This document shows positions 1 through 44,809 of a DNA stretch of 44,809 bases, piece after piece. The position numbers were made by a program, and so were the translations under genes. Every line of letters starts with the position of its first letter. The first letter of the stretch is position 1. Location: the IMG/VR virus record IMGVR_UViG_3300033148_002644, positions 1-44,809 of that record. One strand, written 5' to 3'. This stretch comes from a virus. The notes under the pieces are model-generated. The model was given only the letters and a program-made list of their open reading frames with translations, searched no databases and was not told the DNA's origin.

Positions 1-114
1 GTGGGCGAGATCTTCTGGTAGAGTATGTTCTACGTGAATCTTTGCTTAATTCTTTCGCGCTGAGTGGGATGACCTTTCGAGATGATTGGGCTACGGCAAT
101 AGTATACGCTGTAG
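1..114. repeat. Terminal direct repeat, left copy (circular overlap)
   Basis: Bases 1-114 are identical to 44696-44809. The repeat lies inside one open reading frame that reads through the junction without interruption, so the two ends join into a circle of 44,695 bp. This is most simply the overlap left by assembling a circular or circularly permuted genome, not a packaged terminal repeat, which would more often sit between genes and would normally collapse in assembly. Confidence 0.93.
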
Positions 115-1535
115 TTGATGTAATTATCACTACAGCGAAAGCCTATAAATGTCTTATTGCACATACCTCGGGAGTATTTGCAACTGATCTTGCGGCGGCA
201 AAGTGGGAAGAGTTCACAGTGGAAAGTAGTTTTACTGTATCAGATACAGGAGACAGATATACTGCGACAGCACTATCTGCTGTCTTGGATGAAATTTACG
301 ACAGGGTTCGATTTGATCTTACTGGTTATATTGCTGCAAGTGGGACAAATACATATACAGCAACACCATCAAATCCTGTGCTTACTGCTTATACTACAGG
401 GGAAACCTACTCTGTCTATTTTGCTAACGCAAATACAGCTACAGTTCCCACATTGAATCTTAATGCTCTTGGTGCAAAAGCTCTTGTTGATATTGATGGA
501 ACTATACTAGAGTCAGGACAAATAAATGGACAGCATCTTATACGTTATAATGGAACAAAAATGGTTGTGCTTAATCCTTTACCGATTAGTATAGATATTA
601 CTATATTTGATCCAAGTATAGATAGGTTGTTGCAATATTACGGAACAGGAGCCGATGGTGCATTTAGTCCTGTAGCAAATACAACAATTTCTACTGTATT
701 TTACAATGCGACTACGTTTAACCTGAGTTCAGCTTATACTCTTACTTTAGACAATCCCATTACGGTAATAAGAGCTACAGGTGCTGTTACCATTGATGGA
801 GATGTTAATTTTAATGCTTCAGATATTGCAACAACTTTTCCTAGCATATTTGCTGGAACAGGTTTAAGTGATTCAGCTGGAGGTGGAGGTGGAGGTGGCT
901 CAGGTTTTGATGCAGAAGCAATTGGTGATATTCCTGGAGACGGTGTTGCAGGTATAGCAGGGGAAGGTAATACTTTTGCAGCGGGAGGTGCAGCAGGGGC
1001 TGGTGGTGTAGCAGTAACAGGGCCAGGCGATGCAGTTGATGGTACTGCTGGTACAGCCGGGGCTGTGATTGCTTCTACAGAATTGACCTTATTTAGAGAA
1101 TTATTTTCATTATTAATATTGTGTGGAGCTACAGGAGGGAATGGAGGCGATGGAGGGGTAGGTATTACAGGATCTGGGGGTGTAGCAGCTAAAGGTGCAG
1201 GGGGAACGGGTGGAATATCTGCTGGGGTGCTAATTATAATAGCTCCAGTTATATCAATTAGTGCATCTTCAACTTTTAGTAGTGTTGGAGCAGCAGGAAC
1301 AGCAGGGGGTAGCGGAGCAGGCAATGTAGAAGGGGGATCTGGAGGTGGAGGTGGAGGTGGCTCAGGTGGTTCAGTTATATTTTTAACTCCTGACTTAACC
1401 AATGCAGGAACTTTGACACTTACGGGAGGTGCAGCAGGGGCTGGTGGTGCAGATCGAGGCTCAACAGGTGGTGGAGCTGGTGGAGATGGTGGAGCTGGTG
1501 CTGATGGCTATACAACTACAATTACTCCAACATGA
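1..1535 (+). CDS. Glycine-rich tail fibre / adhesin (5' end lies at 44632)
   Basis: The frame is open from base 1 and continues the gene that begins at 44632, giving 532 residues in all; the TTG at 42 is only an internal codon. The first half resembles phage tail-fibre sequence, with a TLNLNALGAK segment of the kind found in fibre shafts. From about base 870 to 1510 it is extremely glycine-rich, with runs such as GGGGGGGSG and blocks of GAAGAGG or GGNGGDGG separated by short hydrophobic beta-like stretches. Such glycine-rich blocks are known from polyglycine-II adhesin tips of T-even-like fibres (gp38 type), so a receptor-binding role is inferred, not shown. It follows another fibre gene and overlaps the next gene by four bases (ATGA). 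The antisense proline-rich frame is a compositional shadow. Confidence 0.8.
   Translation, partial: GRDLLVEYVLRESLLNSFALSGMTFRDDWATAIVYAVVDVIITTAKAYKCLIAHTSGVFATDLAAAKWEEFTVESSFTVSDTGDRYTATALSAVLDEIYDRVRFDLTGYIAASGTNTYTATPSNPVLTAYTTGETYSVYFANANTATVPTLNLNALGAKALVDIDGTILESGQINGQHLIRYNGTKMVVLNPLPISIDITIFDPSIDRLLQYYGTGADGAFSPVANTTISTVFYNATTFNLSSAYTLTLDNPITVIRATGAVTIDGDVNFNASDIATTFPSIFAGTGLSDSAGGGGGGGSGFDAEAIGDIPGDGVAGIAGEGNTFAAGGAAGAGGVAVTGPGDAVDGTAGTAGAVIASTELTLFRELFSLLILCGATGGNGGDGGVGITGSGGVAAKGAGGTGGISAGVLIIIAPVISISASSTFSSVGAAGTAGGSGAGNVEGGSGGGGGGGSGGSVIFLTPDLTNAGTLTLTGGAAGAGGADRGSTGGGAGGDGGAGADGYTTTITPT
877..1367 (+). repeat. 29-base direct repeat encoding a polyglycine linker
   Basis: Bases 877-905 and 1339-1367 are identical. 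Each contains the triplet-pair GGAGGT repeated and encodes a GGGGGGGSG run. They flank the central part of the glycine-rich adhesin and could allow recombination that deletes about 460 bases in frame (462 = 3 x 154). Confidence 0.85.
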
Positions 1536-2914
1536 AACTAGCTGAACTATCAGATCCGAATTTGCTTCAGTCTGGAATCTTTCCGGGGTTCCCGCCAAAA
1601 GCTGTACCTCTGTGGAAAGATGGGAGGAATATAGTTACGCGTCGGCAGGGGATTGAGCGTCGAGGAACTAAGGCGAGAGCATCTTCTGTGAGTTCTGGTA
1701 TTATTACCAAATTGGCACAGACTAGAGTCTCCGGAACTAATCGAATCTACGCGGGAACTGCTGATGCAATTTATTCTCTTGCTCCGAGTTTGAGTCTTCT
1801 TGGCTCAGGCCTCGGCGGCGGAAATTGGAGTTTTGCTGTTTGGGGATCTTGGCTTTTAGCTACTAATGGTATTGATCCAATTAAGATCTGGAAAAATGGC
1901 GGAGCACTAGATAATCTTACCGGGCCAAGTTTTACTTCAGCCGAGATTTTAGTTAAGCGCGGGACACACTTAATCGCGATGAATACTTCGCTTGGGGAGA
2001 ATCGAATTGAATGGTGCTCAAGTGATGATGTAGAACAATGGACAGAATCTACGACTACTTCTGCGGGTTCACAAGACCTTCGAGATCTAGATGGCCCGAT
2101 TAAAGCTGGTGTGCCTCTTGGGGATAAGATAGCGGTTTACAGTCGGGATTCTATGTTGCTGGTTTCATATCTTGGCTCTCCTTTTTGGTTCGCGGCTAGA
2201 CCAGCAATTAATGGGGTTGGTGCGGTAAGTAAAAATGCTGTGGTTACTGCTCTGAGAAAGAACTTTGGACTGAGCCAGGCTGGGTTCTTTGAAACAGATG
2301 GGGTAAGTTTTCGCTACATTGATGATCAGATAAAAGACTGGTATCACGACACGGTGAATAAAGCTGCATTGGATAAAGTAGTTTCTTGGCACAATGAAAG
2401 AAAGAATGAGGTCATTTGGCATTTTCCCTCGGGAACAGCAGATGTTCCTGATATTGGTGTTGGGTATAATTATAAGACTAATGCCTGGGATATACTGGAC
2501 TTTGGTGTAGATGCTGCGGCAGAACGTCAGGTCTACGATCATGCACTTACATCAAAGAATGCTGATATTTTCTTTCAAGAGACAGTATCGGGTGACAGCA
2601 TTACCGGTTGGATACAGACGAAACCTTTGGCGTTGTCCGCACCTCAAGGGGGAGATCTTGCAGGGTATTGGAAATTCATTGATGCGATTCTTCTTGACCT
2701 TTCTGGTACAACTTCCTTAGATGTTTATGTAGGGGTAAGTGAACGAATGGATGAGACTCCAACTTGGTCGGGGCCATTTACAGCATCTACTGCTTCACCT
2801 TGGATTTACCCGAGAGTGAGCGGAGTTTATATCTCATTGAAATTCTCGGGAACCGATGCTTGGGCACTGAGTGGTGGTGAGATTCATGGAGATATTGCAG
2901 GAAGAATTGCATGA
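1532..2914 (+). CDS. Tail nozzle / stabilisation-like beta-propeller protein
   Basis: 460 residues, starting at an ATG that overlaps the previous stop. The sequence shows repeated short beta-rich units with W, G and Y: an NWSFAVWGSWLLATNG stretch near residue 110, a GDKIAVYSRDSMLLVSYLGSPFWF-type segment near 200-230, GFFETDGVSFRYID near 265, and VGYNYKTNAWDILDFG near 310. This pattern, the length and the C-terminal beta domain recall P22 gp10-type tail needle/stabilisation proteins and other podovirus nozzle propellers. The place between fibre and ejection genes corresponds to the T7 nozzle gene. Family membership is inferred from architecture, so the exact role is uncertain. Confidence 0.65.
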   Translation: MKLAELSDPNLLQSGIFPGFPPKAVPLWKDGRNIVTRRQGIERRGTKARASSVSSGIITKLAQTRVSGTNRIYAGTADAIYSLAPSLSLLGSGLGGGNWSFAVWGSWLLATNGIDPIKIWKNGGALDNLTGPSFTSAEILVKRGTHLIAMNTSLGENRIEWCSSDDVEQWTESTTTSAGSQDLRDLDGPIKAGVPLGDKIAVYSRDSMLLVSYLGSPFWFAARPAINGVGAVSKNAVVTALRKNFGLSQAGFFETDGVSFRYIDDQIKDWYHDTVNKAALDKVVSWHNERKNEVIWHFPSGTADVPDIGVGYNYKTNAWDILDFGVDAAAERQVYDHALTSKNADIFFQETVSGDSITGWIQTKPLALSAPQGGDLAGYWKFIDAILLDLSGTTSLDVYVGVSERMDETPTWSGPFTASTASPWIYPRVSGVYISLKFSGTDAWALSGGEIHGDIAGRIA

Positions 2915-3159
2915 GTCATGATACAGGTGAACGAGAGGTTGTAGCTCTCCCTTCGCCGGGAATGTCAGAAGACTGGAAAACTTGGGCGGAACTGCTAGTT
3001 GCACAGCTACAACCAAATCTGCTTCAATTTGACTTTACTTCATTAGTACCTTCTGGTACAATTGTAGGTTGGAGCGGCACCACAACAGATATACCACCTG
3101 GTTGGGAATGGTATGCAGATGAGAGTCCAAGTACATTTATTTATATAAAGAAACTCTAA
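2911..3159 (+). CDS. Small protein with tail-collar-like motif
   Basis: 82 residues, starting with an ATGA overlap. Residues 48-68 read GTIVGW...IPPGWEWYAD, which resembles the phage tail collar motif (G-T-I-x-x-W, then PxGWxxxDG) found at fibre C-termini and in microcystin-dependent proteins. Here it ends soon after the motif with STFIYIKKL, so it is a minimal collar domain rather than a full fibre. It sits between the nozzle-like protein and the GNAT-like protein and is presumably a minor virion component. The match is short and no database search was possible. Confidence 0.55.
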   Translation: MSHDTGEREVVALPSPGMSEDWKTWAELLVAQLQPNLLQFDFTSLVPSGTIVGWSGTTTDIPPGWEWYADESPSTFIYIKKL

Positions 3160-3572
3160 TGCTTGAAGAATTGAAAACAACAGAACTATGTGATCAAGAC
3201 CTTGTTTGGTTGATGAAAGCTCTGGCCGGACACTATGGTGGATATGAACCTGTAGATATTGTCCGGGAGATTTGGCAAGGTTCTCCACATAAGATTTGGA
3301 GACTGACTACCCCAGCTGAAGGTATTATTGTTACCACGGAAATCGGGCATCCTGCAGGAAAAGAACTGATGATCTGGTGGATTGCGGGGAAGAATGTATT
3401 TAGACATATTACTGAGATCCATTCTGAACTTGAGTCTATTGCTAAAGATTCTGGTTGTCGTTGGCTCTCAGGTGTCGCACAAAAATTAGCCCTTGGAAAG
3501 TTTTGCCAGAAGAAACTTGGAGTGGTTTCACAAGATTATCTATACACAATTGAGGTGAACTATGGGCGGTAA
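3159..3572 (+). CDS. GNAT-like virion-associated protein
   Basis: 137 residues; the ATG shares its A with the preceding TAA. The pattern of a beta strand MIWWIAG, an IHSELESIAKDSGCRWLS helix-strand, and an LGKFCQKKLGVVSQDYLYTIEV ending resembles the acetyltransferase (GNAT) fold seen in small podovirus proteins located next to internal virion genes; T7 gp13 (138 aa) occupies the same relative position. Catalytic activity cannot be judged, since the usual Q/RxxGxG/A acetyl-CoA loop is not clear. It may be structural or an assembly factor. It overlaps the next gene by 11 bases. Confidence 0.5.
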   Translation: MLEELKTTELCDQDLVWLMKALAGHYGGYEPVDIVREIWQGSPHKIWRLTTPAEGIIVTTEIGHPAGKELMIWWIAGKNVFRHITEIHSELESIAKDSGCRWLSGVAQKLALGKFCQKKLGVVSQDYLYTIEVNYGR

Positions 3573-4101
3573 GAAAGAGCCATCAAAGGCTGCAGTTGCA
3601 AAGGAACAGAAACCATTTTTGCAAGATGTAAGACAGCAAGCGCAGAAATTATTTCAGCAAGGCCCGCCAACAATTCAGGATCTGGATGCACAGATTGCAG
3701 CAGGTATTGCTCCGATTGAGCAAAGATACACTGAGGCAATATTACCTCAACTTACCAGTGCTGCGGAACAAGCCGGGGCGTACGGTGGGTCTGGACTGGC
3801 AACGCAACGAGCTGCGGCAGGTAGAGACTTTACCTCACAGGCAGTACAAGCGGCACTACCGCTGCGTAATCAATTGATGAATCAAGCGCTAGCTACACAG
3901 TGGGCACCGCTCGCGAATTATGCAGCTGCACTTGGCGGCCCAATTGTGCTTGGGACTGGATCAACCGTGGGGCAACCTAGTCAACTCTCAAATACGCTTA
4001 CGGGTGCGCTAGGTGGGGCAGGAACTGGCTATTCTGTCGGCGGTGGCTGGGGTGCCCTTGCTGGTGGAATAGTCGGAGGTGCTGCTGGATCGCAGCAATA
4101 G
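3562..4101 (+). CDS. Internal virion (ejection) protein, small, glycine-rich C-terminus
   Basis: 179 residues. The N-terminal half is Gln/Ala-rich helix (QDVRQQAQKLFQQG). The centre carries GAYGGSGLATQRAA, a signature-like stretch common in podovirus DNA-ejection proteins of the T7 gp14/P22 gp7 class. The C-terminal 60 residues are glycine/alanine-rich and hydrophobic (GGWGALAGGIVGGAAG), suited to insertion in the host envelope. It is the first of three consecutive ejection-protein genes, of about 180, 390 and 1310 residues, which parallels T7 gp14-gp15-gp16. The role in forming a DNA channel is inferred from family and context. Confidence 0.65.
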   Translation: MGGKKEPSKAAVAKEQKPFLQDVRQQAQKLFQQGPPTIQDLDAQIAAGIAPIEQRYTEAILPQLTSAAEQAGAYGGSGLATQRAAAGRDFTSQAVQAALPLRNQLMNQALATQWAPLANYAAALGGPIVLGTGSTVGQPSQLSNTLTGALGGAGTGYSVGGGWGALAGGIVGGAAGSQQ

Positions 4102-4113
4102 GAGATAAAGACT

Positions 4114-5283
4114 ATGCCACACACATTACAGCACAAGCAAGAAGCAGAACGGAAACGCCAAGCGGCTGCGGCGAAGAAACGGAGAGATAAACTTGCGACA
4201 GAAATGTCACATGCTTTAGCTCCAACAATTGAGCAGCAAAATGTACTAGGACAGGAGCAAGCTATAATTGCAGCCGGGGGAACTGTACCTCCGCGTCAGC
4301 CTTTCTTTGGTGAACCGTTTAATACTACACCAAAATTTTACCATCAGCAAATTCCGCAACCGGTACAGACTCCTACAGTCTTGGGTGAATCTGGATTTAA
4401 AGTTCCGGCACTTAGTATATCACAGCCAAAGATAAAGCCGGAAGCAAAAAAGGTAGAGCCTAAAGGGCTTTCTTTTACTGCGCCGTTTATCTCAGCACCG
4501 AAGACCAAGCGGGCTGTTCCCACTGTACCTCCGGTGCAAGCTGTACTAGAGGAGTTTAAAAAGGGTGCGCCGAAGAAGGCTGACCCACTGGATCGTCTTG
4601 CTTATATCTTCCAGGCAATTGCCGGGGTAGGTATTGATCCAAACTCTTCTATAGGGCTTAACCTGCTTCGTATTGGCATGGCCAGCCTTGGTGGACTAGG
4701 AGCCTATAAGGAAGCGGAAGCTGGAGCAGAAGAAGCCTTTCAGGATGAACTACAGGCTTTTAATTTACAACAAACTCAGCTGCAACAAAGTCTGGCACAG
4801 CAAGAATTCAAAAATAAACTGGCTACACAAGGCCTGCTCGGGGAACAAGAACAGGCAGCATTCCAAGGCCAGGTCTTTGAAGCTGAGCAACTGCAACCCA
4901 GTGTCAAAGGTGGATTCTTATTGCAACCAGGGCTTGATGAATCTGGTTCACAGGTGAAAACGTCACTCACTGCGTTGCCTACAAAGGGGTCTGAGACCAC
5001 AGCAATGGTGCAGAAACTTATAGCACAGCAAGCTGCCTTAAATCCTCAAGCCTCCTATGGTGCATTATTATCTACACCGAAAGGGGCGGCAGCGGTGGAC
5101 TGGGCAGCGGAACAACTAGATCTACCTCCACAAGGCTTGGGAATAGAATGGTCTGAACAAGATCGGGCTAAGATTTCACAGTATATTCAGACTAATGAAA
5201 AAGAACTGTTTGATGAAACGGTACTTCCTTACCTCAATCTTACCGCCGGTATTCAGGCACTGGGAAAAAGGCCTATTAAATAA
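4114..5283 (+). CDS. Internal virion (ejection) protein, Gln-rich coiled coil
   Basis: 389 residues, preceded by an AGGAGATAAAG ribosome site. The N-terminus is strongly basic and helical (KQEAERKRQAAAAKKRRDK). Residues 60-150 are proline-rich with repeated P..P..K spacing, and residues 195-250 form a long Gln/Leu/Glu helix (LQQTQLQQSLAQQEF) typical of a coiled coil. It lies between the small and giant ejection proteins and so fits a gp15-type core component. I recognise no enzyme domain. The stop overlaps the next start by one base (TAATG). Confidence 0.6.
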   Translation: MPHTLQHKQEAERKRQAAAAKKRRDKLATEMSHALAPTIEQQNVLGQEQAIIAAGGTVPPRQPFFGEPFNTTPKFYHQQIPQPVQTPTVLGESGFKVPALSISQPKIKPEAKKVEPKGLSFTAPFISAPKTKRAVPTVPPVQAVLEEFKKGAPKKADPLDRLAYIFQAIAGVGIDPNSSIGLNLLRIGMASLGGLGAYKEAEAGAEEAFQDELQAFNLQQTQLQQSLAQQEFKNKLATQGLLGEQEQAAFQGQVFEAEQLQPSVKGGFLLQPGLDESGSQVKTSLTALPTKGSETTAMVQKLIAQQAALNPQASYGALLSTPKGAAAVDWAAEQLDLPPQGLGIEWSEQDRAKISQYIQTNEKELFDETVLPYLNLTAGIQALGKRPIK

Positions 5284-8200
5284 TGGCAAGTTTTGATGAG
5301 TGGCAGAAACAGAAAGGACTAGGTTTTGCAGTAGGTGAAAGACCTAAGACTGAGATTGATCTTGCCCCGGAAAAACAGGATGGAAGCAACATCCCCCTTG
5401 GTAATGCTGAGGGTATGTTTGAGTCTGCTAAGTGGGCAATCCCTCAACTCATTGGGATTGAGCCTCCGAAGAAGGTACGAGAATTTCAACAGGAGAGTCC
5501 ATGGCTGGCTCTTGCTGCAGAGGTTCCTGCGTTTGCAGTTCCCTATCTTGGTGCGGCCAGATTGTTTACTCTGGCTAGACTCGCCGCAGGGCTTAGTAAA
5601 GTTAGTCCCAAAGCGGGGGGAGCAATTACAAAGTTAGCCTCTCCTGCTGCTCTTGCTGAAGCTCCAATTAAAACGGGCGCGGCAAGAATGATTGTGCAAT
5701 TTGCTCCAATGGAAGCGGGGAGGGTAGCTATTGCTGCGGCGGCTGGGGAAGAAATTGCAGGGGAGCTAGGTACTGAATTTCGGGGCACAGGTGATGTTGC
5801 AATACAAGCTGGAGCAGATCTTATTCTTGGTGGTGCGCTAGGTGGAGTATTTTCTGGTTTAGCTTCAGCTGGAAAAAGAGATATATTGACACGGCCTTCA
5901 CAAATAGAACTGCGTCGTATGGAGACACAAAGGACTGATATACCACAAGCAGAGTTGCCCATGTTTGAGGCAAAGATAAATAAACTTCGGGCGCAAGTGC
6001 GGGGCGAGGTAATTCGTAAAGGTAGATATGTGGGAGATCTAGGGGAAGGTATACTTACTAAAGGATTGAATCGATTATTTAAACCTAAGATCTCTCCCGG
6101 ACTAGAACGTAAAATACTCAACCGGGGAGCCAGTCCCATCTTTTTCAAGGATGAGAAATTGCGGGATAATATCATGGCTCAAGCTGGTATCGCAGGTAAA
6201 GAAGCCTGGATGCAAACGCCAAGACATATACGCTCTCGTACTGTGAAGAATGACAAGGTTCTAGAGGGAATCCTGACAAAATCACTGGAATCAATTGACT
6301 CTACTCAAGGTTGGTTTATGCGCCAAGAAAGAGGCACTGGTCAATTTGTTATGGGTAAAAGAATTTCTCGTGGTGAGTGGGTTATATTTAAGACTGATTC
6401 ACCGGGGCAATTTTTACCTGAGCATGAAGTTTGGAAAAAAACTATGGAAGGGAAGGGCGCAGTATTTGGCCCTGTTGGTGCACCGGTGCGGGCGCTGAGC
6501 GCTCAGAAGGGTGCGAGTACTGAGGTCTACGATAATGTAGCAAGGTTTAAACAAGATGTACCTGTGTTTGACTATCGCGATTTAGATGTACGCAAAGGTA
6601 AGGTTAATGAATTAGCTGAGAAGATACTGAAGAGAACTAATCTTGGTGGAGATTCAGAACTAGCTACAAGGGCTGGCGGCTTTATTCGTAACACCCTTGC
6701 CCCGGCTATGTTTCAGTTTACAAACTCACCGACTGCCGGGCATATCTTTTCTGCAGCGAAAGTTGCAAGGGATTCTGCAGAGGCTGTAGCCGAAAGAATG
6801 TACCTAGGTGCAAGAACACTAGGGAAAGCCAAGACACCACTTGGGGCAATTTACAAAGGAGCGCAACCGGGGGAAGGTGGGATTAAAGCTCTAGTAGATA
6901 CACTGGCCAAGGATAAAGCTCAGTGGTCTGCGTGGCAACGAGCAGTGATTCGAGGGCTAAGTCCTAAAGAAGCTGTGGAGGAACTTGACCTTGGTGAAGC
7001 TGGGCTAAGTTTGCTCAAGAGGCTAGGTGAAGTAGATGCGTGGCAACTTGAGGGGATGAATAAAATAAGGGCCGCCACTGGTGAAGGTGCGGTGATCGGG
7101 AAAGCTAATCACTATATGATCTCAAGATTCTGGAAAGGGGATTGGAGAGTTCCGATAAGGGAAGGACATAATGTTGTAGGTTATGCTAGTGGGAAGAATA
7201 AACCAGCTGCAATTAGAGAAGCAAAGCTAATCGAGGAAGAAGCTGCAGCCGAAGGTCAAAGTTGGGTAGCCGGATTAGCGCATACTAAAGGTGATGGAGT
7301 CGATAGTGAGATAAAATTACTTGCGAAGCTAGGTGACCAAGATGCTAGATCCTTCGGAAAGATCTGGGAACGGGTTGCAATAGGGCGTGGACAACCTACA
7401 AGATTAAAAGAAAAACGTACCGGGGCTAAGTTCTTTACGGGTGATCGTGAGATCTGGACAAAGGATCAGGTCGAGAAAGCAATACTGAAACAGCTTCGGG
7501 ACTATCAACTTCATAATGCTCAGTTAAGTATTAAGGCATTGTATCAGGAAGAAATACAAGCCTTGGCTATGTCAGATGCAGTTACAGCTGAAGCATTAGC
7601 TAATCGTATTGGATTGATTTTTGGAGAACAGGGTGGGTTTAGTAAGACTATTAATAAGGTAGCCGATTCTGTTCTCAGTCCTTTGCTAGGGCAGAACTCT
7701 GCAAGCAAAATTACCAACACTGCGAACAAGTATCTTTTCCAGTGGACGCTAGGCTTTGTCAACACAGGCTATAATGTGGCAAACGCTTTGACCTTTGTTC
7801 AGACAGCCTTTCCCCACCTGAGCTTTCTTACTACCGCAGCTCCGGAAAGACTGGCTAAGTACTACACCTATTGGCCCGTGGATTCTGGTAAGTCTATGGA
7901 AGCGGTTGGTATGCTAGATATGATGAAGTTGACAAAGCAGAGTTTCCGAGAGCTAGGTAAACCTAGTGAGACATTGCTTAAGCATTTTACTAGAGGGGCA
8001 GAGGAAGGTGTCTGGGATCCAAAATTTGTTGAGGCATTCGTAGGTGAAAGCACAGAAAGAATTAAGCTCAAGAATATACTCAACGGTTCAGAACCATTTT
8101 CAAATTGGCTGGAAGGTGCGGCTACATGGGCACCTGGACTGACGGAAAAGTTCTCACGGGGGCAGGCGTTCTCAATGGGTCATATCTTTTTCAGGGATAT

Positions 8201-9218
8201 GATGGGGATTACCGATGATGAAATGCTGTATCAATTGACTAAGCAATTTGTAGAGAAGACACAATTTCTGTATTCTACTGGGGATCGGGCTAAGGTTATC
8301 ACCGGGCCATTGGGTAGTTCATTTGGCCTGTTCAAGAATTGGGTCATGCACCAAATGGGGTGGATGGCGGAATACACCGGGGAAGCGGTTCTCCGTGGCA
8401 ACTGGAAGCCCTTGGGGTGGACGTTGGGAAGTACGACCGCCGTGGGTGGCTTGGGCGCGTTGCCCTTCTATGGTGCAGCTGATGAAATGCAAAAGCACTT
8501 TAGTGATAAGTCACTTATGCTTCAGACTTATGAAATGTTCGGGGAGGAAAACCAGAAGGCAGCTGACACTGCGTTCTATGGCTTCCCGGCTATGTTAGGG
8601 TTCTCGATTCAGAATCAGGTCGCCGCTCCCTTTGCAGACCCCTGGCAAGATGCAAGCCGAATGATGAGCTTTGCTTGGTGGGATCGGATGAACTATGCTG
8701 GTAAAGCTATGGGGCAAGCGGTAGATACGTGGTCGGCTACAGGAGAGAGCCCTATTCGAGATGCACGAACAAGAGATCTGATGATGCGTGCGTTCGCGCC
8801 GAAGATGCTGTATCGTAGCACGCAAGCCGCGCAAGATTCCACGCTGAAAAGTTTAACCAACGGGTATCCAGTAGCAAAAGGGTTGTCGCTGAGTGAAAGA
8901 ATGTTATGGGCTGCAGGAGGAAATCCTACCTGGGTGGAGCAACGATTTGATGTGGCGCGGGAACTTTGGAAAGATCAGGATGCAAGAAGAGCTGCGGTAA
9001 CTAAGTATGGAAAGGAATGGGCAGGTCTAATTGCGGAGAGAGATTACACTGGGCTGAAACTATTAATCCGCCGGGCATTATATGAAGGGGTAGACATATC
9101 CTCCCTTGTTAAGTCCGGGAAAGCTATTTCGGCTAAAGGTCAGGAGGATATGATTGAACGGCAGTTTAAACCTGAGGAGATTCTGAAGTATCGGGAGGCA
9201 GGTCTTTATCAGCAATAG
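5283..9218 (+). CDS. Giant internal virion (ejection) protein
   Basis: 1311 residues, the largest gene. It is mostly helical and Ala/Lys/Glu-rich. Hydrophobic or amphipathic segments occur near residues 85-105, 150-165, 180-200 and 1040-1065, which could enter the cell envelope. I see no lysozyme or lytic transglycosylase motif, so unlike T7 gp16 it lacks an obvious peptidoglycan-cutting domain. Size, position as last gene of the late block, and adjacency to two other ejection-like proteins support the call. Its 3' end runs convergently into the small - strand gene at 9166-9456, overlapping by 53 bases. Confidence 0.65.
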   Translation: MASFDEWQKQKGLGFAVGERPKTEIDLAPEKQDGSNIPLGNAEGMFESAKWAIPQLIGIEPPKKVREFQQESPWLALAAEVPAFAVPYLGAARLFTLARLAAGLSKVSPKAGGAITKLASPAALAEAPIKTGAARMIVQFAPMEAGRVAIAAAAGEEIAGELGTEFRGTGDVAIQAGADLILGGALGGVFSGLASAGKRDILTRPSQIELRRMETQRTDIPQAELPMFEAKINKLRAQVRGEVIRKGRYVGDLGEGILTKGLNRLFKPKISPGLERKILNRGASPIFFKDEKLRDNIMAQAGIAGKEAWMQTPRHIRSRTVKNDKVLEGILTKSLESIDSTQGWFMRQERGTGQFVMGKRISRGEWVIFKTDSPGQFLPEHEVWKKTMEGKGAVFGPVGAPVRALSAQKGASTEVYDNVARFKQDVPVFDYRDLDVRKGKVNELAEKILKRTNLGGDSELATRAGGFIRNTLAPAMFQFTNSPTAGHIFSAAKVARDSAEAVAERMYLGARTLGKAKTPLGAIYKGAQPGEGGIKALVDTLAKDKAQWSAWQRAVIRGLSPKEAVEELDLGEAGLSLLKRLGEVDAWQLEGMNKIRAATGEGAVIGKANHYMISRFWKGDWRVPIREGHNVVGYASGKNKPAAIREAKLIEEEAAAEGQSWVAGLAHTKGDGVDSEIKLLAKLGDQDARSFGKIWERVAIGRGQPTRLKEKRTGAKFFTGDREIWTKDQVEKAILKQLRDYQLHNAQLSIKALYQEEIQALAMSDAVTAEALANRIGLIFGEQGGFSKTINKVADSVLSPLLGQNSASKITNTANKYLFQWTLGFVNTGYNVANALTFVQTAFPHLSFLTTAAPERLAKYYTYWPVDSGKSMEAVGMLDMMKLTKQSFRELGKPSETLLKHFTRGAEEGVWDPKFVEAFVGESTERIKLKNILNGSEPFSNWLEGAATWAPGLTEKFSRGQAFSMGHIFFRDMMGITDDEMLYQLTKQFVEKTQFLYSTGDRAKVITGPLGSSFGLFKNWVMHQMGWMAEYTGEAVLRGNWKPLGWTLGSTTAVGGLGALPFYGAADEMQKHFSDKSLMLQTYEMFGEENQKAADTAFYGFPAMLGFSIQNQVAAPFADPWQDASRMMSFAWWDRMNYAGKAMGQAVDTWSATGESPIRDARTRDLMMRAFAPKMLYRSTQAAQDSTLKSLTNGYPVAKGLSLSERMLWAAGGNPTWVEQRFDVARELWKDQDARRAAVTKYGKEWAGLIAERDYTGLKLLIRRALYEGVDISSLVKSGKAISAKGQEDMIERQFKPEEILKYREAGLYQQ

Positions 9219-9456
9219 AAGATGGGAGGGTTTCTTTGGGTATAACTGTTCCGGTAAGTTCCTCGAAGAGTTCAATTGCCTCGGCCTCGGTGAAGGCCTT
9301 TCCACCTGCAATTAGGATACAAAATTTACCCTCGATGAAGTAAGGAATGGATCGGGTAAGTCCGGCATGGCCTACTTCTTTGCAGAGAGTAATGTCACCC
9401 TGAACTAACTTCTTTGTTTCCATATTGAGATAGTGGTATTCGATTGTATCGGTCAT
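9166..9456 (-). CDS. Hypothetical small early protein
   Basis: 96 residues with an AGGAG seven bases before the ATG. It has mixed beta/alpha sequence with YFIEGKFCILIAGGKAFTEAEAIELFEEL in its middle, and a proline/serine-rich acidic tail. It is the last gene of the replication block and its final 17 codons lie antisense to the end of the giant virion protein. I do not recognise the family. The clear ribosome site and sensible composition make it a probable gene despite the convergent overlap. Confidence 0.7.
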   Translation of the reverse strand: MTDTIEYHYLNMETKKLVQGDITLCKEVGHAGLTRSIPYFIEGKFCILIAGGKAFTEAEAIELFEELTGTVIPKETLPSSIADKDLPPDTSESPQV

Positions 9457-9499
9457 TGGTGTGCTCCTGTGTATGGCTGTTTCGCGGGGAAAGGTATGG

Positions 9500-10774
9500 C
9501 TATTCAGCCTTATTCAATGCAAGTGGGATAAAGAATCGTTCTCTGCCTGGAACATTCAGCACACCTTTAGGTACTACCTCTTTAATCATCTTAGCTCGTA
9601 GCATTGTGTTGACGAGAAAATCAATCTGGTTCGCGGGCACCTTTGAGTGGAGGAAGTGAACTAGCACTGACTCCCCAATTGGTTTCTTGTTACCAGAATA
9701 AAGTCTAACAAGATGCAAGAAGCACTCTTCGATTTCGGCGGCTTGGCCTCCGGAGCTGATCTCCTTAAAGATCTCCGGCATGATCTCTTCAGTCTCAAGA
9801 AGAAGCTCTTTCGCAGAAGTCCAATGGGCGAGGGTGATAACCATATGGTTGGATTCGCTGACGCTGAAGGCCATGGCAAGTTTCAGACAGTGCATGATAC
9901 GGCGAGCATTGTAGTGGAGAAGGCGCGAGTGCTGCGGGGCATCCAACGCACAACCATGCAAGTGCCAGTTCTCGATTGCTGCGGTAGCGTCTTCGGTGAT
10001 AGTGAAGTCACCTGTGAGGGCTGACATCTGTTTAAGATCGGAGATAAGATCATCCTTTAATTCTGGGTTATAGTTTTTCTTTCCCCAGAGAGTAACTCGT
10101 ACTGGCGTTCCTGCATATACCATAATAATACGTGAAGTGAATCCCATGCCATATGCAGCTTCAGGGAAAAGTTCCCCGAGATATTTTGGCTGCGTCCCCG
10201 ATATGATGCTAATGTGAGGCTTCTCAATGCGTAGTACTTCGCCTTTGGATCTGATTCGTTCCTCGAAGAGATCATAGCAGTTGTACAGTTCATTAAGTGC
10301 ACTGAGAAACCCAAGGTCGTGTGCTGGTAATAAGACACCAAGCTCCGGCACGGCACAGAGGAGGGAGTGGTAGCTGACATAGGTGTTTGTCTCCTTGTCG
10401 ATAATAGATTTGTGAGAGGACTCTTCGCTAAGCTGGTCAATGAGTCCCTTGTGTGTCATTGAGATTGGGGCAATGTTGAACTTGCCAGACGCTGCCCACA
10501 ATTCTCGCATAGGATTGATTGCTTGGTCTTTTCCGACCCCTGGAGGGGCGACGAAGAGCACAAACAGGTTAGGATACAATGGCCCGCCATTTGTTGTAAT
10601 CTGACAACGACGTTCAAGGGCACCGGCCACGCCTGAGACTGCTGCCCAACGTCTAAAAATCTCCGGGCTTGGCACATCCTTTGTGTACTCAAGGAAGGAC
10701 TGTATCCAGCAGGGAAGTGTTCGCACTTCTGGTTCTTGTTCTTTCGTCGTGCCCGGTGAATTCGCTGAGGCCAT
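9500..10774 (-). CDS. DUF3987-like ATPase (helicase/primase-associated)
   Basis: 424 residues. Residues about 75-85 read APPGVGKDQAI, a Walker A motif. Further on are AVPELGVLL (Walker B-like, E in place of DE) and SIISGTQPKYL (sensor-like), the order seen in DUF3987 proteins of phages and plasmids, which combine a P-loop with a replication role. The N-terminal PCWIQSFLEY...SPEIFRRWAAVSG also fits that family. It lies directly downstream of the polymerase, overlapping it by 86 bases, and no other replicative helicase is present, so it may serve as the fork helicase. The start has only a weak ribosome site (GAG at ten bases), so a later start is possible. Confidence 0.7.
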   Translation of the reverse strand: MASANSPGTTKEQEPEVRTLPCWIQSFLEYTKDVPSPEIFRRWAAVSGVAGALERRCQITTNGGPLYPNLFVLFVAPPGVGKDQAINPMRELWAASGKFNIAPISMTHKGLIDQLSEESSHKSIIDKETNTYVSYHSLLCAVPELGVLLPAHDLGFLSALNELYNCYDLFEERIRSKGEVLRIEKPHISIISGTQPKYLGELFPEAAYGMGFTSRIIMVYAGTPVRVTLWGKKNYNPELKDDLISDLKQMSALTGDFTITEDATAAIENWHLHGCALDAPQHSRLLHYNARRIMHCLKLAMAFSVSESNHMVITLAHWTSAKELLLETEEIMPEIFKEISSGGQAAEIEECFLHLVRLYSGNKKPIGESVLVHFLHSKVPANQIDFLVNTMLRAKMIKEVVPKGVLNVPGRERFFIPLALNKAE

Positions 10775-12188
10775 CTGGATTGTTCTCGCTTTTATGGTTC
10801 CAATTCCAGCCCACTTGGGCTTCTGAAGGTATGATTAATTCTCGATCGCCGAGTGGTATTGGTACGGTGATAAGATCAAGAACCTGAGGTATGATCTTAT
10901 CTTCATCTTTTTCTGGGTACTGAATTAAAATTGCATCGTGGATCTGTCCGAGCATTTGGACACAGTCTGCTTTCCATACCCGCCATGCACCGAGATTGAG
11001 AATGTCTCCAACGGTAGATTGCGGATTGTACGCAATTGCCTCACGCAATGTCGCATCGTCATTTCTGCGGCCAAAGAAAAACCTTTTTCTTCCGAGAAGT
11101 GTGGTGAGATGGCCGTGGATTTGTAGTTGCCTTGCAACTTCGTGGTGCCATTTACGAATACCAGGAAATGCGTCAAAGTAACTTCGCTGGAATCTTTGCA
11201 TAACTTCAGTTTCCACCTTAAGGTGGCGAGCCATAGTGTAAGGAGTGCCGTAGTAATTAGTGCCATGCCCCCCTCTTTTCGCCATATCTCGATATGTGAA
11301 GTCTCGGTAGAAAGTTTGTCCGGCGATAGATTTTTTATCATGGTAAAGTTCTCCTGTCCAGGGTAGGCCTGTCCACACCATACGACAGACGGTTGTATGT
11401 AAATCGCCAGATTCGCAAGCGTCAAGGTATTCAGTCTCACCGAAGAGCTGGTAGATGATTCCAGCTACAGCCCTAGACTCAGCTTGCTCAAGATCAATAT
11501 AGGCAAACTTCATACCGGGATCAGCTACGAAGATGGTGCGAAGTTTCTCGGTAATGTTTTGTAAGTTGGTACCAGTACCAAAGGCATTTGCCGAACTTGA
11601 CCATCTACCTGTTTCCGTCCCGGCAACATTATATGATGCCCTAATTCTACCATCTTTGTCAACCCCACTACGAAGAACAGAAAGCAGTTTTGTATGGTCG
11701 CGAAGGGCAAGGATAGTGGATATGATTGGGCGAGACATAAAGTGCGGGCGAAGATTTTCCAAGGCGTTGCGGTCAGTTGATGGCCCATACTTGCCGTTGG
11801 CTCCCCGCTTTGTTTGGACAGGTAGGCCCATGATTGAGTAGAGAAAGTCTTTAAGTTGTTTGGGTGAGTTAGGGTTAAGATCCTGTTCCCAGACAGCATT
11901 AGACATACGGTTAAGGTTGGCTTGAAGTAACTTTTTCTTTGCTTCAAACTCAAGGATCATTGTGGTCTTGAGTGCTGAGTCAATCCGTACCCCACGAGTC
12001 ATCATCTCAAGTGCGGGCGCTTGCATTGCACGCTCGAATGTGTAGATGAGATCAGCATTCTTAGTGACCTGTGGATCTTGAGCAAGGCCAACTTCATGAG
12101 TGACGCAACAATCAAGCGCGTTGTAACACCAGTGGGTTTGCTCAGGATCGAGAGTTGGAAGCTCGGCGGAGTTAATTATGAGAGCCAT
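10689..12188 (-). CDS. polA: DNA polymerase family A, with only the Exo III end of the exonuclease
   Basis: 499 residues. Polymerase motif A is DLEQAESR (232-239), motif B starts R300-x3-K304 and ends NYYG (311-314), and motif C is QIHDAIL with the catalytic HD at 417-418. The DxE-containing part of the 3'-5' exonuclease is missing. Instead the protein begins with about 20 residues and then WCYNALDCCVTHEV, whose Y22-x3-D26 matches Exo III (Y/D) of DEDDy exonucleases. The rest of that exonuclease is on the gene at 12428-13501, so the enzyme is probably a two-chain polymerase. Oddities are Ala after the HD of motif C where Glu is usual, and His308 at about the F762 position of E. coli Pol I. 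An AGGAG lies ten bases before the ATG. Confidence 0.92.
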   Translation of the reverse strand: MALIINSAELPTLDPEQTHWCYNALDCCVTHEVGLAQDPQVTKNADLIYTFERAMQAPALEMMTRGVRIDSALKTTMILEFEAKKKLLQANLNRMSNAVWEQDLNPNSPKQLKDFLYSIMGLPVQTKRGANGKYGPSTDRNALENLRPHFMSRPIISTILALRDHTKLLSVLRSGVDKDGRIRASYNVAGTETGRWSSSANAFGTGTNLQNITEKLRTIFVADPGMKFAYIDLEQAESRAVAGIIYQLFGETEYLDACESGDLHTTVCRMVWTGLPWTGELYHDKKSIAGQTFYRDFTYRDMAKRGGHGTNYYGTPYTMARHLKVETEVMQRFQRSYFDAFPGIRKWHHEVARQLQIHGHLTTLLGRKRFFFGRRNDDATLREAIAYNPQSTVGDILNLGAWRVWKADCVQMLGQIHDAILIQYPEKDEDKIIPQVLDLITVPIPLGDRELIIPSEAQVGWNWNHKSENNPDGLSEFTGHDERTRTRSANTSLLDTVLP

Positions 12189-12424
12189 TCTTCTAATCTC
12201 CTATGCAGCCTTGCATTAAAGTATCTTCGCCAAACATAGCTGCGAATAATTGCGGTCACTGTAAAGATGCCGACGATGCCGAGATTCTGCACCATGTTTG
12301 TTTCGATGCCATAGAGTGGCCCCGCAATGTATTCCCATACAAGGAGGGAGATCACAAAGCCGCTAGCGATGTTGAGGTTGATCTCGATAAAGGACTCGAG
12401 ACGGGATTGGGCGTGGGATTTCAT
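12176..12424 (-). CDS. Small two-helix membrane protein (DUF7220-like) inside the split polymerase
   Basis: 82 residues: ESFIEINLNIASGFVISLLVW is a first membrane segment and LGIVGIFTVTAIIRSYVWRRYF a second, ending in basic residues. The pattern N-x3-GF, P-L-x-G, then IFT-x-x-x-IIRSYVxRRxF matches a small membrane-protein family common in phages, which I know as DUF7220 with unknown function. It starts three bases after the exonuclease stop and overlaps the polymerase start by 13 bases, so it sits precisely between the two halves of the proofreading domain. Whether it tethers the polymerase to the membrane or is an unrelated insertion cannot be told here. Confidence 0.8.
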   Translation of the reverse strand: MKSHAQSRLESFIEINLNIASGFVISLLVWEYIAGPLYGIETNMVQNLGIVGIFTVTAIIRSYVWRRYFNARLHRRLEEWLS

Positions 12425-12427
12425 GAG

Positions 12428-13501
12428 TTAGTCATCCTTCTTTATTAGATCTTTCCCTTTTACTTTCCTCATCTCTTTCCAACTTGCCTCGTTGGTGTAG
12501 ATAGATCCGAGAAAGCCAAGACCTTTGGGAAGTTCAGGTTGTAGTGCATGGGCCTGGAGCATAGTGTCCAGGGTTGAATTTTTCGGGGCTATTCCCATCT
12601 TACGCCATAGCCACTGGATGTCATACATTCCGTTCTGGGCTTCTTTAGGCATATGGGTTTGGAGTATTTGCTTTACCCACTGCCAAGCTGTAATTTCATC
12701 CTTCGGGTTGTTCCAGTAGGAGAAGCTGGGGTTCCGTCTATCTACGAAAGGGATACACAGCGCATGGTAGGGATCTCCCGCGAAGCCTATGCAGGTAATC
12801 ATGTCGTGTGCAGTCTCGATGTCGTATGTGATCTTCTCAGCTTTAGTCAGATGCACATGAAAGAATTGTTCGATGTCAGCCAGAGTAGGTTCCAACCAGA
12901 TGTCTCTTGCTGGCCGGACGATTTCAGGGAACTCTACTTCCCTCTTTGCTTTCATCAGATCAGCAAGAACCACAGGCCGGTTGCCCCACTGACGTAGAAC
13001 AGCAGCAGGGTGAAAAGTGGGAAGCACTTTGTAGCCAGGAACAAGGGTAGACTCCGTAACGGTTCCTCGGATTGTAGTGATCTTTGGATTTTGGAGCAAG
13101 GCCCATGTAGCTGTGCCCCCAAGAGCAATAATAAGATTCGGTTTGACATTGGAGATCTCCTCAGCAAGCCGGGTAAGTTCAGGAAGATACTCCGGTCGAA
13201 TGTATTTACCCTGGCGAAGTGCTGGGTAGGGGTAGGACTTGCCCCCGACCTCAGCCTTCTTACCACAGAAAGCATCCAGTTTATTTCCTGGTGGGCGAGA
13301 AAGGAATACACTGGTGAGGTAGCATTCCTTTCTGTCTATACCTGCATCAGCGAGCATCCGGGTAAGTTCCTGACCAGAGGCACCGACAAAAGGTTGGTGC
13401 AGCAGCTCCTCTTGTTTGCCGGGGGCCTCACCTACGATTACAATGCGGGCATTGACTGGGCCTGTTGGTTTGCAACAAGGGTTAGGAACAGGAGGTGTCA
13501 A
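12428..13501 (-). CDS. Uracil-DNA glycosylase fused to 3'-5' exonuclease (Exo I and II)
   Basis: 357 residues. Residues 20-45 hold GEAPGKQEE...PFVGASG, motif 1 of family 4/5 uracil-DNA glycosylases, and 163-170 hold FHPAAVLR, motif 2; the iron-sulphur cysteines of family 4 are incomplete. From about 200 an RNaseH-fold exonuclease begins: YDIET (D227, E229) is Exo I, and NGMYDIQWL (D294) is Exo II. The chain stops at KKDD just before the Exo III helix, which is found at the start of the polymerase gene. The start is TTG with GGAG eight bases upstream, overlapping the previous stop. The fusion puts uracil recognition next to proofreading. Confidence 0.88.
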   Translation of the reverse strand: MTPPVPNPCCKPTGPVNARIVIVGEAPGKQEELLHQPFVGASGQELTRMLADAGIDRKECYLTSVFLSRPPGNKLDAFCGKKAEVGGKSYPYPALRQGKYIRPEYLPELTRLAEEISNVKPNLIIALGGTATWALLQNPKITTIRGTVTESTLVPGYKVLPTFHPAAVLRQWGNRPVVLADLMKAKREVEFPEIVRPARDIWLEPTLADIEQFFHVHLTKAEKITYDIETAHDMITCIGFAGDPYHALCIPFVDRRNPSFSYWNNPKDEITAWQWVKQILQTHMPKEAQNGMYDIQWLWRKMGIAPKNSTLDTMLQAHALQPELPKGLGFLGSIYTNEASWKEMRKVKGKDLIKKDD

Positions 13502-13950
13502 GATATTCTCTCCGCTTTTGTTGTGCCTTTAGTAAGAACTCTGTCATCCAGGTCTTTCCGGTTGTGGTAGCTGTTTGACATAATCTTCGCGCAGCATATC
13601 ATGTGATCTACGTGAGGCAGGCCAGATTCAGGATCACAATTCTCTCCATTAAGGAAGGCATCATAGTGTCTTCGTAGACTAGCGGCAGACTCTTGCCAAG
13701 ACATTCCTTTGAGCCAATTGCCGAGGGAATATTTAACCAGACCTTTCTCCCAAACGGCAGCCTCACCGATTTGAACTTCGCGGCCAAGGGAGTTAAGGTC
13801 TAGCCGTGGCTTGCCGGTGTTGTGACGGAGACCTTCAATCTTGCTAAAAGCTTTTGAAAGAACCGGAGCATCACAAACAATACAATATCCACTGTCTGTT
13901 GTTTCAATTAGTTTTCCCGGAGCAGGAAAACAAGCCTTACAGATGCTCAT
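13498..13950 (-). CDS. dATP/dGTP diphosphohydrolase-like protein (DUF5664 type) with zinc-finger N-terminus
   Basis: 150 residues. The N-terminus has C4-x2-C7 and C23-x2-C26, a likely zinc site. Then RHNTGKPRLDLNSL, KYSLGNWLKGM, ASLRRHYDAFLNGE and DPESGLPHVDHMICCA follow in the order known from the DUF5664 family, all-alpha NTP-pyrophosphohydrolase relatives described as dATP/dGTP diphosphohydrolase N-terminal domains. The E/H/D residues of the helices are likely metal ligands. It lies between dUTPase and the glycosylase-exonuclease with ATGA overlaps on both sides, fitting control of the dNTP pool. Substrate is inferred only. Confidence 0.72.
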   Translation of the reverse strand: MSICKACFPAPGKLIETTDSGYCIVCDAPVLSKAFSKIEGLRHNTGKPRLDLNSLGREVQIGEAAVWEKGLVKYSLGNWLKGMSWQESAASLRRHYDAFLNGENCDPESGLPHVDHMICCAKIMSNSYHNRKDLDDRVLTKGTTKAERIS

Positions 13951-14453
13951 TTTCCTGTACTCCCGAAGCCAGCTTCACCACGAGAAGTCGTGTTCAGTTC
14001 TTCCACGGGTAGCCATTGGACATCAACGTAGGGAAGAATAAGTAGCTGAGCGATTCGATATCCCGGCTGGATTTCATACGACTCGTGTAGATTAGGCGAC
14101 GCTAGTGTAAGCCCGACAAAGATTTCCCCACGGTAGTCTGGGTTAATGAGACCTGGTGTGTTTGCGGGAGCTACAAGGTGATTGATTCCTAGACCACTGC
14201 GAGGTATGACCAGACCGCAGAAGGAGTTGGGAATCTCAATCGCAACTCCAGTCGGGATTCGCGCCGCACAATGAGACTGCACAGTGTATGCGGTTGTGCC
14301 AGCAGCATAGAGATCCCAAGCAGCGGCAAAGGGTGAACCCTTAGTTGGGAGGGTGTGGCAATGGGGAAGCTCCTTCATGCGGATGAGCATGGGAACAGAG
14401 TCATGCACTTGAGAGTTTTTAGGTTCAGTCTTGTCGGGGGTTTTTCCAAACAT
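13947..14453 (-). CDS. dut: dUTPase (trimeric type) with Asn at the catalytic Asp position
   Basis: 168 residues. All five motifs are visible: 1 AAAWDLYAA (43-51), 2 PRSGLG (84-89), 3 GLINPDYRG (101-109), 4 GYRIAQLL (131-138), 5 RGEAGFGSTG (158-167). In motif 3 the usual ID-x-x-Y carries the water-activating aspartate; here codon AAC gives Asn104 instead, a one-base change from GAC. Without it the enzyme may be inactive, slow, or used for binding. It is in an operon with ThyX (TAATG overlap), so the pair would normally lower dUTP and supply dTMP. The first 20 residues are an extra polar extension. Confidence 0.93.
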   Translation of the reverse strand: MFGKTPDKTEPKNSQVHDSVPMLIRMKELPHCHTLPTKGSPFAAAWDLYAAGTTAYTVQSHCAARIPTGVAIEIPNSFCGLVIPRSGLGINHLVAPANTPGLINPDYRGEIFVGLTLASPNLHESYEIQPGYRIAQLLILPYVDVQWLPVEELNTTSRGEAGFGSTGK

Positions 14454-15103
14454 TAGTTATTCTCCTTAATTGCTGTTGCTATATTGGGGAATTGAGAATT
14501 GAAGATGTCACGAATTGCCTCGGCAATCTCACGGTGCTCAAGCTGAACGTGGTCATCACAGCGGATTGCAAGGTAGTGAAGCCAGCTGCGGATTGATCCG
14601 GTCATGTAAAGTGTGGTCTGGGTAGTAAGAGGAAGAACCATTCGGGCACACTCTTTGGCAACACCATCTGCGAGTAGCTGTCCGTACAAATTTTGGCAGG
14701 ATTCTAAGTGGTCACGCACACCTTGGTGGGCATCATGCTCCCACGGCAGGTGTGCTGTACTGCTTTGTCTGTTATGCTCAGCTTGATAACGTAGTTGCAC
14801 CGGTTCCATGTCGTTAACATTGGCATACCGCTGAGAGAATTCCTGGAACGAGAAAGATCTGTGACGAAGAATTTGTGTGCCGATTGCGCGGGAAGTTTTA
14901 ATCTCCACTGTCATTGAGCTGTGTTCAAAGGGCGACCAGTGTTTATGCTTGACAAGATAAGCGATTAGATCTGATGCTGTCTTCATATTCATTTGGTTGC
15001 TAGGGTTGGATGCTCGCGCAATGTAGACGATGAACTCTTCTGCGTTCAGAAGTTTCCCCTCTATGAGCATTGGTTGGGTCAGGGCTCTCAGTGTTACTTC
15101 CAT
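14453..15103 (-). CDS. thyX: Flavin-dependent thymidylate synthase ThyX
   Basis: 216 residues, the normal family size. The signature RHRSFSFQEFSQRY at 80-93 matches RHRxxSxxExSxRY, which binds FAD and dUMP. The C-terminal SIRSWLHYLAIRCDDHVQLEHREIA region supplies the second nucleotide-binding part, with an RxxxxHxxxRxxxxxQxE-like pattern. It converts dUMP to dTMP using methylenetetrahydrofolate and NADPH. AGGAG lies seven bases before the ATG, and the gene overlaps the dUTPase start, so the two are coupled. Confidence 0.95.
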   Translation of the reverse strand: MEVTLRALTQPMLIEGKLLNAEEFIVYIARASNPSNQMNMKTASDLIAYLVKHKHWSPFEHSSMTVEIKTSRAIGTQILRHRSFSFQEFSQRYANVNDMEPVQLRYQAEHNRQSSTAHLPWEHDAHQGVRDHLESCQNLYGQLLADGVAKECARMVLPLTTQTTLYMTGSIRSWLHYLAIRCDDHVQLEHREIAEAIRDIFNSQFPNIATAIKENN

Positions 15104-15104
15104 C

Positions 15105-16514
15105 TTAGTTCTCCTCAGTTAGTTTAGCAAGATTGCTTGCACGAGTGAAGGCATCTGCGGCTGTCTCGGCAAACTCGGTGTTCATCTCCAGGCCTAACAC
15201 AAATTTCGCACCAAGGCTATCGGCGGCCCGGAGGGCAGATCCTGAGCCACACGTAGGGTCGAGTAGTGTGGTGTGCTCGTCAACCAGCATTCGGAAGAAA
15301 TGCCTGAGCATGGGTTCAGGTTTCTCACTTGCATGGATTCGGTTTCGAGCTGTAGGTGCCGCATAACTATTCGCAACAGCTTGGACAACTTGTCGGTCTC
15401 CTCGTGAGATAAAGAGTGCGGTTTCATAAGTGTAGCGTGGGCCACGGTTGTAGTCGGGGAGGATACCTTTGTTATCTGACTTGTGCCAAATGAGTGGGCG
15501 GGGGTTGATGGTAAGGGTTGGCGCTTGAACTGAAAAGAACTGCCGTGTTCGTTCGTGCATCTCGTGATCTCCGGCAAGCCAGAAAACAATGTGGGCAGAG
15601 GGGAGAAGGATTCGATCAAGGTTCGAGCATAGTGCGCCAAGTAGTTCCCAATAGGTATCTGCGCTGTCATCGTATTCTCCCCAGGCTGCGGTGTTCCCTT
15701 GGTCTGATTTATCATGCCCTATTCCGTAGGGAAAATCACAATGGAGTAGATTGAATTTTGGGCCGGAATACTCCTCGGCCCAAGTTAGGAATGAGAGGTT
15801 GAGGATGGGGGAGGCAGGTCTTCTTTGTTCTGGCTTGGGAACGGCTAGATACTCTGTATTGTCGTTTCCTCCCGAAAGGTCAATATCAATACTAGATGTA
15901 CCAATGTCAGGAAGATTACTATCTTTTATAATGTCATCCATGCTGGCAAGTTCATCTGCGATAGCCCGAGATTGATTGCGCTGGATTGTGTTGTATGCAG
16001 CGGTTAGTCCACCAGAAGCCACAACACGAGGGTTCTCAGCGTTAAGTTCCTTCGCTACAGAGAGATGCTTACTTGCGGTGCCGGGGGCAATGCCAAGGGC
16101 TGATGCGGTGCGGGAGACTCCCCACTCCCGATCGAGGTTTTCTTGGAGTTGGTGGTAGCGTAGAATGGCACGGGCAGAATCTTGCCATGTCATCTCTGTT
16201 CGTTTAATGTTCTCGGAAAGTTCAAGGGCTTCAAGTTCTTCGGGAGCCACATCGTAGGCAAAATGACAAGGGATAGTTGTCCAGGTCTCTTCGCCTTTAG
16301 CCATGAGCAGTAGTGCATAAGCTTGTAGTCTATGCTCCCCTGCAATTAATTTATTTGTGTCCCGCTCAACTAAGATCGGGTGGATTAGCCCGTGGATAAA
16401 AATATCCACAGCGAGTTCACGTACTTTACCCTCGTTAATTGTAGAACGTTGTCTGGAGTCTCGGTCGCAGATGATCTGACCGAGAGGGATAAACGAGGTT
16501 TGGTAATCTATCAC
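15105..16514 (-). CDS. ParB-like domain fused to a beta-class DNA methyltransferase
   Basis: 469 residues from a GTG start with AGGAG seven bases upstream; the longer TTG-started reading has no such site. The N-terminus is ParB/Srx-like: LIAGEHRLQAY (near 55-65) is box II, ELSENIKRTEMTWQDSARA follows, then a helix-turn-helix VSRTASALGIAPGTASKHLS. The C-terminal half is a methyltransferase: DFPYGIG near 260 is the catalytic D-x-P-Y motif IV and DPTCGSG at 419-425 is motif I. Motif IV before motif I is the beta arrangement (N6-adenine or N4-cytosine). ParB-methyltransferase fusions are known in phages and probably modify phage DNA against restriction. Target site unknown. Confidence 0.88.
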   Translation of the reverse strand: MIDYQTSFIPLGQIICDRDSRQRSTINEGKVRELAVDIFIHGLIHPILVERDTNKLIAGEHRLQAYALLLMAKGEETWTTIPCHFAYDVAPEELEALELSENIKRTEMTWQDSARAILRYHQLQENLDREWGVSRTASALGIAPGTASKHLSVAKELNAENPRVVASGGLTAAYNTIQRNQSRAIADELASMDDIIKDSNLPDIGTSSIDIDLSGGNDNTEYLAVPKPEQRRPASPILNLSFLTWAEEYSGPKFNLLHCDFPYGIGHDKSDQGNTAAWGEYDDSADTYWELLGALCSNLDRILLPSAHIVFWLAGDHEMHERTRQFFSVQAPTLTINPRPLIWHKSDNKGILPDYNRGPRYTYETALFISRGDRQVVQAVANSYAAPTARNRIHASEKPEPMLRHFFRMLVDEHTTLLDPTCGSGSALRAADSLGAKFVLGLEMNTEFAETAADAFTRASNLAKLTEEN

Positions 16515-16524
16515 GACTGAACTC

Positions 16525-16593
16525 CTATAACGGAAAGGGTTGAGGGCCACAAGTAGCAAGCATAAGGGTGAGCATTGTTATCACTAATTGCAT
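16525..16593 (-). CDS. Possible 22-residue hydrophobic leader peptide
   Basis: The frame MQLVITMLTLMLATCGPQPFPL runs from an ATG with GGAG eight bases upstream and stops at a TAG that overlaps the ribosome site of the methyltransferase gene. It is a single hydrophobic stretch, with LATC resembling but not matching a lipobox (Thr at -1). It may be a leader whose translation controls the next gene, a tiny membrane peptide, or chance. The good ribosome site and exact placement are the only evidence. Confidence 0.4.
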   Translation of the reverse strand: MQLVITMLTLMLATCGPQPFPL

Positions 16594-16607
16594 ATGGTTC
16601 TCCTAAA

Positions 16608-16639
16608 TTGACGGGAGATAATAGTCTACCTCCCGTCAA
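16608..16639 (-). promoter_or_regulatory. Perfect 10-bp hairpin before the methyltransferase unit
   Basis: TTGACGGGAG at 16608-16617 pairs exactly with CTCCCGTCAA at 16630-16639 around a 12-base loop. On the transcribed strand it lies between the stop of the upstream gene and the TTTAGGAG ribosome site. There is no U run after it, so it looks more like an mRNA stabiliser, processing site or attenuator than a terminator. Confidence 0.65.
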
Positions 16640-16659
16640 GGTCTATGCTAAGGTCGTGG

Positions 16660-17091
16660 TTATTGTGGTGCTGTTATCTTGTCAATATTAGCATAGGTAG
16701 CTTCACCATTGATTTCATGCTTAATGAAGCCAGAGACATAGACACCTGCGGTTTCAGGTATACACTCAGCAAAGGTACGACCTGAGGTATTGATCCCGCA
16801 ATTTTCAAGGAAGTCTTTCAGGCGCCAGATGGCATCGTCAGTGAGGAAGCAATCGAACTTCATCTTCTTACCCTGCCAGTTGTTAACTTGCGCGAGAAGA
16901 TCCTGGTCAACGTCTTCACCAGCTGCAATTGGACTAAGCTGAAAGCGGACGAAAGGTGTACCCTTTTTGGAGGATGTATCAAAAGCATGTTCGACTACAG
17001 CGAACTGATACGTTCCAGCGGGGAGTGGTTTTGGTTTCTCTACCTCGTCAGCCTGTTGGCTGAGTAGAGACTCAAAGTTTACTTCTGTCAT
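16660..17091 (-). CDS. Putative ssDNA-binding protein (DUF669-like)
   Basis: 143 residues with GGAG seven to eight bases before the ATG. LPAGTYQFAVVEHAFDTSSKKGTPFVRFQLSPI at 23-55 is a beta-rich opening like the OB-fold proteins found beside phage RecA/Sak ATPases (DUF669 and relatives: LxxGxYxxxVxxA, then KxGxPxxxxxxxI). Beta stretches GVYVSGFIKHEI and YANIDKI close the barrel. It lies two genes downstream of the Sak4-like ATPase, in a recombination cluster. Single-strand binding is inferred; note it lacks the acidic tail that several neighbours carry. Confidence 0.55.
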   Translation of the reverse strand: MTEVNFESLLSQQADEVEKPKPLPAGTYQFAVVEHAFDTSSKKGTPFVRFQLSPIAAGEDVDQDLLAQVNNWQGKKMKFDCFLTDDAIWRLKDFLENCGINTSGRTFAECIPETAGVYVSGFIKHEINGEATYANIDKITAPQ

Positions 17092-17156
17092 AATGGTTCT
17101 CCTAGATTGAGACGCTGCTCAGCTCACCACTCGTAGGCAGGTGACGCCGGGAAGAG

Positions 17157-17342
17157 TCAGATCATTATTAGCGCTTTAATCTCGTCCAGCGATTCTTTAA
17201 TGTGATAGCACGAACCGTTGGGGCAGACCAAAGATAACCTACCATGTGGGTCTGTAGCAACTGCCTCAATATGATCTGTGTTAACAAGTATTGGATCAAA
17301 CTTTTCTGTTTTGCCGTTGTGTGCGTGGACTGCTATAAACAT
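17157..17342 (-). CDS. Small FlbD-like protein (61 aa)
   Basis: 61 residues. I chose the ATG at 17342 because AAGGAG lies eight bases upstream; the longer reading in the same frame runs back into the Sak4-like gene and lacks a ribosome site. The sequence MFIAVHAHNGKTEKFDPILVNTDHIEAV...LVCPNGSCYHIKESLDEIKALI follows the pattern of the FlbD-type mini-domain (hydrophobic strand, NG, VN-x-x-x-I, then GxxxxVxES). Such small domains occur in phages with no set function. Confidence 0.65.
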   Translation of the reverse strand: MFIAVHAHNGKTEKFDPILVNTDHIEAVATDPHGRLSLVCPNGSCYHIKESLDEIKALIMI

Positions 17343-17397
17343 AGGTTGGGCTCCTTCTTTGGTTAGTAATAGATTAGTTAATTCTTTGGGCGCACTC

Positions 17398-18204
17398 TTA
17401 CTTCCCCCCTTTAGCAAGTTTGAAGAAAGTAGCAAGGCCCGATTCGATTGGAAGTTCAGCTGGAAGTTTTCCTGGGGCAAGTGAGTTTTTAAGTTCAATC
17501 ATACCGTCGGGAACAGTTAGAATGACATGCTTGGCAGCCGCACCAATCCCTTTAGTCTTCGTCTCAAGTACTGTGTTAAAGTATCGAGGGATTTGAGGAC
17601 TTAAGGCTTTGCCAATGGAGCTAGGGTAGCCTTTGGTAATACCCCCGGCTGCGTCGATAAAGGTAATGTGGGAAGTTACAATCACATTGCACTTGATTGC
17701 TGAAGAGTATAGAAGCCCGAGAACATTCTCGATAAGGCGTTGGGACTCACCATAGATTTGTCTTCCATCTTTGTATCCGTTGATGATCTCAACATAGCGG
17801 AAAGCTGCCTTACACATGAAGGTGAGAGAATCAATTACCACAATGGTGTTTTCATCCCACTCTGTTATCTTACCGAGATCTTCGGAATCGGTCTTCCACT
17901 CAGTGAAAAGTTTCAGGGCTGAAGAGAAAGCTTTTGGCGGGCCATCTGGAATAAGTTTAGCCCCAGCAGACTTGAGTTTGTCGGTAAGGGTTATGTAGGT
18001 AATCCGAGAAAGAAGTTCGTCAGCGTTGGGTTTCTCGCGCAGGATGTTAACGAGGATATCTAGTCCATTGTCGAAGTCGAGTATGATAAGGTTGTACCCG
18101 GCTTCGACAAGAGATGTAAGTGCGCCGGACTTGCCGGAACCTGAGTCACCTATGAGAAGCATTTTTACTGTAGACTGGGATTGGTGGGTTGATAGAGAGG
18201 GCAT
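17398..18204 (-). CDS. Sak4-like RecA-fold recombination ATPase
   Basis: 268 residues. GDSGSGKS at 19-26 is Walker A, IILDFDNGLDIL near 40 resembles the acidic first strand pair of the family, ENTIVVIDSLTFM at 118-130 is Walker B, and NVIVTSHI near 170 is the sensor strand. Length and motifs match phage AAA_24/Sak4 proteins, RecA-like single-strand annealing or strand-exchange helpers. A putative ssDNA-binding protein and a RecB/Cas4-like nuclease lie on either side, consistent with a recombination and end-repair module. AGGAG lies seven bases before the ATG. Confidence 0.85.
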   Translation of the reverse strand: MPSLSTHQSQSTVKMLLIGDSGSGKSGALTSLVEAGYNLIILDFDNGLDILVNILREKPNADELLSRITYITLTDKLKSAGAKLIPDGPPKAFSSALKLFTEWKTDSEDLGKITEWDENTIVVIDSLTFMCKAAFRYVEIINGYKDGRQIYGESQRLIENVLGLLYSSAIKCNVIVTSHITFIDAAGGITKGYPSSIGKALSPQIPRYFNTVLETKTKGIGAAAKHVILTVPDGMIELKNSLAPGKLPAELPIESGLATFFKLAKGGK

Positions 18205-18206
18205 GT

Positions 18207-18425
18207 CTATGCTCCTAATGGCTTCAATTGGTTAAAGGGAAGGACTGAATGTCCTGGGCTGTTGTCAGTGAGTAGTATCCGTTTACACTGACGAACACAG
18301 GTGGTGCAAATATTTTTATCATCTGGCCCCGAAACTAAGTACACGGGATAGGCCCCGTTGGCTTTACGCCTATATTTTATGAGACACATATCACACATGA
18401 TTACATTTTCAAATACTTTAGTCAT
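18207..18425 (-). CDS. Small zinc-finger-like protein
   Basis: 72 residues with GGGAG five bases before the ATG. C11-x2-C14 and C40-x2-C43 (CDMC and CTTC) form a likely four-cysteine zinc site, with a third CK nearby. It lies between the nuclease and the Sak4-like ATPase with two-base gaps, in the same operon. Function unknown; a DNA- or protein-binding helper is plausible. Confidence 0.75.
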   Translation of the reverse strand: MTKVFENVIMCDMCLIKYRRKANGAYPVYLVSGPDDKNICTTCVRQCKRILLTDNSPGHSVLPFNQLKPLGA

Positions 18426-18427
18426 GG

Positions 18428-19408
18428 CTACTCCCTTGGTACTAGAGGATCCCAGACACGTCGAATAAAATCCCCCTCAAGAAAGACATGGCGGACGGAA
18501 GGGGACTTAGCGCATATAGATCTAAAGGTACAACCTCCGTACATACCACAGGCCCCGGTGGTATCATTAGCGGGCCAGTGGCAAGCTGCGGCATAGCTTT
18601 CGGCAACATTAATCCAGTGGCCTAAATCAGCATACCACTCTTCATTTTGCTCGGGTGTTCGGGAAGCAAAGCCTCGGGCATAGCGATTGAAGGTAACTGC
18701 AATTTGTGCCCCGTCAATGATGACTCCAGCAAGGGGAGAACCTAGGACAATTTCTCCGGCAAGAGAATATAAACTCATTTGATTATCCGGGGTGAAGTTG
18801 TCGAAGAACCTAGAGTTAAGTTGGGAACCTGTAGTCTTATAGTCCACTACGTAATTCTGGCTCGCGAACTCGGCGAGTCTGTCGAAGTGTCCGCAAAGAA
18901 GATAAGGTTTGCCCTCAGGGGAGTTGTACTCAGTCTCGAAGCGGAAGGAGAGTTCGACCATAGGTCTGCCGTCGGATGCAACAAGGGTCACTGCTGGATC
19001 ATCCTCACCGAATTCTTCAAGGTACCATACGACAGCGCGAACGAGGGTGAAGCGGTTACGCTTGGTGTCGCCGGATTCCCAGGGGGAGAAGGTTCCATCT
19101 TCGTTGTGAGTGACGGTAGTAGTTAAAAGAAAGGTTACAACTTTACATAGGGCTTCGTCGTGAGACAAACCTTGGGCTTTGTATTTGTGGTAGTGCTCCA
19201 GCCCTTGGTGATACCAGATACCGAAAGAGAGTGGTATCGCGGTGCCTTTGGAATTCCACCCCTCGATGAGGGAGAGGTAATATTTCCTCGGGCAGGTCTT
19301 GAGTAAGCCGAGAGATGTAGCATCCCATGCTATCTGTAAGCCGGGGAAGTCACGAGAGAAGGAAGTATTTTTCTCCGTGAGCGCAAGTAACTGTTCTGGT
19401 GTAGGCAT
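18428..19408 (-). CDS. Cas4/RecB-like PD-(D/E)XK exonuclease with Fe-S cysteines
   Basis: 326 residues. SLGLLKTCPRKYYL holds C39; LLCGHFDRL gives D175; YVVDYKTTG gives the D189-x-K191 catalytic pair; DNQMSLYSL (from about 208) is the Q-x3-Y motif IV. Near the C-terminus C287, C293 and C299 complete a four-cysteine iron-sulphur set as in Cas4 and AddB-type nucleases. It probably resects DNA ends for the neighbouring annealing ATPase. There is no CRISPR array or other cas gene in the window, so this is a phage recombination nuclease, not part of a CRISPR system. Confidence 0.9.
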   Translation of the reverse strand: MPTPEQLLALTEKNTSFSRDFPGLQIAWDATSLGLLKTCPRKYYLSLIEGWNSKGTAIPLSFGIWYHQGLEHYHKYKAQGLSHDEALCKVVTFLLTTTVTHNEDGTFSPWESGDTKRNRFTLVRAVVWYLEEFGEDDPAVTLVASDGRPMVELSFRFETEYNSPEGKPYLLCGHFDRLAEFASQNYVVDYKTTGSQLNSRFFDNFTPDNQMSLYSLAGEIVLGSPLAGVIIDGAQIAVTFNRYARGFASRTPEQNEEWYADLGHWINVAESYAAACHWPANDTTGACGMYGGCTFRSICAKSPSVRHVFLEGDFIRRVWDPLVPRE

Positions 19409-19426
19409 GTCGTGGGGCCTCAGTAA

Positions 19427-19699
19427 TTAAATTTCTAGATCAAGTTGGTCGAGTGCTATCTTTTCCTTGGGTGCAGGGGGCTTCTTGCCTTTGGATCTAG
19501 CTTTTGTTGCTCCGGCAGCTTCATCGGCTGACCACTGGTGGCGTTGGGCGCGAAGGTGGGCTACGATCTTGTCAATATCTTGAGAGGATAACTCAAGTGG
19601 ATCACGGGAGAATAGTTCATCAAGTGATTCCGGTGAGGCCTGGACAAGGGGGGACTGGAGAAGCGCGTTGGCTTCGGGGCTGAGATTCTGATCGGGCAT
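19427..19699 (-). CDS. Hypothetical protein with acidic-hydrophobic C-terminal tail
   Basis: 90 residues with AAGGAG nine bases before the ATG. The N-terminal half is helical and acidic (ESLDELFSRDPLELSSQDIDKIVAHLRAQRHQW), followed by a lysine/proline-rich linker KARSKGKKPPAPKEK and a terminal ALDQLDLEI. The layout of a folded part, a flexible basic linker and a short acidic-hydrophobic end is like a docking tail. Similar ends occur on three other early proteins here. Family not recognised. Confidence 0.75.
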   Translation of the reverse strand: MPDQNLSPEANALLQSPLVQASPESLDELFSRDPLELSSQDIDKIVAHLRAQRHQWSADEAAGATKARSKGKKPPAPKEKIALDQLDLEI

Positions 19700-19713
19700 G
19701 GGCTAATGCTCCT

Positions 19714-19914
19714 TTATAAGTTAAGGTCGATGTCAGTTGTTATTTCTGCTTCTGCTTGCGATGCCTGCTCTTCTAACGCACGACAGTGCTTACGTACAAG
19801 TTTTCTGATCGCGGCGTTGTAGCCAACACTGGGATAGAATTGTTCGAGGACTTTTGTGTCACCACGGTGGAGACGAATGGTTACTTTTTCTAAATCTTCA
19901 TTAGGCCGGGGCAT
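19714..19914 (-). CDS. Ribbon-helix-helix-like DNA-binding protein with DIDLNL tail
   Basis: 66 residues with AAGGA eight bases before the ATG. EKVTIRLHRGD is a good ribbon strand, TKVLEQFYP the first helix and GYNAAIRKLVRKHCRALEEQ the second, the order of Arc/MetJ-type ribbon-helix-helix repressors. It ends in TTDIDLNL, the acidic-hydrophobic tail shared with other early proteins. It could regulate early promoters such as the one at 21009-21037. Operator unknown. Confidence 0.65.
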   Translation of the reverse strand: MPRPNEDLEKVTIRLHRGDTKVLEQFYPSVGYNAAIRKLVRKHCRALEEQASQAEAEITTDIDLNL

Positions 19915-20155
19915 TAGTCGTGTCCTTATTCGTTGTTTCAGGTTTCTTTTTCATAATCCAAAGCGAGCCTTCAGCATTAGTCGGGCTGGTGCGAAAGGAA
20001 AGGGAGTCAAAAACATCGACTCCTTGTTTCTTGGCCTTTGCTCGCACCTGATAAAGTCGGCGCTTGAGATCGGCAGGAGAGTTAGTGCTGATCTCAAGGC
20101 CTACTGGTTGGGCAAGTGCGGAATAAAGGATCTGTTCTAGTTCCGTGTCGGTCAT
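19901..20155 (-). CDS. Hypothetical protein (84 aa)
   Basis: 84 residues. I chose the ATG that overlaps the upstream stop (ATGA), because it couples to the well-supported 56-residue gene before it; the alternative GTG at 20197 would overlap that gene by 46 bases. MTDTELEQILYSALAQPVGLEISTN then DLKRRLYQVRAKAKKQGVDVFDSLSF and GSLWIMKK resemble a two-helix, two-strand small fold with basic residues, like phage proteins that modify a single recurrent substrate, but no family is recognised. Its end overlaps the next gene by 14 bases. Confidence 0.65.
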   Translation of the reverse strand: MTDTELEQILYSALAQPVGLEISTNSPADLKRRLYQVRAKAKKQGVDVFDSLSFRTSPTNAEGSLWIMKKKPETTNKDTTNAPA

Positions 20156-20322
20156 ACAGGAAGACCAGCTGTGACCCAGCCTCGACCGTTGATCCACTCT
20201 TGGCGGACTGGTAAGGTATTAGGGCCGATAAGTACCTGGATAACGCGGGAGAGAGGACGAACGCCAGCGCAGGTGACATCGCAGTCTCCGTTTGGTAAGT
20301 GCTGAATATTGAAATCGTTCAT
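20152..20322 (-). CDS. Short hypothetical protein (56 aa)
   Basis: 56 residues, beginning MNDFNIQHLPNGDCDVTCAG and ending with GRGWVTAGLPV. AGGAG lies seven bases before the ATG and the stop overlaps the next start (ATGA). The composition, with a central PLSRVIQVLIGPNTLPVRQEWI, is protein-like. Easily missed because of its length, but it fills the gap between two genes exactly. Function unknown. Confidence 0.75.
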   Translation of the reverse strand: MNDFNIQHLPNGDCDVTCAGVRPLSRVIQVLIGPNTLPVRQEWINGRGWVTAGLPV

Positions 20323-20410
20323 AATCTTTCTCCTAAATTAGTGAAGGGACTCGCACCCCTCGTTAGTTTTCAGTTTTTAATGCGGCCCGAAACCTAAGAG
20401 GCCTCGGGAC

Positions 20411-20959
20411 TTAGATGTCCAGTTCTAGTGTGTCTTCGCCAGCTGCTTTGCGGGCTTCGACAATGGTTTCCGCAGCAACACGGATTTGTGGGTGCTTCTC
20501 GATAACTTCAGCGACAATTTTGTTGAAGTTAGCTTTATCCACATCCTTGAACTTGATACCCTTCTTGGCCAATGCAGCTTTGACCTTGGTTTCGGCGATG
20601 CGTTTGGTTTCCTTGTCGATAGGATCCATTGCAACACGACTGCCACCACCTCCACGTCGAACTCCGAAGGTGTATCCGGCTACATATTCATCCAGGGCTG
20701 TCTGTAATGCGCCGGGATCAATTTCAGTTCCTGCGGTTTCTGCAGCTTCTTTGACTTTCTTAACCGCAGATGCAAAGTTGTTTCGGATGTTCTCAAAATA
20801 GGTCTGATTGAGAACGCCAGCTTCGACAGAACTTAGGACGTGACCTTCGCCGAATGGTGCCGGGACGGATAGAACGATGCCTGCGATGGTAATGTCGTGA
20901 GCAGCAGATGGTGTTGCTTCTGCTGGTGTAGTGTCTTCAGTGGGTTTGGATTTAGCCAT
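20411..20959 (-). CDS. Conserved early protein with LELDI tail, promoter-proximal
   Basis: 182 residues from the ATG with GAGGA seven bases upstream; an upstream ATG at 21004 overlaps the -10 region and has no ribosome site. After a Thr/Pro/Ala-rich start comes HDITIAGIVLSVPAPFGEGHVLSSVEAGVLNQ, ENIRNNFASAVKKVKEAA, a glycine-rich GVRRGGGGSR, then lysine-rich helices and a final GEDTLELDI. It recalls a hypothetical family found early in many phage genomes. A strong promoter lies immediately upstream. Its C-terminal half resembles the protein at 26750-27301 (DPIDKETKRI... versus SPIAKAQRDI...; AAETIVEA versus QAERIVNT), so the two may be paralogues. Confidence 0.8.
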   Translation of the reverse strand: MAKSKPTEDTTPAEATPSAAHDITIAGIVLSVPAPFGEGHVLSSVEAGVLNQTYFENIRNNFASAVKKVKEAAETAGTEIDPGALQTALDEYVAGYTFGVRRGGGGSRVAMDPIDKETKRIAETKVKAALAKKGIKFKDVDKANFNKIVAEVIEKHPQIRVAAETIVEARKAAGEDTLELDI

Positions 20960-21008
20960 TAGATTGTTCCTCGTTATGTTGTGTGGGTGTTCGTTTGATT
21001 GCATGGGA

Positions 21009-21037
21009 ATTATGTATCATGGTGGTGGATGTGTCAA
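21009..21037 (-). promoter_or_regulatory. Strong sigma70-type promoter for the 182-aa early gene
   Basis: Read on the - strand: TTGACA (21037-21032, 6/6), a 17-base spacer, then CATAAT (21014-21009, 5/6). Transcription would start near 21002, some 43 bases before the ATG. The -35 lies inside one arm of an 11-bp inverted repeat. Confidence 0.8.
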
Positions 21038-21080
21038 GCCCCTGATAGAAATTAATTTGGAGAAAGTTGGGGGCTTGACA
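21032..21080. repeat. 11-bp inverted repeat carrying a -35 hexamer in each arm
   Basis: TGTCAAGCCCC at 21032-21042 and GGGGCTTGACA at 21070-21080 are perfect complements. Each arm holds TTGACA, facing outward in opposite directions. The left arm drives the strong - strand promoter; the right arm would face the + strand, where the -10 (CATACC at 17 bases) is poor. Likely an operator or the remains of a divergent promoter pair. Confidence 0.7.
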
Positions 21081-21113
21081 TTTCGGTAGGAAAGCGCCAT
21101 ACCCCAGTAGTTT

Positions 21114-21410
21114 CTATCTATTCCTCCATTGCGTTTTCAACTTTTTCTCGACAAGGTCTTCCAGTACTTCATAAAGAATGTCAGCTGGTGACTTAATATC
21201 AGGCGCATTAAGGTCGATCTTGAGTTTGAGATCAAGTTCTTCGGTACATTTGATACAATGGTCAATGCTGACGCGGGTACCAGTCTGGAAGGCGCGTCTT
21301 CCAGGCCAATTAAGGATGAGAGCGCGCCAACCTTCTGGTAAAGAATAGGTCTGCCGTTCTTGCGTAAGGGAAGCTTTGGTACCACATCTATCACAGGTGA
21401 AATGTTTCAT
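21114..21410 (-). CDS. Small zinc-ribbon protein
   Basis: 98 residues with AGGAA seven bases before the ATG. C5-x2-C8 (CDRCG) and C52-x2-C55 (CIKC) make a likely zinc ribbon enclosing a beta segment LPEGWRALILNWPG. The C-terminal part is an acidic-hydrophobic stretch (LDLKLKIDLNAPDI) and a helix ILYEVLEDLVEKKL. It follows the ligase gene and precedes the 21009-21037 promoter. Function unknown. Confidence 0.72.
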   Translation of the reverse strand: MKHFTCDRCGTKASLTQERQTYSLPEGWRALILNWPGRRAFQTGTRVSIDHCIKCTEELDLKLKIDLNAPDIKSPADILYEVLEDLVEKKLKTQWRNR

Positions 21411-21443
21411 ATTCTAGTTCCTCTAGGTTGAGTTTAACTGCTG

Positions 21444-22310
21444 TTACAAATCCCGCTTGTCTCGAAAGCCGAGAAAGACAGGAAAGCGAGGGGCGACTTT
21501 CACCCCAATCTTGAATGATTTATATTTTACCACTCTTCCAAGTAGATCAGGCTGGTTCCAGAGAATAGTACGTTCTACCTCGGTGAATCCTGTTCCAATT
21601 TTAAACCTAATGTGAGTTTTGGTATCTTCAACGACTAAGGAACCAAGTAGCCCGGTGGAAATCTTCCCTTCATTATGGGTTGAGCGCTCAGTGTAGCCCA
21701 AGGCGTTTGTCTTAGCTTCATTTGCGTTATGGAGAAGTTCCTCCTTATCTACAATGATTGCCTCCCCATCTGAAAAGCGTTTTAGCTTGAGTAGGGTTTC
21801 TTCGCGAAGAGTAGATCGGCCAAACTTATAGGGGCCAGAAGGAGATCGAGTCATAACACCCTCGTACCCTATCTTGATACAGTCTTTTTCATAGACTAGA
21901 AGCTCAAAGCTACTCTGGATAAGTGTATGCCGGAGAACTTTAACATAGCGTGAGGTAAAGACTGGAAGTTTACATAAGCGAACCTCGAATGGTTGTTCCG
22001 GGACTACAAAGGTGTCGAAGATGTAGTAGGTAAATTCGGGACAGCCGTTATGGGACATGACTGCAGATGTTGTTTTACGAAAACAATCAGAAGCAATTGG
22101 TGATCCTACAATTAGTTCCCCATCTAGCTCAGGCAGCTTTAAGTTCTGAAGCGTTGTCTGGATATACCTATTTGGAATTGGTTTAAGACTGCGACTAAGC
22201 GCGTCTTTGCCTACGATAAGACAGCGTATCCCGTCTATTTTTGGACTGGCTATTAAAGGGTAGGTAAGTGTAGTAACGTCTTTGATTGTTGCGGCTAATA
22301 ATGGTCGCAT
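21444..22310 (-). CDS. ATP-dependent DNA ligase
   Basis: 288 residues from the ATG with GGAG eight bases upstream; the longer reading adds 11 residues without a ribosome site. Motif I is SPKIDGIRC with nucleophile K24; ELDGELIVG is motif III; KIGYEGVMTRSP is motif IV; LLKLKRF is motif V. A C-terminal OB-fold follows (GLLGSLVVED...FKIGTGFT), giving the compact two-domain form usual in phages. It seals nicks during replication and recombination, next to a UvrD-type helicase. Confidence 0.93.
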   Translation of the reverse strand: MRPLLAATIKDVTTLTYPLIASPKIDGIRCLIVGKDALSRSLKPIPNRYIQTTLQNLKLPELDGELIVGSPIASDCFRKTTSAVMSHNGCPEFTYYIFDTFVVPEQPFEVRLCKLPVFTSRYVKVLRHTLIQSSFELLVYEKDCIKIGYEGVMTRSPSGPYKFGRSTLREETLLKLKRFSDGEAIIVDKEELLHNANEAKTNALGYTERSTHNEGKISTGLLGSLVVEDTKTHIRFKIGTGFTEVERTILWNQPDLLGRVVKYKSFKIGVKVAPRFPVFLGFRDKRDL

Positions 22311-22449
22311 GGTGTAGACTCCTAAATGTTCGGGTTTGTGCAATACGAGCGGCTACGCAAAGACGTAGGGTAAGTTCCTTATCCCCCGGCACAAAGTAAG
22401 GCGAAGGATACGCGATACAGAGTGCAAGGGCGAGAGAGTGAAGAGTCAT
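22195..22449 (-). CDS. Doubtful ORF upstream of and overlapping the ligase
   Basis: 84 codons beginning MTLHSLALALCIAYPSPYFVPGD. No Shine-Dalgarno sequence is seen; a GGTGCT trinucleotide-like repeat lies upstream. The last 38 or so codons overlap the ligase in another frame. The first 45 codons fill a gap that otherwise holds nothing (22311-22465). The beginning looks somewhat protein-like, but the end is basic and resembles a shadow frame. Confidence 0.25.
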   Translation of the reverse strand: MTLHSLALALCIAYPSPYFVPGDKELTLRLCVAARIAQTRTFRSLHHATIISRNNQRRYYTYLPFNSQSKNRRDTLSYRRQRRA

Positions 22450-22465
22450 GGTGCTGGTGCTGGTG

Positions 22466-22624
22466 CTATTTACGCCAAGGTTTTATACGATCATAGGCAT
22501 TTTTCCACCAGTTTCTGTCCTCTTTCCACATTTCTACCGTAATCCTTAAGAAATGAACTTCAATCAGACAAAGACTTAATACAAATAATGTATAAAGGGT
22601 AACACTTGCTTGTAAAGTATTCAT
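22466..22624 (-). CDS. Small single-pass membrane protein coupled to the helicase gene
   Basis: 52 residues: SVTLYTLFVLSLCLIEVHFL is one membrane segment, followed by a charged, Trp-rich end (EMWKEDRNWWKNAYDRIKPWRK) that would face the cytoplasm. The ATG overlaps the helicase stop (ATGA) and GGGAG lies about ten bases upstream. The longer reading in this frame overlaps the helicase end and is less likely. Function unknown; it is the second tiny membrane protein attached to a replication gene in this genome. Confidence 0.65.
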   Translation of the reverse strand: MNTLQASVTLYTLFVLSLCLIEVHFLRITVEMWKEDRNWWKNAYDRIKPWRK

Positions 22625-24105
22625 TCTTGCAGATCTCCCATGTTGATGTAGTAAAGGTTTTTTTGTGCTCGGGTTCTTGCAACATACCTGATGTGGTACT
22701 CTTGCTGAAGCTGCCAATCTTGCCGAGCATACTTACTTGGCATACGCCACGGGTCAAGGATGAAAACATTTGGCCATTCAAGACCTTTGGCTTTGTGGAC
22801 GGAGGAAAGGGTGAAGTGGCAAGCTCCGCGGTCGTTGAACAGGCTGGAGATGAGGGCAAGAAGACCGGCGGTGTCTTGGAGGTCGGAAGCAAGGTGGCGT
22901 ATGGATTCAGCTTTGTCTCGGGTAATCCCCTCAGTCTTTGGTCGTCGTTTTGCTTCTTTTGCCTCCCAAGTATCAAGCTTGATTAAAAATTCATCTATAG
23001 GAAGTTTGCCCTTCTCTGTGAGTTTCTTTATAATTGTCTCAAGGTTCTTTTCTATTTCTCGACCTAGGATACGACAGGCAATTCCCTCTTTGATTGCCCG
23101 CCAAGCTAGATCGAACAGCGGGGCATTGTTGCGGCAAAGGACAGAACTGCCTCGGGGGATTATAGATAAGTCCCACTCGTGTAGTGTGGACACAGAACCT
23201 TCGGGGGCATCAGGCCAGGGAAGGATGTCTGGGATGTCTTTCTGGGCTTCTCGGACAACTGATTGGGGACAACGGAACGAGGTGGTAAGGGGTAGTTCCA
23301 CACAAGGGGAGAACTCAGATCTGAGTTCGGCCATGGATTGGGCACTTGCGCCGCGAAAGCCATAGATGGCCTGTGCGGGATCGCCGACTGAAATAAGTCG
23401 CCCACCTTTTGCGAGAGATTTCTTTAGCATCTTATGCTGGATGGGGGAGAGATCCTGTGCTTCGTCAACAAGAAGCAGGTGGTATTTCCCGAAGGGGGCG
23501 CCGAATAGTGTAGGCATATAGAGCTGGTCGTCGAAGTCGATCTCGCCTCGGAATGCGGCGGAAATTGACTCACAAAGGACTTTATGTGCGGAGGTATAGA
23601 TTTCACCCGAGAAGGTAATATCGAAGTACTCGGCAAGATCAAGCCAAGATTCTTCCGTGTCTTCGATTAGGGTTATGTGAGGCTGAACTACACCTTTGTC
23701 AGGGACGAGGCCGGATGCTTTTGCCACTCGAACAAGAGCCATAGTTGCACTGAAAGCGTCTTGGCCTAAGTCTGCGGTGTGAAGTTTGGTCAAGTTGTAG
23801 GTCTTGCTGGTTTTAAGATCAAGCCGCTGGGCTAAGTATCTTGACCAAGTGCGGTGGCCGAGAGCATTGAAGGTCTTGCATGTGGTTCCTGGTGGGAGTC
23901 TCTCGGCGAGTTCCGTTGCGATCTTCTTATTAAATGCGGTGGCGAGGATGGAAGAAGGTGGCTCGGGTACTCGGGAAGCAAGTTCGACGAGGGTGGTAGT
24001 TTTTCCGCTTCCGGCTCGGGCGATAATTTGTGCATGACCGGAGAAGGTATCCTCGGCGTGGGCGAAGATCGCAAGTTGGTTTGGACTCCAAGATGGGCTA
24101 GGCAT
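22621..24105 (-). CDS. UvrD/PcrA-like superfamily 1 helicase
   Basis: 494 residues from the ATG with AGGAG seven bases upstream; earlier in-frame codons lack a ribosome site. AGSGKTTT (31-38) is motif I, LLLVDEAQD motif II, GDPAQAIYGFRGA motif III, TSFRCPQSV motif IV, VHKAKGLEWPNVFIL motif V and RYVARTRAQ motif VI. It is shorter than bacterial UvrD, with reduced accessory domains. It is expected to unwind DNA 3'-5' in replication or recombination and lies in one operon with the ligase. Confidence 0.93.
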   Translation of the reverse strand: MPSPSWSPNQLAIFAHAEDTFSGHAQIIARAGSGKTTTLVELASRVPEPPSSILATAFNKKIATELAERLPPGTTCKTFNALGHRTWSRYLAQRLDLKTSKTYNLTKLHTADLGQDAFSATMALVRVAKASGLVPDKGVVQPHITLIEDTEESWLDLAEYFDITFSGEIYTSAHKVLCESISAAFRGEIDFDDQLYMPTLFGAPFGKYHLLLVDEAQDLSPIQHKMLKKSLAKGGRLISVGDPAQAIYGFRGASAQSMAELRSEFSPCVELPLTTSFRCPQSVVREAQKDIPDILPWPDAPEGSVSTLHEWDLSIIPRGSSVLCRNNAPLFDLAWRAIKEGIACRILGREIEKNLETIIKKLTEKGKLPIDEFLIKLDTWEAKEAKRRPKTEGITRDKAESIRHLASDLQDTAGLLALISSLFNDRGACHFTLSSVHKAKGLEWPNVFILDPWRMPSKYARQDWQLQQEYHIRYVARTRAQKNLYYINMGDLQE

Positions 24106-24397
24106 TATTGTTCTCCTTCGCAGTTGATTCATGTATTGCGGTTCCAATTTTGTGTAGGAAGCAAAGCTCGATATAGCATTCCTTTGGCGCACAAATTGCA
24201 GCGCCATGCAGGTAGTCTAGCGGGTGTTTCCATCCACTGTGGATAAGTCTCCACCAATCACAGATAATTGAGGACGGGATAGCCGGGGAAAGTTCCAGTT
24301 CGCACTTGGGGGATTGTATATCGACTGGAATTGACTTTCGTTTTACCGCATAGTCTACGCTGTCTGTGGTGTCTAGTTCACCCTTTCTTATTTTCAT
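24098..24397 (-). CDS. Hypothetical protein (99 aa)
   Basis: 99 residues with AGGAG about ten bases before the ATG, overlapping the helicase start by eight bases. It is mixed alpha/beta and rich in Cys and Trp (CDWWRLIHSGWKHPLDYLHGAAICAPKECYIELCFLHKIGTAIHE could hold a metal site with four Cys and several His). I do not recognise the family. The conserved-looking Cys/His pattern and operon position make it a real gene in all likelihood. Confidence 0.65.
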   Translation of the reverse strand: MKIRKGELDTTDSVDYAVKRKSIPVDIQSPKCELELSPAIPSSIICDWWRLIHSGWKHPLDYLHGAAICAPKECYIELCFLHKIGTAIHESTAKENNNA

Positions 24398-24605
24398 TTG
24401 CTGTTTTCTCCTTAGCCCGCTTACGCTGGGTTTTTATTGCTTTGGTTAGAATTGAATTAATCATGCCGAGGGTAGTCTTGATCTCTTTTCGGTTCTTTTC
24501 ACTAAGGATCACATCGTCAGTGATAAGTGTGAGTCGAGCGAAGGCTCCAACTTTTGCAAAACGGTGACGATTGAGTTCCTTCGTGCGTTTATCTGCAGGG
24601 GTCAT
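24378..24605 (-). CDS. Small basic helical protein (75 aa)
   Basis: 75 residues from the ATG with a near-perfect GGAGGA eight bases upstream; the 51 codons before it in the same frame have no ribosome site and overlap the neighbour. Sequence is basic and helical: NRHRFAKVGAFARLTLITDDVILSEKNRKEI then lysine-rich KTQRKRAKEKTANENKKG at the end. It may bind nucleic acid. Function unknown. Confidence 0.7.
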   Translation of the reverse strand: MTPADKRTKELNRHRFAKVGAFARLTLITDDVILSEKNRKEIKTTLGMINSILTKAIKTQRKRAKEKTANENKKG

Positions 24606-24885
24606 CGTGCTGTTCCTCCTCGAGCGTTGCGCGGAGATCGGAAAGGGAGTCTTCAGTGAGAAAATGTAGAAGGTTGACCCGCTTGGGCAGGTATTTATCG
24701 CTGGGAAGATCGAGGTAAACGGCGAGGATGTTAATCTCGGCTGGGCAGGCAGGCTCACCTGGGGAGCCGGAGGTCATAGGTCGTGCCGGTTTACCCTCGC
24801 AATATGTGTACTCGACTAGGATTGGGGTTTTCTCGCTGAGTTCAATTGGAATTGTGGTTCGGGTTATTTTAATTGGCTGGGGCAT
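24589..24885 (-). CDS. Hypothetical protein (98 aa)
   Basis: 98 residues from the ATG with GGAG seven bases upstream. Pattern IPIELSEKTPILVEYTYCEGKPARP...PACPAEINILAVYLDL resembles a small beta-rich family often seen in phage early regions (VEYxYxxGxPAxxxxPxxPAExxIxxVxL), for which I know no function. The C-terminus is acidic and helical (SLSDLRATLEEEQ). It overlaps the next gene by 17 bases. Confidence 0.7.
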   Translation of the reverse strand: MPQPIKITRTTIPIELSEKTPILVEYTYCEGKPARPMTSGSPGEPACPAEINILAVYLDLPSDKYLPKRVNLLHFLTEDSLSDLRATLEEEQHDDPCR

Positions 24886-24942
24886 TGTAGTTCTCCGGTA
24901 TGGCTGTTTCGTTATGAAAAGGGAAGACAAAGCTGGTCTTCC

Positions 24943-25353
24943 CTAATGTTTCTGGTCTGAATCAAGAGTTACATTGAAGGTTTCCCCACAGCTTATTTTC
25001 CAGCAGGCTGCGCAAACTTTGCAGCTTCCTGTGATTTGTCTCACTTCTCGGGGTAGGGTTGGTTTGAGTAGTGTTGGGTGATGCGCGATTTCCCACAAAG
25101 TTCCATTACGTTTATGGACAAAGCGGACAAGAGGTTCATCGGCTGCGGGGCTTACCCATACTGTGCCGCAATTGCAGGTGATTACCGATTCAACTAGGAT
25201 TGCAGCGGTGACCTCCCACGGAGAAGGTGCAGGTTTTGGGGGAAGCACCAGCTTTGGCTCGGGCTTCTTACCTTTAGCTGCTTTCTTACCTTCTTCTTTT
25301 TTCAGCCTTGCTATGGCTTCTGGGGTGAGGATGCTAGTTAGGTCAAGTTCCAT
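24943..25353 (-). CDS. Hypothetical protein with C-terminal four-cysteine zinc ribbon
   Basis: 136 residues with a strong GGGAGGT five bases before the ATG. It begins MELDLTSILTPEAIARLKKEE, followed by a lysine/proline linker. The C-terminal 80 residues carry ITCNCGTVW and CKVCAACW, likely zinc ligands, with a second beta segment. The N-terminal ELDLTSIL resembles the acidic-hydrophobic peptides at the ends of other early proteins. Function unknown. Confidence 0.72.
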   Translation of the reverse strand: MELDLTSILTPEAIARLKKEEGKKAAKGKKPEPKLVLPPKPAPSPWEVTAAILVESVITCNCGTVWVSPAADEPLVRFVHKRNGTLWEIAHHPTLLKPTLPREVRQITGSCKVCAACWKISCGETFNVTLDSDQKH

Positions 25354-25585
25354 AGATTACCTCCCGGACTGTCTTAATTGCCTGCCGAAGTTCTTTCTTG
25401 CTTGACCGGCAGTAGGCGAGCCATGTACCGTGTAGGCTGCCCCAGGCCCGTGTATGCTCACTGTTGGGCCAAAGTTCCAGCGCACTGTTCCAATTGTATC
25501 GGGCAGATCTGAGGTTGCTTAGGCAGAAGCGGTAATTCTTCCGGGCAAGGTTGAGGTTGGTTCGGGCTAGGGCTAATGTAGCCAT
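25343..25585 (-). CDS. Hypothetical helical protein (80 aa)
   Basis: 80 residues. The start codon overlaps the upstream stop (TGATG), with only a weak AGG before it, so translation is probably coupled. It is rich in Ala, Leu, Arg and Trp (ALARTNLNLARKNYRFCLSNLRSARYNWNSALELW), an amphipathic helical pattern with about seven-residue spacing. It overlaps the next gene by 11 bases. Function unknown. Confidence 0.6.
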   Translation of the reverse strand: MATLALARTNLNLARKNYRFCLSNLRSARYNWNSALELWPNSEHTRAWGSLHGTWLAYCRSSKKELRQAIKTVREVIYGT

Positions 25586-25797
25586 CAGTCTGCCTGCTTC
25601 TTAAGTTGAGCTGGGAGGTTAAGTTCGTTTTCAAGGGTGCGAAGGTTGCGTACAGCTTTATTTGCAAGGTCAAGATGGTAGACTAGGGTTTCTCGCGGGG
25701 CATTGCGACGACTTGCTGCGTTGCCCGCTTCCACGTTAGCTGTCAGTGCGTTGTGTGCGTTGGTGATCGCTTTTAATATTTTAGCGTCAGTAGACAT
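25585..25797 (-). CDS. Hypothetical helical protein (70 aa)
   Basis: 70 residues with AGGAG six bases before the ATG. ILKAITNAHNALTANVEAGNAA and LDLANKAVRNLRTLENELNLPAQL form two probable helices, like a small four-helix dimer. A promoter-like pair lies just upstream at 25838-25867. Followed immediately by another helical protein, possibly a partner. Function unknown. Confidence 0.68.
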   Translation of the reverse strand: MSTDAKILKAITNAHNALTANVEAGNAASRRNAPRETLVYHLDLANKAVRNLRTLENELNLPAQLKKQAD

Positions 25798-25837
25798 TTG
25801 GTTCTCCTTTCATTGGTTGGATAAATTATACCCGAAC

Positions 25838-25867
25838 ATATTACCACGGGGCATGACCGCTTGTCAA
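25838..25867 (-). promoter_or_regulatory. Probable sigma70-type promoter
   Basis: On the - strand: TTGACA (25867-25862, 6/6), 18-base spacer, TAATAT (25843-25838, 4/6). A perfect TATAAT also lies downstream at 25830-25825, but without a good -35 at the right distance. It would start transcription of the two small helical proteins and the genes below. Confidence 0.6.
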
Positions 25868-25895
25868 TAATCTAATGGTTTATTTTCCGAGTGGA

Positions 25896-26318
25896 TTAGA
25901 AGACACTTTTACCTTCTTTGATCTCACCAGGAAGAGATGTGTCAGGGTTAGTCTCGAACTCTATATCAAGTGCAGGCGGGGCATTGTTTCCAAGGTCAAT
26001 CCCTGCCAGACTTGCCTCAAGTACCTTTGCGAGTTCACTGTCATCAATGGATTGCAGATGCACTGTATGGGACGCGGCTTTATCTACATTGTTTGGTTTT
26101 GTCGGTCTGATTAGAACCTCAATCGCATCATATTGAGGTGAGAGGGGAGACTTGGTATTTCGGCAGGCGACGCGGTAAGAGTTCAATTGAAGTCTTATCT
26201 TTGATGCTTGCTTGTAATCACTGCAGGGAATGGTGTGAGATCTGTTGCGAAGTGCTGCAGCCCAGATGCTAACAATGTAGACTGGGTATCGGCTGGTGTC
26301 TGATGTGGAGTAGGGCAT
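25896..26318 (-). CDS. Hypothetical protein (140 aa) with LDIEFE segment
   Basis: 140 residues with AGGAG seven bases before the ATG. The first half is beta-like and aromatic (RYPVYIVSIWAAALRNRSHTIPCSDYKQASKIRLQLNSYRVACRN). The second is acidic with ALDIEFETNPDTSLP near the end, similar to the acidic-hydrophobic tails of other early proteins though not terminal here. First gene after the promoter at 26351-26379. Family not recognised. Confidence 0.7.
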   Translation of the reverse strand: MPYSTSDTSRYPVYIVSIWAAALRNRSHTIPCSDYKQASKIRLQLNSYRVACRNTKSPLSPQYDAIEVLIRPTKPNNVDKAASHTVHLQSIDDSELAKVLEASLAGIDLGNNAPPALDIEFETNPDTSLPGEIKEGKSVF

Positions 26319-26350
26319 GGTGGTGCTCCTTGTGGTTGGTTTGTCCCGAT

Positions 26351-26379
26351 ATTGTCACATTTCGTCCGGGGCATGTCAA
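26351..26379 (-). promoter_or_regulatory. Probable sigma70-type early promoter
   Basis: On the - strand: TTGACA (26379-26374, 6/6), 17-base spacer, GACAAT (26356-26351, 4/6). Transcription would start near 26344, 26 bases before the ATG of the 140-residue gene. It lies at the edge of the non-coding region proposed as an origin, so transcription would lead away from it. Confidence 0.65.
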
Positions 26380-26418
26380 TGGCCTCGGTTGTTCTCATAT
26401 TCCCATATGATCCCAGAT

Positions 26419-26438
26419 TATACTGCAATATACTGCAT
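26419..26438. repeat. Tandem 10-base repeat (iteron-like)
   Basis: TATACTGCAA and TATACTGCAT lie directly adjacent, a spacing close to one helical turn. The segment TACTGCAATATAC (26421-26433) recurs as its exact reverse complement at 26576-26588, 143 bases away across the A tract. Confidence 0.8.
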
Positions 26439-26575
26439 GGGTAGAAGTTCCTTGGTCGGGGGGCTAGGGAGGGGGTCTACCAGTAGTTGGTAATATTATT
26501 AAAAAAAAAAAAAAAAATATAATAATATACTAATATAGGTTAGGTGGGGGCGAGTTGGGAACTTATGTCAATGAA

Positions 26576-26588
26576 GTATATTGCAGTA
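26576..26588. repeat. Inverted copy of the iteron-like segment
   Basis: GTATATTGCAGTA is the perfect reverse complement of 26421-26433. The two 13-base arms bracket the AT-rich core, which would allow looping by a protein that binds both. Confidence 0.8.
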
Positions 26589-26599
26589 GTATACTAGGG

Positions 26600-26619
26600 T
26601 TATCAGGGATTATCAGGGG
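26600..26619. repeat. Second tandem 10-base repeat
   Basis: TTATCAGGGA followed immediately by TTATCAGGGG. Again a 10-base period, one turn of DNA. TTATC also resembles the core of DnaA boxes (TTATCCACA), but only five bases match. Confidence 0.75.
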
Positions 26620-26670
26620 AAGGCACGCTGACGCCGTGTGGCCAGCTCAACCGTATCTATATACACACGT

Positions 26671-26749
26671 TCCACCGGACAAAGAATTGCCCCCATGGCC
26701 ATTGTGTGTGCGCCATGGGGGCAATTTGGGGAATGTGCTCCCCGGTGGA
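26671..26749 (-). terminator. Nested hairpins, three-way-junction-like fold
   Basis: A perfect 15-bp stem pairs 26685-26699 (AATTGCCCCCATGGC) with 26712-26726 around a 12-base loop. A second stem pairs GGGGA (26728-26732) with TCCCC (26739-26743). Outer arms TCCACCGG (26671-26678) and CCGGTGGA (26742-26749) enclose both, sharing two bases with the second stem. It begins exactly at the stop codon of the - strand gene at 26750. It may be a terminator, although the following U run is weak, or an origin or structured RNA. Confidence 0.6.
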
Positions 26750-27301
26750 TTAAATGTTGATGTCAATATCCAGCTTGCTGGTATTCACAATCCGCTCGGC
26801 CTGGGATACTACCTTCTGCCAATTGGCCTCGAATGCCAAGTTGAGCTGGTCATCGGTCACAGCAGCATCATGGATACCCTGAGCCATAGCCAGCTTGCCA
26901 CGAAGTAGATCCTTAAACGCCGCTTGCAGGTCTTTGCACATTTTCCGAGCCTCGTTTGCCTTGATCCCGCTGGCTCGTAGATAGTCTATCACAATGTCCC
27001 GCTGTGCCTTGGCAATAGGTGACATACTCGCCCGTGTGGTTCCACTTGCACCGAGTGTTCCTTCTTTTGCCCTTGTGACCCACCCGGTTGCCAAGTCTTC
27101 TACCGGTGTATCACTGGTGGCCTTTGCACTATTCACATAGTCATTCATCATACGCTTGCCATACATGAGTACTCGGATGATGGTGGCATCAGGTAGGGTG
27201 TGTATGCTTTGGCTGTGATCTTGTCCCCCTACGGCAAAGGGTATGCTGTCACATCCAGCCTCAATGATTGCTGCTTGTAGTTTGCTTGTATCCATGGTCA
27301 T
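26750..27301 (-). CDS. Early protein with LDIDINI tail, first gene of the - strand block
   Basis: 183 residues; AAAGGA lies before two close ATGs (27301 and 27295). It is helical with TPVEDLATGWVTRAKEG, TTRASMSPIAKAQRDIVIDYLRASGIKANEARKMCKDL and a long final helix NWQKVVSQAERIVN ending TSKLDIDINI. The same final motif type and a similar preceding helix occur on the 182-residue protein at 20411-20959. It is separated from the rest of the block by the candidate origin and the nested hairpins, so it forms its own transcription unit. An origin-binding or regulatory role is possible, but not shown. Confidence 0.78.
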   Translation of the reverse strand: MTMDTSKLQAAIIEAGCDSIPFAVGGQDHSQSIHTLPDATIIRVLMYGKRMMNDYVNSAKATSDTPVEDLATGWVTRAKEGTLGASGTTRASMSPIAKAQRDIVIDYLRASGIKANEARKMCKDLQAAFKDLLRGKLAMAQGIHDAAVTDDQLNLAFEANWQKVVSQAERIVNTSKLDIDINI

Positions 27302-27657
27302 GGTTCCTTTTGGTTTAAGCGGTCAAGACAATTCCCGACCGATGTAACTAGCCTAGCACACTATACCTCAATATACATACCGTTCGTCGGGTGGAATATA
27401 CCGTTCGTCGGCTGGCCATGCTCTGCCCTTACACCAAGACTGTGCGTGCCTGTCTTCCCAGCATTCTTGTCAAGTATCCTGCTGCAGCTCAGGTTCCGAG
27501 GGCGCTCACCCCCCTGTGAATGCCCCGCTCCGACCGGGGAGCCACTTTCATAAACTGCAGTGGTGAGTTGAAAGGTATTGCCCCACTGGGCTTGACGATC
27601 TTGGCGTTGGCGGTTTTCCCCCTTGACACGCGCCGCGTCCTGTGCCAGACTTTCTAC
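27302..27657. promoter_or_regulatory. Divergent intergenic control region between early and late blocks
   Basis: 356 bases without a supported gene. It separates the - strand early block from the + strand late block, so both blocks must be started here. It holds tandem repeats at 27377-27411, several AT-rich hexamers near 27361-27380, and on the + strand TTGACG at 27592 and TTGACA at 27623-27628 without a convincing -10 (CAGACT at 17 bases). An upstream extension of the late ORF into this region has no ribosome site. Confidence 0.6.
27377..27411. repeat. Tandem 14-base operator-like repeats
   Basis: ATACCGTTCGTCGG occurs at 27377-27390 and again at 27398-27411, 21 bases apart, which is two helical turns and places both copies on the same face. 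They lie upstream of the - strand gene at 27301 and may be operators for a phage or host regulator. The small ribbon-helix-helix protein is a candidate binder, as inference only. Confidence 0.75.
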
Positions 27658-28386
27658 ATGGACGCCGCAACTCACCCTATGCTCAATATTGAACTTTCAC
27701 GGGCAGGTATTCTTGGGCAAAGCCCGCTAGTGGCAAAAGCTGGTCGCGAACTTACCATTGAGGATCTTGGCTTAGTTGCAACCACCAAAGTTAATAGTAC
27801 TCAGGTACTAAAACGTCTACGCGCTAGCCACCACCAAGCAGCGAGGCTTCTTGCTCAAGGTTGCCGCCCCGGCGAGGTTTCTGCCCTTACCGGCTTTTGC
27901 CTTTCTCGTATCTCTGTGTTACAGTCCGATCCAACCTTTGCTGATCTCGTTAAATACTACGAAGGTGTAGCCGAAGCAAGATTTGCTGACGTGCAAGAGC
28001 GTATGGTAGTTCTCGGGCTTTCTGCTAGTGAAGAAATTCTCGACCGGCTTGAGAACGATCCTGAGCTGATCTCTACAAAGGAGCTTGTTGATGTTATCAA
28101 GGCTGGCTTGGATCGCGGGGGCCATGCACCTGTTGCGAAAAGCGAAACCAAATCCCTCTCGGTTGTCCTCGGGGCTGACGACCTTGCCGCGCTGAAAGCT
28201 AATTCCTCTTCCATTATTCTTGACAAGGCAGCTATCTATGGTCAGAACACCGAGGAGAAAGACAACACGGAGAAAAGCGTGCAGGCAAGTGAAGAACCTG
28301 CAGTGGGCGAAGCTGGCCCAGACCGGCCCCTTCGGATCAAGCTCGCCGAAACTAAAGGGTTGCCAAGCAAAGGGACTGGCATATGA
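27658..28386 (+). CDS. Probable small terminase subunit
   Basis: 242 residues from ATG 27658. HQAARLLAQGCRPGEVSALTGFCLSRISVLQSDP is a helix-turn-helix like those of small terminases. Helical VAEARFADVQERMVVLGLSASEEILDRLEND and LVDVIKAGLDRGG match the oligomerisation region, and a charged low-complexity tail follows. It is the first late gene, about 2.4 kb ahead of the large terminase. No Shine-Dalgarno precedes the ATG. A TTGACA at 27623 would put the transcript start almost on the ATG, so it may be leaderless. The last 149 bases overlap the next gene in a different frame. Confidence 0.6.
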   Translation: MDAATHPMLNIELSRAGILGQSPLVAKAGRELTIEDLGLVATTKVNSTQVLKRLRASHHQAARLLAQGCRPGEVSALTGFCLSRISVLQSDPTFADLVKYYEGVAEARFADVQERMVVLGLSASEEILDRLENDPELISTKELVDVIKAGLDRGGHAPVAKSETKSLSVVLGADDLAALKANSSSIILDKAAIYGQNTEEKDNTEKSVQASEEPAVGEAGPDRPLRIKLAETKGLPSKGTGI

Positions 28387-28729
28387 GCGCCGCGTCGGAA
28401 GGGAACTCACCCGCTTGGTTGCCACTTCGGCCTCCATTTATTCCGGGCAGTGGATTAAGTTCGAAGATGCTAACGGTTTTGGTTGGGCTCAGCCTGATCA
28501 CTATATTGTTAGCCACACTGGGATACTTCTCATTGAGTGCAAACTCACACAGACAAGTTCTGCTTGGGATCAACTCAGGAACCTTTACTCACCTCTGCTC
28601 GCCGAGATCTATGGTGTTCCGCTACTCTGCGTCCAGGCATGTAAGAATCTTACCCACGACGATGGAAGCCTTGTGTCGGACTTCGAGTCCCTTGGTGATG
28701 GTGACACTTGGCACTGGCTCGGACATTAG
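28238..28729 (+). CDS. PD-(D/E)XK nuclease, overlapping the small terminase
   Basis: 163 residues from ATG 28238 (AAGG nine bases upstream; TTG 28220 or GTG 28289 are alternatives). KGLAYERRVGRELTRL is a helix typical of Holliday-junction/VRR-type nucleases, QPDHYIVSHTGILLIECKLT holds the D and E-x-K catalytic residues, and QLRNLYSPLLAEIYGVPLLCVQACKNL completes the core. The first 50 residues are basic and coincide with the tail of the small terminase, so either long dual coding or a frameshift fusion is present. It may process packaging or recombination intermediates. Confidence 0.75.
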   Translation: MVRTPRRKTTRRKACRQVKNLQWAKLAQTGPFGSSSPKLKGCQAKGLAYERRVGRELTRLVATSASIYSGQWIKFEDANGFGWAQPDHYIVSHTGILLIECKLTQTSSAWDQLRNLYSPLLAEIYGVPLLCVQACKNLTHDDGSLVSDFESLGDGDTWHWLGH

Positions 28730-28741
28730 GAGAACTTAAAT

Positions 28742-28990
28742 ATGCCGGGCTTAAGCAAACTCTTTCGTATACTCGTTGGGGATTCCAAAGGGCGGACTAC
28801 TGCGAAATCAGTCAAAGCTCCCTCTAAAGCTGCTGCGAAACGTAAAGTAGCAAAGCTGCATCGGAATAAATATGCAGGCGAAGACCAAGGTAAACAAATT
28901 CGGGTAAAGTTTAAAAAGGTTACGGAGCTTACCGACCCTGAGAAAGAACTAAGAGCCACCGATTTGGTTGGCGTAACTGCGATTGAATAA
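28742..28990 (+). CDS. Small basic hypothetical protein (82 aa)
   Basis: 82 residues with GGAG nine bases before the ATG. It is lysine-rich in the first half (KSVKAPSKAAAKRKVAKLHRNKYAG), then IRVKFKKVTELTDPEKELRATDLVGVTAIE. It lies in a run of four small basic or low-complexity genes between the nuclease and the lysis cassette. DNA association is suggested by charge only. Confidence 0.68.
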   Translation: MPGLSKLFRILVGDSKGRTTAKSVKAPSKAAAKRKVAKLHRNKYAGEDQGKQIRVKFKKVTELTDPEKELRATDLVGVTAIE

Positions 28991-29001
28991 GGAATAATCT
29001 A

Positions 29002-29313
29002 ATGCCAACCAAATTTCGCAAGGGCAAAGTGAAAGAGCCGAGAAAGAGACCCTACCTCTATCGGGATCTTTTCCGCCAGAAGGTACAAGAGGCGTTCGAA
29101 GGTACTGATGGGAAGATGGCTGACATCAAGTCTGCAGATGGCCAGACCAAGATTGCCGTCGCGCATAAAGAAACCACTGAGGCCCTTGGTTACACCCTTG
29201 AGGATGCAGTTGCTCAAGATGAACTTGAGGACATCTACGACGATTTACAATACTCTAAACCAAATACTGGTGGGGAAGAGCTTTGCTGCTCTTCCCCTTC
29301 GGAGATAATCTAA
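29002..29313 (+). CDS. Hypothetical protein (103 aa), gene ends in a hairpin
   Basis: 103 residues with AAGGA eight bases before the ATG. Basic N-terminus (PTKFRKGKVKEPRKRPYLYRDLF), then a helical acidic region (LEDAVAQDELEDIYDDLQY). The last codons (GEELCCSSP) are encoded by a perfect 10-bp hairpin at 29272-29297, suggesting that the end of the protein is shaped by RNA structure. It overlaps the next start by one base (TAATG). Function unknown. Confidence 0.68.
   Translation: MPTKFRKGKVKEPRKRPYLYRDLFRQKVQEAFEGTDGKMADIKSADGQTKIAVAHKETTEALGYTLEDAVAQDELEDIYDDLQYSKPNTGGEELCCSSPSEII
29272..29297 (+). promoter_or_regulatory. Perfect 10-bp hairpin within a gene end
   Basis: GGGGAAGAGC (29272-29281) pairs with GCTCTTCCCC (29288-29297) around TTTGCT. 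TTC follows, then the GGAG of the next gene. No U tract. It may stabilise or process the message between the two small genes. Confidence 0.65.
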
Positions 29314-29555
29314 TGGCAATGGTTTCAGCTATACTTAAAGCGTTAGGTCAAAGTGGTAAAAGTGTTAGCAAAAAAGATGTTAAGAAGAAATTGGCCAAGG
29401 AAGAAGCTCGACGTAAAAAGAAGGCAGAAGCAAAGCAAAAAGCTAAAGGGAAGAAATTCCGCAAAGGACTGAAAAGTAATGCCAAAAAGCTAGACCGGGA
29501 ACGCAAAAAGATTATTAAGAAAAAGCCTGGTGTAAAACTAGAGGATCTATTCTAA
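29313..29555 (+). CDS. Very basic small protein (80 aa)
   Basis: 80 residues from ATG 29313 (GGAG eight bases upstream); the reading from 29283 starts inside the hairpin. About a third of residues are Lys/Arg, with KKDVKKKLAKEEARRKKKAEAKQKAKG as a long charged helix. The end is VKLEDLF. It is likely to bind DNA or RNA, perhaps packaged DNA, by charge alone. No family recognised. Confidence 0.7.
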   Translation: MAMVSAILKALGQSGKSVSKKDVKKKLAKEEARRKKKAEAKQKAKGKKFRKGLKSNAKKLDRERKKIIKKKPGVKLEDLF

Positions 29556-29884
29556 TGCCATTGCAAGTTCCTCCATCAGGCCCCGGCCTGCCAAACCTTC
29601 TCAGTGCGCTGCAAACGGGTGGCGCACCTGTGGGGAACCTCGGAAAGGGTGGGCTCCCTTTGCTCGAGGGCTTGGGCGCTCAGCAGGACTTCCTTCGTGG
29701 GGCCAGTCCTGCTGAGCTGTCTCAGGTTTCACCGCTAGGCGCGTTACCATCTGCACCTGGCCTTGATCCAACAATACAAGCATTGATAATTCAGTTACTC
29801 GCCCAAGGTGGAGGCGGCGGTGTACCTCAAGGTTTACCTCAGCCTTCCCTTCCCGCCCAAGCGCTTGGAGGTCTTCCAGTATGA
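29555..29884 (+). CDS. Pro/Gly/Leu-rich low-complexity protein (109 aa)
   Basis: 109 residues; ATG overlaps the previous stop (TAATG). It is composed of PGLPNLL, GGLPLLEGLG, SPLGALPSAPGLDP and GGGGGVPQGLPQP type segments, so it is probably disordered except for a helix near IQALIIQLLAQ. The ATGA overlap with the endolysin suggests coupling. Function unknown. Confidence 0.65.
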   Translation: MPLQVPPSGPGLPNLLSALQTGGAPVGNLGKGGLPLLEGLGAQQDFLRGASPAELSQVSPLGALPSAPGLDPTIQALIIQLLAQGGGGGVPQGLPQPSLPAQALGGLPV

Positions 29885-30195
29885 TTGAACTCAAAGCTGG
29901 CGTAGAAATGGATGGGGTTCAGCCTGAACTTGTTCTCGGCTTCATGATTGCATCCGGTGTCTGGGCAGACTTTGGCCAACGCTTGGTTATCACCGCAATT
30001 AAAAACGGAAAGCACAGTAAAACATCGTTGCACCACTCAGGTAATGCTGGGGATCTTCGCTCACGCTATTTTGATCTACCTACAAAGGCAAAGGTCGCAA
30101 AAGAACTCCGTACTCGTCTCGGCAAGCATTTTGATGTGGTAGTACATAGTACCCACATCCACATAGAATACCAACCACGTAGAAGGAGTAACTAA
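29881..30195 (+). CDS. Mini M15-type peptidase, probable endolysin
   Basis: 104 residues. SLHHSGNAGD at 49-58 fits the SxHxxGxAxD zinc motif of M15 peptidases (ligands H51 and D58), and THIHIEY at 91-97 gives the third ligand HxH. M15 enzymes cut peptide cross-bridges of peptidoglycan. The protein is shorter than most M15 endolysins and has no cell-wall-binding domain, as is usual for phages of Gram-negative hosts. A holin-like and a lipoprotein gene follow at once. Confidence 0.75.
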   Translation: MIELKAGVEMDGVQPELVLGFMIASGVWADFGQRLVITAIKNGKHSKTSLHHSGNAGDLRSRYFDLPTKAKVAKELRTRLGKHFDVVVHSTHIHIEYQPRRRSN

Positions 30196-30197
30196 GT

Positions 30198-30392
30198 ATG
30201 AATGGATCTAAAACCATAGTATTTTCACTAGCATCTATCCTCGCCATTGCCGCTGGGCAGTTTGGCTTCAACATTCCTATCGGTGAACTTGAAGGTCTGG
30301 GGAATACTCTCATTGCGGTAATCGGTTCAGTTGGGGCAATGTGGGGGCGCTTTGTAGCTACGAAAGCTCTTCGAGGAGGAGAACTAGAATGA
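30198..30392 (+). CDS. Holin-like protein
   Basis: 64 residues with AGGAG upstream. Two hydrophobic segments (IVFSLASILAIAAGQFGF and TLIAVIGSVGAMWGRFVA) are separated by a short turn with PIGELEGLG, and the end is charged: a class II holin pattern. It directly follows the endolysin, which supports the role of timing lysis by opening the inner membrane. Confidence 0.72.
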   Translation: MNGSKTIVFSLASILAIAAGQFGFNIPIGELEGLGNTLIAVIGSVGAMWGRFVATKALRGGELE

Positions 30393-30808
30393 AAACACTA
30401 ATCTTATCTTTGACTTTATTTCTTCTTACCGCCTGTGCGGGTTCCGGTGTCACTGACTTTGATCGGGAGTTTTTCACAGATCAGCTGGTAACTCGAAGTC
30501 TACTCAAGATGCAGAACCCAGCAGCTGCTGAATCACGCGCCAAGCTATTTCTTCAAGTGGCGGACATTGCAGACCTCACCACAGCGCCAGATGCGACAGG
30601 GAAGCTAATGCAAGATGCAATTGCAGCGATGACAGCTACGCAAAATCTTCCGCCTGAAGATCAGAAGCTTGTTGCCTATCTTGTGCATCGAATGCTTCCG
30701 GCTGAGGTTGATCTTAACGTTCCTTTGTCTCCACCTCAGAAGAAATCCATTGCGGTGTACTCAACCACAATCAAGAATGCTGTAAGTTCTTGGCGAGCGC
30801 GAAAGTAG
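30389..30808 (+). CDS. Lipoprotein in the lysis cassette
   Basis: 139 residues from ATG 30389, which overlaps the holin stop and has GGAG upstream. MKTLILSLTLFLLTAC is a signal peptide with lipobox LTAC, so Cys16 should be lipidated. The rest is helical and soluble. By position it could act as a spanin-like lysis protein, but it has no second membrane segment and is not proline-rich like Rz1, so the role is open. Confidence 0.7.
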   Translation: MKTLILSLTLFLLTACAGSGVTDFDREFFTDQLVTRSLLKMQNPAAAESRAKLFLQVADIADLTTAPDATGKLMQDAIAAMTATQNLPPEDQKLVAYLVHRMLPAEVDLNVPLSPPQKKSIAVYSTTIKNAVSSWRARK

Positions 30809-30840
30809 GTATTGCCCTTTCCTAGCGAAAGAGCCAGACC

Positions 30841-32466
30841 ATGACGGGAACATATAAACTTACCAAAGAAGAGGCCAAGGCCATTGCCGCTCAGGGTTTC
30901 ACCGACCCTGTCTTCTTCTGCAGTTGGTTTCTTCAAAAATGGTTCCCACTTGAGATCCCATGGTTTCACCGAGGTATGCTCGCGATCCTTACTCGCAAAT
31001 GTGAGTTTCTCGAGAACTATGCAGAGTTACCTAAGATCATCGAGAACTTTGTCTGGTACTCAGAAGAAGACACTGAAAAGAAAGCCCCTCATCACGTTTT
31101 TCGATTCGATGATGAGGGGAAACTTTTTATGGTACTCGGCAAGTTCACCTTGCTACTTATTCCTCGAGGGTTTTCCAAGACCACCATTGCTAACGCAGTG
31201 AACTTGTACAATATCCTCTACCAGGAATGTAAGTTCCCCCTTTATGTTTCTAAGACTGCGAAACATGCAAGTCGTCAGTTGAGTTCAATTACCAAGCAAC
31301 TGACATCAAACGCTCGCGTACTTGCTGTTTTTGGGCAGATTAAACCACCACAGCGTAATGAAGAAGGCTTGAAGTGGAGTGAGTCCGACGGGTTTATCCA
31401 GACCATTACCGACATCCGTATGGCTGCAATTGGTTCCGGTGGGCAAGCTCGAGGTATGCTTGATGATGCGCAGAGACCTGATCGGCTCTACATTGATGAT
31501 CTTGAAGATAAGGAGTCAACTCGTACCGATGATCGGCGTAGTGACACTCGTGAATGGTTCTTCTCGGATCTACTTCCTGTGCTTCCTGAGCTGGATTCAT
31601 CTGCATCCGCAGTAATGATGTCGAATCTTGTCCACGCTGATTGTCTAGCAGTTCACGTAGCAAAAGACCCCGAATGGTCTGTGGTTCATTTCGGGGCAAG
31701 AGATCTAGCTGGGAATCCTATTTGGCCGGCACTTATGGGAGAAGAGAAGCTTGAGGCGAAGAAACGCTCGTATGTGATTCAAGGTAAACTCCATCTTTAT
31801 TACATGGAATATCATAATATCATTCGCTCGCCTGAAGATGCCAAGTTCAAGCAAGAGTTTTTCCGGTATGAGCCTGTTACCCAAGACAAACTTTTTGCGC
31901 GCTCCATTGCAATTGATCCGGCAATTAGTGAATCGAAAGATGCAGATTATTGTACTATTACCGTAAGCGGAATGCGGACTGATGGCTTGCTTCAAATTCT
32001 AGATCAGTGGGGTAAAGTCGGGGCAAGCCCAAGAGAGCAGGTAGATCAATACTTCAAAAAGATTGTGGAGTGGCACCTTAATCTTTTTGGTAACTCAAAG
32101 TATGGAGTTGAAACCAACGCCTACCAGGCTGCACTTGTGCATTTGCTTCAAGAGGAAATGTTTCGGCGCAAGGTTTATTTTGAGGTGACTAAGCTCACCC
32201 ATTCCCAAAAGAAAGACGAGCGTATTGAAGGCATACTTCAACCAAGATATGCTAATGGGTTTATCGCTCACCAGCGGAGATTTCTTGAGCTTGAATCATC
32301 TCTTCTCGATTGGCCAAATCCAGGAAAGAAAGATTGGGCAGATTCCGCTGCAATGGCAATTGGGCTACTGGATGAGGCCGCACCAATAGTATCTAGTTCT
32401 GATTTACGAGAAGATACTTTACCCCCGCTTGATGAGGTGATGGGTGGAGACTGGAGGAGTTACTAG
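30841..32466 (+). CDS. terL: Terminase large subunit
   Basis: 541 residues. PRGFSKTT at 108-115 is the Walker A motif in the form common to T7-like terminases, RLYIDDLEDKES near 215-226 is Walker B with the catalytic acid, and the nuclease residues follow in IAIDPA (356-361), VETNAYQ (423-429) and KDWADSAA (497-504). It packages DNA into the prohead with the small subunit. The gene lies after the lysis cassette and ends by sharing a base with the next start (TAGTG). The ribosome site is weak (GAAAGAG). Confidence 0.93.
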   Translation: MTGTYKLTKEEAKAIAAQGFTDPVFFCSWFLQKWFPLEIPWFHRGMLAILTRKCEFLENYAELPKIIENFVWYSEEDTEKKAPHHVFRFDDEGKLFMVLGKFTLLLIPRGFSKTTIANAVNLYNILYQECKFPLYVSKTAKHASRQLSSITKQLTSNARVLAVFGQIKPPQRNEEGLKWSESDGFIQTITDIRMAAIGSGGQARGMLDDAQRPDRLYIDDLEDKESTRTDDRRSDTREWFFSDLLPVLPELDSSASAVMMSNLVHADCLAVHVAKDPEWSVVHFGARDLAGNPIWPALMGEEKLEAKKRSYVIQGKLHLYYMEYHNIIRSPEDAKFKQEFFRYEPVTQDKLFARSIAIDPAISESKDADYCTITVSGMRTDGLLQILDQWGKVGASPREQVDQYFKKIVEWHLNLFGNSKYGVETNAYQAALVHLLQEEMFRRKVYFEVTKLTHSQKKDERIEGILQPRYANGFIAHQRRFLELESSLLDWPNPGKKDWADSAAMAIGLLDEAAPIVSSSDLREDTLPPLDEVMGGDWRSY

Positions 32467-32684
32467 TGGAAGAAAGACGTAAGCGTAAGCGTGATGGTAA
32501 GTTGTCTGAGGAAGATCGTGATGCAATTGCGCGTAAGGTCTTTGAGCGGTTTCAAGAACAATTTTATCTTAATGTAGGTAAAGGTGTATGGAAACTTGTG
32601 TGGAAGGTTCTTATTCTCGCCTTGATCGCTGTTGCTGCTTACGGCGCTGCTGGCGGTCAACTATTTAAGTTCGGAGGGCATTAG
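32466..32684 (+). CDS. Small membrane-anchored basic protein
   Basis: 72 residues from a GTG that shares bases with the previous stop. The first half is highly charged (ERRKRKRDGKLSEEDRDAIARKVFERFQEQ), the second has one membrane segment (LVWKVLILALIAVAAYGAAGG). Conserved-looking small proteins like this are found next to terminase genes, but I know no function. Possibly an auxiliary lysis or assembly factor. Confidence 0.65.
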   Translation: MEERRKRKRDGKLSEEDRDAIARKVFERFQEQFYLNVGKGVWKLVWKVLILALIAVAAYGAAGGQLFKFGGH

Positions 32685-32686
32685 CA

Positions 32687-33535
32687 ATGGCACTCTTAAG
32701 TTTTGGTCGAATACGTACAGTCCACGCGTTATTATTTGGGCGCAACCCTAGTAACGAAGCACAGAACGTAATTGTAGGCCCGGCAGGGCAATTGCACTCG
32801 GCTGATTTTCTTCTTGAGGTTAATAAGGGAAATGTTTCTGGCCATTCTCTTATTCACAAGTTCGGGAATAATAAATCTTTCAGTACTACCATACAAGATG
32901 TTTGGGCGCAGACTGGTACACTCACACATTTACAAGCTGCGGAGACGATGAATGTTATCTCTTCTGATACAGTAAATGATATCAGTACAGGAAGCAATGC
33001 CCGCGTAATTACACTTGAGGGGCTTGATGCTAACTTTAATGTAGTTACCGAAGATGTTACGTTACTTGCAACAGCAGTAACAACTACTCAGTCTTTCATC
33101 CGCGTTTATCGGATGTATGTAAAAGCGGTTGGGACTTATGGAGTTGCGAATGTGGGGGCAATTACTGCAACAGCAACTACAGCTGCCACTGTCCAAAATA
33201 ACATTGCGATTGGTGATGGGCAGTCTGGCACCACGCATTACACTATCCCGACAGGTTTCACTGGGTATCTTATTCGAGTCAGTGCGTCTGTTGATGCTAG
33301 TAAAACTGCAAACTTTCATTGGAATATGAGAGAAAATGCAGATGATGTAACTGTACCTTTTTCCCCTAAAAGAATATTACACCACTGGGAAGGGATTATA
33401 ACAACAGATCTGAGACTTTTAGCTAATCATGTATTTGCGGCCAAGACAGATATTTGGGTTTCGGGGGATATGACTTCGGTTACAGGTGAAGTTGATTTTG
33501 ATTATGATTTGCTGTTAGTCGCGGATGGATACTAG
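32687..33535 (+). CDS. Virion structural protein (beta-rich)
   Basis: 282 residues. GHSLIHKFGNNKSFSTTIQDVWAQTG, then SSDTVNDISTGSNARVITLEGLDANFNVVTEDVTL and TIPTGFTGYLI follow the pattern of a widespread phage virion protein (KFGxNxxV...VW; SSSxxDxxxGTGARxVxIxGLDxxxxxxxExVxL). It is thought to be a capsid accessory or head-fibre component; the function is not settled. AGCAATGG start context follows the previous gene by two bases. Confidence 0.65.
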   Translation: MALLSFGRIRTVHALLFGRNPSNEAQNVIVGPAGQLHSADFLLEVNKGNVSGHSLIHKFGNNKSFSTTIQDVWAQTGTLTHLQAAETMNVISSDTVNDISTGSNARVITLEGLDANFNVVTEDVTLLATAVTTTQSFIRVYRMYVKAVGTYGVANVGAITATATTAATVQNNIAIGDGQSGTTHYTIPTGFTGYLIRVSASVDASKTANFHWNMRENADDVTVPFSPKRILHHWEGIITTDLRLLANHVFAAKTDIWVSGDMTSVTGEVDFDYDLLLVADGY

Positions 33536-33546
33536 AGGATTAATTT

Positions 33547-33834
33547 GTGGAAATATTATTTAATAATGCGACAGCTAATGGGGATGGGGCTGAGATAGAT
33601 GTTCCGGTATCTGAGCAGGGCGGCTTTCTCAACCGCACCATTTATATTACTGGAACACTTGATGGCGCTACGTTTACTTTATATGCAACCGCAGATGGAA
33701 CAAACTGGGTTGCAGTGCCAGATTCGGATTCGGTTCTCCCTTCCCCTGTAAATGTAATAATCAGGGCGAAGAAACTTAAAGGTAATCTTGCTGGTGGTGG
33801 GGCTAGTTTGGACGCCACCGTGAAAATGTTCTAA
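33547..33834 (+). CDS. Small beta-rich structural protein
   Basis: 95 residues from a GTG with AGAGGA seven bases upstream. FLNRTIYITGTLDGATFTLYATADGTNWVAVPDS followed by NVIIRAKKLKGNLAGG and SLDATVKMF indicates an all-beta sandwich, like phage accessory capsid or fibre proteins. It lies among other virion-type genes between terminase and portal. Name not assignable. Confidence 0.68.
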   Translation: MEILFNNATANGDGAEIDVPVSEQGGFLNRTIYITGTLDGATFTLYATADGTNWVAVPDSDSVLPSPVNVIIRAKKLKGNLAGGGASLDATVKMF

Positions 33835-33844
33835 GGTGAAAACT

Positions 33845-33955
33845 ATGTGGGATAAGATAGCTAGATGGTGTCGGTGTAATATTCATAAGCCTTGGGCATC
33901 GTGGAAACTTAAGCGGGCAATTAAATCAGGTAAAGCAAAGAGAGGAAGAACATAA
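33845..33955 (+). CDS. Tiny basic protein (36 aa)
   Basis: 36 residues: MWDKIARWCRCNIHKPWAS then WKLKRAIKSGKAKRGRT. AAGGTG lies six bases before the ATG, and the TAA shares its last base with the next ATG. It is rich in Trp, Lys and Arg with a C-x-C-x3-H group that could bind metal. It fills the gap between two structural genes exactly. Function unknown. Confidence 0.6.
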   Translation: MWDKIARWCRCNIHKPWASWKLKRAIKSGKAKRGRT

Positions 33956-34506
33956 TGAAACTACGTTATAAGATGCGCAGCAGGTGGGAAGAAATCAAGT
34001 TACACTTTCGTGTAGCAGGGGTAGGTGCAGCAGCTGCTCTTTGTCCTTGGCGGGGTAAGATTTCACCTGTTGGGAGGCTTTATGCAACCAAGATTCATCC
34101 TGATGGAACAAGAGAAAAACTTGGGTTAATTTCAACTAAGGTGGTCACCACCGCTGGGGTTGAATTCATAGTTGATGCGTTCCAAAACCTGGTTGAAGTT
34201 GAGAACATGAAGTATCATGACTCAGGTACCGGAACTGTTGCGGAAGCAATTGGTGATATTGCACTTGGAACGGCATATGGAGGTGCGAGGGCAACTGGGA
34301 CTACAGTAGAAGGTGCGAGTGCTAACATCTTTAGAACTGTAGGTACAAATGCGTACACATCTACTCTTGCAATTACTGAGCATGGAGTGTTCTCGGCCTC
34401 GACCGCTGGTGTGATACTTGATCGTTCTGTGTTCACTGCGATTAATGTGGTTAGTGGGGACTCAATTGAGTTTACTTACGAATTAACCATACCCGCAGGT
34501 AGCTAA
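33955..34506 (+). CDS. Virion structural protein
   Basis: 183 residues. KVVTTAGVEFIVDAFQNL, MKYHDSGTGTVAEAIGDIALGT, NIFRTVGTNAYTSTLAITEHGVFSAS and LDRSVFTAINVVSGDSIEFTYELTIPAGS match a protein type seen often among phage head or tail accessory genes, with a beta-rich fold. The N-terminal 40 residues are basic and helical. Followed by AAAGGAG and the next gene. Precise virion location unknown. Confidence 0.65.
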   Translation: MKLRYKMRSRWEEIKLHFRVAGVGAAAALCPWRGKISPVGRLYATKIHPDGTREKLGLISTKVVTTAGVEFIVDAFQNLVEVENMKYHDSGTGTVAEAIGDIALGTAYGGARATGTTVEGASANIFRTVGTNAYTSTLAITEHGVFSASTAGVILDRSVFTAINVVSGDSIEFTYELTIPAGS

Positions 34507-34538
34507 TATTGCGACTAGAGCTTTAAAGGAGTTTAACT

Positions 34539-34976
34539 ATGGCCACATATCCATGGAATACATTTACAGATAGAGGGAATCTAGCAGGTACAGCGCTGGA
34601 CTCTTTAGCAGACGCAACCTTGTCTGCTGCCAGTACAGAGCTGGACAATGCTACTAACAAAGATACTCATATGCTTGTTGAGGTCAATCTGGGTAGTGCT
34701 GCATTTGTTACACCTGCATACTTAGAGCTGTATATGATTAAAGCACCAGATGGGACTAACTATGAGGATGATCCTGTTATTGCTGGTCTGGATGTTAACT
34801 CATTGATAGCTACTCTACCAATTATAGGTACAACTGCTGCTAAACGTGTGACAACAGGGTTGTTAGTTCTTCCTCCGTACAAAGTAAAATTCTTTGTAGG
34901 AAATCAGGGAAATGTAGCTTTAGCTGCAAGTGGCAATACTATTGATGTCTACACAGGCGTTATGGCTAGCGCATAA
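34539..34976 (+). CDS. Virion structural protein (145 aa)
   Basis: 145 residues with AAAGGAG seven bases upstream. Beta-rich: HMLVEVNLGSAAFVTPAYLELYMIKAPDGTNYEDD, then TTGLLVLPPYKVKFFVGNQGNVALAASGNTIDVYTGVM. It resembles phage proteins that pair with lectin-like fibres. It overlaps the next start by one base (TAATG). Role unknown. Confidence 0.65.
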   Translation: MATYPWNTFTDRGNLAGTALDSLADATLSAASTELDNATNKDTHMLVEVNLGSAAFVTPAYLELYMIKAPDGTNYEDDPVIAGLDVNSLIATLPIIGTTAAKRVTTGLLVLPPYKVKFFVGNQGNVALAASGNTIDVYTGVMASA

Positions 34977-36367
34977 TGGGACTTCCATTATTTGATAATC
35001 TTTATGGTGCGCCAGAATTATTAGTACCGGGCGCTAAGCCTACAGGCCCTGTTGAAGTTGATTTTACTGATCCTTTAGCCTACGACTTAGTTGAGGCATT
35101 GGTTATAAATGAGAGTGGTGGGCCGTTACGATCCATTATTGGCGATAAATCAGCAACTCCAACAGGAGCACCAGCCTGGGGGGCGGGTGAGAAGGGTACG
35201 CATAGAACCTATACAACGTCTGATGTTGATACGTTGGCTCGGGAAGATAAGTACGATATAACCGGGGCAATGACGTTCTTAATTACAATGAGATCGTCAA
35301 TAGGTGCCGCTGATGCATCGTGGAGATTCCCTTTCGGGAAAAGGGATCTTGGTGACGGGAACGCAGATTTTGCGTTCAACTTTAAAAACTCAACACCTAA
35401 GATTCAATTTCATTGGGCGTCAGCCAACACTTTTGAGATTACAGCCTTAGCAGAAACTGTACCTACGGATGAATGGGTTACTTATGTATGTTCACGAGAT
35501 GCCTCTGATGATGGGTACATTGATAAGAATGGAGTACAGGTTGCTTCAGCGACAGGGTTAGCCACTGCCACCAGCTCTACGGCTGGGATAACTATTGCCG
35601 GAAATCCTGATATTTCAGAAGATTGGTCTGGTGATATTGCGTTAATTCTACTCTGGAATAGGTTCTTAACTAAAACAGAAAGAGCCGAAATTTATAATGC
35701 TCCTAATAGGGTACTAAAACCAGCTAATTCTGGTTTGTGGTTGCCTGAGATTATAGGCGGAGCTACTACCTATTTCCAAACAAACCTTGGTAGCCTTACC
35801 CCTAGTGGAGCATTAACTAAGAAAACATTGAAAGAGGTTCTAGGTAGTCTTACACCTGCTGGTGTAATCAGTAAGAAGACGTTAAAAGAATTAGCCGGAA
35901 GCATTACCCCTTCCGGGCTGCTGAATAAGAAAACATTAAAGACATTGCTAGGTAGTCTCACCCCAACCGGAGCTTTGTCTGCAAGTATTATATTTACCCA
36001 AGCTATTGCAGGTAGTCTTAGTCCTAGTGGTGCTATTGCAAAGAAGACAAAGAAAAGTCTGGTGGGGAGCCTTACCATTGCAGGAGCACTAAGCAAGAAA
36101 ACACTGAAGAGCCTTTCTGGTAGTCTTACTCTTACCGGAGCACTTATAAAAAAGACTACCCGGACACTAACCGGAAGCATTACCCCGTCTGGGCTTTTAG
36201 CTTTAGCATATACAACTACCCAGTCTATTGTGGGAAGCATTACTGCTAGTGGGGCTGTCACGACTGTAAAGGGAATTGCCGCTTCCGGGGTTGCTTTTCT
36301 CCGTCCAATATATTATAAGATTGTAAGGAAGATCTACCGCAAATCTGTTAATGAGAGTAAACGATAA
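34976..36367 (+). CDS. Lectin-like virion protein with nine GS[LI]TPSGAL repeats
   Basis: 463 residues. Residues about 80-250 form a concanavalin-A/LamG-like beta domain (GAMTFLITMRS, FPFGKRD, WVTYVCSRDASDDGYIDKNGVQ, GDIALILLWNRFLTKTERAEIY). From residue 272 come nine units of 16-20 residues, GSLTPSGALTKKTLKEVL and variants; seven carry KKT-type basic spacers or variants, two have 20-residue spacers. The C-terminus is basic and ends in SVNESKR. The lectin fold suggests sugar binding by a head- or tail-mounted fibre; the repeats look like a coiled or beta-solenoid stalk. Immediately precedes the portal gene. Confidence 0.7.
   Translation: MGLPLFDNLYGAPELLVPGAKPTGPVEVDFTDPLAYDLVEALVINESGGPLRSIIGDKSATPTGAPAWGAGEKGTHRTYTTSDVDTLAREDKYDITGAMTFLITMRSSIGAADASWRFPFGKRDLGDGNADFAFNFKNSTPKIQFHWASANTFEITALAETVPTDEWVTYVCSRDASDDGYIDKNGVQVASATGLATATSSTAGITIAGNPDISEDWSGDIALILLWNRFLTKTERAEIYNAPNRVLKPANSGLWLPEIIGGATTYFQTNLGSLTPSGALTKKTLKEVLGSLTPAGVISKKTLKELAGSITPSGLLNKKTLKTLLGSLTPTGALSASIIFTQAIAGSLSPSGAIAKKTKKSLVGSLTIAGALSKKTLKSLSGSLTLTGALIKKTTRTLTGSITPSGLLALAYTTTQSIVGSITASGAVTTVKGIAASGVAFLRPIYYKIVRKIYRKSVNESKR
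35789..36280 (+). repeat. Nine in-frame ~54-base coding repeats
   Basis: Each unit begins with GGTAGTCTTAC-like DNA and encodes GS[LI]TPSG[AL][LIV]. Units diverge at the DNA level but keep the period of 54 bases (60 for units 4 and 8), pointing to duplication followed by selection on the protein. Confidence 0.85.
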
Positions 36368-38347
36368 ATGATTGATGAGGTTGAACTTTTAGAAGGACTG
36401 GGAATAGAACCCAAGGATAAGTGGCCTACGGTTTCGGAACAGGATTCCTCTGTACCTCCGATAGACCGATTGAAACCTGGAACTAAGCTACATTCAAAGG
36501 TTTTAGATTATCTTGTCTCAAGGCTTGACATGTCTGAAAGAGAGATGCAAAAGTTCTATCCTCGTTGGCGGGCGGGCGAGAAACGAACACAAGCCTATAT
36601 TGATTTGCCTGATTGGGAAAAGACCCTGAAGGATATGAACGATTCAGGCAAAGCTCCGAAAGTGGTTTCGGTAACGGTGCCATATACCTTTGCGACTATT
36701 TGGACAATTGTAACCTATCTCATCCACACTTTTGCTGGGCGTAAGCCGATGTTTCAGGTTTCTTCCTACAAGAAAGAATCTATCAAAGCAGCTGAGATGA
36801 TGGAAAAGGTTATGCAGTATAATGCTGACCACACAAGATTAATCAAACATCTGTTTCAGTATTTCCAGGATGGTGAACAATACGGTGTTGGTATTCTGCG
36901 TACTCGATGGGAAAAGACAACGGCGAAGCGTACTGTGTGGACAACGCAACAGACCGGAGCGGGTTTCTTTGGTCTTGGTGGAGGCTCTAAACGGATAAAA
37001 ACTCGCCAAGATCGGGTGATCTACGCGGGTAATGAGGTTGTATCTCAAGACCCTTTTATGTTCTTTCCCGATCCTCGCGTGCCGATGCATGAGGTGAACA
37101 AACGTGGTGAGTTTGTCTTCTGGCGAAATTTCGACGGACTGCATTCTTTAAAGCGGGAAGAGTCTGCAGGGAGATTTAAATGGATAGCAAACGCTGGTAA
37201 CCTTCCACACAATAAGGTGACAATCGGGGACTCTTCCCGAAGTCTGCTTGCTGCAGGTACGTCTCACCCAGGCCAACGTGAGAATATGTATGATGGCAAA
37301 GTGGGGAACTACATCCAAATAGACCAAGGAACTGTGGAGATCATTCCGGCGGAACTTGGGCTAGGTGTTTCAACTAAACCTGAAAAGTGGCTATTCACTA
37401 TAGCGAATAAGCATCAAATTGTACAAGCGGAACCTTTCGACTATGACCACGGTTCTCATCCTGTCGCAGTAATTGAACCGTACACTATGGGCTATGGTTT
37501 TGGTCAAGCAGGAATTAGTGATTATCTTGGGCCGACTCAGGATACATTAAGTTGGCTGATCAATTCTCACATTGACAATGTGCGTACCGCACTGAATAAT
37601 ATGTTCATCGTTGATCCATCTATGGTTGAAATGCAGGATTTAAAGAACCCTGAGCCGGGTAAAATTATTAGGCTGAAGCAAACCGCAATGGGTAAAGATG
37701 TGCGTTCTGCGTTGCAGCAACTTGGCGTCACAGATGTAACAAGTTCCCATATGAGGGACTTTGAACTCTTTATGAAAATGGGAGATTCACTCTCAAGTAT
37801 CACTGATAATATTCGAGGTCTGCAAGATTCTGGCGGACGTAAGACTGCAACGGAAGTAAGAACGTCAGGTGAGGCCTCAGCTTCACGTCTTGCTTCCCAT
37901 GCCCGGCTGATTTCAGCCCAGGGTATTGTTGATCTTGCCGAACAGATGAGTCTGAATAACCAGCAATTTCTGGACGAGGAATTTTATGTACAGTTGCTTG
38001 GTGAGCAAGGAAAAGAAGTAGGACAGCAAATTAACCCTGAACAGCTTGTGGGGGATTTTTACTATCCTGTACACGATGGCACTTTACCTATTGATCGTGT
38101 TGCCATGCTGGACATCTGGAAGGAGATATTTCTCGGTGTTGCGCAAGATGAACAATTGAGATCTGAGTACTCACTTCCGAAGATTTTTGAATACCTTGCT
38201 GAACTTGGCGGGGCAAAGAATATAGATCAGTTTAAAGTTAACCTTAATGCAGCGCCGCAGGGGGCCGATCCTACTCAGGCGATTCAAGCGGGCAATGCTG
38301 TTCCGGTTGACATAGCACAAGGAAGGGGGCCGCAAGCTCTTGTCTAA
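36368..38347 (+). CDS. Portal protein
   Basis: 659 residues, in the range of podovirus portals. EREMQKFYPRWRAGEKRTQAYID near the start, VTVPYTFATIWTIVTYLIHTFAGRKPMFQV near 100-130, QYFQDGEQYGVGILRTRWEK near 165, GFGQAGISDYLGPTQDTLSWLINSHIDNVRTALN near 375, and a helical SRLASHARLISAQGIVDLAEQMSL crown-like segment are typical. It precedes the scaffold and capsid genes as expected. The portal forms the DNA entry ring. The ribosome site is poor, so translation may be coupled to the preceding gene, whose stop it directly follows. Confidence 0.85.
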   Translation: MIDEVELLEGLGIEPKDKWPTVSEQDSSVPPIDRLKPGTKLHSKVLDYLVSRLDMSEREMQKFYPRWRAGEKRTQAYIDLPDWEKTLKDMNDSGKAPKVVSVTVPYTFATIWTIVTYLIHTFAGRKPMFQVSSYKKESIKAAEMMEKVMQYNADHTRLIKHLFQYFQDGEQYGVGILRTRWEKTTAKRTVWTTQQTGAGFFGLGGGSKRIKTRQDRVIYAGNEVVSQDPFMFFPDPRVPMHEVNKRGEFVFWRNFDGLHSLKREESAGRFKWIANAGNLPHNKVTIGDSSRSLLAAGTSHPGQRENMYDGKVGNYIQIDQGTVEIIPAELGLGVSTKPEKWLFTIANKHQIVQAEPFDYDHGSHPVAVIEPYTMGYGFGQAGISDYLGPTQDTLSWLINSHIDNVRTALNNMFIVDPSMVEMQDLKNPEPGKIIRLKQTAMGKDVRSALQQLGVTDVTSSHMRDFELFMKMGDSLSSITDNIRGLQDSGGRKTATEVRTSGEASASRLASHARLISAQGIVDLAEQMSLNNQQFLDEEFYVQLLGEQGKEVGQQINPEQLVGDFYYPVHDGTLPIDRVAMLDIWKEIFLGVAQDEQLRSEYSLPKIFEYLAELGGAKNIDQFKVNLNAAPQGADPTQAIQAGNAVPVDIAQGRGPQALV

Positions 38348-38621
38348 AATAACTTTTGACCAATTGATGGACACTGGTGAATTACTCCCCAGTGACGCAA
38401 AAGAAATACGTACGTTGCTGGGTAACAAGTCTCTACAGCGCGCGCTGGGCAATCTACTCGTTCTTGCTGAAGGAATGGATCGTTTAAGCTCGTGTGACTT
38501 AGAGGCGCAAGAGGGACTTTATGCGGCGTTGCGTCAGAAAGGCACTGTTGGCGGTATTCGTCTTGCAGTGGAACAATTTATTGACCTAGCCGAGGAAATA
38601 GAAGATGAGCCTATTACGTAA
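38340..38621 (+). CDS. Small acidic head-assembly-associated protein
   Basis: 93 residues from a TTG that overlaps the portal end by eight bases, with AGGAAGGGGG upstream. Helical and acidic: FDQLMDTGELLPSDAKEIRTLLGNKSLQRALGNLLVLAEGMD and a C-terminus DLAEEIEDEPIT. It lies between portal and scaffold and overlaps the scaffold start by 17 bases, so it is probably co-produced with them. Function unknown; a small scaffold partner is possible. Confidence 0.65.
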   Translation: MSKITFDQLMDTGELLPSDAKEIRTLLGNKSLQRALGNLLVLAEGMDRLSSCDLEAQEGLYAALRQKGTVGGIRLAVEQFIDLAEEIEDEPIT

Positions 38622-39582
38622 ATTACACTATAAATATCTTGAGGAAGCCGCAGAGGGGGATGCTGGTAATTCAGCCCCTGTGCAGACTACTCCGTCACCC
38701 GAAGATTTGGGCACAACTGAAGTTGTGGATGGCGGAACCGAACTAGACTTTGATGGGATCAACGATGTGTTAGCTTTTGATCCTTTCGCTGAGGGAGCAG
38801 AGACAGATTCAAATTCTGTTGAGTCTTCCGAATCTACCGAAGTTGCTCAACCAGATGGCAGTGAGGCAACTCCTGAGCCTGGGAAAACTGAGACCGAGGT
38901 AGAAGCAGAAACTGATGAAGATCCGACTGTAGCTCAGGTAGAAGAGTCACCTGAACTGGTTTTACTTCGTCAGCAACTTGATACACAGAAGCAACTAATT
39001 GAGCAACTGCAACAAGGGGATGCAACTACTCCGACAGAAGGTGAAAATGCTGATGAGACTAAACCTAGTACTCCAGCATATGAATTTACCATCCCAGAGC
39101 AGATGATGACTCTTGTTGATTCTGAAGATGCTGCAGAACGTCGGCAGGGAATCGGAGCACTTGCTCAAGGTGTAGCTCAAACTGTACACGCGCAAGTAAT
39201 GGAACAGGTACAGGGTATGTTTACCCAAGTTGTACCTCAAACCGTTATGAGTGTTGTGCAGCAACAGAACACTGCGAAGGCAATCTTCGATGACTTTTAT
39301 GGGCAGAATCCTGAACTTAATCGGGAGGAACTAAAGCCTTTAGTTGTTCAAGTTGCGGAAGCAGCATTTAAAGAATCCAAGGCGCAAGAATGGTCACCTG
39401 CTTTGCGGGATACCATTGCGACTCGGGTTAAATCAATACTTGGTCAAGGGAAAACTACAACACCAGCAAAGGTTCCTGCGAAGGCTCCTGCTGGGCCTAG
39501 CTCAGGCAGACAATCTCGGGGAAATAATGCTTCGACACCTGCGGCTGCTCAAGCTGATGATGTAGCTTCCCTACTATTTTAG
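38605..39582 (+). CDS. Scaffolding protein
   Basis: 325 residues. Acidic and low-complexity over 20-110, then a coiled coil ELVLLRQQLDTQKQLIEQLQQ, a helical core (QGVAQTVHAQVMEQVQGMFTQVV), and a basic C-terminus (TPAKVPAKAPAGPSSGRQSRG) of the kind that binds capsid protein. Location directly before the capsid gene and the composition are typical of podovirus scaffolds, which leave the head during maturation. Confidence 0.82.
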   Translation: MSLLRKLHYKYLEEAAEGDAGNSAPVQTTPSPEDLGTTEVVDGGTELDFDGINDVLAFDPFAEGAETDSNSVESSESTEVAQPDGSEATPEPGKTETEVEAETDEDPTVAQVEESPELVLLRQQLDTQKQLIEQLQQGDATTPTEGENADETKPSTPAYEFTIPEQMMTLVDSEDAAERRQGIGALAQGVAQTVHAQVMEQVQGMFTQVVPQTVMSVVQQQNTAKAIFDDFYGQNPELNREELKPLVVQVAEAAFKESKAQEWSPALRDTIATRVKSILGQGKTTTPAKVPAKAPAGPSSGRQSRGNNASTPAAAQADDVASLLF

Positions 39583-39594
39583 GAGAAACAAAGA

Positions 39595-40833
39595 ATGGCT
39601 ATTCAAGGCTTACGTGATACCAGCAACTTTGTTGCTAATGCCCGTCCACAGAATTGGCGTGAAGGTATCCAACTTCTGTACCCTAATGGTAAGATGCCAC
39701 TAGTTGGTCTTACCTCACTGATGAAGTCTCGCTCTGTTGATGATGTACAATTCAATTGGTGGGAAAAGATCATGGATGATCGTCGGTTTGCACTCCATGC
39801 CACCACCGGGGATCTGACCACATCTAACACTACGGTTACTTTGGCCGCAGGCGAGAATGCAAAAAGTCTGAAACAAGGTGATGTGCTCATGGTAGAGCAG
39901 ACCTCAGAGTATTTACGGGTTTCAGCTGATCCTACCAGTGATCTTTCGGTTGTAGTTACTCGTGCTTTTGCGGGTTCAACAGCAACTGCGCTGGATGCAA
40001 ACGGGAACAACATTAATCCTAATCTGGTTCTTGTTGGTTCTGCATATGAAGAGGGCTCTCTTGCTCCAACCGGTGTGGCGTATGATCCTACGCAGAAGTA
40101 TAATTACACACAAATCTTCAGGGACACATTAGAAGCTACACGTACCGCGATGAAAACTCGTCTTCGTACTGGCGATGCAGTGAAAGAAGCTAAGCGTGAA
40201 GCGTTGGAGTACCATGGGGTAGGCATGGAACGAGCATTCTGGTTGAATGAACGTAGCTCGTCTACGCAAAATGGTAAACCTTTGCATACCATGCGAGGCT
40301 TAATCAACTGGATTGACTCGGCTAATGTCAAGACTGCCACTACTGATTATGCTTCAGGTGTAACTATGCTTGGCTTGGAAGACTACCTGTATAATATCTT
40401 CAAGTTTGGCTCAAGTGAAAAATTGGCCATCATGGGTAATCGTGCCTTGTTGACTATTCAGCAGATCATTCGTAAGAATACAACCTACAATATTCAATTC
40501 GGCTTGAAAGAGCACGGAATGAATGTTTCCCGGTTGGAAACACCTTATGGTTCTCTGGTGATGAAATCACATCCACTGTTCAATCAGATGACGGGTGGTA
40601 CAACAGGTACAGGGCCATATTATGGTATGGAATCTTGGATGTTTGTTTTGGATATGGCTGAGCTATCTTATGTGTATCTGAAGGATTCAGACACTAAGTA
40701 TCAACCTGATCTGCAGGCAAACGGAATGGATGGTATGAAGTCTGGGTATTTGACTGAGGGATCTCTTGAGGTTCATCACCCAACGACACACTATCTGATT
40801 AAGAATCTGGCCGTAGCAGCAGCTGACGCCTAG
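39595..40833 (+). CDS. Major capsid protein (SU10-like, HK97 fold)
   Basis: 412 residues with AGGAG before the ATG. VDDVQFNWWEKIMDDRRF near 50-65, an E-loop-like region rich in beta, YNYTQIFRDTLEATRTAMKTRLRTGDAVKEAKREALEYHGVGMERAFWL as the spine helix, and GMNVSRLETPYGSLVMKSHPLFNQ and TEGSLEVHHPTTHYLI at the end follow the DUF5309/SU10 major capsid family. It is followed by a strong terminator, which suggests high, separate expression of the capsid. Confidence 0.88.
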   Translation: MAIQGLRDTSNFVANARPQNWREGIQLLYPNGKMPLVGLTSLMKSRSVDDVQFNWWEKIMDDRRFALHATTGDLTTSNTTVTLAAGENAKSLKQGDVLMVEQTSEYLRVSADPTSDLSVVVTRAFAGSTATALDANGNNINPNLVLVGSAYEEGSLAPTGVAYDPTQKYNYTQIFRDTLEATRTAMKTRLRTGDAVKEAKREALEYHGVGMERAFWLNERSSSTQNGKPLHTMRGLINWIDSANVKTATTDYASGVTMLGLEDYLYNIFKFGSSEKLAIMGNRALLTIQQIIRKNTTYNIQFGLKEHGMNVSRLETPYGSLVMKSHPLFNQMTGGTTGTGPYYGMESWMFVLDMAELSYVYLKDSDTKYQPDLQANGMDGMKSGYLTEGSLEVHHPTTHYLIKNLAVAAADA

Positions 40834-40842
40834 TTTGGGTTA

Positions 40843-40899
40843 AGCCCGGACGCTTAGGTAGACTTTTGTCTAGTCGCGCACCATCCGGGCTCCCTTTTT
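40843..40899 (+). terminator. Terminator after the major capsid gene
   Basis: AGCCCGGA (40843-40850) pairs with TCCGGGCT (40884-40891), enclosing an inner TAGAC/GTCTA hairpin with a TTTT loop (40859-40872). CCCTTTTT and an AT-rich stretch follow. A two-level hairpin plus T run is a good Rho-independent terminator, likely partial because late genes continue on the same strand. Confidence 0.82.
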
Positions 40900-40923
40900 A
40901 ATTTTAAAATTGGAGATAAGATT

Positions 40924-41328
40924 ATGCCAAAAAGTGCGGAATACCGAAGCAGTGCTGTTGAATTTGATGGTGCTATTCCCTTTGTTGTAAATTCCCCTGA
41001 AATGACTTTGCATACTGCACAGACAGATCAGGGTAAATTCACCGCCCCTTGCGCGGGCACGATTGTGAGAGCAGTTACCAATCTGGTTGAGGCACCAGGA
41101 ACAGCGAGTGCAACATTGTCAATTGGTAAACAGGGTGATCCAGATTACTTCACCTCAACAACTGATCTGACCTTTGCAACTGGTGATGCAACAGGAACCA
41201 AAGACCAGACAGCTGCATTAAGTAATACTGATGTGGCCGAAGGTGATGTGATTGAGTTCGGGGTTGGCGGTGAAGCCACTACTACAGGTCTGGTGGCTTG
41301 CACTATTGTGATCTCACCTAATGCCTGA
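40924..41328 (+). CDS. Capsid decoration-like protein
   Basis: 134 residues with GGAG before the ATG. FVVNSPEMTLHTAQTDQGKFTAPCAGTIVRAVTNLVEAPGTASATLSIGKQGD and VIEFGVGGEATTTGLVACTIVI point to an all-beta protein. Its position just after the major capsid gene is typical of decoration or cement proteins. Function inferred from position. Overlaps the next gene by eight bases. Confidence 0.62.
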   Translation: MPKSAEYRSSAVEFDGAIPFVVNSPEMTLHTAQTDQGKFTAPCAGTIVRAVTNLVEAPGTASATLSIGKQGDPDYFTSTTDLTFATGDATGTKDQTAALSNTDVAEGDVIEFGVGGEATTTGLVACTIVISPNA

Positions 41329-42082
41329 TAAGGCAACTCGGTTGGGAAGTGAGGATAGGGTTTTTAGGCCCTATCCTCTTTCCGAGGTTACTATTCTTGC
41401 GCTTGGTAAGACCAGCTATCGTTGGGCGCAGAATAAATATCTGAGGCCAAGAAAGGCTGAGCCTGGTCATGAAGTCTGGGTAATGAATGGAGCAGCAGCA
41501 GTGTTCCAGCATGATGTTGTTTTCAACATGCACGATCTGGAAGAACTGGCTAAGTGTGAGCCTGATAAAGATTTTATCGGATTGTATGAGAGTCATGATA
41601 AACCTGTAGTTACAATTCGAGCAATACCCGGTGTGGATAATTTGTATGAATACCCACTGTCCGAAGTAATTGCAGAGTTTCAGCAAAATTACTTCGCAAA
41701 TGGTGCCAGTTATCTTATTGCTTTCGCACTTCTTTGTGGAGTGAGTAAAATTAATATCTACGGGTGTGATTTTGACTACCCGAACCGCAGTGATTATGAA
41801 GCTGGTCGTTGTAATTTTGAATTTTGGCTAGGCTATGCCCGAGCAAAAGGTGTGCAAATTGCAGTGCCGCAAGAATCAACTCTGATGGATACTATATATA
41901 GACTAGATGGTAAAGGTAGAATTGGCTACGGTGCAGTTTACGGCTACTTTGACCGACAACCTGTATTTGCTGAGGACGGCAACGGGGTGGTCTCACTGGT
42001 TAATTTCTCTTCTCCGCCTAGTTCTTTTGAGAATGTTGAGGCTGGGGTACAGACTATTCGTAAGGAAAAGGCAATACCATGA
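41321..42082 (+). CDS. Rossmann-like protein between capsid and adaptor genes
   Basis: 253 residues. EVTILALGKTSY, EVWVMNGAAAVFQHDVVFNMHDLEEL, EYPLSEVIAEFQQNYFANGASYLIAFALLCGVSKINIYGCDFDYP show alternating strands and helices with a conserved-looking MHD and an IxxYGxDxxY motif. The pattern recalls DUF115/sialyltransferase-like domains reported in phages, but I cannot assign an activity. It may modify the virion or host glycans. Being inside the head-tail cluster suggests assembly-linked expression. Confidence 0.6.
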   Translation: MPDKATRLGSEDRVFRPYPLSEVTILALGKTSYRWAQNKYLRPRKAEPGHEVWVMNGAAAVFQHDVVFNMHDLEELAKCEPDKDFIGLYESHDKPVVTIRAIPGVDNLYEYPLSEVIAEFQQNYFANGASYLIAFALLCGVSKINIYGCDFDYPNRSDYEAGRCNFEFWLGYARAKGVQIAVPQESTLMDTIYRLDGKGRIGYGAVYGYFDRQPVFAEDGNGVVSLVNFSSPPSSFENVEAGVQTIRKEKAIP

Positions 42083-42717
42083 CTCTAGGTGAACTTACAA
42101 CTTTGGTTAGCTCTTCTATTGCGCGGGGCACTTCGCTTGATACTCAGATTCCCAACTTCATCCGTATGGCTGCACGTTGGCTTGAGCGGAATCATTCATT
42201 TAAGTATATGGAGAGATTTGGTCAATTCTCTTTTGACATTAGCGCCAATGAACCACGGCGGTTATCTCTTCCTAACTCTCGAGTTAAAAAGATTGAGATG
42301 GCAAGGGGTGTACTTACAGATGGGTCTTTCCAGAAACAAAAGCAGATAGATCCTGAAGAACTTAATTCGATTCAAGTTGGTATGCCAAAAAGCTTCTGGC
42401 TAGACGGAGTGAATTGTCTTGTCTTTGATAAGACTCCAGATGAAAACTACACCGAAGAACTTAAATGGATTGAATTTACTTCGTGGCCGACAGATGCAGC
42501 TGCTGAAACGTGGTTACTTGTTCATGCTGAGGATTTACTTCTTGCGAGAACTATGTTACACATGGCTCCATTTATGCGTGATCAGAAACTTAAGACGTAT
42601 TGGCAGGAACTTGCTTCAACCTCACTTACCACTGTGCTGCATACTGATGCGGAAATGCGCGGTGGATCCCGGAGTGATGTAATGAACTACGCCGGAGCTT
42701 TCCGCAATGACGACTGA
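42079..42717 (+). CDS. Head-tail adaptor (tail tubular A / gp4-like)
   Basis: 212 residues; ATGA overlap with the previous gene. QIPNFIRMAARWLERNHSFKYMERFGQF at the start, a beta middle domain (PRRLSLPNSRVKKIEMARGV, FWLDGVNCLVFDKTPDENYTEELKWIEF) and ETWLLVHAEDLLLARTMLHMAPFM fit podovirus adaptor proteins such as T7 gp11 and P22 gp4, which attach the tail to the portal. The length is close to T7 gp11 (196 aa). Confidence 0.78.
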   Translation: MTLGELTTLVSSSIARGTSLDTQIPNFIRMAARWLERNHSFKYMERFGQFSFDISANEPRRLSLPNSRVKKIEMARGVLTDGSFQKQKQIDPEELNSIQVGMPKSFWLDGVNCLVFDKTPDENYTEELKWIEFTSWPTDAAAETWLLVHAEDLLLARTMLHMAPFMRDQKLKTYWQELASTSLTTVLHTDAEMRGGSRSDVMNYAGAFRNDD

Positions 42718-43786
42718 GGAAATCAATGGCGCAGGTGTATATAAGACTGGAGCGCACTCTAGTGTTAGTATTAATACCTCATCCCCAAACCAAAAAGAAC
42801 GGATTGAACTTGCTGGGCTGGGTTTTGCTGTACTCGGTGGAGTTGAATCTGCGGACATTGACTACCATACAAAACTTGAATGTCAAACGGCTGACGTTGT
42901 TATTTCTAATATATATAGCGTGTTTAGTAACACTGCAGGGTTAACTGCTATTGTAGGAGCTGGGGGGAAGATTGCCACATCTACAGACGGGATTACTTGG
43001 ACTCTTGGTACATCTAGTTTTGGGACTTCAGATCTTTGGGCCTTAGGTTTTGGTGCAGCTTTGTGGTTAGCTGGCGGTGCATCAGGTAAGATTGCGACAG
43101 CAGCGGATGCACTAGCATGGACACAGCAGACTACCGGTTTCGGGTCTAGTATAGTCTATGGGATAATGGATGATGGAGGTTATCTAGGTTTATCTGTTGC
43201 TGTAGGTGCAGATGGAACTTTAGAGACTTCATCTGACAACGGGGTGACTTGGGTATCAAGAACCTCAAGCTTTGGTACCACATCTATATTTGATGTAGCT
43301 ATTGACAGTTTTAATGAGTCTGGGTTTATTGCTGTTGGCGCAGGAGGTAAGACAGCTACCTCAACCACAGGTGCAAGTTGGAATCAAAGATCTAATAATT
43401 TTGGTACTTCAGATATTAATGGGGTATTTGTAGATAATGGAGCTGGTCTTGCTGTTGCTGTAGGTGATGAGGGTAAGATTGGAACTTCTACTAATGGCGG
43501 CGCGTCTTGGACAGATAGAACAAGTTCTTTCGGAACTACAAATATCCAAGGTGTAGCACATACAGGATCTACTTGGCTGGCTGTAGGTGATTCGGGAAAG
43601 ATGGCTACATCTACTAACTCAGGGGTTACTTGGACACAAGTAGCTGATTCAAGTTTTGGTACTACAACTATCAATGATGTATACTATGACTCCGCTAACT
43701 CTCTTTGGGTTGCTGTAGGTGATGCAGGGAAAGTTGCTACTTCACCTGATGCAGCAACTTGGACACAACGTACATCTGGCTTTTAA
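42707..43786 (+). CDS. Seven-repeat beta-propeller virion protein
   Basis: 359 residues. After a 75-residue N-terminal part come seven copies of a 40-50 residue unit centred on VGxxGKxATSTxGxxWTxRTSSFGT, the BNR/Asp-box-like pattern of propeller blades. Examples are AGGKIATSTDGITW, GDEGKIGTSTNGGASW and GDAGKVATSPDAATW. Seven units predict one closed seven-bladed propeller. No enzyme motif is evident. It follows the adaptor and precedes the fibre, so it is probably a tail-tip component that binds the host surface. Confidence 0.78.
   Translation: MTTEEINGAGVYKTGAHSSVSINTSSPNQKERIELAGLGFAVLGGVESADIDYHTKLECQTADVVISNIYSVFSNTAGLTAIVGAGGKIATSTDGITWTLGTSSFGTSDLWALGFGAALWLAGGASGKIATAADALAWTQQTTGFGSSIVYGIMDDGGYLGLSVAVGADGTLETSSDNGVTWVSRTSSFGTTSIFDVAIDSFNESGFIAVGAGGKTATSTTGASWNQRSNNFGTSDINGVFVDNGAGLAVAVGDEGKIGTSTNGGASWTDRTSSFGTTNIQGVAHTGSTWLAVGDSGKMATSTNSGVTWTQVADSSFGTTTINDVYYDSANSLWVAVGDAGKVATSPDAATWTQRTSGF
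42944..43783 (+). repeat. Seven coding repeats of the propeller blades
   Basis: Each about 115-145 bases, with shared segments such as AGTTTTGGTACTACA or GGTAAGATTGC. Protein repeat is clearer than DNA repeat, so the duplication is not recent. Confidence 0.75.
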
Positions 43787-43798
43787 TTAGGAAAAATT

Positions 43799-44620
43799 AT
43801 GGCACATACTACAGGATTGATTTACAAGCTAGCTAACTTTGCAGAGACAACATTAGCCCAGGCACTAGATATAGCCGGGCTAAGTGCAGTTGTAGCTTCT
43901 TCTACTAAGTTTCCAGCTCTAAGTTCAAACGAGGCGTTCAGGGTTACATTACATGATGGTACTCAAGATCCAGAAATTATTGAGATCTCAGCGGTTTCAG
44001 CTGAAACCTGGACAATTACAAGAGGACTGGAGGGAACAACTGCTGTGACCTGGGCTTCAGGTACGCTTGTGAGACTAGCCCCGACCGCAGAAGTTTTGCA
44101 GCATATTGCACAAATTGCAGAATCTGGTATCCAAGTTTTCCCTAGAGACATCGCCGATGATGTTACCCTTGTTTCTGGTTTTGGTGCATTTGGAATAGGT
44201 TCAAGATTTGCCGGGGATGTCACAATTGAGACTGATGCAATTCTTGTCATCTCCCCTGAGACAACAATTACCGGAACCCTTACGGTAGAGGCTGGGGGCA
44301 CCCTTGTTACAATGGATGGAGTTGAAGCTACAGGTGTTGTTACGTTTACGTCATTGGACGCAACGCCGGATGTTTCTGGTGGTAGAGTATTTAAGACTGC
44401 AAATGCAGGTGCTACGACCATTACTGACTTTGATCTTGGAAAAGAAGGTAAGACGATTCAGGTAATTATCGGAGATGCGAATACCACCTTTGACTTTACT
44501 GCTAGTTCCCTCCGAGGTAATGCTGGGGTTGATTGGGTACCTGGGGTTGATGACCATATGACTTGTGTACAAGATGACGCGGGTGTTTGGTTCTGTGATA
44601 TTTCCGACAACACAGTTTAA
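43799..44620 (+). CDS. Tail fibre protein
   Basis: 273 residues with AGGA before the ATG. The N-terminus LIYKLANFAETTLAQALDIAGLSAVVASSTKFPALSS...FRVTLHDGTQDPEIIEISAVSAETWTITRGLEGTTAVTWASGTLVRL is the anchor domain widely found at the start of phage fibres. From about 140 a repeating beta pattern (GDVTIETDAILVISPETTITGTLTVEAGGTLVTMDGV) suggests a beta-helix shaft. It is followed at 12 bases by the glycine-rich adhesin, so the two probably work together. Confidence 0.8.
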   Translation: MAHTTGLIYKLANFAETTLAQALDIAGLSAVVASSTKFPALSSNEAFRVTLHDGTQDPEIIEISAVSAETWTITRGLEGTTAVTWASGTLVRLAPTAEVLQHIAQIAESGIQVFPRDIADDVTLVSGFGAFGIGSRFAGDVTIETDAILVISPETTITGTLTVEAGGTLVTMDGVEATGVVTFTSLDATPDVSGGRVFKTANAGATTITDFDLGKEGKTIQVIIGDANTTFDFTASSLRGNAGVDWVPGVDDHMTCVQDDAGVWFCDISDNTV

Positions 44621-44631
44621 GGATATATAAT

Positions 44632-44809
44632 ATGAGCACAGTTAAAGCAGATAAAATTGAGTCAGCTACAGGGGGTAATCCTGATGTAGAGCTGGGTGGG
44701 CGAGATCTTCTGGTAGAGTATGTTCTACGTGAATCTTTGCTTAATTCTTTCGCGCTGAGTGGGATGACCTTTCGAGATGATTGGGCTACGGCAATAGTAT
44801 ACGCTGTAG
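44632..44809 (+). CDS. Glycine-rich adhesin, 5' end (continues at base 1)
   Basis: The true start of the gene whose body is at 1-1535. ATG 44632 has AAGGA nine bases upstream and gives MSTVKADKIESATGGNPDV, the short N-terminal anchor typical of distal phage fibres. Joining across the 114-base overlap adds 35 residues before the TTG at base 42. Any annotation made on the linear sequence alone will misplace this start. Confidence 0.85.
   Translation, partial: MSTVKADKIESATGGNPDVELGGRDLLVEYVLRESLLNSFALSGMTFRDDWATAIVYAV
44696..44809. repeat. Terminal direct repeat, right copy (circular overlap)
   Basis: Identical to bases 1-114 over its entire length, including the reading frame. Removing one copy gives the circular unit of 44,695 bp. 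Confidence 0.93.

Follow-up and report, generated by a model that had tools for sequence, protein, structure and literature searches.

The window analysed here, a 44,809-nucleotide stretch making up positions 1 to 44,809 of the IMG/VR virus record IMGVR_UViG_3300033148_002644, encodes on its minus strand three consecutive genes, in the order chain 1, a DUF7220 gene and chain 2 (Table 1). Chain 1 starts with a TTG codon that overlaps the upstream stop (TTGA) and ends ...LIKKDD. The 82-residue product of the next gene has two hydrophobic stretches in its hydropathy profile and matches Pfam PF23858 (DUF7220) at 72.6 bits, against a cut-off of 28. Chain 2, whose N-terminus is MALIINSAELPTLDPEQTHWCYNALDCC, is read in a different frame from chain 1, and its start overlaps the end of the DUF7220 gene by 13 nt. 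The coordinates and the reading confirm the first-pass annotation, in which the coding sequence stopped at KKDD and resumed after a two-helix membrane protein. Neither a second polymerase nor a DnaQ-type exonuclease was found among the scanned proteins of the window.

Table 1. Features of the two-piece polymerase locus (positions in the window).
Feature	Positions	Strand	Remarks
Chain 1: UDG domain and N-terminal part of DEDDy 3'-5' exonuclease (Exo I, Exo II)	12428..13501	-	357 aa
Exo I D227 codon	12821..12823	-	aligned with E. coli PolA D355; 80/80 relatives
Exo I E229 codon	12815..12817	-	aligned with E. coli PolA E357; 80/80 relatives
Exo II D294 codon	12620..12622	-	aligned with E. coli PolA D424; 81/81 relatives
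GAAGGA, Shine-Dalgarno-like, in KKDD-coding tail of chain 1	12435..12440	-	10 nt 5' of DUF7220 ATG
DUF7220 small membrane protein, slot occupant in this phage	12176..12424	-	82 aa
AGGAG, Shine-Dalgarno-like, in end of DUF7220 gene	12198..12202	-	9 nt 5' of chain 2 ATG
Chain 2: Exo III helix, then family-A polymerase domain	10689..12188	-	499 aa
Exo III Y22 codon	12123..12125	-	aligned with E. coli PolA Y497; 81/81 relatives
Exo III D26 codon	12111..12113	-	aligned with E. coli PolA D501; 81/81 relatives

The N-terminal domain of chain 1 is a family-4-like uracil-DNA glycosylase with the UDG fold. It matches Pfam UDG (91.8 bits), carries the family-4 motifs GEAPGKQEE and HPAAVLR, and scores 103.5 bits against TIGR00758, below that model's cut-off of 125.3. 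An AF2 model of the chain (pLDDT 92.3) retrieved UDGs (1l9g, 1ui1), Klenow (1kln) and a fused phage polymerase (9qhs) in Foldseek; it contains the exonuclease strands and ends before the Exo III helix. No Yx3D motif follows D294 in chain 1, which therefore contains no second Exo III. Chain 2 is a family-A DNA polymerase domain behind an Exo III helix. It matches Pfam DNA_pol_A (136.6 bits), and the motif A and C aspartates are conserved in its relatives (D232 in 81/81, D418 in 80/80). The AF2 model of chain 2 (pLDDT 91.6) begins with a helix (residues 15-40) bearing Y22 and D26, and its Foldseek matches are the Bst, Taq and Klenow large fragments (TM about 0.7).

A single PHROG profile, phrog_17, spans both chains, chain 1 aligning to its positions 479-800 and chain 2 to 809-1245. 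In a residue-by-residue alignment with E. coli PolA, all the motifs of a DEDDy exonuclease are found, with Exo I (DxE) and Exo II (D) on the UDG fusion and Exo III (Yx3D) opening the polymerase chain. This is the arrangement that the first-pass annotation had described, and homologues do not assign the polymerase N-terminus to another domain. The same split and the same invariant residues recur among relatives, supporting the view that the residues of one DEDDy site are divided between two polypeptides. It could be argued instead that the exonuclease is vestigial, chain 1 being a free uracil-DNA glycosylase and chain 2 a polymerase without proofreading. The break does lie within the exonuclease domain, and mutual information from 64 sequences gave no clear enrichment of pairs linking chain 1 residues to the Exo III helix. 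However, the Exo I DxE is kept in 80/80 relatives, the Exo II aspartate in 81/81, and the Exo III tyrosine and aspartate in 81/81, against a mean column identity of merely 46-49%; such conservation is evidence of selection on those residues rather than of assembly or activity. By contrast, it is the UDG motif that is degenerate in some members, reading GDCPTDGD in Caulobacter phage Kuura and GDYPHQQD in locus L021. A vestigial exonuclease is accordingly quite unlikely. As the catalytic residues are invariant wherever they are present, a two-chain proofreading site is the best reading of the locus.

The split is not due to chance, since it lies at the same point in 81 of the 81 relatives carrying both chains, whose loci are mostly metagenomic. 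Three further loci from bacterial bins (L149-L151) share it. In our tree, the split clade (75 rows) and a fused clade (22 rows) each have SH-aLRT support of 100, with five state changes. The split is ancestral to its clade, falling on one branch with support of 100. The fused sister clade has one-piece UDG-Exo-Pol enzymes, and one-ORF homologues such as those of Microcystis phage Mel-JY34 and of MW202489 match the form expected beforehand for an unsplit enzyme. Given these fused homologues and the tree, what is one coding region in relatives is two here, interrupted at a conserved site, as in a gene in pieces.

Polymerase genes of phages are known to harbour group I introns and inteins, raising the possibility that the split is only apparent and that one polypeptide is made through intron splicing, an intein, ribosome bypass or a frameshift. 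For the split polymerase of the OM43 phages, too, an intron has been considered (PMC10580990). At this locus, however, chain 2 has its own start and Shine-Dalgarno motif. Rfam, applied at the gathering score to ten loci (the window and nine HNH- or insert-bearing ones), gave no intron match, and some loci are insert-free; a group I intron was rejected on these grounds. A split intein was likewise rejected, as Pfam and NCBIfam scans of both chains matched no intein family. Bypass or frameshifting is disfavoured by the reading frames, by inserts that reach about 1.9 kb with unrelated content, and by the bare stop/start overlaps in L043 and L104. Taken together, a single restored polypeptide is extremely unlikely.

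The junction between the two chains is a slot of variable content. Among the 81 relatives it holds a deoxyribosyltransferase-like gene in 31, HNH endonucleases in eight, DUF7220 (as called) in seven and nothing in three, the rest having other genes. Turnover is evident on the tree, where HNH genes occupy 8 of 75 rows with seven changes, while DUF7768 shows 16 changes and DUF7220 five. Chain 1 tails carry a Shine-Dalgarno-like motif in 64/81 relatives, and the first slot gene usually starts a few nucleotides from the chain 1 stop. Upstream of chain 2, such motifs were found in 42/81 relatives compared with 17% of all ATGs, a count that is biased because the start was picked among several candidates.

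The first-pass annotation had suggested DUF7220 as a membrane partner that might anchor the replisome, and had asked whether homologues carry the same small gene at the same point. Its exact position, with overlaps to both neighbours, would suit a dedicated partner whose placement between the halves is functional. Besides the seven slots in which it was called, DUF7220 is still readable 3' of the HNH genes in L080, L081 and L083, and other small hydrophobic proteins (clusters c1 and c10) occur in the slot. However, the small protein is not conserved at the split point: most split relatives gave no DUF7220 call, a soluble deoxyribosyltransferase-like protein is found there more often than any other, and in three loci the slot is empty. 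In five sampled phages, moreover, the neighbours of DUF7220 are unrelated to this locus (exonuclease, methylase, helicase or terminase-region genes), and no split polymerase was shown next to it. A search of non-subscription literature found nothing on DUF7220. Since relatives split at the same point have many other genes or none, a role of DUF7220 as splitting agent or replisome anchor is not supported; a membrane anchor was rejected as a family feature, and an anchoring role for the two-piece polymerase is very unlikely. In this phage DUF7220 most likely serves a function of its own as a passenger, apart from the polymerase, and looks like later cargo in a clade-wide break. The other suggestion made beforehand, a tolerated selfish insertion, comes close to this view, except that the original inserts were likely HNH genes and not DUF7220.

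Because the occupant of the slot in the window is DUF7220 and not an endonuclease, how the break arose has to be read from relatives, where an endonuclease gene lies between the halves in eight split loci and in L119. The latter belongs to the fused clade, and its HNH gene (phrog_3377, E=8.8e-28) splits the enzyme at the same site as here, while in L139 and L145 an HNH_3 gene splits it at the UDG-Exo linker. Within the split clade, very close relatives have two different HNH genes, one in L080 and L083 and the other in L081, exactly at the junction of the chain 1 stop and the DUF7220 start. On the chain 2 side these three loci are 94-100% identical to L073. The last 180 nt of chain 1, in turn, differ between L081 and L073 by 29 synonymous and four non-synonymous codon changes, against none between L073 and L079. 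A recoded chain 1 end beside HNH genes is as expected of homing.

It is possible, though doubtful, that ordinary mutation instead gave rise to overlapping stop and start codons, and that endonucleases and cargo later entered a ready-made intergenic junction. The split loci L043, L046 and L104 lack any insert, and chain 1 tails with Shine-Dalgarno-like motifs, together with slot genes starting near the stop, would make an easy landing site. The same doubt has been raised for gp43 of phage 25 (PMC2988022). However, these three loci branch among insert-bearing relatives in the tree and so look derived, and the breaks at two sites in the fused clade coincide with HNH genes.

From the comparison of these sequences, this UDG-Exo-Pol-type phage family-A polymerase is quite probably a permanent gene in pieces, with a break made by an endonuclease, halves that reassemble and a cargo slot between them. 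The break arose in an ancestor shared by a large clade, at the loop preceding the Exo III helix, likely when an HNH homing endonuclease gene landed there. All sampled descendants have retained it along with the proofreading residues in both pieces. The chain with UDG, Exo I and Exo II would bind the chain with Exo III and the polymerase, rebuilding one DEDDy metal site and one polymerase. The junction has turned into a slot whose content changes between relatives, and DUF7220 would be translated from the ribosome-binding signals in the flanking gene ends.

To our knowledge, enzymes split by homing endonucleases had been described in individual phages or in small groups of them. In the present case an entire clade has a two-piece replicative polymerase, next to a sister clade in which the enzyme is unsplit apart from a fresh break at this very position. 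A split this old and clade-wide suggests that an essential enzyme can stay broken yet apparently still function. The two clades together allow testing of how a damaging insertion becomes permanent and how a junction becomes a gene slot, and the split clade of how a two-chain nuclease site stays working. The split may even have been selected rather than merely tolerated: with a separable chain of UDG, Exo I and Exo II, the phage could set the amount of proofreading and uracil surveillance, or uncouple both from the polymerase. Although this is rather improbable, the ratio of the two chains would then tune fidelity, and slot genes could influence that ratio. For annotation, gene finders may label the first half of such an enzyme hypothetical, and a DUF located within a replication gene is not necessarily part of it.

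The isolated podophage Kuura (OQ067476) is a case in point. It has the same split, with two other small genes and not DUF7220 in the slot, yet its UDG-Exo gene is annotated as hypothetical and a separate gene as DNA polymerase; its two chains are Kuura_029 and Kuura_026. Kuura forms plaques (PMC9959647). The gp31-type polymerase of Bacillus phage SPO1 and that of phiLo (9qhs) similarly have a UDG-like domain upstream of the exonuclease and family-A polymerase, but these fusions are not split at this point. In the OM43 phages MEP401 and MEP402 and related metagenomic genomes, a small ORF separates the two ORFs that encode a family-A polymerase (PMC10580990). As here, the split is common to most of the phage group; however, the exonuclease domain of the OM43 phages is whole, the break is in the polymerase domain, and no UDG domain was reported (PMC10580990). 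A break within the polymerase domain was also seen in L020, L141 and L147. In the non-subscription literature searched, no family-A polymerase with a break in its exonuclease was found.

The kind of arrangement is already known as "genes in pieces", as in Aeh1 NrdA and the T4-type gp43A/B; what is new is a clade-wide family-A split inside the proofreading site. In Aeromonas phage Aeh1, nrdA is split by the HNH endonuclease gene mobE, and the halves form an active enzyme (PMC2988022). In both cases an essential enzyme gene is cut into two coding regions at a place critical for function, and another gene lies between them. Unlike in Aeh1, a polymerase is affected here, the proofreading site itself is interrupted, a whole clade shares the split and the occupant is a membrane protein instead of an endonuclease; and whereas the active Aeh1 enzyme is published, for the split family-A polymerase we infer one. 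In the T4-related phages 44RR and 25, the DNA polymerase is split into gp43A and gp43B, and the two halves from phage 25 co-purify and have activity (PMC2988022). There too the content between the two DNA polymerase genes varies, but gp43 belongs to family B and has no UDG fusion, whereas the polymerase described here is a family-A enzyme with a UDG fusion, found in tens of relatives with many kinds of occupant.

The first-pass annotation had proposed that a small membrane-protein gene interrupts a DEDDy proofreading exonuclease, leaving its parts on two genes, and the minus-strand sequence bears this out (see table). The reading frames of the UDG-Exo protein (chain 1) and the polymerase (chain 2) differ, a true stop codon terminates chain 1, and a single PHROG polymerase profile spans the two, stepping only nine positions between them. 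A second polymerase or a DnaQ-type exonuclease was not found among the window proteins scanned, which comprised part of the ORFs.

Features of the window, with family matches
Feature	Position	Strand	Match
Chain 1, UDG with Exo I and Exo II (357 aa)	13501..12428	minus	Pfam UDG, score far above cut-off
DUF7220 protein (82 aa)	12424..12176	minus	Pfam DUF7220, score far above cut-off
Chain 2, Exo III helix and family-A polymerase (499 aa)	12188..10689	minus	Pfam DNA_pol_A, score far above cut-off
dATP/dGTP diphosphohydrolase-like gene, dUTPase and ThyX thymidylate synthase, immediately upstream of chain 1	13498-15103		
ParB-N-like stretch and N6/N4 DNA methyltransferase in one protein	15105-16559		ParB-N Pfam match under cut-off
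Portal and major capsid proteins	36368-40833		SU10 families (PF23899, PF17236)
Internal-virion-like protein (1311 aa)	5283-9218		PLxRFG, weak

Alignment with Escherichia coli PolA and one-piece phage homologues equates D227, E229 and D294 of chain 1 and Y22 and D26 of chain 2 with D355, E357, D424, Y497 and D501, respectively, placing the break in the stretch preceding the Exo III helix. Confident AlphaFold single-chain models (mean pLDDT 92.3 for chain 1 and 91.6 for chain 2) show chain 1 as disordered over its 10 C-terminal residues, while chain 2 opens with the long helix bearing Y22 and D26. In Foldseek searches chain 1 matched UDGs, Klenow and the fused phage polymerase 9qhs, and chain 2 matched PolA large fragments. 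In relatives the catalytic residues are invariant wherever the region is present, against mean column identities as low as 46% and 49%. Such conservation argues strongly for selection on the exonuclease site in both pieces; selection is not proof of assembly. The two chains would be expected to co-fold into one UDG-Exo-Pol enzyme. In some relatives (L017, L021 and L001) the UDG motif in the chain 1 N-terminus is degenerate (as GDCPTDGD, GDYPHQQD and GRSLGAEE) while the exonuclease residues are invariant, and their UDG may be inactive. The nucleotide-metabolism block adjoining the uracil glycosylase in the window would exclude uracil from DNA.

Scanning viral contigs with chain 2 recovered 16 relatives. 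A profile scan had 592 matching stretches, from which 80 loci were returned, 2 of them already in the set. After duplicate removal, 81 loci with both chains were retained, some of them close to one another and including the window and Caulobacter phage Kuura (OQ067476); the split point is identical in all 81. Bacterial metagenome bins contained three further split loci. A Shine-Dalgarno-like sequence precedes each of the three genes in the window, that of DUF7220 lying within the coding tail of chain 1; such a motif occurs in the chain 1 tail at 64 of the 81 loci, and the first gene in the gap between the chains (the slot) usually starts no more than a few bases from the chain 1 stop. Both chains would be made from one tight operon.

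The content of the slot varies by locus. With slot genes called mechanically as the longest non-overlapping ORFs, so that some small calls may be wrong, the occupants are HNH endonuclease genes (8 loci), DUF1937-type genes (7), a small hydrophobic protein (9), DUF7220 (7, leaving out a DUF7220 frame that lies 3' of the HNH insertions at L080, L081 and L083) and, at other loci, MazG-like, methyltransferase-like or unknown genes. The commonest occupant, at 31 of the 81 loci (among L001-L104), is a DUF7768/deoxyribosyltransferase-like gene, DUF7768 being related to nucleoside 2-deoxyribosyltransferases. Three loci (L043, L046 and L104) have no slot gene, and in L043 and L104 the chain 2 start overlaps the chain 1 stop. 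Since slot content differs and, in five sampled phages, DUF7220 occurs in unrelated gene neighbourhoods, the membrane protein is not a conserved partner.

In a quick tree of 99 rows, some of its branches long and the place of the window within the split clade not firm, 75 split rows group together (SH-aLRT 100) and 22 rows, mostly one-piece, form another clade (support 100), with five changes of state. The one-piece relatives show three other breaks. In L119 an HNH gene (phrog_3377) interrupts the enzyme at the same exonuclease point. In L139 and L145 an HNH_3 gene lies in a break at the UDG-Exo linker. The third break, upstream of polymerase motif A, occurs in L020, L141, L142 and L147, where the gaps hold non-endonuclease genes, methyltransferase-like in L147 and unknown in L020 and L141.

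Within the split clade, L073, L079 and L082 have DUF7220 in the slot. In the very similar L080/L083 and L081, two different HNH genes are inserted where the stop of chain 1 meets the start of DUF7220, the DUF7220 frame still being readable behind them. On the chain 2 side these loci share 94-100% identity with L073. Over the final 180 nt of chain 1, however, L073 and L081 show 29 synonymous and 4 non-synonymous codon differences, against zero differences between L073 and L079. Insertion with mostly silent flank conversion is what homing with occupied-site protection would be expected to leave. The very first break was probably also made by a homing insertion; that it arose by plain mutation, with invasion only afterwards, we consider possible but rather unlikely.

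Genes in pieces, split phage polymerases among them, are already known. Phage Aeh1 has a split but fully active NrdA, and in phage 25 the gp43A and gp43B proteins purify together and polymerise (PMC2988022). Kuura, which carries the same split as the window, grows and forms plaques (PMC9959647). In OM43 phages a small gene splits a family-A polymerase within the polymerase domain (PMC10580990), a break like that before motif A in L020, L141, L142 and L147. As far as the literature searched shows, what is new here is that the break in a UDG-Exo-Pol enzyme falls within its proofreading site and has become fixed in a large clade, that a sister clade has an independent HNH-associated break at this same point, and that the junction serves as a slot for changing genes.
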